A stretch of DNA of 42,473 nucleotides, from assembly GCA_002336975.1 (NCBI GenBank), contig DDFA01000086.1:1-42473 (forward strand), read 5' to 3'. The notes under the pieces were generated by a model. That model saw nothing but the letters and a program-made list of their open reading frames with translations, was not told where the DNA came from and did no database searches. Shown here piece after piece: positions 1-42,473 of the stretch. The translations under genes and the position numbers were made by a program. Position 1 is the first letter of the stretch. The number at the start of each line of letters is the position of its first letter. The DNA comes from Phyllobacteriaceae bacterium UBA1940 (lineage in GTDB: Bacteria > Pseudomonadota > Alphaproteobacteria > Rhizobiales > Rhizobiaceae).

Positions 1-1
1 A

Positions 2-172
2 ACCGCCACCGGCCACATCGCCGACATCGCCCGGGCCGGCCTCGACAGTCGGCGCGGCCGCGCGTTCGACCCGGCGTCAAAAGGCGGCTGCGCCCCCGCC
101 TACAGCGATGCGCGCGCCGCCTATCGCAACGCCCGGTCGCGGGCGCTCGGGTCCATCGCAAGTCAGGGCTGA
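2..172 (+). CDS. C-terminal end of an unidentified protein (partial)
   Basis: An open frame enters from the left edge and ends at a TGA at 170-172, giving 56 residues. They are rich in Ala, Arg and Gly, with a stretch reading GGCAPAYSDARAAYRNARSR near the end. Codon use (third-position G/C) fits a real gene, and the stop is followed by a non-coding repeat. I do not recognise the family from this tail. It runs toward pheT, so the two genes converge. It could also be a chance open frame, since high-GC DNA has many. Confidence 0.4.
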   Translation, partial: TATGHIADIARAGLDSRRGRAFDPASKGGCAPAYSDARAAYRNARSRALGSIASQG

Positions 173-210
173 GAGCCGCAGTATTCCCGGGGCCCCGGCG
201 TGACGCGCTA

Positions 211-302
211 CTGCATCGGCCCGAAAATCGGAATCGATTTTCGAATGCACGATGCAGCAGATCCAAAGTGTCAGAGCGTCCTTCGCACGCCCAATTGGAC
301 GC
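211..302. repeat. Nested palindromic intergenic repeat after pheT
   Basis: Two nested inverted repeats are visible. The outer arms are CTGCATCG (211-218) and CGATGCAG (250-257). The inner arms are CGAAAATCG (222-230) and CGATTTTCG (235-243) around a 4-nt loop. A second small inverted pair, GCGTCC (276-281) and GGACGC (297-302), follows. The element fills the space between the left-edge gene and the pheT stop at 311, so it may also act as the 3' end of both convergent transcripts. From memory it resembles a dispersed Mesorhizobium palindromic element; only one copy was noticed in this window. Confidence 0.6.
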
Positions 303-310
303 GCGGCGCG

Positions 311-2716
311 CTAGCCGCGCAGCACGCCGCCGGTCTGCTTCCTGACATTGTCGACGATGCGGCCGGCGAGCGCCTCGAAATCCTCGTCGGTCAGGGTCTT
401 GTCGACGGGCTGGATCGCCACTTCGATGGCGACCGACTTCTTGTCCTCGCCGATCGACTTGCCCTCGAACACGTCGAACACGGTGACGCCGGTGATCAGT
501 TTCCTGTCCGCGCCCTGCGCCGCGCGCATGATCGCCGCCGCCTCGGTGTCCCGCGCCACGACGAAAGCGAAATCACGCTTGACCGACTGGAAGGGCGACA
601 GGTCGAGCCTGGGCTTGGTGCGCGTCGGCTTGGCCTTCGGTTCCGGCACGGCGTCGACGAATATTTCGAAGCCGCAGATCGGACCGTCGGCGTCGAGCAC
701 ATCCAGCGTCCTGGGATGGAACTCGCCGAAATGGCCGAGCACCGTCTTGGGTCCGAGTTTGATCAGGCCCGAGCGGCCCGGATGATACCAGTCCGGCGCG
801 CCGGCCTCCACCGTCAGCCGGTCGACGGGCGCGCCGCAGGCCTCAAGCGCCGCGAGCGCGTCGGCCTTGGCGTCGAACACGCCGACAGCCCCGGCATTGC
901 CGCTCCAGGAACGGCCCGAGCCGTCCAGCTTCGCCGAGCCGCGCCGCACGCCGGCCGCAACTCGGCGCTGCGCTTGGGGCGTGTCGCCCTCATAGGTTCC
1001 CGACACTTCGAACAGGGCCACGTCGCCGAAGCCGCGATCGGCGTTGCGCTGGGCGGCGGCGATCAGGCCGGGCAGCAGCGAGGGGCGCATGTCGCTCATG
1101 TCGGCGGCGATCGGGTTCGACAGTTTCAGGCTGTCCTGGCCGCCGCCGAACAGCGTGGCGTGCTTTGCGGGAATGAACGACCAGGTGACGGCCTCCATCA
1201 TGCCGCGCACCGCGAGCGCGCGCCGCGCGGCGCGGGTGCGGATCTGCAGGGTGGTCAGGATGCGGCCGTTGACGGCGTCGTGGGCTAAGAGCGGCTGCGG
1301 CGCGATCTGGTCGACGCCGCGCATGCGCATGACTTCCTCGACCAGGTCCGCCTTGCCGTCGACGTCGGGACGCCAGGACGGGACGGTGACGTCGTAGACA
1401 TAGCCGCCGCCCCCGACGCCGAAGCCGAGCCGTTCGAGGATCGCAACGCTTTCGTCCGCCGGCACGTCCATGCCGGTCAGCCGCTTGACTTCAAGCGGCG
1501 GGAAAACGATGCGCCTGGGCGCATGGCCGGCATAGCCGACCACCTGCTTTTCGCCGGGGCTGCCGCCGCACAGGTCGAGCACCATCTGCGTCGCGAGATC
1601 GAGCCCGGGAACCATGAATTCCGGATCGACGCCGCGTTCGAACCTGTAGCGCGCGTCGGTGATGATGCCGAGCGTGCGCCCGGTGCGGGCGACGTTCAGC
1701 GGGTCCCAAAGCGCCGACTCGATCAGCACGTCGGTGGTGTTCTCGTCGCAGCCGGTGTGTTCGCCGCCCATCACCCCGGCGATCGAATCGGCGCCTTCCT
1801 CGTCGGCGATGGTACACATCTGCGGCGTCAGCGTGTATTCGCGCCCGTCGAGCGCCAGCACCTTCTCGCCGTCCCTGGCGCGGCGCACCGTCAGATTGCC
1901 ATTCACCTTGGCGAGGTCATAGACGTGCAGCGGCCGGCCGCGGTCGAAGGTGATGTAATTGGTGATGTCGACCAGCGCGCTGATCGGGCGCAGGCCGATG
2001 GCGATCAGCCGCTGCTGCATCCATTTCGGCGACGGGCCGTTGCTGACGCCGCGCACCAGGCGCAGGCTAAAGCCGGGGCACAGTTCCGGGTCCTCGATGG
2101 TGACGGAAACCGGGCATTGTCCTTCGCCCTCGATCGGGGCGATCGGCGGCGTCTTCAACACGCCGAGGCCCGACGCCGCCAGGTCGCGGGCAATGCCGTG
2201 GATCGAGGTCGCGTCGGGGCGGTTTGGCGTCAGGTTGATCTCGATCACCGGATCGTCGAGATGGGCGTAGGCGGCGAAGCTAGCGCCGACAGGCGCGTCC
2301 GCCGGCAGGTCGATGATGCCGTTGTGCTCGTCGGACAGTTCAAGCTCGCGCTCGGAACACATCATACCGCGGCTTTCGACGCCGCGGATCTTTCCGACGC
2401 CAAGCGTCACGTCGATGCCGGGCACATAGGTTCCAGGCGCGGCAAACGCGCCGATCAGTCCGGCCCGCGCATTGGGCGCGCCGCAGACGACCTGCACCGG
2501 ATCGCCGCTACCCGTGTCGACGCTGAGCACCTGCAGCTTGTCGGCGTCGGGGTGTTTTTGCGCCGTCAGCACCTTGGCGATCACGAACGGTCTCAGCGCC
2601 GCCTTGTCGTCGACATGCTCGACCTCCAGCCCGATCGAGGTCAGCCGCTCGACGATCTCGTCAAGCGTCGCGTCGGTTTCGAGATGATCTTTGAGCCAGG
2701 AGAGAGTGAGTTTCAT
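311..2716 (-). CDS. pheT: Phenylalanine--tRNA ligase beta subunit
   Basis: Cytoplasmic beta subunit of the alpha2-beta2 synthetase that charges tRNA-Phe; the beta chain carries tRNA binding and editing. It has 801 residues, normal for bacterial PheT. The N-terminus ([12 protein letters not shown]) and the EMAP-like tRNA-binding domain (about 40-150, with [11 protein letters not shown]) are typical. The B3/B4 editing region, the B5 domain (around 400-475) and a C-terminal FDX-ACB domain (last ~95 residues, starting near [14 protein letters not shown]) follow in order. The ATG is preceded by AGGAG, which overlaps the pheS stop, so pheS and pheT (9-nt gap) are translationally linked. The assignment is secure. 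Confidence 0.98.
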
Positions 2717-2725
2717 GATGATCTC

Positions 2726-3811
2726 CTAGCTCGAAAGTCCGCCAAACAGCGTCGGCATGTCGAGCGGCCTGAAACCGTAATGTTGCAGCCAGCGCACGTC
2801 GGCGTCGAAGAAGGCGCGCAGGTCCGGCATGCCATATTTCAGCATGGCGATGCGGTCGATGCCCATGCCCCAGGCAAAACCCTGATATTCGTCGGGGTCG
2901 AGCCCGCCGGCGCGCAGCACGTTGGGGTGCACCATGCCGCAGCCGAGAATCTCCATCCAGTCATTGCCCTCGCCGAAGCGCACTTCGCCGGGCCGTGAGC
3001 GGTCGCACTGGATGTCGACTTCCAGCGACGGTTCGGTGAACGGGAAGAAGCTTGGGCGGAACCGCATCTTGACCTGCGGCACCTCGAAGAACGCTTTGCA
3101 GAACTCCTCCAGCACCCATTTCATGTTGGCGACATTGGCGGTTTTGTCGATCACCAGGCCCTCGACCTGATGGAACATCGGCGAGTGGGTGGCGTCGGAA
3201 TCCTGCCGGTAGGTCTTTCCCGGAATGACGATGCGGATCGGCGGCTTCTGCGTCTCCATGGTGCGGATCTGCACAGGCGAGGTGTGGGTGCGCAGCACCT
3301 TGCGCTCGCCGCTGGCGTCGGCCGGGAAGAAGAAGGTGTCGTGCATCTCGCGCGCCGGATGGCCGTCGGGAAAGTTCAGCGCGGTGAAATTGTAGTAGTC
3401 GGTCTCGATGTCCGGCCCCTCGGCGATGGCGAAGCCGAGATCGCCGAAGATCGCGGCGATCTCGTCGATCACCTGGCTGATCGGGTGGATGCGGCCGCGC
3501 TCGGCCGGCGACTGGCGCACCGGCAGCGTCACGTCGACCTTTTCCGCCGCAAGCCGCGCGGCGATTGCAACATCCTTGAGTTCGGTCTTGCGCGTCGCGA
3601 GCGCCTCGGTCACCCGGTTCTTCAACCCGTTGATCGCCGGCCCCCGGACCTGTCGGTCCTCCGGGCTCATCGACCCGAGCGTCTTCAGAAGTTCGGACAC
3701 CGAACCCTTCTTGCCCAGCGCGGCGACGCGCACCGCCTCGATCGCCGCCTCGTCGGCGGCCGATGCGATCTCGGCGAGCAGGCCGCTTTCAATGGTTGCG
3801 ATATCAGTCAT
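2726..3811 (-). CDS. pheS: Phenylalanine--tRNA ligase alpha subunit
   Basis: Catalytic class II subunit that activates Phe with ATP and pairs with PheT. It has 361 residues from the ATG at 3811. The open frame continues upstream, but that extension lies inside the preceding kinase-like gene and looks unlike PheS, so [12 protein letters not shown] is the chosen start. An N-terminal coiled coil (about 1-85) precedes the catalytic core. Class II motif 2 is seen around [16 protein letters not shown], and motif 3 around [17 protein letters not shown] near the C-terminus. The start overlaps the upstream kinase-like gene by 8 nt, indicating co-transcription. Confidence 0.97.
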
Positions 3812-4664
3812 GTCTGTCTTCCTGAAGTGCTGCGGCGGCGCCGTGAGATGGCGGAGCAATCGCCGATTTGAGGAACTGCGTGCCCGCGACCAGCCGCTGG
3901 CCGTCGCTGCCGACAAATCGTCCGAGAAGTTTCGCCGGCCCGAGCAGGCGGGCGAAGAATCCGACCAGCGTCTCAAGTTCGGCGAGCGCCTGCGCCGGCG
4001 CGATCCGGCGGTAGGCGGCAAACGCATGTCCCCTGGTTTCGTCGGCGGCGGCGCGCGCGGCGATCTGCTGGAACAGCAGCCACACGTCGCGGGCCTGCGC
4101 CTGCGCCAGCGGCATCGCAGCTTCCGGCTCCTCCTCGAAATCGAGAAAGCCGATCAGGCCGGCGTCGATCAACATGTCGCGCGGATGCGGGCGCCCGTGA
4201 ACGAGGCCGGCGGCGTGCGCCCGCCCAAGCGTTTCGGCGCAGCCTATCAGCAGCCTGTCGGCGGCGGCCGGATCGTCCTGCGCCAACCGGGCGATCTCGT
4301 CCTTCACGATCCGGCAGGCATTGCTGAACACCAGCACCTCGGGACCGCGGTAGAGGATGTCGAGCGCCGGGAAGCCCGCGGCCCTGAACGCATCGGTCTT
4401 GCGCGCCTCGCGGTCGGTGCGGCCGGCGGCGTCGACGCGCGGCGACGAACGCAGGAACGGGTAGGGCAAAAGCGGCGTCAGCGCGGCGTGCAGCGATTTT
4501 CCCGCCGACCGGTTGGCGGCGCCGAACCGCTTGATCCATACGGTGCGGCCGTCGACGACGGCCGGTCCGATCCGGCGCTGGTCGTCCGTCACCAGCAGGC
4601 GCAGCAGGGCGTTCAGCCCTTCGGGGCTGAGTTCGACGCGGCTCGTGTTCGCGTTTGTCGCCAT
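3804..4664 (-). CDS. Kinase-fold protein with altered catalytic loop
   Basis: A 286-residue protein with the layout of small bacterial Rdo/WaaP/Bud32-like kinases. Visible elements are a candidate beta-3 lysine (VWIKRFG, near 40), a possible alpha-C glutamate ([14 protein letters not shown]), a catalytic-loop segment ([13 protein letters not shown]) and a DFG-like LDFEE. In the catalytic loop the usual HGD is HGR, and the Mg-binding Asn position is Asp, so phosphotransfer activity is doubtful. The ATG at 4664 is preferred over an in-frame GTG at 4676, which sits in the tail of the rplT terminator. It lies between rplT and pheS and overlaps pheS by 8 nt. The substrate is unknown. A pseudokinase or a lineage-specific variant are both possible. 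Confidence 0.75.
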
Positions 4665-4678
4665 TGTTCCAGTCACGG

Positions 4679-4711
4679 AAAAACCCGCGCCAGCCGTGCC
4701 AGCGCGGGTTT
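4679..4711 (-). terminator. Rho-independent terminator after rplT
   Basis: Arms AAACCCGCGC (4681-4690) and GCGCGGGTTT (4702-4711) form a perfect 10-bp stem with an 11-nt loop. Read on the minus strand the stem is followed by a run of five T. It lies 37 nt beyond the rplT stop and just before the kinase-pheS-pheT genes. Those genes therefore either have their own promoter or depend on read-through. Confidence 0.85.
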
Positions 4712-4747
4712 CCCAATCAGATTTCGAAAAGTCTGGGAAGGCGCTGG

Positions 4748-5149
4748 TCAGGCTACAGCGCGCTCAAACTCGTTCGGGTTGCCGTTCTTGAGATATTCGA
4801 GCGCCGTCTTGGCCTTGGCCACCAGCGCCACGAACGCCTGGGGCTCGTGGATCGCCAGATCGGACAGCACCTTGCGGTCGATCTCGATGCCGGATTTGTT
4901 GAGGCCGTCGATGAAGCGGCCATAGGTCAGGCCATGCTCGCGCACGGCGGCGTTGATGCGCTGCACCCACAGGGCGCGGAAATTGCGCTTGCGGTTCTTG
5001 CGGTCGCGATAAGCATATTGCAGCGACTTCTCGACTGCCTGCTTGGCGATGCGGATGGTGTTCTTGCGGCGGCCGCGGAACCCCTTGGCCTGATCCAGAA
5101 CCTTCTTGTGCTTGGCGTGCGAGGTGACGCCTCTTTTTACACGTGCCAT
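4748..5149 (-). CDS. rplT: 50S ribosomal protein L20
   Basis: A 133-residue, strongly basic primary 23S rRNA-binding protein needed early in 50S assembly. The N-terminus [20 protein letters not shown] and the internal [20 protein letters not shown] are hallmarks of L20, and the length is slightly above the usual ~118 because of a short C-terminal extension. The ATG is preceded by GGAGATC. It follows rpmI with a 36-nt gap, the normal order. In E. coli L20 represses its own operon through the leader RNA; I did not identify such a structure here. Confidence 0.98.
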
Positions 5150-5185
5150 GTCATGATCTCCTTGATGTCTCGAGGTCCGCCGGGC

Positions 5186-5389
5186 TTACAGGCCGTTCGG
5201 CAGGAAGTTCTTGATGACCTTCTCGCCGTCGGGCTTGGCGAGGACCATCGTTCCGCGGGCGTCGCGGATGAACTTGTTCGAGCGCTTGATCATGCCGTGG
5301 CGCTTGCCGGCGGCTGCCGCCAGCACCTTGCCGGTGGCGGTGATCTTGAACCGCTTCTTGGCGGCCGATTTGGTCTTCATCTTGGGCAT
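5186..5389 (-). CDS. rpmI: 50S ribosomal protein L35
   Basis: A 67-residue basic ribosomal protein. The sequence starts [20 protein letters not shown] and contains [18 protein letters not shown], both diagnostic of L35. The ATG is preceded by AAGGAAG. It is the first gene of the rpmI-rplT pair. The usual upstream partner infC is on the same strand but about 5.7 kb away, separated by the nirK block, so rpmI needs its own promoter within roughly 5390-5520. Confidence 0.98.
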
Positions 5390-5522
5390 TTTGCTTCCTT
5401 TCTAGCGGCCTCATCGGTGAGGCTCTTGTTTTGCATCAGGCCGACCAAAGGCCTGAACAGCATAAAGACCGCCACGGCATGCCCTGCCGGGCGGCTTTTC
5501 AACGAGCGAGCAGATAGATTCA

Positions 5523-5536
5523 ACTCTTGCAAGAGT
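5523..5536. promoter_or_regulatory. Perfect 14-bp palindrome upstream of rpmI
   Basis: ACTCTTGCAAGAGT is a perfect 14-bp palindrome between the rpmI start and the MFS gene, touching the MFS stop codon. It could be an operator for the rpmI promoter or a weak 3' structure for the MFS transcript. No T-run follows on either strand, which argues against an intrinsic terminator. Its role is unknown. Confidence 0.4.
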
Positions 5537-6774
5537 CAAGCTGGCGTCTGGTCCTGACGCGGCCGAAGCCGGGTTCGGAGGACCAACAGCCCCACCAGGG
5601 TCATGAACGTGCATACCGCGCCGGCGAGGAAGGTTCCCCGCGGGCCAGCCAGATCCCAGAGCGCTCCCGCAACGACGCTTGCAAAGAGCAGGGCCAGGCC
5701 TGTGATCAGATTGAACATGCCGAAGGCAGTGCCGCGCAGTTCCGCAGGCGAGGTCTCGGCGACCAGTTTGGCGAACAGCCCCTGGGTGAAACCCATATGC
5801 AGACCCCAAAGAATGACGCCTACGGCGGTGGCGGCAATGCCCTGCGCGAAAGCCAGCGTAAGATCGGCGCACACAAGCAGCGACAATCCGATGACAAGAA
5901 TGCCGACCTGATCGACCTTGTCGGAAAGCACGCCGACCGGATAGGCCGAGAGGGAATAGGCAATGCTCATCAGCACGAGTGCAAGCGGGACCAGCGCCAC
6001 AGGCAAGCCGATCGACTGTGCCTTGAGGATGAGGAACGCCTCGCTGAAACGGGCGAGCGTAAACAATGTGGCGATGGCCACGACCCACCAATAGGGTTTG
6101 CCGAGACGGCGCAGGTCATCGCGTTGCAGCGGCATGCGAAGGCGGCGGAGTTGTTGCGGCCGCTCCGGTTCCTTGACCACGAACAGCAGCACGCCGACCG
6201 ACAGAAATGCGGGGATGACCGCAACCCAGAACACAGTCTGGAAATTGCCGGCCGTCAGCCACATCAGGCCAATCGCCAGCAGCGGCCCGATAAAGGCGCC
6301 GACGGTGTCGAGGGATTGGCGCAGACCGAAGCTTGCGCCCCGCAGTTCCGGCGGGGAGATGTCCGCAACGAGGGCGTCTCGCGGCGCCCCTCGGATTCCC
6401 TTGCCGATACGATCTATGAATCGGGCGGCGACAAGCCATTCGAGATTGGTGGCGAGCGGGAAGATCGGCTTGGTGATTGCCGCGAGGCCATAGCCAAGGA
6501 CCGCAAGGAACTTACGCTTGCCCAGCCAGTCGCTCAGCGCCCCCGAAAACACCTTCGTGATCGACGCCGTGGCCTCCGCGACGCCTTCGATCACGCCAAC
6601 CGCGAGGGCAGACGCGCCCAGCGCCGAGACCATATAGAGCGGCAGCAGCGCATGGATCATCTCGGAGGAGACGTCCATCAGCATCGAGACAAAGCCGAGC
6701 GCCCAAATGCCGGTCGGAATGCCGCGATATGTCGCCGATCCTGCTGTTGGCTTGGTCGCGTCCCGGCTTGCCAA
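5536..6774 (-). CDS. Major facilitator superfamily transporter
   Basis: An inner-membrane secondary transporter of about 412 residues with the usual twelve hydrophobic segments. The MFS signature loop between TM2 and TM3 is seen in GALSDWLGKRKFLAVLG, and a second copy-like loop (GVLSDKVDQVG) lies in the C-terminal half, as expected from the family's internal duplication. RFIDRIGKGIRGAPRDALVAD is a conserved stretch of one MFS subgroup of unknown substrate. The start is uncertain: an in-frame TTG at 6774 has a good AGGAG eight nt upstream, whereas a TTG at 6816 adds 14 residues but lacks one. It sits downstream of nirK on the same strand but beyond nirK's terminator. The substrate cannot be inferred. 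Confidence 0.85.
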   Translation of the reverse strand: MASRDATKPTAGSATYRGIPTGIWALGFVSMLMDVSSEMIHALLPLYMVSALGASALAVGVIEGVAEATASITKVFSGALSDWLGKRKFLAVLGYGLAAITKPIFPLATNLEWLVAARFIDRIGKGIRGAPRDALVADISPPELRGASFGLRQSLDTVGAFIGPLLAIGLMWLTAGNFQTVFWVAVIPAFLSVGVLLFVVKEPERPQQLRRLRMPLQRDDLRRLGKPYWWVVAIATLFTLARFSEAFLILKAQSIGLPVALVPLALVLMSIAYSLSAYPVGVLSDKVDQVGILVIGLSLLVCADLTLAFAQGIAATAVGVILWGLHMGFTQGLFAKLVAETSPAELRGTAFGMFNLITGLALLFASVVAGALWDLAGPRGTFLAGAVCTFMTLVGLLVLRTRLRPRQDQTPA

Positions 6775-7013
6775 TTCATCAGCTCCTGTGGTGGGCGTCG
6801 AAGCCCTTTCGGGCAAGCGTATCGAGACGTCTCTCGCGGACGCGCAATCGCCCTTCGGCGGTTTGGGGTGAAACCAGGCAGGTCATGGAACGATCAAGCA
6901 GTGAGGAAGATAAGGCCATCGTTCATCCATCTTGTAGCAGCCGCGACAAGTCAGGAGAACGCAGCAAATAGCCCTTGTTTGTGACCCGTAGATGGGGTCC
7001 AGGCGCAGGCGTG

Positions 7014-7043
7014 AAAAGGACCGGGCGGTCGCCCGCCCGGTCC
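7014..7043 (-). terminator. Rho-independent terminator after nirK
   Basis: GGACCGGGCGG (7018-7028) and CCGCCCGGTCC (7033-7043) form a perfect 11-bp stem with a 4-nt loop. On the minus strand four T residues follow (AAAA at 7014-7017 on the plus strand). It lies 28 nt past the nirK stop and separates nirK from the MFS gene. Confidence 0.85.
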
Positions 7044-7070
7044 ATTTTCGCTGGGGTTGAAACCTCGACC

Positions 7071-8606
7071 CTATTTCTTGGGCGCGTGGTCGGCGGTGCC
7101 GTGATGCATGATGTCATCGTCCTCGGGCCCGTCGACGACAAGGTAGCCGGCCAGGCCGCGTTCGGCGCGCGACAGGGCGTGGTCGACAAGCACGAAGGTG
7201 CCCGCCCGGTCGAGCTTGAAGTCGACCACGGTCGTGCCGCCGGGCGGCACCGTCACCGTCTGAACATTGGTCAGCGGCGGCGAAGTGATCGAGCCGAGAT
7301 TGTAGACATTGTCGAAAATCTCGCCGATGACGTGGAAGGACGAGGTGTAGTTGGGTCCGCCGACGCCGAAATAGATGCGCACCGTCTCGCCGACGCTGGC
7401 ATAGAGAGGATGGCGCTTGGTCAGCGCGCCGACGGCGCCGTTGAACAGGAAATATTCCGGCCGTTCCGAGATCAGCTTGTCGTAGTCCATCTCCATCTCG
7501 CCCTGCGTGCCAAAGGGTTCGACGGTGTAGAGTTCGCCCTGCATCACGTAGAACTCGCGGTCGACCTGCGGCAGCCCGCCTTCCGGCTCGACGATGATGA
7601 TGCCGTACATGCCGTTGGTGATGTGGTGGGCGACGCTCGGCGTGGCGCAGTGATAGACATAGACGCCGGGCTTGAGCGCCTTGAACGTCACGGTGTTGTG
7701 GGCGCCTGGATCCGTCTGCGTCGCATGCGCGCCGCCGCCGGGGCCGGTCGCGGCATGGAAGTCGACCGAATGCGCGACCATGCTGTCGGCGCTGTTGGTC
7801 AGCGTCACCTCGACCGTGTCGCCGACCCGCACACGCAGGGCGGGACCGGGCACCTTGCCGTTGAACGTCCAGTAGACATAGGTGGTGCCGTCGTCGAGCT
7901 TGCCTTTGACCTCGATGGTCTCCAGCGCCACCTTGACCACTTGCGGCGGGCGCTGGCCGATCGGAGGCGGCAGGTCGCCCGGGTCGCGCACGATGTCGGC
8001 GCCATCGGTTTCCGGCGCCGAACGGGAGCCCGCGACAACCCGGATCAGGCCTTCCATGCCGGCCTGTCTGTGCCCGGCGATGGTGCAGAAATAGGCGAAT
8101 TCGCCCGGCTTCTTCGCCTCGAATGCGATCGTCGCCGATGCGTTCTTGCCGACAACGACGTTCGACCGGGCGTTGTACTGGTCGACAAAGATGTCGTGCT
8201 CCGCGCCTTCGCCGTTGATCAGGTTGATCTGGACCAGTTCGCCCTCATAGACGGTCAGTTCCGGATTGACCTTTCCGTCAATCGTTCCGCCGACGCCGAC
8301 ATAGACCATCCGCCCGCCCGCGATGCCGGTCCGCAGCGTGAAGACCAGCGGCGCGTGATAGCTGGTTGCCGGCATCGACATCGTGGTGGCGGCGGGTTCG
8401 GCGCTCGCGCCCGAATTGGCCTGCGCCGTCTGCATCGCCGGCATGGCGTGCGTCGCCTCCTGGGCATGTGCGTGGCCAAGCTGCACCATTGCGGCCAGAA
8501 GCATCGCGCTCAGGAAAAGAAAGGCGCGGATGAGCAGTGAGCCCGCCGCGCCTGGGGTTAATGTGCCGACCCGCGATCTGGCCGGATCGATGCCTGGAAC
8601 AGACAT
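7071..8606 (-). CDS. nirK: Three-domain copper nitrite reductase (N-terminal cupredoxin fusion)
   Basis: Periplasmic NO-forming nitrite reductase. From the ATG at 8606 (preceded by GGAG; a TTG at 8639 lacks a good site) it has 511 residues, against about 340-380 for ordinary NirK. A secretion signal ends near GHAHAQ. A first cupredoxin domain (about 75-190) holds a complete type 1 copper set: His in AEHDIF (~137), then Cys, His and Met in CTIAGHRQAGM (~174, 179, 184). The catalytic two-domain core follows: AHSVDFH gives the T1 His, catalytic Asp and T2 His; YHCATPSVAHHITNGM gives the T2 His and T1 Cys, His, Met; KRH (~399) is the catalytic His and SSFHVIGE (~425) the last T2 His. All ligands are present. 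The layout recalls the Hyphomicrobium denitrificans enzyme. Pseudoazurin lies just upstream. Confidence 0.95.
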   Translation of the reverse strand: MSVPGIDPARSRVGTLTPGAAGSLLIRAFLFLSAMLLAAMVQLGHAHAQEATHAMPAMQTAQANSGASAEPAATTMSMPATSYHAPLVFTLRTGIAGGRMVYVGVGGTIDGKVNPELTVYEGELVQINLINGEGAEHDIFVDQYNARSNVVVGKNASATIAFEAKKPGEFAYFCTIAGHRQAGMEGLIRVVAGSRSAPETDGADIVRDPGDLPPPIGQRPPQVVKVALETIEVKGKLDDGTTYVYWTFNGKVPGPALRVRVGDTVEVTLTNSADSMVAHSVDFHAATGPGGGAHATQTDPGAHNTVTFKALKPGVYVYHCATPSVAHHITNGMYGIIIVEPEGGLPQVDREFYVMQGELYTVEPFGTQGEMEMDYDKLISERPEYFLFNGAVGALTKRHPLYASVGETVRIYFGVGGPNYTSSFHVIGEIFDNVYNLGSITSPPLTNVQTVTVPPGGTTVVDFKLDRAGTFVLVDHALSRAERGLAGYLVVDGPEDDDIMHHGTADHAPKK

Positions 8607-8683
8607 GTCGCTATCTCCACTCGTTTGCAAAAGCCCCAACGGGACCTGTCACGGCGTGATAGCGAGGCCTGACCGGCCACTCT

Positions 8684-8697
8684 TTGTTGCGGCGCAA
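8684..8697 (-). promoter_or_regulatory. FNR/NNR-type box upstream of nirK
   Basis: TTG-N8-CAA at 8684-8697 (TTGTTGCGGCGCAA) matches the half-sites and spacing of Crp/Fnr-family boxes seen before denitrification genes. It lies about 84 nt upstream of the chosen nirK ATG, in the short gap between pseudoazurin and nirK. The NnrR-like regulator encoded at 9253 is the obvious candidate to bind it. Confidence 0.65.
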
Positions 8698-8703
8698 ACA
8701 GTC

Positions 8704-9135
8704 CTATTTCGCGGCTTCGGCGAGCAGGTCGGCGAACACTTTTTTCGCCTTGCCCGGATGCTTGACCTGGGATGCGGCTTCAAGGTTGACCGGCTTGCCG
8801 ACAACGATCAGCGCCACCATGCCCATGCCGTAGTGCGGCAGGCACTTGACGCCGTAGACGCCTTCGGCGGTCACGGTGTATTTGACCTCCTGGCTCATCT
8901 TGCCTTTGAAGCCTTCCACGCCGTCGGGGAGCATGCCGTCGATCGACTGGGCGTCGTGGCCCTTGTCGACCGGTACGAATGTGATCGTGTCGCCGGGAGC
9001 GGCCTTGATGAAATCCGGTTCGAAGACCATCGCGCCCTTCTCACCCTTGTTCAGCATCTTCACCTCGTAGTCCGCAGCTTGTGCGGAGGCTGCGAACAGG
9101 CACAGTCCGGCGGCAATCGTTGCGATCAGCTTCAT
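8704..9135 (-). CDS. Pseudoazurin
   Basis: A small periplasmic blue-copper electron carrier that donates electrons to copper nitrite reductase. From the ATG at 9135 (preceded by GGAG) it has 143 residues, with a clear signal peptide cut after ASAQA (~20). The type 1 copper ligands are His60 (KGHDAQ), Cys98, His101 and Met106 in CLPHYGMGM, the pseudoazurin spacing. It is co-oriented with nirK just upstream, although the FNR-type box between them suggests nirK also has its own promoter. An in-frame upstream ATG at 9147 is possible but has a poorer ribosome site. Confidence 0.95.
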
Positions 9136-9189
9136 TCTAGTCTCCATTCGGTTGAAGCTGCGCTATACAGCCGTTCGACGCGCAGCGAT

Positions 9190-9203
9190 TTGATCTGGAG
9201 CAA
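9190..9203. promoter_or_regulatory. FNR/NNR-type box between pseudoazurin and regulator
   Basis: TTGATCTGGAGCAA (TTG-N8-CAA) is centred 61 nt from the pseudoazurin start and 56 nt from the divergent regulator start. One site could serve both promoters, activating pseudoazurin and controlling the regulator itself. It is a better match to TTGAT-N4-ATCAA than the nirK box. Confidence 0.65.
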
Positions 9204-9252
9204 ACATTCGCGTTCCGTGGCAAGTGGGCCTGGAAGACATTGAGAGGTTCAA

Positions 9253-9954
9253 GTGCTGAAAAGGCCATTGCTGCACGAATTGCTCGCGGATTACGAACCG
9301 TTCGCGGGCATGAAACCCGATGAGGTGGCGGCAATCGTGTCGCGCGGCCGGGTGTCGAACGTCGCCGAGGGCCGCGCGGTGTTCGAGCAGGGGTTCGAGG
9401 CGCGCAATTTCTACCTGCTGACCGAAGGCTACGTGAGGGCAGTCAAGAGCCAGCCAGACGGGCAGCAGGTCATCATCCGCTATTTCCCCGCCGGCCATCT
9501 GATCGGCATCGCTCAGGCGATGAACCTCGACGTCTACCCCGCCTCGGCGATTGCGGTGGTCGATTGCGTCCTCCTCGCATGGCCTTCGCATCTGTGGGCG
9601 CTGTTCAGCGCGTCCTATCCGCGCTTTGCGGCCAATTCGCTGGCGATGGTCGGCCAGCGGTTGCAGGAGACCCAGGAGAGGCTGATCGAGATCTCGACCC
9701 AGCGCGCCGAGCAGCGGATCGCACTCGCCCTGCTGCATGTCGGCGACGCCATCGGCAGGCCGTCCGGCGAGGGGTTTGAAATCGATATTCCGCTGTCGCG
9801 CCAGGACCTGGCGGAAATGACCGCGACGACGCTGCACACGGTCAGCCGACTGCTGGCTTCATGGGAGCGCGAAGGACTGGTTCGGCTTGGACGCCAGAAG
9901 GTCGCCGTCCTGTCCAGGAAGGCGCTGTCGCGCCACGCCGCCGGGCGGGATTAG
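9253..9954 (+). CDS. Crp/Fnr-family regulator, NnrR-like
   Basis: A 233-residue transcription factor with an N-terminal cyclic-nucleotide-binding-like fold (about 15-130) and a C-terminal winged helix-turn-helix (about 150-225; helix region SRQDLAEMTATTLHTVSRLL). It lacks the N-terminal cysteine cluster that binds an Fe-S centre in FNR, so it should not be a direct oxygen sensor of that kind. NnrR/Dnr-type proteins respond to nitric oxide. The GTG start follows GAGAGG. It is divergent from pseudoazurin and shares an FNR-type box with it, supporting a role in nitrite-reductase control. The precise subfamily is inferred from context. Confidence 0.85.
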   Translation: MLKRPLLHELLADYEPFAGMKPDEVAAIVSRGRVSNVAEGRAVFEQGFEARNFYLLTEGYVRAVKSQPDGQQVIIRYFPAGHLIGIAQAMNLDVYPASAIAVVDCVLLAWPSHLWALFSASYPRFAANSLAMVGQRLQETQERLIEISTQRAEQRIALALLHVGDAIGRPSGEGFEIDIPLSRQDLAEMTATTLHTVSRLLASWEREGLVRLGRQKVAVLSRKALSRHAAGRD

Positions 9955-9973
9955 AGCGCGACCGCCTTGGCCG

Positions 9974-10906
9974 TTACTGCAGCAGCGGCTTGCGCAGGAA
10001 ATCGCCGCGATCGGCGGATCTGATCCGTAGCCAGAGTTCGCGGCCGTCGCGCACGATGCGAACCGGGATCTCCGCGCCTGGCGTGCCGCTCGCCCAGACC
10101 TCGCGATAGAATTCCGCCAGCGAATCGACCGCCTGGTCGCGCACGTCGCGGACAATGTCGCCGGCCTGCACGCCGGCGGCCGCAGCCGGTCCGCGCGGGT
10201 CGACATTGATCACCGCGACATGGCCGTCATGGTCGGCCGAATAGAGGCCGAGCCAGGGCCGCGCCGCGTGACCGCTGTGCCCGGTCGACACCAGCCGATC
10301 GAGGATCGGCGCAAGCAGGCTGATAGGAACGATCATGTTGATGTCCTGTGCGCCGCCAGTGGTCGCCGCCTGCAATTGCAGCGAACCGATGCCGAGCAGC
10401 CGGCCGTCGGCGCCGATCAGTCCCGCGCCGCCCCATGACGGATGCACAGGCGCGGTGAACAGCGCCTCGTCGAGGAGATATTCCCAATAGCCGGCGAATT
10501 CCTGCCGCGCCAGCAACTGTCCCTCGATCACCTCGCCGACGCCGGCGACGAAGACGTCGTCCCCCGGTCGCAGCGAGTCGGAATCTCCGAGGCCGATGGC
10601 CGGAAGGTCGAGCGGCGACAGCGCCTGCACCAGGCCGAAGCCGGTTTCCTGGTCGTAGGCGAGCGGGTGCGCCTCGATCTTGCGGCCCGACGATGTCGTC
10701 AGCCGCACGCTTTCCGCCTCGGCGATGATGTAGCCGATGGTCAGGACCAGGCCGTTCTCGTTGATCACGACGCCGCTGCCCGACCGCTCGGAACCGAGCA
10801 TCGGGGCGGTAAAACTGTCCTCGGGAATCGTCGCCTCGACCAGCACGACCGAACGCAGCAGGTCCTGGGGGTTCAGTTTCCGATCTTGATGGATGCTCTT
10901 TGCCAT
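9974..10906 (-). CDS. HtrA/DegP-like pseudoprotease with PDZ domain
   Basis: A 310-residue protein with a trypsin-like double barrel (about 15-205) and a C-terminal PDZ domain (about 215-300, HVAVINVDPRGPAAAAGVQA). The fold is recognisable, but all three catalytic positions differ. GLVLTIGYIIAEAE has Tyr where HtrA has His (TNNHV), DQETGFGLV lacks the Asp of DLAVL, and HPSWGGAGL replaces the GNSGG serine loop. It should therefore be proteolytically inactive and may act as a binding or scaffold protein. There is no signal peptide, so it is probably cytoplasmic. It converges with the NnrR-like gene and lies downstream of infC on the same strand with a 157-nt gap. No strong ribosome site precedes the ATG. 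Confidence 0.8.
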   Translation of the reverse strand: MAKSIHQDRKLNPQDLLRSVVLVEATIPEDSFTAPMLGSERSGSGVVINENGLVLTIGYIIAEAESVRLTTSSGRKIEAHPLAYDQETGFGLVQALSPLDLPAIGLGDSDSLRPGDDVFVAGVGEVIEGQLLARQEFAGYWEYLLDEALFTAPVHPSWGGAGLIGADGRLLGIGSLQLQAATTGGAQDINMIVPISLLAPILDRLVSTGHSGHAARPWLGLYSADHDGHVAVINVDPRGPAAAAGVQAGDIVRDVRDQAVDSLAEFYREVWASGTPGAEIPVRIVRDGRELWLRIRSADRGDFLRKPLLQ

Positions 10907-11063
10907 GAGCCATCATATAGGGACGAGACGGCCTGCAACAACCTTGCCGGCCGACGCCGGTCTCCCGCCGGGATCGGGGCGCCGGCGGGCGGGTTGCTCG
11001 ACGGCATCGACGCCGGGGCTATCCGCCACGGCGCGATGGCTTGCAAAACGACGGACGCGATGC

Positions 11064-11600
11064 TCAGCGCGGCGACAGCACCATCATCATCTGCCGGCCT
11101 TCCAGCTTCGGCTCGGCCTCGACCTTGGCGATGCCTTCGACCTCGGCCTTTACCCGGTTGAGCAGTTCCATGCCCAGTTCCAGGTGCGCCATCTCGCGGC
11201 CACGGAAGCGCAGGGTCAGCTTGACCTTGTCGCCGTCCTCGAAGAAGCGGCGTACCGCCTTCATCTTGGTCTCGTAGTCATGATCGTCGATATTGGGGCG
11301 CATCTTGATCTCCTTGATCTCGATGACCCGCTGGTTCTTGCGCGCTTCGGCGGCCTTTTTCTGGCTCTGGTATTTCATCTTGCCGAGGTCGGTGATCTTG
11401 CACACCGGCGGATCGGCGTTGGGGGAGATTTCGACAAGGTCCAGGCCCGCTTCCTCGGCGATCGCCAGCGCGTCCTGAATGCTTACATTGCCACGGTTGA
11501 GACCGTTCTCGTCGATCAGTTGAACCCGGGGAACCCGGATGTCGCGGTTGGAACGCGGCCCTTCCTTGGTCGGTGCGGCCGCCCTGTGTGGTCTGCGAAT
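11064..11600 (-). CDS. infC: Translation initiation factor IF-3 (ATT start)
   Basis: IF-3 binds the 30S subunit, prevents early 50S joining and proofreads start codons. The open frame from the first ATG gives only 113 residues. Reading upstream in frame gives the full 178-residue protein from an ATT at 11598-11600, encoding [20 protein letters not shown] after the start, then [21 protein letters not shown], the conserved IF-3 N-domain. The C-domain ([34 protein letters not shown]) is intact. AGGAG lies nine nt upstream of the ATT. A rare ATT start is the known autoregulatory device of infC, because IF-3 discriminates against it. It is separated from rpmI-rplT by the nirK block. Confidence 0.95.
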
Positions 11601-11821
11601 GGTCGTGATCTCCTGGATCGTTGATGATGTCGCGTCATTTAGTCGGCGATGGCGTCGCCGCCAAACCGGAAACGCAGCAGATGTGCGAAGCGTTCCGCGC
11701 CGTCAATAGCATGGCGGCGCAAAAAATGCACCAGTTGCGGTGTCCAACTTGAAGGATCGGTGTATTGACCGTGAACCTGCCGGCCCGGGCGGCCGGCGCC
11801 GGACATCGAGGAGGATCGACC

Positions 11822-12613
11822 GTGGCCGATGTTGGACGCGAGACCATCGACGTGGACGGCGATGCCATCGCCGTGCTTGCGCGGCCGGGCGCGTCGCCCG
11901 GAATTGTCTGGCTCGGCGGTTACCGCTCCGACATGACCGGAACCAAGGCCGAGGCGCTCGACCGGTGGGCCGCCGCGACCGGCCACGCCTGCCTACGCCA
12001 TGACTATTCCGGCCATGGCGCGTCCGGCGGCGCGTTTGCCGACGGCACGATCTCGAAATGGCTGCGCCAGAGCCTGGTCGTGTTCGAGCGGTTTTCGACC
12101 AGCCCGCAAATCCTGGTCGGCTCGTCGATGGGGGCGTGGATCGCGCTGCGCATGGTGCAGGAACTGCGCCAGGCCGGTGAGGGCGACCGGGTCGCCGGAC
12201 TGGCGCTGGTCGCGCCCGCCCCCGATTTCACCGTCGAGCTGATGGAGCCGGCGCTGTCCGAAGAACACAAACGCCAGCTCGCCGAACGAGGCTATATGGA
12301 GGAGCATTCGGACTATTCGCCCGAACCCAACATCTACACCCGGGCGCTGTTTGAGGACGGGCGCAACAACCGGGTGATGGAGGGCCTGATAGAGACCGGA
12401 TGCCCGGTGCACATCCTGCAGGGCATGGCGGACCCGGACGTGCCCTATACCCATGCCGAGAAGCTGATGCGGCATCTGCCGATGTCCGACGTGACGCTGT
12501 CGCTGATCCGCGATGGCGACCACCGCCTGTCGCGGCCGCAGGACATCGCCATGCTGATCTCGGCGGTCGAGGGGCTGGTCGGGTTGGCGAAACCGTCGCC
12601 GGCCGGTCGGTAG
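11822..12613 (+). CDS. Alpha/beta hydrolase
   Basis: A 263-residue serine hydrolase resembling ABHD10-type esterases/thioesterases. The nucleophile elbow is GSSMG (Ser ~102), the oxyanion region is in WLGGYRSDMTGTKA, the acid is Asp in GMADPDVPY (~204 or 206) and the catalytic His is in RDGDHRLSR (~234). A GTG at 11822 preceded by GGAGG is chosen over a TTG at 11765 that lacks such a site. There is no signal peptide, so it is cytoplasmic. It is divergent from infC across about 220 nt that must hold both promoters. The natural substrate is unknown. Confidence 0.88.
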   Translation: MADVGRETIDVDGDAIAVLARPGASPGIVWLGGYRSDMTGTKAEALDRWAAATGHACLRHDYSGHGASGGAFADGTISKWLRQSLVVFERFSTSPQILVGSSMGAWIALRMVQELRQAGEGDRVAGLALVAPAPDFTVELMEPALSEEHKRQLAERGYMEEHSDYSPEPNIYTRALFEDGRNNRVMEGLIETGCPVHILQGMADPDVPYTHAEKLMRHLPMSDVTLSLIRDGDHRLSRPQDIAMLISAVEGLVGLAKPSPAGR

Positions 12614-12862
12614 CCGCCCCGGCTACGAACCCTGACCCTAATGCGGCCGTCGATCATTGCGCCCGCCTTCGTCGCCCCGGTTGCCGGATTTGGCGTCGCG
12701 CCGGCGCGGCAGAGGCGACGCCGCCGCGAAAGGCCGGCATGGCGACGGCGCTCGACTTTACATAACTTTACGCGGCGACTTCTTGAATCGACCGGTTTTT
12801 GGGGCCATCTCGATGCAAGGCGGCCACGATGGGTCCGCCGCAATTGGAAGGAACTGAAACTG

Positions 12863-13318
12863 ATGAACGCGACTGCTTTGATCCGCCCGGCCTGGACGCC
12901 GGCGACCATTGCTCTCACGGTGATCGGCTTCATGGTGTTCTGGCCGCTGGGGCTTGCCATGATCGCCTACATCATCTGGGGCGACCGGCTTGACGGTTTC
13001 AAGCGCGACGTCAATGGCGCAACCGACCGTGTGTTTTCCGGCTTTGGCGGCTGCCGCAAACGCGGCCTGCGCCGCGCGGCCCGCACCGGCAACGTCGCCT
13101 TCGACGACTGGCGCGACAAGGAACTGGATCGCCTGGCCGAGGAACGCCGCAAGCTGGACGAGACGCTGGCCGAGTTCGACACTTATGCGTCGGAGCTGCG
13201 CCGCGCCAAGGACCAGCAGGAGTTCGACCGCTTCATGGCCGAACGCTCGAAGTCGACGCCCGCCAAGGCTGCGCCCAAGCGCGGCAAGGGCTCTGAAGGT
13301 CTGCTCGACGACGTCTGA
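12863..13318 (+). CDS. DUF2852 membrane protein
   Basis: A 151-residue protein with one hydrophobic segment (about 11-38, TIALTVIGFMVFWPLGLAMI) followed by a charged, helical and probably coiled-coil tail (about 85-130, DKELDRLAEERRKLDETLAEF). This matches DUF2852, a family of unknown function in alphaproteobacteria. The ATG follows GGAAGGA. An in-frame upstream extension to 12641 lacks this signal and looks non-coding. The gene stands alone, with a 249-nt gap upstream in which I see no further gene and a strong terminator downstream. Confidence 0.85.
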   Translation: MNATALIRPAWTPATIALTVIGFMVFWPLGLAMIAYIIWGDRLDGFKRDVNGATDRVFSGFGGCRKRGLRRAARTGNVAFDDWRDKELDRLAEERRKLDETLAEFDTYASELRRAKDQQEFDRFMAERSKSTPAKAAPKRGKGSEGLLDDV

Positions 13319-13341
13319 TCCTCGCCTGAGCGACAAGTACG

Positions 13342-13370
13342 ACGGCGCCGCATCACGCGGCGCCGTTTTT
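13342..13370 (+). terminator. Rho-independent terminator after DUF2852 gene
   Basis: ACGGCGCCGC (13342-13351) pairs with GCGGCGCCGT (13357-13366) around a 5-nt loop and is followed by TTTT. It begins 24 nt after the stop codon. A textbook intrinsic terminator. Confidence 0.92.
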
Positions 13371-13405
13371 CGTGGAAATCTCGATTCCGTCCGAAACCGC
13401 TTCGC

Positions 13406-13597
13406 TCAGCGCCCGGCATTGGACGGCCCCGACCTGTCGAGCCGCGCCAGCAGGTCGGCGAAGCGGTCCGCGCTGCGGTCGTCGAGCCTGAACAGCGGCA
13501 TCCTGTTGAGGAAACGGCGAACTTCAACAAAGCGAAGCTGCTCGTTCGCGAGTCCGTTCATCTCATTCCGCTCCGCATTGCTCATCTTTTCGGTCAT
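13406..13597 (-). CDS. Small hypothetical protein, 63 residues
   Basis: A short frame from an ATG at 13597 encodes MTEKMSNAERNEMNGLANEQ followed by LRFVEVRRFLNRMPLFRLDD and an Ala/Asp/Arg-rich helix ending SGPSNAGR. The composition (charged, helical, few rare residues) is more protein-like than the surrounding shadow frames. No strong ribosome site is visible; an ATG six codons upstream is equally possible. I do not recognise the family. It converges on the DUF2852 terminator. Confidence 0.45.
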   Translation of the reverse strand: MTEKMSNAERNEMNGLANEQLRFVEVRRFLNRMPLFRLDDRSADRFADLLARLDRSGPSNAGR

Positions 13598-13649
13598 GGC
13601 AGCACTGGTTATCATCAGTTGGCCAGATAACTGGCTCGCCCCGCAATTG

Positions 13650-13674
13650 TTCCCGATTTTTGCAAGATCGGGAA
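13650..13674. other. Hairpin-forming inverted repeat
   Basis: TTCCCGAT (13650-13657) and ATCGGGAA (13667-13674) form a perfect 8-bp stem with a 9-nt loop. It lies between the stop of the secreted small protein (13737) and the start of the 63-residue gene (13597), both minus strand. It could terminate the former transcript or be an operator for the latter; there is no convincing T-run. Confidence 0.4.
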
Positions 13675-13736
13675 CGCGGCGACCCAAAGATGGTAAATTT
13701 TGAATTAAATCGGAGACTTGTGTGGCGCGACGGGCT

Positions 13737-14108
13737 TTAGCCGCCGATGTCGATCGTTTCGGTCGTGCCCTCGACGCAGATCCGGCAGCAGTCGGCGCAG
13801 GTCCTGTCGTCGTCCGGACCGACGCCGAAACTGATCCGGTCATTGCCGTTCGCCCAGCCGCCATAGCAGACATTTTCGCCCGGCTGGCAGCCGATGGTGA
13901 CGGATTTCCGTTCGCCCTTGGCCAGCAGATAGACCTTGCCCTTGCCGGGCCATACCGCGCGCGACTGGCGGCCGCGAAACTCCAGCACGACCGCATGCGG
14001 CTGCGGGTTGCGCACAAACATCGTCATGCCCTTTTCCGCCCCCGGCGCGGATGCAGGCGCCAGCGCGGCTGATCCGGCCAGCAGAGCGGCAAGGATGTAT
14101 CGGCGCAT
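13737..14108 (-). CDS. Small secreted protein of unknown function
   Basis: A 123-residue protein with a signal peptide (MRRYILAALLAGSAALAPAS, cut near residue 24). The mature part is a compact beta-rich domain with cysteines in GCQPGENVCYGG and DRTCADCCRICVEG, enough for several disulfides in the periplasm. The ATG follows AAGGAG. I do not recognise the family. It stands next to the EAL remnant and the small 63-residue gene, which gives no functional clue. Confidence 0.7.
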   Translation of the reverse strand: MRRYILAALLAGSAALAPASAPGAEKGMTMFVRNPQPHAVVLEFRGRQSRAVWPGKGKVYLLAKGERKSVTIGCQPGENVCYGGWANGNDRISFGVGPDDDRTCADCCRICVEGTTETIDIGG

Positions 14109-14190
14109 TGCGCTCTCCTTTGAGACAAAACCTTAATCTTTCGGGCTTGCGCGAAGATGACCGCGCCGCCGCAGCGGCGGACATCTGGGT

Positions 14191-14345
14191 CTAGGCGACC
14201 GGCGTTTCCAGCAAACGCGCCGCTGCGGCTTCCTCGAGCGGTCTTGCGAATAGCCACCCTGGCCGAAGCCGCAGCCGAACTGGCGCAGCCGGTTGGCCTG
14301 TTCGGCGGTTTCGACGCCTACGGCGACGACCGGCGCGATGATCCC
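14191..14345 (-). pseudogene. C-terminal remnant of an EAL-domain phosphodiesterase
   Basis: Two minus-strand frames together recreate the end of an EAL domain. One reads VVAVGVETAEQANRLRQFGC followed by GFGQGG; after a one-base shift the other continues LFARPLEEAAAARLLETPVA and then stops. This matches the end of EAL domains, where AEGVET and QGYLFARP are conserved. Only about 50 codons remain, the Glu of AEGVET is Val, and nothing EAL-like precedes it. It is a decayed fragment of a cyclic-di-GMP phosphodiesterase gene, cut off just before the catabolic region. Confidence 0.75.
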
Positions 14346-14394
14346 GTCGTCGGAACAACTGCCGAACGACGATTGACACGGGCGCGTCTGTCGT

Positions 14395-14449
14395 GCCACC
14401 CATTTATGCGCAATTGGCACATAGTGCATATTACGCATAAATGGGTGGC
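14395..14449 (+). promoter_or_regulatory. Double MarR operator inside an inverted repeat, before the M20 gene
   Basis: GCCACCCATTTATGCG (14395-14410) and CGCATAAATGGGTGGC (14434-14449) are perfect 16-bp inverted arms. Within them are two 17-bp sites in tandem, ATGCGCAATTGGCACAT (14406-14422) and TAGTGCATATTACGCAT (14422-14438), sharing one base. The same two-site arrangement occurs at 16144-16176 before marR. The element ends 2 nt before the M20 start codon, so a bound repressor would block its expression. Confidence 0.7.
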
Positions 14450-14451
14450 GC

Positions 14452-15657
14452 TTGCCGGGTGAATCGCTGAAGCGCAGGGCAGAGGAGGCGATCCGCGCGC
14501 TTGCGCCGGAACTGATCGTGGTCGCGCGCGAGATCCACGCCAATCCAGAACTGGCGTTTGCCGAATACTTTGCGGTCGACAGACTGTGCCGCTCGCTGAA
14601 TCTGCACGGCTTGGCGCCGCGGACCGCCGCCTATGGCCCCGGCACAAGCTTCGATGTCGAGTTCGGCGCCGCCAGCGGACCGGTGGTCTGCATCATCTCG
14701 GAATACGACGCCTTGCCGCAGGTGGGCCACGCCTGCGGCCACAACATTATTGCAAGCGCCGGGTTGGGCGCGGCGTTGGGACTGTCGATGCTTGCATCGG
14801 CATTGCCGGGGCGTGTGCGCTATCTCGGCGCGCCTGCCGAAGAATCCGGCGGCGGCAAGGAGATCATGGCGCGGGCCGGCGCCTTCGAAGGCGTCGACTG
14901 CGCCATGATGGTGCACCCGGCTACACAGAACCTGCCGGCGATGCCGCTGATTGCAGCGACCGGGGCGACGGTAAGATATCGCGGCCGGTCGGCGCACGCG
15001 TCTTCCGCTCCAGAACACGGCGTCAATGCGCTGGATGCGCTCGTGATTTCGTATCAGGCGATAGCGGCGCTTCGCCAGCATCTGCCGGTCGGACAGCGTG
15101 TCCATGGCGTCATCACGGCGGGTGGCGATGCGCCAAACACGATACCTGAACTTGCCGCGGCGCGGTATCAGATCCGCGCGCCGAAACTGCAACAGCTGCT
15201 GGAACTGCAGAAGCGGGTCGAGGCGGCCTTCCAGGCGGGCGCGCTTGCCGCCGGCGCCACCGTCGACGTCGCCTGGGACGACGTCGTCTATGCCGACATG
15301 CAGACCAATTGGGCGCTGGCTCGCGCCTACCAGGCGAATGCCGAATTGCTTGGCCGCGCCTTCGATAGCTACGAAGACATTCCGTTGAGCGCGGCGGCGA
15401 GCTCCGACATGGGAAATGTCAGCCTGCGAGTACCGTCAATTCACCCGATGATCGCCATGGCTCCCGCTGGAGTGAAACACCACCATCCAGATTTTGCAGA
15501 ATGGTCGAACAGCGACCTCGGCATGGTGGCGGTCGTAGATGGCGCGATCGCGATGGCGCAAACGGCGATCGACTTCATGATGAATGAGGACCTTCGCCTG
15601 CGTGTCGAAGCCGAATTCCAGGCGACGATGGCGGAGCGTCGATTGATCTCGCCATGA
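14452..15657 (+). CDS. M20-family amidohydrolase (AbgB/ACY1-like)
   Basis: A 401-residue cytoplasmic di-zinc hydrolase that cleaves N-acyl, N-carbamoyl or aminobenzoyl-type amide bonds. The metal ligands typical of M20D are visible: GHACGH (~92-97), the Glu pair in APAEESGGGK (130-131), MVHP (His ~155), and a late His in KHHHPDF. A lid domain (about 180-290) interrupts the catalytic domain, containing GRSAHASSAPEHGVNALDAL. The start is a TTG at 14452, directly after the MarR operator; no better in-frame start exists before residue 20. It converges with marR (6-nt gap). It probably acts on the product of the linked HyuAB enzyme, but the substrate is unproven. Confidence 0.88.
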   Translation: MPGESLKRRAEEAIRALAPELIVVAREIHANPELAFAEYFAVDRLCRSLNLHGLAPRTAAYGPGTSFDVEFGAASGPVVCIISEYDALPQVGHACGHNIIASAGLGAALGLSMLASALPGRVRYLGAPAEESGGGKEIMARAGAFEGVDCAMMVHPATQNLPAMPLIAATGATVRYRGRSAHASSAPEHGVNALDALVISYQAIAALRQHLPVGQRVHGVITAGGDAPNTIPELAAARYQIRAPKLQQLLELQKRVEAAFQAGALAAGATVDVAWDDVVYADMQTNWALARAYQANAELLGRAFDSYEDIPLSAAASSDMGNVSLRVPSIHPMIAMAPAGVKHHHPDFAEWSNSDLGMVAVVDGAIAMAQTAIDFMMNEDLRLRVEAEFQATMAERRLISP

Positions 15658-15663
15658 AACGGT

Positions 15664-16128
15664 CTAATCCGCCAGCTTCGGCTCCCACTGCGCCAGCCGG
15701 TCCAAGCATGATGCGACCTGCTCGATTTCGCTGTGGGTGAGCAGCGCGCGAAAATCCTGGTCCAGCGCGTCGCCGATCCTGTTCGCCTGCCTCAGCAGCT
15801 TGGCGCCCTTGGCGGTCAGGCGCGGCACCAGGCTCCTGGCGTCCTTGGCGGAAACTTCGCGCACGATCAGATCGGCCTCCACGAGACTGCCGAGAAGTCG
15901 CGAGACGCGCGTCCTTTCGAGCCGCGATTCCTGTGTGATGTCGCCGACCGACGACAGCGAGTCCGCCGCGACCAGACGAAGCACGCGCAATTGCTCGATG
16001 CTCAGCCCGACCTTGTCCTGGTAGATCTGGTCGGCGATATCGCGCGTCCGCTTGGCGACGACTTCGATCCGCCAGTTGAAATAGTCCTGGATTCGCCGAG
16101 TCATGTCCCCCACGCGCACATTCCTCAT
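15664..16128 (-). CDS. MarR-family transcriptional regulator
   Basis: A 154-residue dimeric winged-helix repressor. The helical N-terminus (IQDYFNWRIEVVAKRTRDIA), recognition region (DITQESRLERTRVSRLLGSL) and wing (REVSAKDARSLVPRLTAKGA) are typical of MarR. An ATG at 16128 lacks a ribosome site; an in-frame ATG at 16104 follows GGGGG, so the protein may be 8 residues shorter. A two-site operator lies just upstream (16144-16176) in the region shared with the divergent binding-protein gene, and a matching operator precedes the M20 gene. It therefore probably regulates itself, the M20 hydrolase and the transport/hydantoinase operon. The inducer is unknown. Confidence 0.9.
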   Translation of the reverse strand: MRNVRVGDMTRRIQDYFNWRIEVVAKRTRDIADQIYQDKVGLSIEQLRVLRLVAADSLSSVGDITQESRLERTRVSRLLGSLVEADLIVREVSAKDARSLVPRLTAKGAKLLRQANRIGDALDQDFRALLTHSEIEQVASCLDRLAQWEPKLAD

Positions 16129-16143
16129 TTTGATGTTGCATTT

Positions 16144-16176
16144 ATGTGCAGACTGCGCATATTGCTATTTACACAT
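16144..16176. promoter_or_regulatory. Double MarR operator between marR and the binding-protein gene
   Basis: ATGTGCAGACTGCGCAT (16144-16160) is a 17-bp dyad of form ATGYGCA-N3-TGCRCAT. A second, weaker 17-bp copy, TATTGCTATTTACACAT, follows at 16160-16176, again sharing one base. Order, spacing and sequence match the element at 14406-14438. It lies 16 nt upstream of the marR ATG at 16128, at the start of the divergent promoter region for the operon at 16364. Confidence 0.72.
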
Positions 16177-16363
16177 AATGAGCTGGCTTTACCACGGCGG
16201 CCTCGGAATGGGCAAGCGAATGCTGGCGAGATGACCGGCCGCAAGACAGTCGGCTGAACTTTGCCGGAGCAAGAAGGGAAACAGGAATTTCATCGTCGAC
16301 ACAGGCGCCTCCACAATCCGCCAAGAAGATACTGGAGCGCCGCAAAAATGGGGAACTACCGAC

Positions 16364-17494
16364 ATGAATTATTACAGCGTCAAATCTTTTATCAAGATGA
16401 CAGTGGCGATGCCTGTTCTGGCGTCGCTTGGCCTCGGCCTGTCCTTATCGTCCGCTTCGGCCGAGACCGCGGCTGAGATCGTGGCGAAGGCGTCGCTGCC
16501 GATCAGTGCGGCGCCGATCGTTCCCGTCGCCAAGAACGCGGTGGATCTCAAAGGCGCCAAGGTTCATTACATTTCGGCCGGCCTTGTATTTCCATTCAGC
16601 CAGCAGGTTCTGAAGGGCGTCCAGGACGCTTCGGCGCTGCTTGGAATGGAGGTCGTCGTCACCGATGCGGCCGGCGATGCGTCGAAGGCGTCGAGTTTCA
16701 TCGATCGCGCCATCGGTCAGAAGGCCTCGGCGATCGTCTTGCAGGGCGTCGATCCCTATACGGTCGAGGCGTCGGTGCGCGACGCAAAGGCGGCGGGCAT
16801 TCCCGTCATTTCCATGGCCGGGCTGCTGTCGGGTCCGATCCCGGCAGACATTGCCGAGGCGGGCGTCGTGGCGAATGTGGCGTTTTCATCCGCCGAGGCC
16901 GGTCGACTGCTGGCCGCCTATGTCGCGGCGAACTCGGCCGCGGACGCGCATGTCGGCGTCATCGGCTCCTCGACCTTCCGCATCGACGGACCTTTCATCG
17001 CGACCTTCGAATCCTCGCTGAAAGAATTCTGCGCAGGGTGCGTGCTCACCAAACAGGACTCGCCGTTGCCGCAATGGCAGACGACCCTGTCGTCGCTGGC
17101 GCGCACCATGGTCACTGTCGACCCCAAGATCACCTATGTCGTGCCGATCGTGGATGCGATGGCGCCGACCGTCAAATCGGCCATCGCGGCCGCCGGCGCC
17201 GAGGACCGGGTGAAGATCGCCTCGCACAATGCGTCGCTGCCGGACATGCAGGCCATCGCCAGCAAGACCGACATGGAGGTGGCCAATGTGGGCGTCTCCA
17301 ACGAGCGCCTTGGCTGGGCGACGGTCGACCAGATCGTCCGCCTCAAGAACGGCATCGAGCCAGTCGTCGAGGACCAGCCGTTCCGGATGTTCACGCGGGA
17401 CAATATCGACCAGATCGACCTGAAGACGGAAGGGGCCGACTGGTTCGGCTTCGACTACCGCAAGTTTTACGCCGGGTTGTGGGGCGTCAACTAG
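16364..17494 (+). CDS. Sugar-type ABC transporter substrate-binding protein (module 1)
   Basis: A 376-residue periplasmic type I binding protein of the RbsB-like class (Peripla_BP_4). The signal peptide runs to about ASAETA (~33). The core begins GAKVHYISAGLVFPFSQQVL, followed by the typical DAAGDASKASSFIDRAIGQK and the second-lobe start DAHVGVIGSSTF. The ATG follows GGGGA. It opens the module 1 operon, with hyuA, hyuB, amidohydrolase, permease and ATPase downstream. A GC-rich hairpin right after the stop probably sets it above the other genes. Despite the family name, the ligand is likely related to the HyuAB substrate, but this is inference. Confidence 0.9.
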   Translation: MNYYSVKSFIKMTVAMPVLASLGLGLSLSSASAETAAEIVAKASLPISAAPIVPVAKNAVDLKGAKVHYISAGLVFPFSQQVLKGVQDASALLGMEVVVTDAAGDASKASSFIDRAIGQKASAIVLQGVDPYTVEASVRDAKAAGIPVISMAGLLSGPIPADIAEAGVVANVAFSSAEAGRLLAAYVAANSAADAHVGVIGSSTFRIDGPFIATFESSLKEFCAGCVLTKQDSPLPQWQTTLSSLARTMVTVDPKITYVVPIVDAMAPTVKSAIAAAGAEDRVKIASHNASLPDMQAIASKTDMEVANVGVSNERLGWATVDQIVRLKNGIEPVVEDQPFRMFTRDNIDQIDLKTEGADWFGFDYRKFYAGLWGVN

Positions 17495-17507
17495 TCGCCG
17501 TCCCTGC

Positions 17508-17531
17508 GCGGGAGCGGCGCGCCGCTCCCGC
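17508..17531 (+). other. GC hairpin between binding protein and hyuA (module 1)
   Basis: A 24-nt perfect palindrome, GCGGGAGCGGCG followed by its complement, starts 13 nt after the binding-protein stop. No T-run follows. Such a hairpin can stabilise the upstream mRNA 3' end or cause partial termination, giving more binding protein than downstream products. An analogous hairpin occupies the same place in module 2 (29343-29365). Confidence 0.65.
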
Positions 17532-17615
17532 CGTCAACGCTATCGATCGATTTCACCGGACTACAAGCGATACGGCACGCGCCGGCCGCGTTGTTTCGCT
17601 GACGGGAGAACCTTC

Positions 17616-19727
17616 ATGACGTCCGATTCCGACAACAACTCCAGGCCGGCAAAGGCGCGGATCAGGGCTGCGACAGACGTCGGCGGAACCTTCACCGACC
17701 TGGTCTACTACAGTGTCGATCCCGTCACCGGCGAGGCCGGCCAGGTGCGCATCGAAAAATCGGGAACGACGCCGCCGCATTTCGAGAAGGGCGTGGAGGA
17801 TGTCCTGGGCCGCGCCGGCGTCGATCCCATCAGCCTCGAGGCGTTCGTGCACGGCAGCACCGTGGTCATCAACGACATCACCGAACGCAAGGGCGTCAAG
17901 GTTGCGCTGATCACGACCGCCGGCTTCCGCGATGTGCTCGAGATCGGACGGGGAAATCGTCCCGACCTGTTCAATTTCAATTTCCAGAAGCCGAAGCCGT
18001 TCGTCGAGCGCTACCTCCGCTTCGAACTCGACGAGCGGACCAATCACAAGGGCGAGATCCAGAAACCGGTGCATGCGGCGGAGTTGGAGCCGCTTCTGGC
18101 GCAGATGCGCGCCGACGGGGTCCAGGCGATCGCCATCTCGTTCCTGCATGCCTATCTCAACCCGGAAAACGAACAGAAGGCCGTCGCCGAGATCAAGCGA
18201 CTGTGGCCCCAGATATCCGTCGTCGCGTCACATGAACTGAGCCGGGAATGGGGCGAATACGAGCGGACCAACACCGCCGTACTGGCGGCCTACGTTCACC
18301 CGAAAGTCAGCCGCTATCTGAGCACGCTCGAAAGCCGCATGCGGCCGCCGGGCGGCGCGACGTCGTTTTACGTCATGCAGTCGAATGGCGGCGTTGCGAC
18401 GGTCGCCGCCGCGCAGCGCAATCCCCTTTCGATCATGGAGTCCGGCCCTGCCGGTGGCATCAAGGCCGCCGCCTTCGTCGGTCGGCAGATCGGCGTCAAC
18501 AACATCCTGGCGCTCGATATCGGCGGGACCACCGCCAAGTGCGCCCTGATCCACAATGGCGACGTCAACGTCACCACCGAATATCACATCGAGCGGACAA
18601 GGAAGTTCCCAGGATATCCGATCCGCACGCCGGTCGTTGATATCGTCGAGATTGGAACCGGCGGCGGCAGCATCTCCTGGTTCGATGACGGCGGCAAGCT
18701 GCACGTCGGCCCGCAATCGGCGGGCGCCGTTCCTGGGCCGGCCGCCTACGGAAAGGGCGGCGGCAACATGACGACGACGGATGCGCACCTTGTCCTTGGC
18801 GTCATCGACCCCGCAAATTTCCTCGGCGGCGAGGTCGTGCCCGACGCCGCCGCAATCGAGGCGGCGAGCAAGCCGCTTTGCGACCGTTTGGGCGTCTCAA
18901 AACAGGAACTGGCGCGCGGCATCGTGAAGATCGCCAATGCAAACATGACCAATGCGCTGCGCCAGGTGTCCAGCAACAAGGGTTACGACCCGCGCGACTT
19001 CGTGCTGATGGCGTTCGGCGGCGGCGGGCCGATGCATGCCGTGGCCCTGGCCGAGGAACTGCAGATTTCGCACGTCATCGTTCCCGCCAACTCGTCGGTG
19101 TTCGCGGCGTGGGGGATGCTGCTGACCGATCTGCGCCGGGACTATGTGAAGACCGACTATCTGGCATTCGGCGACGGTGCGGCGTCGAAAATCGCCGAGG
19201 CGTTTGCCGAGTTGAAGTTGCTCGCACACGACGATTTCGAAAGCGACCGCACCGGCATTTCCCTGTCCAGCATTCAGTACGACCACCGGCTGCGCATGCG
19301 ATATGCCGGCCAGGAGCATTCGGTCGAGGTCGCGGCCGTCGTCGATGCGAATGGCGCAATCGCGGTGGAACGGCTCGTCGACGACTTCCACCGGACCTAC
19401 GAACAGCATTTCAGCTATCGCCTGCCCGCTGCGATCGAGATCGTCGGCTTCCATCTGGTGGCGACGCTGCCGGTGGAGAAGCCGCCGCTGCCGCGACGCG
19501 AAGGAACCGGCGCGTCGGCGCAGTTGCGCAAGCGCGCGGTCGATTTCGGCCGGGGCGCCATCGAGGACGTTCCGGTGTTCGATGGGCGCGCGCTGGCGCC
19601 GGGGCAAGCGTCCGGGCTCGCCGGACCCGTCGTGATCCAGGAGCCGACCGTCACATTGCCCGTACCGGCCGGCTACGCCGTCTCGGTCGACGATTTCGGC
19701 AACTACCACATTCGCGCGATACGCTGA
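17616..19727 (+). CDS. HyuA: hydantoinase/oxoprolinase alpha-type subunit (module 1)
   Basis: A 703-residue subunit of the ATP-dependent hydantoinase/5-oxoprolinase family, which opens cyclic amides and, in relatives, carboxylates ketones. The N-terminal Hydant_A_N domain has the nucleotide-binding DVGGTFTDLVYY (~21-32). The central hydantoinase_A domain has a second phosphate loop (LALDIGGTTAKCAL, ~295). A C-terminal domain follows (about 500-700). The ATG follows GGGAG. hyuB starts 11 nt after its stop, so the two form a complex. Relatives include N-methylhydantoinase, caprolactamase and acetophenone carboxylase; sequence alone does not choose between them. Confidence 0.92.
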   Translation: MTSDSDNNSRPAKARIRAATDVGGTFTDLVYYSVDPVTGEAGQVRIEKSGTTPPHFEKGVEDVLGRAGVDPISLEAFVHGSTVVINDITERKGVKVALITTAGFRDVLEIGRGNRPDLFNFNFQKPKPFVERYLRFELDERTNHKGEIQKPVHAAELEPLLAQMRADGVQAIAISFLHAYLNPENEQKAVAEIKRLWPQISVVASHELSREWGEYERTNTAVLAAYVHPKVSRYLSTLESRMRPPGGATSFYVMQSNGGVATVAAAQRNPLSIMESGPAGGIKAAAFVGRQIGVNNILALDIGGTTAKCALIHNGDVNVTTEYHIERTRKFPGYPIRTPVVDIVEIGTGGGSISWFDDGGKLHVGPQSAGAVPGPAAYGKGGGNMTTTDAHLVLGVIDPANFLGGEVVPDAAAIEAASKPLCDRLGVSKQELARGIVKIANANMTNALRQVSSNKGYDPRDFVLMAFGGGGPMHAVALAEELQISHVIVPANSSVFAAWGMLLTDLRRDYVKTDYLAFGDGAASKIAEAFAELKLLAHDDFESDRTGISLSSIQYDHRLRMRYAGQEHSVEVAAVVDANGAIAVERLVDDFHRTYEQHFSYRLPAAIEIVGFHLVATLPVEKPPLPRREGTGASAQLRKRAVDFGRGAIEDVPVFDGRALAPGQASGLAGPVVIQEPTVTLPVPAGYAVSVDDFGNYHIRAIR

Positions 19728-19738
19728 GGGAGGCCGCA

Positions 19739-21406
19739 ATGGACTATTTTACCAGAGAGGTCATCCGCGACGCGCTCGTCGACATCGGTGACATGATGTT
19801 CAACGCCATGGTTCGCACCTCCATGAGCCCGATCGTCTACGAGGCCAAGGATTTCGCCGTCGGCGCCACCAACGCCGGCGGTGAGCTGCTTGCGCAGGGC
19901 AACGGCCTGGCGGCTTTCCTCGCCACGCTGGACAGCGCCGTGACGGGAACCATCGAGCACTGGAAGGGTCGCGGGGCGATCAATCCGGGTGATGTGTTCA
20001 TCTCCAATAGCCCCTATGAGGGCGGCGGCACGCATCTGTCGGATGTGAGCATCATCCTGCCGGTGTTCTTCGAGGGCGAACTGGTTGCCTGGACCGTCAA
20101 CAAGGCGCACTGGATCGACATTGGAGGCACCAATGCCGGCAGCGTCGCCACCAACGCCACCAGCATCTACCAGGAAGGCCTGCATCTGCGCTTCCTGAAA
20201 GTGCTGGACCGCGGACAGCCCAACGACGCGATCTTCCAGTTCATTCGCGACAATGTCCGGCTGCCCGAAAACGCCATCGGCGACATGCAGGCCGGCATCG
20301 CCGCCGCGCGGGTCGGCGAACGCCGCCTGCTCGAACTGTTCACGAAATACGGCACGTCGGACGTCCTCGAAACGATGGATGCGCTCTTGGAATACGGGCG
20401 CGTCATGACGCAGAAGGCGCTCGCCGCGCTGCCGCACGGCACATATGAGGCCGAGGACGTGCTTGAAGATGACGGGCTCGGCACCGGGCCGCTGGTCTTG
20501 CGCGTGAAGGTGACGGTAACGGCCGAAAAGGTGATCGCCGATTTCACCGGCACCAGCGCGCAGATGCCCGGCCCGGTCAACTGCAGCTACGCCTGCCTGG
20601 TCACGGCGGCGCGCTGCATTCTCAAATCGATCACCAATCCGGACGTCATGGCGAATGGCGGATCGTTTCAGCCGCTCGAGGTGATCGCGCCGGAAGGCTC
20701 AGCCGTCAACGCGACCGCGCCTGCGCCGGTCTCGGTCTACTACGAGACGCTGGTCGCAGCGATGGACGTGATGTGGAAGGCGCTGGCGCCGGTCCTCGCC
20801 GACCGTCTGCCGGCGGGCCACATGCGCACCGTCAGCGGCAACTACATCAGCGGTCCCCACGCCGACACCGGCAATTTCATCATTCTCGGGCAGCCGCTCG
20901 CCGGGGGCTGGGGCGCCACGTCGGAACGCGACGGCGACCACGGTCAATTCAGCTGCGGCAATGGCGACACTTTCAACATACCGATCGAGCTGACCGAGGC
21001 GCGGTTCGGGGTGAAGGTTCACCGCTACGCATTCCACAACGAGGACGGCGGCATGGGCCGTCATCTCGGCGGCAAGGGCATGGTGCTCGAATACGAGGTG
21101 CGCGGACCGGAACTGTTCGTGACCTATATGGCGACCCGCACGGAACGGCGTCCCTGGGCGGTCGACGGGGGGCAGGAAGGCTCGACCAACTACATGGAGA
21201 TCGTCTCCCCGTCGGGCGTAAGCCGCCGCCTCGAGATGTGCACCAATGAACGCGTCGTGCGCGGCGAGATCATCAGGCTCGTCACAGCGACCGGCGGCGG
21301 CAACGGGGATCCGAAGCTGAGACCGGCGGAACAGGTCGCCCGCGACATCAGGAACGGCTTTGTGACGCCTGAGCAGGCGCAACGCCACTTTGGCGTCGGC
21401 GCATAG
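19739..21406 (+). CDS. HyuB: hydantoinase/oxoprolinase beta-type subunit (module 1)
   Basis: A 555-residue Hydantoinase_B subunit, partner of HyuA. Diagnostic stretches are VRTSMSPIVYEAKDFAVGAT, NPGDVFISNSPYEGGGTHLS, NKAHWIDIGG and, near the end, ATGGGNGDP. The His and Asp residues in THLSDVSII and KAHWIDIG match conserved positions of the family. The ATG at 19739 follows GAGGGAGG and begins at the canonical N-terminus. The same frame is open far upstream inside hyuA, but that part is a shadow. The next gene starts within 2 nt of its stop. Confidence 0.93.
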   Translation: MDYFTREVIRDALVDIGDMMFNAMVRTSMSPIVYEAKDFAVGATNAGGELLAQGNGLAAFLATLDSAVTGTIEHWKGRGAINPGDVFISNSPYEGGGTHLSDVSIILPVFFEGELVAWTVNKAHWIDIGGTNAGSVATNATSIYQEGLHLRFLKVLDRGQPNDAIFQFIRDNVRLPENAIGDMQAGIAAARVGERRLLELFTKYGTSDVLETMDALLEYGRVMTQKALAALPHGTYEAEDVLEDDGLGTGPLVLRVKVTVTAEKVIADFTGTSAQMPGPVNCSYACLVTAARCILKSITNPDVMANGGSFQPLEVIAPEGSAVNATAPAPVSVYYETLVAAMDVMWKALAPVLADRLPAGHMRTVSGNYISGPHADTGNFIILGQPLAGGWGATSERDGDHGQFSCGNGDTFNIPIELTEARFGVKVHRYAFHNEDGGMGRHLGGKGMVLEYEVRGPELFVTYMATRTERRPWAVDGGQEGSTNYMEIVSPSGVSRRLEMCTNERVVRGEIIRLVTATGGGNGDPKLRPAEQVARDIRNGFVTPEQAQRHFGVGA

Positions 21407-21407
21407 C

Positions 21408-23096
21408 ATGGGCGCGCTGAGAAAGCCGGCGGCGCATACATGCTGCGCGTCGTGCGATTGCCTGCCGCATCCCAAGGCCGTCGCCACGGCGGCCGACGAG
21501 AACGCCAGCGGCCGGTTGCAGGCAGGCGAAGAGGTCATCCACGGCTTCCACCTCATCGGGCTCGATTCGATCGAGACGGCTGAAGAGCGCAGATTCGGCG
21601 AGGGTCCGTTCGATGAACTGATCATCCGCGGCGCCACGATCATCGACGGAACCGGCGCGCCGGCCATCGGCAACGGCGTCGTCGTCGTGCGCGGCAACCG
21701 CATCGTCAGCGTCGAAAACGGCGACGCGGCCGGCATACCGCTCGATTCGAACCACGATGCCGGCCGGCCCGGGGTAAAGGTCATCGACGCCAGGGGCAAA
21801 TACCTGCTGCCGGGCTTCATCGATTGCCACGCCCATATCGGCTACCCGCAGCAGGGCGTGGTCGGCAAGCCGGTCACCGCCGACTATGTGTTCCAGCTCT
21901 GGCTGGCGCATGGGGTGACGACAGTCCGCGACACCGGTTCGCTTAACGGTTTGACCTGGACGCTCGATCACATGCGCAAGAGCGAGCGCAACGAGATCGC
22001 CGCGCCGCGTATCCGGCCGCACGCAGTAGTGCCGTTTCTGGACGCCCGCAAGAAGGTCGACGACGCCCGCGCGCGGGACTGGGTCTTCGAAATCGCCGAG
22101 CGCGGGGCGGTCGGCCTGAAGTTTTTCGGCGCGCATCCGCACACCTTCGACGTCATACTGGACGCGTGCGGGCAAAAAGGGCTGCGCACCGCATTCCACC
22201 ACTCCCAGCAGACGGTGCGGGAACTCAACGCCATCACCTCGGCGCGCAAGGGTTTGACGAGCCTAGAGCACTGGTACGGCCTGCCGGAGTCGATGTTCGA
22301 GGATCGCACCGTCGCCGACTTTTCCGCCGACTACGACTATAATGACGAATATATGCGCTTCTCGCAGGCCGGGCGGCTGTGGAAGCAGGCCGCTACGCCG
22401 TACAGCCAAAAATGGCGCGATGTCCGCGACGAACTGATTGCGCGCGGGCTGACGCTTGTCCCCACCATGACCTGCTACGAGGCGACGCGCGACGTCATGG
22501 CTGCCCGCGAAGCCGAGTGGCATGACGACTACACCTGGCCGACGCTGTGGCGCTACTTCCAGCCGAACCAGAACGTGCACGGCTCGTACTGGTACGACTG
22601 GACGACGGCCAATGAGATCGACTGGAAAGAGAATTACCGGCTCTGGATGTCGTTCATCAACGACTACAAGAACCACGGCGGCCGGGTCGTGGCCGGCAGC
22701 GATTCCGGCTTCATGTACAAGGTCTACGGCTTCGGCTACATCCGGGAACTCGAACTGCTGCAGGAAGCCGGGTTTCATCCGCTCGAGGTGATCCGCAGCG
22801 CCACCAGCCTCGGATCGGAACTCCTCGAAATGGATGACGAGATCGGATCGATCCAGGAAGGCAAGCTGGCCGACATCATCATCCTGGATCACAACCCGAT
22901 GCAGAATCTGAAGACGTTGTACGCGACGGGTTCTCCTTACCTCGATCGGGAGACCAACGAGGTCAGCCGCCGCGGCGGCGTCGTTTGGACGATCAAGGAC
23001 GGCATTGTCTATGACGCGCAACAGCTCAGGGACAATGTCCGGGACATGGTCGAACGCCAGAAGGCGGCCGATCGGGAAGCGGGGCTGCTGGCATGA
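21408..23096 (+). CDS. Metal-dependent amidohydrolase with Cys/His-rich N-terminal extension
   Basis: A 562-residue amidohydrolase-superfamily enzyme (imidazolonepropionase/hydantoinase-like TIM barrel). Metal-site elements are present: HAH in DCHAHIGYP, a lysine in VGLKFFG that may be carboxylated, His in FHHSQ and SLEHWYG, and Asp in AGSDSGF. The small beta domain begins DELIIRGATIIDGTGAP near residue 66. The first ~60 residues are an extension carrying HTCCASCDCLPH (~10-21), a possible metal-binding cluster not usual for the family. The ATG overlaps the end of hyuB; a TTG at 21390 is an alternative. No strong ribosome site is visible, so it may rely on translational coupling. It probably processes the HyuAB substrate or product. 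Confidence 0.85.
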   Translation: MGALRKPAAHTCCASCDCLPHPKAVATAADENASGRLQAGEEVIHGFHLIGLDSIETAEERRFGEGPFDELIIRGATIIDGTGAPAIGNGVVVVRGNRIVSVENGDAAGIPLDSNHDAGRPGVKVIDARGKYLLPGFIDCHAHIGYPQQGVVGKPVTADYVFQLWLAHGVTTVRDTGSLNGLTWTLDHMRKSERNEIAAPRIRPHAVVPFLDARKKVDDARARDWVFEIAERGAVGLKFFGAHPHTFDVILDACGQKGLRTAFHHSQQTVRELNAITSARKGLTSLEHWYGLPESMFEDRTVADFSADYDYNDEYMRFSQAGRLWKQAATPYSQKWRDVRDELIARGLTLVPTMTCYEATRDVMAAREAEWHDDYTWPTLWRYFQPNQNVHGSYWYDWTTANEIDWKENYRLWMSFINDYKNHGGRVVAGSDSGFMYKVYGFGYIRELELLQEAGFHPLEVIRSATSLGSELLEMDDEIGSIQEGKLADIIILDHNPMQNLKTLYATGSPYLDRETNEVSRRGGVVWTIKDGIVYDAQQLRDNVRDMVERQKAADREAGLLA

Positions 23097-23151
23097 GGAT
23101 GAAGACGGTGACCGCTCAGGTCAAATGTGAGCAGCGCGCCGGAGACGAAGC

Positions 23152-24174
23152 GTGAACGGCTCCGGTTCGAAGTCGCCCGGCCCGGCCCGGGACTCGACTG
23201 CCGCCGCGCCGCTGCCCGCAAGCCGGCGCTTCGACGCGGGAGAGTTCGTCAACCGTTACGGGCTGGTCTGCGCCTGGATGCTGCTGATCGCCGGCTTCTC
23301 GATCGCCAGCCCGGACATCTTCATGAGCTGGGCGAATTTCACCAACATCTTTGGGTCGCAGGCGATCCTCGTCGTGCTGACGATGGGCATGATCGCGCCG
23401 CTGATCGTCGGCGAGTTCGACCTGTCGATGGCCGGATTGGTCTCGGTCTGTCTCATGTTGATCGGCGTGCTCAATGTCCAGCATGGCTGGCCGATCGGCT
23501 GGGTCGTCCTGGCGGTTGTGGGCGTATCCGTGCTGGTCGGGGCCGTGAACGCCTTCACGATTGTCCGCATCGGTGTCAATTCACTGGTGGCGACGCTGGG
23601 CATGGGCACGCTGCTGATGGGCGCCGCCTACGGGATCAGCGGACTGAGCATCGTCGGACTTGCGTCGGAACTGACTGCATTCGCCCGCACCCGGGTGTTC
23701 GGCATCCAGGCGGCGTTCTACTACGGCCTCGCGCTCACCATCGTCTGGTGGTACGTCCAGCGCTGGACGCCTCTTGGCCGAAACCTGCTGTTCACCGGCG
23801 CCAACCGCCAGGTGGCGCGGCTGTCGGGCGTGCCCGTCGACCGATTGCGCGCCGGTTCGCTGATGACGTCGAGCCTTGTCAGCGGTTTTGCCGCCATACT
23901 GCTCGCAGGCGTGCTGGGGTCGGCTGACCCGAGCGCCGCCAGCGGCTTTCTGCTGCCGCCCTTTGCCGCGGCGTTTCTCGGCGCGACCGCAATCAGTCCG
24001 GGGCGCTTCAATCCATGGGGCGCATTCATCGCCGTCTATTTCCTCGTCACCGGCATCGTCGGCCTTCAGATCCTCGGCTTCTCCGGCTGGATCGAGCAGG
24101 TCTTCTACGGCGGCGCCCTGGTGCTCGCGGTGACACTGTCGAGGATCGCCGCCGACAGGCTGCGCGGGAGTTAG
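23152..24174 (+). CDS. ABC transporter permease, RbsC family (module 1)
   Basis: A 340-residue inner-membrane permease (BPD_transp_2 family) with about 8-10 hydrophobic segments after a ~45-residue polar N-terminus. The loop GEFDLSMAGLVSVCLMLIGV corresponds to the family's conserved GGIDLSVG region, and VNSLVATLGMGTLL is typical. The GTG start follows GGAGA. It works with the ATPase starting 6 nt downstream and the binding protein at 16364. It is the only permease of module 1, so it would act as a homodimer. Confidence 0.9.
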   Translation: MNGSGSKSPGPARDSTAAAPLPASRRFDAGEFVNRYGLVCAWMLLIAGFSIASPDIFMSWANFTNIFGSQAILVVLTMGMIAPLIVGEFDLSMAGLVSVCLMLIGVLNVQHGWPIGWVVLAVVGVSVLVGAVNAFTIVRIGVNSLVATLGMGTLLMGAAYGISGLSIVGLASELTAFARTRVFGIQAAFYYGLALTIVWWYVQRWTPLGRNLLFTGANRQVARLSGVPVDRLRAGSLMTSSLVSGFAAILLAGVLGSADPSAASGFLLPPFAAAFLGATAISPGRFNPWGAFIAVYFLVTGIVGLQILGFSGWIEQVFYGGALVLAVTLSRIAADRLRGS

Positions 24175-24179
24175 CCAAC

Positions 24180-25718
24180 ATGGCGGCGCCGTCTCGACCA
24201 ACTGTCCTGTCGCTGCGGAACATCTCGAAGTCGTTCGGATCGCGCAGGGTGATCGACGACGTCGACCTCGATGTGGAGAGCGGTGAGGTTCACGCCCTGC
24301 TCGGACAGAACGGATCGGGCAAGTCGACGCTGATCAAGATCCTGTCGGGCGTTTATGAACCCGACCCGGCCGGCGGCGGCCCCTTCATGAGCCTGCGCGG
24401 CGAAGCCCTCGCGCTGCCGCTTGATCCGAGCGAAGCCGTGGCCGCGGGCATTGTCGCCGTGCACCAGGACCTAGCCCTGGTCGGCGAAGCGACCGTTCTC
24501 GAAAATCTCAGGATCGGCCGGTTCGCGACCAAGCCGGGCTGGCGGATCGACTGGCGACGCGAAAGGCAGGCGGCGGCGTCCGCCCTCGCCGCGTTCGGCA
24601 TCGACGCCTCACCTGACCGGAGGACCATCGATCTGGACGAGGTTGACCGGGCGATGCTGGCGATCCTGCGGGGGTTGCAGGGTCTACCCGGCGACAGACC
24701 CGGAATCCTCGTCCTGGACGAGCCGACCGCGCATCTGCCGCGTGATGGCGTCGAGCGCGTCTTTGCCGCGATCCGGCGCGTCGCCGCAGACGGTCACGGC
24801 GTCATGCTGGTGACCCACCGCCTCGATGAAGTGATGGCCATCACCGATCGCGTTTCGGTCATCCGCGACGGCAGAATCCGCTACGTCGCCGCCACCAGGG
24901 ACTCGACGGAACGCGCGCTGGTGAACGCCATCCTGGGGTTCGAACTCGGCGATCTCTACCCGCAACGCGAGGAGGCCCGGGGTGATGTGGCGCTGGTTGC
25001 CAACGGCCTGTCCGGGCGGCGGGTCAGCGAACTTTCGCTGACGGCGCACAGAGGGGAAATTCTCGGCGTCACCGGGCTGGTCGGGGCCGGCCAGGAGGAA
25101 GCGCCCTATCTGATTTTCGGCGGTCGCCAGGGGGGCGGTTCGATCGCCGTCGGCGACGCCGCGATCCCGCAGCGCGAGATGACGCCGGCGCGCGCCATCG
25201 AGGCCGGAATTGCGCTTCTGCCGGCCGACCGGCGCGAAGCGTCCGGGATCGGCGCGCTTTCGGTGCGCGAGAACGTCAGTTTCCCGGCGCTCCGCCGCTT
25301 CTTCAGGCGAGGGGCCCTCGACGAGGGTTCCGAGCGCACGCACGTTCAGCAGTTGCTGGGCACGTTCGACGTCCGGCCGCGCGATCCGGAGTTACTATTG
25401 TCGTCCCTCAGCGGCGGCAACCAGCAGAAGGCGCTGCTGGCGAAGTGGTTCCAAACCAGGCCGAAAGTGCTTTTGCTGCATGAGCCGACGCATGGAATCG
25501 ACATCGGTTCCCGCCGCACCATCTTCAAGCTCATCCGCGAAGCGGCCGACGCCGGATCCGCGATCATCCTGTTCAGCGCCGAATATGCCGACCTCGCGCA
25601 TCTGTGCAATCGCGTCATCGTCATGCAACATGGGCGCCAGGTGGCGGAGTTGAACGGCGCATCGCTGAGTGAGGAGCGCATCATTGCGACATGCATGATG
25701 AACGAACCGGCCACGTGA
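24180..25718 (+). CDS. ABC transporter ATPase, two-domain sugar type (module 1)
   Basis: A 512-residue RbsA-like protein with two nucleotide-binding domains (about 8-250 and 262-505). Domain 1 has Walker A GQNGSGKST and Walker B ILVLDEPT but an eroded signature (IDLDEVDRAMLAI in place of LSxxQQ). Domain 2 has a good signature (LSGGNQQKALLAKW), no Walker A GKS (GLVGAGQEEAPY, normal for the family) and Walker B LLLHEPT with His for Asp. The intact parts fall in one composite ATP site and the lost parts in the other. The ATG at 24180 lies 6 nt after the permease stop. A long in-frame extension inside the permease gene is rejected. It converges with the GAF gene. Confidence 0.92.
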   Translation: MAAPSRPTVLSLRNISKSFGSRRVIDDVDLDVESGEVHALLGQNGSGKSTLIKILSGVYEPDPAGGGPFMSLRGEALALPLDPSEAVAAGIVAVHQDLALVGEATVLENLRIGRFATKPGWRIDWRRERQAAASALAAFGIDASPDRRTIDLDEVDRAMLAILRGLQGLPGDRPGILVLDEPTAHLPRDGVERVFAAIRRVAADGHGVMLVTHRLDEVMAITDRVSVIRDGRIRYVAATRDSTERALVNAILGFELGDLYPQREEARGDVALVANGLSGRRVSELSLTAHRGEILGVTGLVGAGQEEAPYLIFGGRQGGGSIAVGDAAIPQREMTPARAIEAGIALLPADRREASGIGALSVRENVSFPALRRFFRRGALDEGSERTHVQQLLGTFDVRPRDPELLLSSLSGGNQQKALLAKWFQTRPKVLLLHEPTHGIDIGSRRTIFKLIREAADAGSAIILFSAEYADLAHLCNRVIVMQHGRQVAELNGASLSEERIIATCMMNEPAT

Positions 25719-25745
25719 CGCGCGGCCGATCGGCCTGCCGGCTAT

Positions 25746-26297
25746 CTACACGGGGTCTTTGGCAGCCGTTTCGGACGACAGAACAGAAAGAAAGAGATCT
25801 GCCCCCTGAGTTGCGATCCGGGCGGCGAATATCGCCAGCGCCGCGACGGGCAGTTCCTGTTTCAGGCGGGCGACCCGCTCGGCGGTGAAATGTCCGGCGA
25901 CGTCCATCAGGTTGAGCAGGCCGACCGTCGCGCCATGGACCACCACCGGCACGTTTGCGAGCGATCCGTAACCCTGGTCGACATAGGCGTCGAAGCCCGG
26001 CAGCCAGTTGTCGATCTCCACGGAGTCGTTGGCGACAATGGCTTCGCCGTCGGAAAACAGCCGCCGGAACCAGATCGTGTCCTCGATCGGGTCGGCGGCG
26101 CCGAGCGGATATTGCGTCTCATTGGTGGAGAACACCCGCGACAGGCACGGCGCGTTCGGCTCCGACACCAGGATCGTCAGCAGCCTGTAGCCGACATTGC
26201 GGGCGAGATTGTCCGCCAGCAGTTCAAACATCGCGCCGGACCCCAGGGCGAGCGCATCGGGCAGGCTGGTCGACGCCGCCGGCGCCTGGATGGTCAT
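25746..26297 (-). CDS. GAF-domain protein
   Basis: A 183-residue cytoplasmic protein made almost entirely of a GAF fold (about 15-160). Typical features are RNVGYRLLTILVSEPN, SNETQYPLGAADPIEDTIWF, and the YGSLANVPVVVHGATVGLLN core-to-strand segment. No output domain is attached, so it is a stand-alone sensor or a small enzyme-like GAF. The ATG overlaps the stop of the M24 gene by 4 nt, placing it last in the GntR-M24-GAF operon. A role as ligand sensor or partner for the M24 enzyme is a guess; free GAF proteins with methionine sulfoxide reductase activity exist, but the key cysteine pattern is not evident. Confidence 0.75.
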   Translation of the reverse strand: MTIQAPAASTSLPDALALGSGAMFELLADNLARNVGYRLLTILVSEPNAPCLSRVFSTNETQYPLGAADPIEDTIWFRRLFSDGEAIVANDSVEIDNWLPGFDAYVDQGYGSLANVPVVVHGATVGLLNLMDVAGHFTAERVARLKQELPVAALAIFAARIATQGADLFLSVLSSETAAKDPV

Positions 26298-27415
26298 GCC
26301 TTGCCCCCGATAACCGTGAGTTCGCGCGGAAAACTGGTCAGCGAACGGCTTCCCTGTTCGGTGACCAGCACGTCGTCCTCGATGCGCACGCCGACGACGC
26401 CCGTCTGATAGAGGCCGGGCTCGATGGTGATCACCATGCCCGCTTCCGCCGCCTGCCGGTTGCCGATCATGACCTGCGGCGCCTCGTGCACGTCCATGCC
26501 GAGCCCGTGCCCGGTCTTGTGAACGATCAGCTCGCCGAAGCCGGCGTCCCGCATTACGCCGGTCACCGTCCGGTCGATCGTGTCCATGGTCACGCCCGGC
26601 CTGGTGATCTCGCGACCTTTCGCGTTCGCCGCCAGAACCGCGTTGTAGATGTCGCGGTCGCGGTCGCTCGCCTCGCCGACGAAGAAGGTGCGCGTGATGT
26701 CCGCATTGTAGCCGCCCCAGGTCGCGCCGAAATCGATCAGCAGCGCATCGCCGTGGGCCAGGATCCGGTCCTCGCTCGGCGAACCGTGCGGATCGGCCGC
26801 GGCCGCGCCGGCAAGCACGATCGGGTCGAACGCCATGCCGTCCGCGCCCTCGTCCAGCATCGCCTGGACCAGCCGGCCGCGCACCGCCCATTCGCTGACG
26901 CCGGGCCGCACCGCCTCGACGGTCTTTTGCAGGGCGGTCTCGCTGATCGAGATCGCCCGCTGCATCGCGGCGATTTCGGCGTCGTCCTTGTGCAGCCGCA
27001 TCGCCGACACCGCGGCGTGAACGTCAACGACCGGGGTGTCGCGGAAGGCGCGGCGCAGCGCCTCGGTCTCGAAGAAACGCATGCGCTGCCCCTCGACGCC
27101 GATGCGCGAGGTGTTGAGCCGCCGCGCCACGGCGGCGAAGGCGCTGTCAAAACCGTCGGAGTCCTGCCAGTAGGCGGTCTCGACGTCGCCGGCGAGCGCC
27201 GACCAGCGCGCCCGCTCCAGTTCGGGAATGACCGCGTGCATGACGCCCGTGCCGGTGACGAACAGCACGGTCGGCCGCTCCATCAGGTGGAAGTGAACGC
27301 CGGTCAGGTGATAGAAGTTCGCGCCGGGCACGATCGCGACGGCTTCGGTGTCGCCGGCGGCCATCGCCGCGAGCAGCTTCTGCTTCCTGGCTTGCCTGAT
27401 CTGAGGGTCGATCAA
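26294..27415 (-). CDS. M24-family (Xaa-Pro-type) metallohydrolase
   Basis: A 373-residue pita-bread hydrolase with an N-terminal creatinase-like domain (about 5-135) and a C-terminal catalytic domain (about 145-365). All five metal ligands are present: Asp228 (LIDFGAT), Asp239 (YNADITR), His303 (KTGHGLGM), Glu332 (TIEPGLY) and Glu346 (RIEDDV). The start is a TTG at 27415 that overlaps the GntR stop and follows GGAG. Longer frames from 27580 run inside the GntR gene and are rejected. With its full metal site it should be a peptidase or amidase rather than a creatinase, which lacks metal. It is probably a substrate-processing enzyme of module 2. Confidence 0.88.
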   Translation of the reverse strand: MIDPQIRQARKQKLLAAMAAGDTEAVAIVPGANFYHLTGVHFHLMERPTVLFVTGTGVMHAVIPELERARWSALAGDVETAYWQDSDGFDSAFAAVARRLNTSRIGVEGQRMRFFETEALRRAFRDTPVVDVHAAVSAMRLHKDDAEIAAMQRAISISETALQKTVEAVRPGVSEWAVRGRLVQAMLDEGADGMAFDPIVLAGAAAADPHGSPSEDRILAHGDALLIDFGATWGGYNADITRTFFVGEASDRDRDIYNAVLAANAKGREITRPGVTMDTIDRTVTGVMRDAGFGELIVHKTGHGLGMDVHEAPQVMIGNRQAAEAGMVITIEPGLYQTGVVGVRIEDDVLVTEQGSRSLTSFPRELTVIGGKA

Positions 27416-28164
27416 TTTGAATCTCCGCTTCGTAGTGAGAATTTGATGCCGACCTTGGGTTCCAGCGATCGCTGGACCACCCGCAGTTCGGACATGACGT
27501 GTTCGCTCGCCAGTTCCTCGGCGCTGGCCGCGTCGCCGGCCTCGATCGCATCGAGGAGGGCGGCATGCTGGGCGATGCACAAGGCGCCCTCGGCCTCGTC
27601 GAACAGTGGGTAGTAGTGCAGCAGGTGCATGCGCCGCCCGTAGTCGAGCGCCAGCCGGTAGAAATTTCCGAGGAAAGTGTTGCCGCTCGCGTCCGAGATC
27701 GCGCCATGAAAACCGATGTCGCCGGCGACGATCGCGGCAATGTCGCCCTGGCGCACCGCCTCGACATAGGCGTGCTGGTTGTCCTTGATCGCCTCGACCG
27801 CCGCCGGCGTCCGCATCTCCGCCGCCAGGCGGCTGAGCGCGCGCGACAGCAGCATCAGCGTATCCATATATTCATGGGCGTTGCTCATCGTGTGCGGCGT
27901 CACGATGGCGCTGCGGCTCGGCAGGAACGTCACCAGATCCTCGCGCGACAGCATCAGCAGCGCCTCGCGCACTGGTGTGCGCGACAGGCCGAACCGGCCA
28001 GCCAGCGCCACCTCGTCGAGCGCCGACCCCGGTTTGATGCGCAGCGACAGGATGTCCTCGCGAAGCTCCTCGTAGATCGCGGTCGAGCCGCGCCCGCGCC
28101 GCGGAGAATCGGCCGCCGTGTCGTCGCCCCCCTTGGAGGCCTTTCCGCCTTTTCCTGTTGCCAA
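27412..28164 (-). CDS. GntR-family regulator, FCD (FadR) subgroup
   Basis: A 250-residue regulator with a basic N-terminal tail, a winged helix-turn-helix (about 28-95; ELREDILSLRIKPGSALDEV then RFGLSRTPVREALLMLSRED) and an FCD ligand domain (about 105-230) with His in GDIGFHGAI and AQHAALLDAI, typical metal ligands. The start is a TTG preceded by GGGAGG. It is the first gene of the GntR-M24-GAF operon and divergent from the module 2 transport/hydantoinase operon, which it likely represses. The inducer is probably a carboxylate intermediate, as is usual for FCD proteins, but unknown here. Confidence 0.9.
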   Translation of the reverse strand: MATGKGGKASKGGDDTAADSPRRGRGSTAIYEELREDILSLRIKPGSALDEVALAGRFGLSRTPVREALLMLSREDLVTFLPSRSAIVTPHTMSNAHEYMDTLMLLSRALSRLAAEMRTPAAVEAIKDNQHAYVEAVRQGDIAAIVAGDIGFHGAISDASGNTFLGNFYRLALDYGRRMHLLHYYPLFDEAEGALCIAQHAALLDAIEAGDAASAEELASEHVMSELRVVQRSLEPKVGIKFSLRSGDSN

Positions 28165-28229
28165 TCCGGCCTCCCGCGTCCCGCGCTACTCCTGCTCTTT
28201 GCCGGAAACATAGGGCAGAGGCAATCGGA

Positions 28230-28265
28230 TTGCATCTGAAAATTTTATTTGCATAAAGTTTGCAT
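28230..28265. promoter_or_regulatory. Repeated TTGCAT motifs in the gntR / module 2 divergent region
   Basis: TTGCAT occurs at 28230-28235, 28249-28254 and 28260-28265. The last two form an 11-bp direct repeat (ATTTGCATAA, AGTTTGCATT) in an AT-rich stretch that stands out from the GC-rich surroundings and lies between the two divergent start codons. It probably contains the promoters and the GntR operator. The repeats are direct rather than dyad, so the exact operator is uncertain. Confidence 0.45.
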
Positions 28266-28328
28266 TATGGAATATGGTTTTGGCGTCTAGGGGGAGGGGC
28301 GATAAGCGCCCACAGGAGGAACAACGTC

Positions 28329-29327
28329 ATGCTGAAATCGATTCTTAGTCTTGCGGCGTCGACCGCATTGGCTGCCGCGACGCTGACCGGCGCGGCCCAT
28401 GCAAAGGACTGGAAGGTCGCCCTGTTCGCGTCGTCGGCGCAGAACGGCTTCAACCAGGCCATCTATGAAGGCATGCAGCGCAAGGCCAAGGAACTCGGCA
28501 ATGTCGAGACCGCGATCTATGACGGCCAGTTCGACGCCGCCCGGCAGTACAGCCAGATCGAGGACGTGCTCGCTGGTGGCCAGTTCGACGCCTTCATCGT
28601 GGTGCCCAACGATACTGTCGGCATCGCCGGCGCCGTGGCCGAAGTCGGCAAGGCCGGCAAGCCGCTCGCCACAGCTCTTTTCCCGATCGGTCCGGATCTT
28701 TCCAAGCTCGAGCCGCAGGTTCCCGGCGTGACCACGACGGTCGCCTCGCCGCCTGCCGACGGCGCGCGCGCCCAGGCCGAGGACGTCGTCAAGTTCTGTG
28801 CCGACAAGGATCCGTGCAACGTCGTCATCATGATCGGCCAGCGCATTTATCCCTTCGACAACCTCCGCTACGAGGTCTACACCAAGGTCCTGGGCGAACA
28901 CGCCAACATCAAGGTTGTGGCGACGGGCGAGGGTAATTACGACCCCGACAAGTCGCTGACGGTGATGCAGGACATCCTGCAGGCCAACAAGGACATCAAC
29001 GTGGTTCTCTCCAACGCCGACCAGCATCTGGTCGGGGTGGAAATCGCGCTCGAATCGGCCGGCCGCGACGTCAAGGCGATGTATCTGTCGGGCGGCGGCG
29101 CCGCCTCTGTGGCGATCGATGCGATCCGCGAAGGGCGCTGGGACGTGACGCTGGCGCACTTCCCCCGCTCGATGGGCGAATATGCGCTCGACGCCATGGT
29201 CAAGAAGCTCGAGGGCAAGGACGCCCCCGCCGTCATCGACATGGACAAGGTTGGCCCGCTCCCGCCCCTCATCAACGCCGAGGTGCTCGCCAAATTCCCC
29301 GACTTCAAGGGCGAGTGGGCGCAGTAA
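28329..29327 (+). CDS. Sugar-type ABC transporter substrate-binding protein (module 2)
   Basis: A 332-residue periplasmic type I binding protein of the RbsB class. The signal peptide ends at GAAHA (~24). The first strand DWKVALFASSAQNGFNQAIY, hinge-proximal GGQFDAFIVVPNDTVGIAGA and late segment VVLSNADQHLVGVEIALESA are typical. Two cysteines (KFCADKDPC) could form a disulfide. The ATG follows AGGAGG; an in-frame start near 28260 would lie in the operator region. It opens the module 2 operon and is followed by a GC hairpin before hyuA. Its sequence is clearly different from the module 1 binding protein, so a different ligand is likely. Confidence 0.92.
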   Translation: MLKSILSLAASTALAAATLTGAAHAKDWKVALFASSAQNGFNQAIYEGMQRKAKELGNVETAIYDGQFDAARQYSQIEDVLAGGQFDAFIVVPNDTVGIAGAVAEVGKAGKPLATALFPIGPDLSKLEPQVPGVTTTVASPPADGARAQAEDVVKFCADKDPCNVVIMIGQRIYPFDNLRYEVYTKVLGEHANIKVVATGEGNYDPDKSLTVMQDILQANKDINVVLSNADQHLVGVEIALESAGRDVKAMYLSGGGAASVAIDAIREGRWDVTLAHFPRSMGEYALDAMVKKLEGKDAPAVIDMDKVGPLPPLINAEVLAKFPDFKGEWAQ

Positions 29328-29342
29328 GCCTCGCGATATTCG

Positions 29343-29365
29343 CCGGCCCCGCCAGGCGGGGCCGG
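29343..29365 (+). other. GC hairpin between binding protein and hyuA (module 2)
   Basis: CCGGCCCCGCC (29343-29353) and GGCGGGGCCGG (29355-29365) are perfect 11-base inverted arms separated by a single A, giving a stem of about ten pairs. It lies 16 nt past the binding-protein stop, without a strong T-run. Its position matches that of the module 1 hairpin (17508-17531), which suggests the same role in setting transporter stoichiometry. Confidence 0.65.
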
Positions 29366-29402
29366 CCCGTTTCGACGCACAATCACATCTGGGAGAGTTG
29401 AC

Positions 29403-31430
29403 GTGACAGGCAGGTCCTATCGCGTGTCGGCCGATATTGGCGGCACGTTCACAGACATCGTGTTCCAGGACGCCTCGAGCGGCGCCTGCGAGGCGTTCAA
29501 GGTTCTGTCGACGCCGGAGAACCCGGCCCTTGCAGTGATCGAAGGCGTCGACCGCCATCTCCCGGGCGACGCCAACGCCGCCTTCTTCGTTCACGGAACC
29601 ACCGTCGGACTGAATGCGGTGCTGACCCGGCGCGGCGCCCGGGTCGCGCTCATCACCACCAAGAACTACCGCGACATCTATACGATCCAGGGCAACGACC
29701 GCGGCGAGATCTTCTCGATCCACTGGCGCAAGCCGCGCCCCCTCGTCGAGATTCCCGACACCTATACCGTCGCCGAGCGCGTCAACGCCCGCGGCGAGAT
29801 CGAGACGGCGATCGACGAGGCCGAGCTTGAGGCGGTCGTCGAGGCGGTGCGCCGCAAGAATTACGAGGCCGTCGCCGTGTGCCTGCTGTTCTCCTTCAAG
29901 AACCCGGCGCATGAGCTTCAGGTCGAAGCCTATCTCAAGAAGAAGCTGCCCGGCGTCCCGGTGACGCTGTCGCACCGCGTCTCGCCCGAATGGCGCGAAT
30001 ATGCCCGAACCTCGACCACCGCGATGGACGCTTATGCCGCGCCGGTGGTGCGGCGTTATCTCGACACGCTGGTCAGCCAGCTGTCCGCCCGTGTGCCCGC
30101 GGGGCGGCAACTGCATGTGATGAAGTCGAACGGCGGCGCGATGACCGCCGGCGCGGCCACTGAAATGCCGCTGCAGACGCTGCTGTCGGGGCCCGTCGGC
30201 GGCACGATCGGCGGCCAGACGCTAGCCGAACAGATCGACCGGCCGAACCTGATCTGCGTCGACATGGGCGGCACCTCGTTCGACGCCAGCCTGATCATCG
30301 ACGGAAAGCCCTCGACCTCCAACGAGGCCGAACTGGAAGGCCTGCCGATCCAGATGTCTGTCGTCGACATCCATGTCATCGGCGCCGGCGGCGGATCGAT
30401 CGCCTGGGAAGAAGCCGGCGCGGTGCGTGTCGGGCCGCAATCGGCCGGCTCGGTGCCAGGTCCCGCCTGCTACGGCCGCGGCGGCAAGCAGCCGACGGTC
30501 AGCGACGCCAATGTGGTGCTGGGACGGCTCGATTCATCCAACTTCGCCGGCGGGTCGATGACGCTCGACGTCGACAAGGCGCGCGAGGCGGTCGGCTCGT
30601 TCGGCAAGCGCTTCAACATGTCGACCGAGACGATGGCGCAGGGCATCATCGACATCATCAACGCCAAGATGGCCGACGCCATCCGCACCATCACCATCCG
30701 ACGCGGCATCGATCCGCGCGACTTCGCACTGGTCGCCTATGGCGGCGCGGGGCCGGCCCAGGCGGTGGCGCTGGCGCAGCAGCTCGACATCAGGGAAGTC
30801 GTCATTCCAGTGATGCCGGGCGCGTTCTCGGCCTGGGGCATGCTGCAGACCGACGTGCGTCACGATTTCAAGATGACCTATTACGGCTACTGGGATCAGG
30901 TCGACGCCGGCGACCTGGCCGAGAAGTTCGCGCAGCTTGAGGCGGAAGGGCGCGACTATCTGCGCAAGGAAGGTTTCGCGACGCAGGACATCGCGTTCGA
31001 GCGCTTCGGCGATTTCCGCTATCACGGCCAGGAATACGTGCTCACCATCCCGGTCCCGCCGGGCGCGGTCGACCTTGCCGCGGTGCGCGCCTCCTTCGAC
31101 GAGGCCTACGACCGCCAGTACGGGCATTCGAGCCCTGAGGCCCAGGTCGAGGTCGCCAATCTGCGCGTCGTCGCCATCGGCGCGCTCGAACGGCCGGGCA
31201 TTCCCGATCCGGCGGTAACGGGGCGAACCGCGGCGCGCACCCGAAAAGTCTATTTCGACGGCCGCGAGCACGAGACCAGGATCGTCAATCGCAGCGAACT
31301 GGCCAGAAACGAGACGGTCGACGGGCCTGCGATCATCGAGGAATCCACGGCGACGACGCTGCTGCCGCCGCACTGGCGCGCCGAAGTCGTCAATGGCGGC
31401 CAGCTGATGCTGACGCGCCACGCAAGCTGA
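29403..31430 (+). CDS. HyuA: hydantoinase/oxoprolinase alpha-type subunit (module 2)
   Basis: A 675-residue second member of the ATP-dependent hydantoinase family. ADIGGTFTDIVFQDA (~10-24) is the N-terminal nucleotide loop, and CVDMGGTSFDASLI (~283) the second. FVHGTTVGLNAVLTRRGARV and VSPEWREYARTSTTAMDAYA are standard for the family. The GTG start follows GGGAG. It is only moderately similar to the module 1 HyuA (the alignment by eye shows many substitutions and a 28-residue length difference), so the two are distinct paralogues, not a recent duplication. It is followed after 15 nt by its own hyuB. Confidence 0.92.
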   Translation: MTGRSYRVSADIGGTFTDIVFQDASSGACEAFKVLSTPENPALAVIEGVDRHLPGDANAAFFVHGTTVGLNAVLTRRGARVALITTKNYRDIYTIQGNDRGEIFSIHWRKPRPLVEIPDTYTVAERVNARGEIETAIDEAELEAVVEAVRRKNYEAVAVCLLFSFKNPAHELQVEAYLKKKLPGVPVTLSHRVSPEWREYARTSTTAMDAYAAPVVRRYLDTLVSQLSARVPAGRQLHVMKSNGGAMTAGAATEMPLQTLLSGPVGGTIGGQTLAEQIDRPNLICVDMGGTSFDASLIIDGKPSTSNEAELEGLPIQMSVVDIHVIGAGGGSIAWEEAGAVRVGPQSAGSVPGPACYGRGGKQPTVSDANVVLGRLDSSNFAGGSMTLDVDKAREAVGSFGKRFNMSTETMAQGIIDIINAKMADAIRTITIRRGIDPRDFALVAYGGAGPAQAVALAQQLDIREVVIPVMPGAFSAWGMLQTDVRHDFKMTYYGYWDQVDAGDLAEKFAQLEAEGRDYLRKEGFATQDIAFERFGDFRYHGQEYVLTIPVPPGAVDLAAVRASFDEAYDRQYGHSSPEAQVEVANLRVVAIGALERPGIPDPAVTGRTAARTRKVYFDGREHETRIVNRSELARNETVDGPAIIEESTATTLLPPHWRAEVVNGGQLMLTRHAS

Positions 31431-31445
31431 GACGGGAGAGACATC

Positions 31446-33149
31446 ATGGCGCACGCCGATCCGATCACGACTGAAGTCGTCCGCAACTTCGTCATCTCCT
31501 GCGCGAAGGACATGAACGCCGCACTCTGGCGCTCGGCCTTCTCCGCCATCATCTATGAGGGACGCGACAGCGCCGTCGCGCTGCTCGACGAAAAGGGGAA
31601 CATGCTCGGCCAGTCGACCGGCGTGCCGCTGTTTGTCGGCGCCATCGACGCCTGCGTCAAGCTGGTGCTTGAGCGCTACGGCGACGACATCCATCCAGGC
31701 GACGTCTTCATCCTCAACGATTCTTACCTCCAGGGCACCCATCTGCACGACGTTACGGCGATCGGTCCGCTGTTCTACAAGGACGAACTGGTGGGCTTCG
31801 GCGCGGCCCGCGCCCACTGGCAGGACATCGGCGCCATCGATCCGGGGTCGACGATGGGTTCTACCTCGATCTTCCACGAGGGCCTGCGGCTGGGGCCGAC
31901 GCGCATCGTGTCGAGATTCAAGCGCATTCCCGAATGGTACGATCTGTTGATGCGCAACACCCGTCTCAAGGACATGACGGTCGGAGACCTGAACGCGCAG
32001 ATCACCTCGATCCGCACCGGCGAGAAGCGGCTTGGCCAGATTCTCGACCGGATCGGGCCAGACACCTATCGCAGCGCCTGTGCCAACATTTTCGAGCAGG
32101 CGCGGCTTCTCGACCGGGAGGCGATCGGCCGGCTGAAGGACGGCAGCTACTACCGCGACGGCTATCTCGACAATGACGGCGTCGGTGTTGAGCCGGTCAA
32201 GGTGGCGCTGCGGCTCACCATCGACGGCGAACGCATGATCATCGACCTCGAAGGCTCGTCGGGGCCGGTCGCGGGGTCGATCAACTGCGGCGCGGTGCAG
32301 ACCGAATCGCTGCTGCGTCTGGCCTACAAGACGATGATCAATCCCGACCGCGCGATCACCGGCGGTTCGTTCTCCACCATGGAGGTGCGCATTCCCGACA
32401 AGTGCATCTTCAACGCCCGCGAGCCCGCCGCCTGCGAGTGGTATTTCACCGGCCTCGGCCTGCTGGCGGACCTTATGATCTCCTGCCTTGGAGAGGCAAT
32501 GCCCGAAAAGGCGACGGCGGCGCATTACGGCGACTCGATGGTCGCCGCCTTCTTCGACATGGACCCCGACCGGGGACAGTGGATCTCGGTCGAGCCGACG
32601 GCCGGCGGCTGGGGCGGCGCCAATGGCAGCGACGGCGAGAGCGCCCTGATCAACCTGGTGAACGGCGGTTTCCGCAACATGCCGGCGGAAGTCTACGAGA
32701 CCAAGTTCCCGGTGCGTGTCGAGGAATTCTCGCTGCGCGGGGATTCCGGCGGCGCCGGCCGCTGGCGCGGCGGACTGGGCGTGGTGCGCAGCTATCGCCT
32801 GCTGCAGGACTGCTACGGCGCGCTGTGGTTCGAGCGCTCGAAGACGCCCGCCTGGGGCGTCAAGGGCGGCGCCGACGGCAAGGGCCCCGACAATGAGATC
32901 GTCCTCCCAGACGGAACCACCGAAAAGCCTCTCAAGATGCGCGCCAAGCGTTTCCCGAAAGGCACGCTGGTGGTGACCCGCACCGGCGGCGGCGGCGGCT
33001 ACGGCGATCCAAGGTCGCGGCCGGTGGAGGAGGTGCTCCACGACGTCGTCACCGGTGCGGTCTCGCGTGAGGCGGCGCTGGCACTGTATGGTGTGGCTGT
33101 CAACGAGGACCTGACCCTCGACAGCGCGCGAACCGCGGCCCGCGCCTGA
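31446..33149 (+). CDS. HyuB: hydantoinase/oxoprolinase beta-type subunit (module 2)
   Basis: A 567-residue Hydantoinase_B subunit. Family stretches include SAIIYEGRDSAVALLDEKGN, HPGDVFILNDSYLQGTHLHD, ARAHWQDIGA and, near the end, RTGGGGGYGDPRSRP. The ATG follows GGGAG, 15 nt after hyuA. Compared with the module 1 HyuB it has NDSYLQGTHLHD where that has NSPYEGGGTHLS, so the active-site surroundings differ. It should form the functional enzyme with the upstream HyuA. Confidence 0.92.
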   Translation: MAHADPITTEVVRNFVISCAKDMNAALWRSAFSAIIYEGRDSAVALLDEKGNMLGQSTGVPLFVGAIDACVKLVLERYGDDIHPGDVFILNDSYLQGTHLHDVTAIGPLFYKDELVGFGAARAHWQDIGAIDPGSTMGSTSIFHEGLRLGPTRIVSRFKRIPEWYDLLMRNTRLKDMTVGDLNAQITSIRTGEKRLGQILDRIGPDTYRSACANIFEQARLLDREAIGRLKDGSYYRDGYLDNDGVGVEPVKVALRLTIDGERMIIDLEGSSGPVAGSINCGAVQTESLLRLAYKTMINPDRAITGGSFSTMEVRIPDKCIFNAREPAACEWYFTGLGLLADLMISCLGEAMPEKATAAHYGDSMVAAFFDMDPDRGQWISVEPTAGGWGGANGSDGESALINLVNGGFRNMPAEVYETKFPVRVEEFSLRGDSGGAGRWRGGLGVVRSYRLLQDCYGALWFERSKTPAWGVKGGADGKGPDNEIVLPDGTTEKPLKMRAKRFPKGTLVVTRTGGGGGYGDPRSRPVEEVLHDVVTGAVSREAALALYGVAVNEDLTLDSARTAARA

Positions 33150-33181
33150 CGACGGCGCAGGACGTCGAGCGAAGGATCAAG

Positions 33182-34759
33182 ATGACAGCTGCGCCAGCGC
33201 CAACTGAGCATCGCACGAACGGGCCGGGCTCGACCGGCCAGCCATGCGTCCGGCTGTCGGGCATCTCGAAGTCGTTTTCCGGCGTCGAGGTGCTGCGCGG
33301 CGTCGACATCGACTTCATGCCCGGCCGGATCCACGGACTTGTCGGCGAGAACGGCGCCGGAAAATCCACCGTCGGCAAGATCGTCGGCGGCTATTATTCG
33401 CGTTCCACAGGCGAGATCGCCGTCTTCGGCGACGAGATCCGGCAATGGAGCCCGCCGCTGGCGCTCGAGCGCGGCATCGCGATGATGCATCAGGAACTGC
33501 AGCTGGTGCCGAAACTGTCGGTGGCGCAGAACGTCTTCCTCGGCATCGAACACAGCCGCGCCGGGCTTCTGGCCGGCGACGAGGATCGCCGCCTTGCCGA
33601 GATCGCTGCCTTCGCCGGCTTCGACCTCGATCCGGCGGCGATAGCGGAATCGCTCAGCATCGCCGACCAGCAGAAAGTCGAGATCATGCGGGCGCTGGCC
33701 CGCAATGCGCGGGTCATCGTCATGGACGAGCCGACATCGTCGCTGACCCATGACGAGGCCGAGCGGCTGCATGTGGTGATGCGCAAGCTGCGCGACCGCG
33801 GATGCGCGATCATCTATGTGTCGCACTTTCTCGACCACGTGCTGGACGTCTGCGATACGATCACCGTGATGCGCGACGGCGCGGTCATCCGCACGTCGCC
33901 TGCCGTCAGCGAGACCAAGGCGTCGCTGATCGCGGCGATGATCGGCCGTCCCGCGTCCGAGGTCGCCTATCCCGAGAGGCCGCCGGTTCCCGACCGGACC
34001 GCCCCGCCGCTGCTGTCGGTGCGAAATTTAGCGACCGCGACCGGCGTCGCCGGCGTCAGCTTCGACCTATTCCCCGGTGAAATCCTCGGCCTGGTCGGCC
34101 TGGTCGGCAGCGGCCGCACCGAGATCGTGCGCGCTGTCTTCGGCGCCGATCCGGCGATCTCGGGAGCCGTGGCGATCGCCGGCCACGACTATGCCGAACG
34201 CTCGCCGCGCGCGTCGATCGGGCGCGGCCTCGCCATGGTGCCGGAGGACCGGCGCAAGCAAGGACTGGTGCTGACCCAGCCGGTGCGGCCCAACATGTCG
34301 CTGCCGCATCTTGGCCGCTTCAGCCGTTTCGGCCTCATCCGCGACCGGGCCGAGCGCGGCGAGGCGCGGCGGCTGATCGACTATTTCGGCGTCAACCCGC
34401 CGCATGTCGACGGCGAGGTCGCCAATTATTCGGGCGGCAACCAGCAGAAGGTGGTGCTGGGCAAATGGATCCTCGGCGAACCGCAGGTCGTCATCCTCGA
34501 CGAGCCGAGCCGCGGCGTCGATATCGGCGCGCGCCGCCGCATCCACGAATTCGTCGGCGAAATGGCGCGCAACGGCAAGGGCGTGCTGCTGATCTCCTCC
34601 GAGATCGAAGAGGTGATGGGGCTCGCGCACCGCGTCTGCGCGGTCTCGGATGGCCGGATCACCGGTGAGTTCATGACCGACGAGACCAGCGTCGACGACA
34701 TCATGTGGCGCCTGTTCCACGAACAGGGCCGACAGAAACTGGAAGGGCATCGCCAATGA
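33182..34759 (+). CDS. ABC transporter ATPase, two-domain sugar type (module 2)
   Basis: A 525-residue RbsA/MglA-like protein. Domain 1: Walker A GENGAGKST, signature LSIADQQKVEIMRAL, Walker B VIVMDEPTSS. Domain 2: GLVGSGRTEIVRAVFG (no GKS, normal for the family), signature YSGGNQQKVVLGKW and Walker B VVILDEPSRGVDIGARR. All motifs are canonical, in contrast to the module 1 ATPase. The ATG at 33182 lies 32 nt after hyuB. Its stop overlaps the permease start (ATGA). Confidence 0.94.
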   Translation: MTAAPAPTEHRTNGPGSTGQPCVRLSGISKSFSGVEVLRGVDIDFMPGRIHGLVGENGAGKSTVGKIVGGYYSRSTGEIAVFGDEIRQWSPPLALERGIAMMHQELQLVPKLSVAQNVFLGIEHSRAGLLAGDEDRRLAEIAAFAGFDLDPAAIAESLSIADQQKVEIMRALARNARVIVMDEPTSSLTHDEAERLHVVMRKLRDRGCAIIYVSHFLDHVLDVCDTITVMRDGAVIRTSPAVSETKASLIAAMIGRPASEVAYPERPPVPDRTAPPLLSVRNLATATGVAGVSFDLFPGEILGLVGLVGSGRTEIVRAVFGADPAISGAVAIAGHDYAERSPRASIGRGLAMVPEDRRKQGLVLTQPVRPNMSLPHLGRFSRFGLIRDRAERGEARRLIDYFGVNPPHVDGEVANYSGGNQQKVVLGKWILGEPQVVILDEPSRGVDIGARRRIHEFVGEMARNGKGVLLISSEIEEVMGLAHRVCAVSDGRITGEFMTDETSVDDIMWRLFHEQGRQKLEGHRQ

Positions 34760-35730
34760 GCCTCACGCAACGCGGGCCGAGGCCCGCCGCCAAGTTCGAT
34801 GGGCCGACCCTGTTGCGGCTGCTGCAACGCTACGCCGTGGCGGCAATGATCCTGATCCTGATGATCCTGCTCACGGCGATGAGCGATTCCTTCCTCACCG
34901 CCCAGAACCTGATGAACATCCTCAACCAGAACACGCCGCTGGCGATCATGGCTGCGGCGATGACGCTGGTCATCATCTGCGGCGGGTTCGACCTGTCGGT
35001 CGGCGCGATCTTCGCCGTGGCGAGCGTGGTGGCCGCGTCGCTGGCCGTCAACGTCAATCCCTATCTGGGGCTGATCGCCGCGCCGCTTGTCGGCATGGCG
35101 CTCGGTTTCGTCAACGGCGTCACCATCACCACGCTGAACATCCATTCCTTCCTGGCGACGCTGGCCACGGGGCTGGTCTATCGCGGCATCGCCATCCTGG
35201 TCACCGGCGGAACGCTCATCGCCGTGCGGCTCGACGACTTCACCTGGCTGGGAAGGGGGCGGATCGGCGCGGTCTACTACGCGGTCATCATTCTCGTCGT
35301 CTTCGCCGTGCTTCTGACCGTGCTGTTGAACCGGTCGACGCTCGGCCGGCGCATCCTCGCTGTCGGCGGCAATGAGGAAGCCGCCATCCTGTCGGGCATC
35401 CGCACCGACCGGGTGAAGATCATCGCCTTCACCATCAACGGGTTCGCCGCCGGACTGGCGGCGGCCATCGCGACCTCCCGGGTTTCGCTGGGGCAGGCGA
35501 CTGCCGGCGCCGGCATGGAACTCGAGGCGATCGCAGCGGTCATCATCGGCGGCACCAGCATCTATGGCGGGCAGGGCGCGGTGTGGCGCTCGATCGCCGG
35601 CGTGATCATGCTGGCGCTGATCAACAACGGCTTCAACATCCTCAACGCCGATCCCTTCTACAAGGACCTGACGACGGGACTGATCATCGTCGCGGCGGTG
35701 GCGATCAGCGCGGCGGGGCGCAAACGGTAG
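34756..35730 (+). CDS. ABC transporter permease, RbsC family (module 2)
   Basis: A 324-residue permease (BPD_transp_2) with about 8-10 membrane segments. It shows the conserved GGFDLSVGAIFAVASVVAAS loop, NIHSFLATLATGLVYRGIAI and the C-terminal GGTSIYGGQGAVWRSIAGV, a near-ideal match to ribose-type permeases. The ATG overlaps the ATPase stop by 4 nt. It is the last gene of module 2; a hairpin follows at once. Confidence 0.94.
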   Translation: MSLTQRGPRPAAKFDGPTLLRLLQRYAVAAMILILMILLTAMSDSFLTAQNLMNILNQNTPLAIMAAAMTLVIICGGFDLSVGAIFAVASVVAASLAVNVNPYLGLIAAPLVGMALGFVNGVTITTLNIHSFLATLATGLVYRGIAILVTGGTLIAVRLDDFTWLGRGRIGAVYYAVIILVVFAVLLTVLLNRSTLGRRILAVGGNEEAAILSGIRTDRVKIIAFTINGFAAGLAAAIATSRVSLGQATAGAGMELEAIAAVIIGGTSIYGGQGAVWRSIAGVIMLALINNGFNILNADPFYKDLTTGLIIVAAVAISAAGRKR

Positions 35731-35782
35731 CATCCGCCGGGCAGACCGGGCGACTGCGATCGTGCCGACCATCCGGCGGATG
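35731..35782 (+). other. Inverted repeat after module 2
   Basis: CATCCGCCGG (35731-35740) and CCGGCGGATG (35773-35782) are perfect 10-bp arms with a 32-nt loop, beginning immediately after the permease stop. It may mark or protect the 3' end of the module 2 transcript. There is no T-run, so it is not a standard intrinsic terminator. Confidence 0.5.
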
Positions 35783-35917
35783 AGCGGGGGTTTCGCCGCG
35801 TTATTATTTTCCAAGAACTGAACCGCTCGCGTCGCCAGCTTGATCGACGATGGGCGCATTGCGCGCGCCCGGGCCTTGCGACGACCGCAAGATGGGGATT
35901 GCGTCCTGAGCGCAATG

Positions 35918-35937
35918 TTGTACAGTTGACTGGACAA
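35918..35937. promoter_or_regulatory. 20-bp operator palindrome before the GntR/UTRA gene
   Basis: TTGTACAGTTGACTGGACAA is a dyad of form TTGTnCAGTnnACTGnACAA, with 8 of 10 base pairs symmetric. It lies 11 nt upstream of the regulator's ATG. GntR/HutC-family repressors bind dyads of this size, so autoregulation of the regulator and the downstream BMP importer operon is likely. Confidence 0.65.
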
Positions 35938-35948
35938 GAGGATTCTCC

Positions 35949-36788
35949 ATGAACGCAAAAGGCATCCGGCGCGCTGATCCGCTCTATGTGCAGATTGCCG
36001 ACAGCCTGCGGGCCAGGGTCGGGGAACTGGACAGCGGCAGCCGGATCCCAAGCGAACCGGAACTGGCGAAAGACTGGGGCGTCAGCCGCTTCACCGTCGC
36101 CAAGGCCGTCGAGCAACTGGTGGACGAGGGCCTGATCGTCCGCAAGCAGGGCAGCGGAACCTTCGTGGCGGAAGCGCCCCTGCGCCGCGCGCCGGGTTAT
36201 CTGTTGAGCTTCACCGAAGCGGTCGAGGCCGCCGGCCACAAATCGTCCCACCGCCTGCTGTCGTTCGAGCCGGCAAAGTGGCGCCCGGGACTTCCCTACC
36301 CCGAAGCAAGCCGGCTCATTCTGGTCGACCGCCTGCGTTTCGTCGACGGTCAGGCCGTCGCCCGGCACCGCTCCGTTCTCTCGGCCGACCTCATGGATGA
36401 GATCGGCCTGACGCAAGCCGTCATGCAGGCCGCGGACTTCTCGCTCTATGGCTTCCTCGAGCGCAACGGGCTTCAGGTGAGCCATGCCGAGGAGCGTCTC
36501 GTCGCCTGTCTCGCCGGCGCCGACGATCGCGCCAGGCTCAACCTTGCCGCCGACGCGGTCGTCGTTGCGGTCACCCGCCATTCTTTCGCAGCCGACGGCA
36601 CGGTGCTCGACGCAGTCGAGGCCGTCTACGACGCGCGCCGATATTCGTACGAGGCCCGTCTCGTGCGCCAACGCCAGGACAGACTGGATCATCCGGAGGA
36701 GAACAGCAGTGAAAACGACAACGACATTCGGCGCGGCCACCTTGGCCCTCGTCTCGGCCCTTGGGGCGGCGTCCGCGACGGCGGCTGA
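35949..36788 (+). CDS. GntR-family regulator, UTRA (HutC) subgroup
   Basis: A 279-residue regulator with a winged helix-turn-helix (about 10-78; SRIPSEPELAKDWGVSRFTV) and a UTRA ligand domain (about 90-255, ending near YDARRYSYEARLVRQ). The ATG follows AGAGGA. The last ~26 residues, rich in Gly, Arg and Asn, are read out of frame across the start of the next gene, an 80-nt overlap. They are unlikely to be part of the UTRA fold. The regulator is transcribed with the importer it probably controls and has a palindrome directly upstream. Confidence 0.9.
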   Translation: MNAKGIRRADPLYVQIADSLRARVGELDSGSRIPSEPELAKDWGVSRFTVAKAVEQLVDEGLIVRKQGSGTFVAEAPLRRAPGYLLSFTEAVEAAGHKSSHRLLSFEPAKWRPGLPYPEASRLILVDRLRFVDGQAVARHRSVLSADLMDEIGLTQAVMQAADFSLYGFLERNGLQVSHAEERLVACLAGADDRARLNLAADAVVVAVTRHSFAADGTVLDAVEAVYDARRYSYEARLVRQRQDRLDHPEENSSENDNDIRRGHLGPRLGPWGGVRDGG

Positions 36789-37743
36789 AAAGCCTGCCGC
36801 CATCATCATCGCGCAGGGCGGCCTTGGCGACCAGTCCTACAACGATCTCGCCTATTCCGGTTTCCAGAAGGCGGTCGCCGAGGCCGGCATCGAAGGCAAG
36901 CCGGTTGAATCCAAGGACGTCGTCGCCCAGGCCGCGGACATTCTGAGGCGCGCATCCGACGCCGGTTTCGGCCTGATCGTCGACCTCGAATATTCGCATG
37001 GCGAGCCTATGGTCGAGGTCGCCAAGGACTATCCCGACACCAATTACGTGATCCTGAACCAGGTGCAGCCCGGCGCGAACATCGCATCCGTGCTGTTCCA
37101 GGAACAGGAAGGCTCCTACCTCGCCGGCACGCTTGCCGCGCTGGTGACCACGGACACTTCGATCAAGGGCATCAACGCCGAGCCGATCATCGGCGTGATC
37201 GGCGGCACCAAGTCGGCCGGCATCGACAAGTTCATCGCCGGCTATATCGAAGGCGCCAAGGCGGCCAATCCGAACGTCCAGGTCAAGGTCGCCTATTCCA
37301 ACAATTTCGGCGACCCGGCGATCGGGTTGCAGATGACCAAGGCGATGTTCGAGGAAGGCGCCGACATTGTTTATCAGGTCGCCGGCGGCACCGGCATGGG
37401 CGTCATCCAGGCGGCGAAGGAAGCCGGCCACTACGCCATCGGCGTCGACACCGACCAGGACGGCATCGCGCCGGGCGCGGTTCTGACCAGCATGGTCAAG
37501 CGCACCGACGTCGCGGTCGAGGCGGTCGTCAAGGATTATGCCGGCGGCAAGTTCCCCGGCGGCAAGACGGTCACGTTCGGTTTGAAGGACAATGGCGTCG
37601 GACTGTCGGAGATGAAGCACACCAAGGACCTGATCCCGGCGGCCATTCTTGAAAAGGTCGAAGCGGCCAAGCAGGGCATCCTGTCGGGCCAGATCAAGGT
37701 CTGGAACGTCGTCGACCAGGGCTATCCGGACTATTTGAAATAG
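36709..37743 (+). CDS. BMP-family ABC transporter substrate-binding protein (module 3)
   Basis: A 344-residue periplasmic protein of the BMP/PnrA-like class (Bmp domain), which in studied cases binds nucleosides. The signal peptide ends ASATA (~24) without a lipobox cysteine. AIIIAQGGLGDQSYNDLAYS is the characteristic first strand, followed by VLFQEQEGSYLAGTLAALVT, GVIGGTKSAGIDKFIAGYIE and YAIGVDTDQDGIAPG. The start is a GTG at 36709 with GGAGGAG upstream, inside the 3' end of the regulator gene. Longer in-frame extensions are shadows. ATPase and two permeases follow, completing the importer. Confidence 0.93.
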   Translation: MKTTTTFGAATLALVSALGAASATAAEKPAAIIIAQGGLGDQSYNDLAYSGFQKAVAEAGIEGKPVESKDVVAQAADILRRASDAGFGLIVDLEYSHGEPMVEVAKDYPDTNYVILNQVQPGANIASVLFQEQEGSYLAGTLAALVTTDTSIKGINAEPIIGVIGGTKSAGIDKFIAGYIEGAKAANPNVQVKVAYSNNFGDPAIGLQMTKAMFEEGADIVYQVAGGTGMGVIQAAKEAGHYAIGVDTDQDGIAPGAVLTSMVKRTDVAVEAVVKDYAGGKFPGGKTVTFGLKDNGVGLSEMKHTKDLIPAAILEKVEAAKQGILSGQIKVWNVVDQGYPDYLK

Positions 37744-37754
37744 TCGGACCTGCC

Positions 37755-39302
37755 TTGAGCGAAATGTCCGTTTCATCGAGCAAGCTCGATCCGTCGATAC
37801 GGCTGGGGGCGCAGGGCGTCACCCGCCGCTTCGGCGCGCTGGTCGCCAATGACCGGATCGACTTCCGCGTCACGCGCGGCTCGATCCACGCCATTGTCGG
37901 CGGCAATGGCGCGGGCAAATCCACGCTGATGCGCATTCTGCAGGGCATGGACAGGCCCGACGAAGGCATGGTGATCGTCGACGGCGCGCCGGCCGTGTTT
38001 CTCGGTCCGGCCGACGCCTTCGACAAGGGCGTCGGCATGGTGCACCAGGAGTTCATGCTGGTTCCGGGGCTGACGCTGCTGGAAAACCTGGTTCTGGCGC
38101 ATGAACCGACAGGCGCGTTCGGCGCGATCGACCGGCAGGCGGCGCTGGCGGCCGCCAGCGATCTCGAGCGCCAGGCGGGCGTCAGGCTCGACTGGGACCT
38201 GGCGGAGGAAGACGCGCCGATCCACGTCCGCCAGATCGTCGAGATCCTGCGGCTGCTCTATCGCGGCGCCGATGTGCTCATCCTTGACGAACCGACCGCC
38301 GTCCTGGCGCCGGCTCAGGTGAAGGAGTTGATCGCGCTGCTGAAGAAACTGCGCGACGAGGGCCGCACCATCCTGTTCATCAGCCACAAGCTGGACGAGG
38401 TGCTGGCGCTCGCCGACCAGATTACCGTGCTGCGCAACGGCAAGGTTGTCGCAAGCCTGCCGCGCGGCGAAGCCGACAAGGCCGAGCTTGCGCGGCTGAT
38501 GATCGGCGAGATCCTGGTCAGGCCGGAGCTTCGCGAGGCGAGCGCCGGCGAAACCGTTCTGGCGGCCGAAGGCCTGACGGTGCGCGACGCCCGTGGCCGC
38601 GTCGGCCTGTCGGAGGTCGACTTGGCAGTGCGCAAGGGAGAGATCGTCGGCATTGCCGGCGTCGCCGGCAACGGACAGGACGAGCTGGCGTCCGCGCTGA
38701 TCGGCCTCGGCCGCCTTTCCGCCGGGCGGATTACGCTCGCCGGCGTCGACATCACGAGCGTCGATCTGGCGCGCCGTCGTTCGCTCGGCCTCAGCTATCT
38801 GTCGCCGGACCGGGCGGCCGAAGGGCTCTGCCTCGCCGCCTCTATCGCCGACAATACGATCGCCGGCCATCATCGCCGGGCCGACCTGTGCAAGCACGGC
38901 GTGCTCAGGCGCAACGCCATCCGCCAGCATGTCGACGCCCTGCTCGACCGATACATGGTCAAGCGCTCATCTTCGTCGCTGCCGGCCGCAAGCCTCTCCG
39001 GCGGAAATCAGCAAAAGGTCGCGGTGGCGCGCGAACTCGACGGCGATCCGACGTTCCTGCTGGCCTGCCAGCCGACCCGCGGCGTCGACATTCTCGGCAT
39101 CGCCTTCATCCATCAGTGCCTGATCGATTTTCGCGACCGGGGCGGCGCGGTTCTGCTGATCTCCGAAGAGCTGGACGAACTGCTCACGCTGTCGGATCGC
39201 ATCGTCGTGCTCTATGACGGCAAGGTCACCGGCGAGGTCGCGCGCGGCGACGCCGGCGTCGAACAGATCGGCCGGCTGATGCTGGGAGGCGGGCGAGCAT
39301 GA
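37755..39302 (+). CDS. ABC transporter ATPase, BMP/nucleoside type (module 3)
   Basis: A 515-residue two-domain ATPase. Domain 1: Walker A GGNGAGKST, Walker B VLILDEPTAVLAP, with a signature region reading IHVRQIVEILRLLYRGAD. Domain 2: GVAGNGQDELASALIG, signature LSGGNQQKVAVAREL and Walker B position LLACQPTRGVDI. Replacement of DE by a Gln-containing segment in domain 2 is usual in the nucleoside-importer ATPases. The TTG at 37755 starts 12 nt after the binding-protein stop; an in-frame ATG at 37764 is equally likely. The stop overlaps the next start (ATGA). Confidence 0.92.
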   Translation: MSEMSVSSSKLDPSIRLGAQGVTRRFGALVANDRIDFRVTRGSIHAIVGGNGAGKSTLMRILQGMDRPDEGMVIVDGAPAVFLGPADAFDKGVGMVHQEFMLVPGLTLLENLVLAHEPTGAFGAIDRQAALAAASDLERQAGVRLDWDLAEEDAPIHVRQIVEILRLLYRGADVLILDEPTAVLAPAQVKELIALLKKLRDEGRTILFISHKLDEVLALADQITVLRNGKVVASLPRGEADKAELARLMIGEILVRPELREASAGETVLAAEGLTVRDARGRVGLSEVDLAVRKGEIVGIAGVAGNGQDELASALIGLGRLSAGRITLAGVDITSVDLARRRSLGLSYLSPDRAAEGLCLAASIADNTIAGHHRRADLCKHGVLRRNAIRQHVDALLDRYMVKRSSSSLPAASLSGGNQQKVAVARELDGDPTFLLACQPTRGVDILGIAFIHQCLIDFRDRGGAVLLISEELDELLTLSDRIVVLYDGKVTGEVARGDAGVEQIGRLMLGGGRA

Positions 39303-40357
39303 GCGATCACGCCGCCTCTGCCGCACCGCCGACGAGGTTTCCCTGGGCGAACCTGGCGGAGATTCTGACGCCGCTGCTGCTGGCGCTCGCCGCGGCCGGC
39401 GTCGTGCTGGCGGTCGCCGGTCACAATCCGTTCGAAGTCTACTGGCTGCTGGCGGTGGAATCCTTCGGCGGAACCCGCCGCATCGCCGCGACGCTGGCCG
39501 CGTCGACGCCCTTGATCCTGACGGGACTGGCCACCGCCGTCGCCTTCCGCGCCGGCGCGTTCAATGTCGGCGTCGAAGGCTGCGTCTTCGTCGGCGGCCT
39601 TGCCGCCGCCTGGGTCGGCTTCAGCTTCACCGGCCTGCCGGCCGTCGCGCTCGTGCCTTTGGCGCTCGCCGCGGCCGTGGTCGTTGGCGCATTCTGGATG
39701 CTGGTTCCGGGCCTCCTCAAGGCGCGGCTCGACGTCGACGAGGTCGTCACGACGCTGATGCTGAACTTCATCGCGATCAGCCTGACCGCCTATCTGGTCA
39801 ATGGGCCGCTGCTTGCGCCCGGCTCCGCAAATTCCGCGACGCCGATGGTGGCCGAGGCCGCACGCCTGCCCAAACTGATGCCGCCCTCGACGCTCAACGC
39901 CGGCTTCCTGATCGCCATCGCGCTGCTGGTCCTCTACTGGTGGTGGAGCAACCGCACGGCGCTCGGCTTCGAGACGCGCATCGCCGGCACGAACCCGCGC
40001 TTCGCCACCGCGTCGGGCATCGATGTGCCGTCTCTGATCATCCGCATGATGCTGCTGTCGGGCGCGATTGGCGGCGTCGCCGGCGGCATCCACGCGCTGG
40101 GCACGGTCGGTCGTTTCGTATCCGGCTTCTCGCCCGGCTACGGCTTCACCGGCATCGCGGTCGCACTTCTCGGACGCGGTTCGGCCATCGGCATCCTGCT
40201 CGCCGCCCTGCTGTTCGGTGCGCTGACGACATCGGGCGCGACGATCCAGTTGTTCAGCGATGTGCCGATCGAGATCGTCAATATCCTGCAGGGCATGGTG
40301 ATGATCTTCGCCGTCGCCCGCTTTGGCTGGATCTTCGCGCGGAGGCGTCGCGCATGA
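39299..40357 (+). CDS. ABC transporter permease 1, BMP/nucleoside type (module 3)
   Basis: A 352-residue permease of the BPD_transp_2 family with about 8-9 hydrophobic segments after a short polar N-terminus. TLAASTPLILTGLATAVAFR followed by AGAFNVGVEG is the hallmark of the first permease in BMP-type importers. The ATG overlaps the ATPase stop by 4 nt, and its own stop overlaps the second permease by 4 nt. It forms a heterodimer with the next gene product. Confidence 0.93.
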   Translation: MSDHAASAAPPTRFPWANLAEILTPLLLALAAAGVVLAVAGHNPFEVYWLLAVESFGGTRRIAATLAASTPLILTGLATAVAFRAGAFNVGVEGCVFVGGLAAAWVGFSFTGLPAVALVPLALAAAVVVGAFWMLVPGLLKARLDVDEVVTTLMLNFIAISLTAYLVNGPLLAPGSANSATPMVAEAARLPKLMPPSTLNAGFLIAIALLVLYWWWSNRTALGFETRIAGTNPRFATASGIDVPSLIIRMMLLSGAIGGVAGGIHALGTVGRFVSGFSPGYGFTGIAVALLGRGSAIGILLAALLFGALTTSGATIQLFSDVPIEIVNILQGMVMIFAVARFGWIFARRRRA

Positions 40358-41250
40358 TCGACAATATCATCCACGCCGCGGTGGTGATGACGACGCCGGT
40401 GCTTCTCGCGGCGCTGGGCGGCCTCGTCAACCGCGTCGCCGGACTGGTCAATATCGGTCTCGATTCGATGATGCTGGCGGGCGCGCTGGTCGGCCTGATC
40501 GTGGCGGCCGGCGCCGGAAGCTGGTCCGTCGCGCTGGTCGCCGCCGCGCTGGCCGGCGCGGTGTTCGGCCTGCTGATGTCGCTCACCGTGACGCGGCTTG
40601 ACGCCAACGAGATCATCGTCGGCCTTGGCTTCAATATCGCCGTCGCCGGGCTGGTGCGCTTCTTCCTCAAGACCGTCTATGGAAGTTCCGGCACGCTGAA
40701 CCTGCCCGACGTCGCGCGCCTGCCGCGCTTCGACATTCCGGTCATCCAGGACATGCCCGTTCTGGGCGCATTGCTTTCCGGCCACGATCCGTTGACCTGG
40801 GCCGCGTGGCTGCTGGTGCCGCTGACCGCCTGGGTACTGAAAAGAACGCGTCTCGGCCTGCGTTTGCGGGCTGCCGGGGCGGCGCCGCAGGCCGCGCGCG
40901 CGCTCGGTTTGAGCCCGCTGACGCTGCGCGACGCATCGACGGTCTTCGCCGGCCTGATGGCGGGGCTGGCCGGCGCCTATCTGTCGATCGGCGTCGTCGG
41001 CATCTTCAACGAGGGCATCACCGCCGGGCGCGGCTTCATTGCGCTCGCCGCCTTCTATTTCGGCCGCAACCGGCCGTGGCTCACGGCGGCCTGTGCGCTG
41101 CTGTTCGGCTTTTTCGACGCGCTCCAGATTCGCCTTCAGGGGCGCGGCGTCCCGGCGGAACTTGTGCAGACGCTGCCCTATGTCATGGTCATCGTCGTGC
41201 TCACCGTGATGGCGCTGGCGGTGCGGCGTTCGCGGACCAAGGGGACCTGA
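40354..41250 (+). CDS. ABC transporter permease 2, BMP/nucleoside type (module 3)
   Basis: A 298-residue permease with about 7-8 membrane segments. TTPVLLAALGGLVNRVAGLV followed by NIGLDSMML is typical of the second permease in these importers, and GAYLSIGVVGIFNEGITAGR is conserved near the C-terminus. The ATG at 40354 overlaps the first permease's stop. An in-frame extension upstream to 39940 overlaps permease 1 and is rejected. Confidence 0.93.
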   Translation: MIDNIIHAAVVMTTPVLLAALGGLVNRVAGLVNIGLDSMMLAGALVGLIVAAGAGSWSVALVAAALAGAVFGLLMSLTVTRLDANEIIVGLGFNIAVAGLVRFFLKTVYGSSGTLNLPDVARLPRFDIPVIQDMPVLGALLSGHDPLTWAAWLLVPLTAWVLKRTRLGLRLRAAGAAPQAARALGLSPLTLRDASTVFAGLMAGLAGAYLSIGVVGIFNEGITAGRGFIALAAFYFGRNRPWLTAACALLFGFFDALQIRLQGRGVPAELVQTLPYVMVIVVLTVMALAVRRSRTKGT

Positions 41251-41252
41251 TC

Positions 41253-41819
41253 ATGACCGAAACCAAGAAGACCGCGCTGATCCTCGTCGACGTCATCAAT
41301 TCCTTCTTCAAGCCGGGTTTGCCGAACTACTACGACACGGTCGTCGAGGTCATACCGGCGATGCAGGCGTTGCTCGACGCTGCGCGCAGGTCCGGCGCGG
41401 TGATCGTACACGCGGTCGAACGGCACCGGCCCGAACCGTTCGACGATTTCGAATGGCGCAAGCTGCCGGCGCACCATCTGGAAAACGCCGACGACCAGGC
41501 CTTTTTCGGCGATTTCCGTCCCAAGCTCGCCAATGAGACGGTCGTCGCCAAGCGGCGTTTCAGCGCCTTCTTCGCCACCGACCTGGCGCTGTTGCTGACC
41601 GAGCAGCGCGTCAGCCGCGTCATCATTGCCGGCGTCAAGACCAATGTCTGCATTCGCGCCACGGCGCAGGACGCATTCGCCAATGGTTTCGAGCCGGTCA
41701 TCGCGCGCGAGGCGACGAATTCGAACCGGCCGCATCTCGCCGCCGCGTCGCTCGAGGACATCGACCGCTATATGGGCCGCGTCGTCCCGCTGCGCGAGGC
41801 GCTGGACATGCTGGCATGA
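41253..41819 (+). CDS. Isochorismatase-family cysteine hydrolase
   Basis: A 188-residue alpha/beta hydrolase of the isochorismatase/nicotinamidase/N-carbamoyl amidase superfamily. The catalytic triad is visible: Asp13 (LVDVINSFF), Lys100 (VAKRRFSAF) and Cys133 (GVKTNVCIRATAQD). Such enzymes cleave amide or ureide bonds (nicotinamide, N-carbamoyl compounds, peroxyureidoacrylate). The ATG follows AGGGGA and lies 2 nt after the permease stop. The gene belongs to the nucleoside-type importer operon, so a base or ureide breakdown step is plausible, but the substrate is unknown. Confidence 0.9.
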   Translation: MTETKKTALILVDVINSFFKPGLPNYYDTVVEVIPAMQALLDAARRSGAVIVHAVERHRPEPFDDFEWRKLPAHHLENADDQAFFGDFRPKLANETVVAKRRFSAFFATDLALLLTEQRVSRVIIAGVKTNVCIRATAQDAFANGFEPVIAREATNSNRPHLAAASLEDIDRYMGRVVPLREALDMLA

Positions 41820-42473
41820 GCGGGATCGCCGTCATCGGCTACGCCAGCCTCGACCACGTCGCCATGCTTGACGGCGCGCCGAAGGCCGGCCGCACGACGA
41901 CCATTGTCGACCGTCCGGACGGCGCATGGCCGAGACTCGGCGGAAGTCCGGCCTTTGTCGCCGGCGCGCTGGTCGCCAACGGGGTGGCCAACGCCTTTCC
42001 CGTCAGCTGGATCGGCGCGGACGCGGGCGGCGGCATCTATCGCGCGCAACTGGCGGCGCGCGGGATTCCCGACGCCGGCGTCGAAGCGATTTCGGGCAGC
42101 CGCACGCCGATCGCGATCATGGCCTATCTGCCCGACGGCGGCTGCGCCTGCCTCTACGATCCGGGATTGTCGGACGCGCCGGGCCTCACCCTGTCGCAGA
42201 CGACGCTGATCGGCGCGGCCGACTGGCTGTGCGTCACCATCGGCCCGGCCGCCGCCACCGAGGCGGCGCTGGCCGCGATGTCGCCGCGGGCCAGGCTTTG
42301 CTGGGTTGTGAAACACGATCCCCGCGCCATGCCGCCGCATCTCGCCGCCCGCATGGCCGCCCGGTCCGACCTGATCTTCTGCAGCCAGGCCGAGCGGCCG
42401 TTCGTGGACGCCGCGCTTGCCGGCAAGACGCCGCGCGCCGGCCAGACACTCGTCGAAACCCGGGGCGGCGCGG
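41816..42473 (+). CDS. PfkB-family sugar/nucleoside kinase (partial)
   Basis: The gene starts with an ATG overlapping the isochorismatase stop and runs off the right edge, so 219 residues are visible. The N-terminus IAVIGYASLDHVAMLDGAPK and the substrate-binding region GGSPAFVAGALVANG are typical of ribokinase-like (PfkB) kinases. Next come a lid-proximal GADAGGGIYRAQLAARGIPD and a nucleotide-domain segment ARSDLIFCSQAERPF. The C-terminal GAGD motif lies beyond the window. With a BMP-type importer upstream, it may phosphorylate an imported nucleoside or the released sugar; this is inference. Confidence 0.85.
   Translation, partial: MSGIAVIGYASLDHVAMLDGAPKAGRTTTIVDRPDGAWPRLGGSPAFVAGALVANGVANAFPVSWIGADAGGGIYRAQLAARGIPDAGVEAISGSRTPIAIMAYLPDGGCACLYDPGLSDAPGLTLSQTTLIGAADWLCVTIGPAAATEAALAAMSPRARLCWVVKHDPRAMPPHLAARMAARSDLIFCSQAERPFVDAALAGKTPRAGQTLVETRGGA

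Follow-up and report, generated by a model that had tools for sequence, protein, structure and literature searches.

The window, as we call the whole stretch of 42,473 nucleotides analysed here (contig DDFA01000086.1 of Phyllobacteriaceae bacterium UBA1940), carries a marR gene (15664..16104, - strand; Pfam MarR_2) lying tail to tail with a gene for an M20-family amidohydrolase (14452..15657, + strand). The two genes are convergent, as originally predicted, with 6 bp between their ends. The marR product comprises 146 aa from an ATG at 16104, which is most likely the true start because homologues begin within three residues of it and GGGGGA precedes it. A MarR wHTH domain is present (PF12802, E 4.4e-10, over cut-off) and the profile of the protein matches solved MarR structures; no NCBIfam equivalog was above cut-off for it. 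The M20 protein is recognised by Pfam M20_dimer and Peptidase_M20 and, above cut-off, by TIGR01891, and has an orthologue at 61% identity. Its start is a TTG at 14452, as placed by alignment with the orthologue from genome G241. By profile, the best solved relatives of this M20 protein are HmrA and the Xaa-Arg dipeptidase (PM20D2). Auxin-conjugate hydrolysis was also considered for this enzyme from its family membership, and no support for it was found.

On the other side of marR a series of plus-strand genes begins with an ABC substrate-binding protein, hereafter SBP (16364..17494; Peripla_BP_4; orthologues at 57-59%). It is followed by a HyuA-type hydantoinase/oxoprolinase subunit (17616..19727), whose nearest NCBIfam model, caprolactamase alpha, is below cut-off, and by a HyuB-type subunit (19739..21406, start approximate; Pfam Hydantoinase_B). 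Next come an amidohydrolase (Pfam Amidohydro_1/3), given here as its longest ORF (21390..23096) with the true start probably further downstream, an ABC permease (23152..24174; Pfam BPD_transp_2; G241 orthologue at 75%) and an ABC ATPase (24177..25718, start approximate; Pfam ABC_tran; G241 orthologue at 68%). A second cluster at 28260-35730 again comprises genes for Peripla_BP_4, HyuA, HyuB, an ATPase and a permease. Beside it we found an M24 peptidase gene (26294-27580, - strand) and an ORF with weak GAF matches below cut-off (25746-26891, - strand), while a BMP-type ABC transporter, composed of a Bmp binding protein, an ATPase and two permeases, is located downstream (36484-41250).

Two double sites in the window

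Two elements of 33 bp, which we term operators A and B, each consist of two 17-bp sites with one base in common. Operator A (14406-14438) is composed of 14406-14422 and 14422-14438 and precedes the M20 gene; operator B (16144-16176), composed of 16144-16160 and 16160-16176, lies between marR and the SBP gene. The pattern ATGYGCANNNKGCRCAT occurs with 0 mismatches at 14406-14422 and 16144-16160 and nowhere else in the window, where the next-closest match, at 33779, has 2 mismatches; dinucleotide shuffles of the window (n=200) produced a single 0-mismatch match overall, both strands considered. The second 17-mer of A has 3 mismatches to the pattern, and that of B is weaker, with about 5 by manual count, and falls outside the 3-mismatch list. 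Once up to 3 mismatches are tolerated, the window contains 42 matches to the 17-bp pattern against 32 expected, no fewer than chance would give; thus, what sets A and B apart is the exact sites and their pairing. The original prediction, which had reported matching double sites with a one-base overlap and a weaker second copy, proves correct to the base. It had further noticed no other copy in the window, and this extends to the whole assembly (3,363,789 bases, 81% complete), in which a 37-bp composite has 2 occurrences, A and B, and none else up to 3 mismatches. A shorter core allowed up to 1 mismatch in the assembly returned three rows, every one at A or B. Furthermore, a matrix built from B alone placed A second-best on the + strand of the window (26.0 bits; 0/5000 shuffles).

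The gaps that contain the two operators are AT-rich, in a genome that is GC-rich, and the centre-to-centre step of their 17-bp palindromes is 16 bp, or about 1.5 helical turns. The outer half-sites terminate in CATAAA or CATAAT, which could represent candidate -10 elements of outward promoters; a sigma-70 scan returned no promoter-like site at either A or B. In the MarR family, operators overlap -35/-10 elements, according to a review (PMC4486848).

Operator A forms the core of a 55-bp near-palindrome (14395..14449) with 26-nt arms that are 88% complementary, the outer 16 bp of each arm being perfect by reading. This palindrome stops 2 bases short of the TTG start of M20, and the RNA fold of 14385-14475 reaches -44.4 kcal/mol (z -4.89). 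Just outside it, on the - strand at 14250-14336 (in ORF 14133-14543), lies a sequence that resembles the last part of an EAL domain and would be a remnant of it (PF00563 profile positions 204-232 of 236; E 2.1e-5, 24.4 bits, below cut-off). Given this remnant, an insertion boundary may be present at the M20 end of the cluster.

Related marR loci and conservation of the double site

The subfamily of the window MarR looks rare in our searches, with few relatives. A two-sequence profile retrieved 40 proteins at E<=1e-5 among 2,736 candidates (own protein counted), and the window MarR alone as query yielded, at E<=1e-15, no cluster other than that of the window itself. A contig scan with MarR gave two loci, both irrelevant. 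For the SBP, at least 34 relatives at E<=1e-40 were found among the 8,000 candidates scored (own protein counted). A MarR profile of 11 members, run among 346 family genomes, led to G241, G319, G310, G320 and G082 in addition to the locus of the window. The SBP query recovered G241 among 297 family genomes, and an SBP profile applied to 148 genomes of one genus recovered G810. This genus looks like Rhizobium, as a minC stretch of 3.6 kb from its member G029 is matched at 93% by a Rhizobium plasmid. Searches with the SBP in the order (397 genomes) and the class (385 genomes) returned the window's own genome only, and in the genus of G241 (6 genomes) G241 only. The comparison set therefore consists of six loci outside the window's genome, from six different genera, all of which were examined. 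The window MarR is 36-43% identical to the ten other aligned members, and R64, V67, S68 and R69 are invariant across the 11, within the putative recognition-helix region.

A divergent M20 gene faces marR in five of the six related loci, G082 being counted with a distant one. This M20 gene in G241 and G810 (62 and 61% identical to the window M20 by tblastn) heads a unit M20-permease-SBP-ATPase-AspA, in which an AstE/AspA-type gene is last and the ABC genes are orthologous to those of the window. A CoA-ligase-type gene is close by in G310 and G320 (M20 at 53 and 50%), and the distant M20 of G082 (26%) is accompanied by a TRAP transporter. The gene divergent from marR in G319 encodes a family-3 binding protein, and the 14 kb retrieved there gave no M20 match. 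Across the neighbourhoods of 14-35 kb retrieved from the six relatives, no counterpart of HyuA or HyuB was recovered at E 1e-6, and tblastn with the window amidohydrolase was likewise negative in all six; a different kind of Amidohydro_3 gene is present in G310, 1 kb past marR. The original suggestion that M20 is tied to the HyuAB pathway consequently stands only in part. To judge from gene order, the link between M20 and the transporter is conserved (in two genomes, G241 and G810), but no HyuA or HyuB lies beside the six relatives, so that the tie to HyuAB is drawn from the operon of the window alone.

With M20 found at the marR promoter in relatives, the window is the odd one, having M20 off the shared promoter and equipped with an operator of its own. 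The gene layout of the relatives suggests that an ancestral M20 would have been transcribed from a promoter shared with marR. The gene apparently left this ancestral place and now lies across marR, its membership of the putative regulon being kept via its own operator copy.

We then consider the conservation of the double site itself. When each fetched locus was scanned with a matrix of the two window sites only, the top-scoring 33-mer lay upstream of marR in four of the six (G241, 27.7 bits; G319, 31.4; G310, 16.4; G320, 22.3; at most 6/3000 gap shuffles as good); the matrix failed in G810 (401/3000 shuffles as good) and G082 (2495/3000). The G810 site is supported by its 17-mer (41/3000 shuffles) and by a leave-one-out matrix (2/2000), while G082 has no double site although its M20 is divergent from marR. 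With leave-one-genome-out matrices, where the rank of the held-out locus is computed without its own site, the marR-upstream site ranked 1 in each of G241, G319, G310, G320 and G810; for G810 the register of the site was initially set by eye, and the other four sites came from the window-only matrix and so are not window-independent. Conversely, a matrix of the five other genomes ranked window B first (32.8) and A second (28.0) of 84,882 positions, with 0/2000 gap shuffles as good. A double site is thus found upstream of marR in five of the six related loci, being weakest in G810 and absent in G082. The search for a conserved motif in related, syntenic genomes, which the original prediction had proposed as a check, was accordingly positive, partly so in G810 and not in G082.

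Across the seven aligned sites, columns 7, 16-19, 21, 22 and 32 are invariant and TATGYGC occupies columns 16-22 in every one; ATGYGCA is repeated at 16 bp in both G310 (9028/9044) and G320 (9041/9057). The in-sample scores with the 7-site matrix are 43.7 for B and 40.3 for A. The best score on one strand of a 2-Mb Markov sequence was 16.8, the composition of that sequence being the window average and the gaps being more AT-rich.

Several loci with distant MarR genes (Leisingera L038, Variovorax L039, P. fungorum L040, Agrobacterium L041, G082 L036, L006 and L007) contain no 33-mer above 13.5. The marR gap of Paraburkholderia L024, meant as a control, gave 7/3000 shuffles as good with the window-only matrix, and shuffle fractions alone are therefore weak evidence. 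The exact 37-bp composite, at up to 3 mismatches, was absent from 393 other family genomes; since G241, with its drifted site, is among these genomes, such a rigid pattern is unsuitable and the zero is not evidence against conservation. A double-site-like match of 26.1 bits is present on a Paraburkholderia plasmid (L037:8371-8403), at the locus meant as a control, ahead of an ABC-amidase operon; we regard it as a lead only, the MarR there being 29% identical. Distant MarR genes are also next to amidohydrolase or M20 genes in L038 and L040, where M24 and creatininase genes occur nearby and the operator is absent.

A putative MarR regulon

What the sequences show directly is that the double sites exist, that they occur nowhere else in the assembly and that they are conserved next to genes of this MarR subfamily and its M20/ABC partners. 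In this context, we put forward, with a probability of roughly 0.86, that A and B are operators of the adjacent MarR, and that marR, M20 and the SBP-HyuAB operon constitute one regulon under ligand-released repression. The original reading of one regulon thereby gains support, namely from the shared operator and from its conservation near related marR genes. One MarR dimer would bind each 17-bp palindrome, and the 16-bp centre spacing, at about 1.5 turns, would place the two dimers on nearly opposite faces of the DNA. A solved structure of Rv2887, a MarR protein of M. tuberculosis, has two dimers on 30 bp at nearly opposite faces (PMC5526998); the likeness is one of two-dimer spacing, from which alone the geometry proposed here derives, and not of compared DNA sequences. 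Ligand-free MarR at B would keep off its own gene as well as the SBP-HyuA-HyuB-amidohydrolase-permease-ATPase operon, and MarR at A would keep M20 off. A small-molecule substrate or product would then free MarR, with all three units turned on together. Repression relieved by a ligand is described as the usual mode of the MarR family (PMC4486848, PMC5526998). Our best guess for the ligand is a compound that the M20/ABC pair takes as substrate or yields as product.

Shared sites speak for co-regulation and do not name the protein, and so A and B might belong to another regulator, for instance one whose gene lies elsewhere or near the second Hyu cluster, with marR a bystander. We consider this improbable, given that the site travels with the marR subfamily across genera, upstream of marR in five of six loci, and that G319 has it though the divergent gene there encodes a different binding protein and not M20. 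In another scenario MarR would act at B only, in autoregulation and on the SBP operon, and A, whether a degenerate or decoy copy or a hairpin formed in RNA, would not control M20. The location of A inside a long palindrome with a strong RNA fold, reaching to 2 bases before the start codon, would fit such a role, as would the TTG start of M20. However, the second 17-mer of A is better than that of B, the held-out scores of the two operators are close (28.0 versus 32.8) and M20 is a conserved partner of related marR genes, which leaves this scenario a slim chance. A purely compositional or chance likeness of AT-rich intergenic palindromes could be envisaged as well, with AT-rich gaps in a GC-rich genome and a 17-bp pattern as common as chance at 3 mismatches, yet the shuffle, Markov and held-out tests, together with the uniqueness in the assembly, make it extremely unlikely.

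Within the preferred reading of a single MarR regulon, the arrangement of the genes deserves mention. M20 and the SBP-HyuAB operon are on one strand with marR between them on the opposite strand, an order fitting a noncontiguous operon, a concept described previously (PMC7154746). A rather doubtful extension is that of a self-reinforcing switch, in which release of MarR from A would yield M20 transcripts antisense to marR, so that less MarR is made and the system is locked on, with the palindrome as an insulator. The antisense M20 transcript could run on into the SBP operon unless stopped at a terminator-like B. As for the insulator, RNA reading through from upstream could fold over the M20 start at the 55-bp palindrome, and protein could then be made only from the MarR-controlled promoter. 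In a scan of 14300-16500 the sole terminator-like site is the left 17-mer of operator B, on the + strand, where shuffles average 1.9, and this call may be meaningless; no terminator-like site was detected between M20 and operator B.

Autoregulated MarR catabolic repressors resemble the present system in that a wHTH regulator has sites both at the divergent promoter of its own gene and next to pathway genes. The window MarR differs from them in having no NCBIfam equivalog above cut-off and in its presumed targets, M20, ABC and HyuAB genes. A MarR regulon for tyrosine degradation, HmgS, is named in a survey of proteobacterial regulons, HmgS-type MarR proteins being regulators of homogentisate genes (PMC5343134). 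The available main text of this survey has no mention of M20, hydantoin or amidohydrolase (PMC5343134). Distant relatives of the window MarR, putatively HmgS, lie beside homogentisate genes in Variovorax (L039, 27%) and Agrobacterium (L041, 31%), and in contrast to the window these homogentisate operons are without the double operator. In the openly licensed literature we found no paper on a MarR regulon with hydantoinase, hyuA or hyuB genes or on overlapping palindromes. The putative regulon would offer a likely operator and regulon for an unnamed MarR subfamily, tie an uncharacterised M20 hydrolase to one transporter, and exemplify a gene that apparently left an ancestral shared promoter and stayed in its regulon by means of its own operator copy. 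The 33-bp signature is usable to find further members.

Finally, the region ahead of the second Hyu cluster has sequence features of its own. A weak match at 28240 scored 14.0 against the 7-site matrix, a value that the Markov control also attains, and is not claimed as a site. The AT-rich stretch at 28248-28265 contains a direct repeat, TTTGCAT, which is not a MarR double site and is possibly the site of another regulator.
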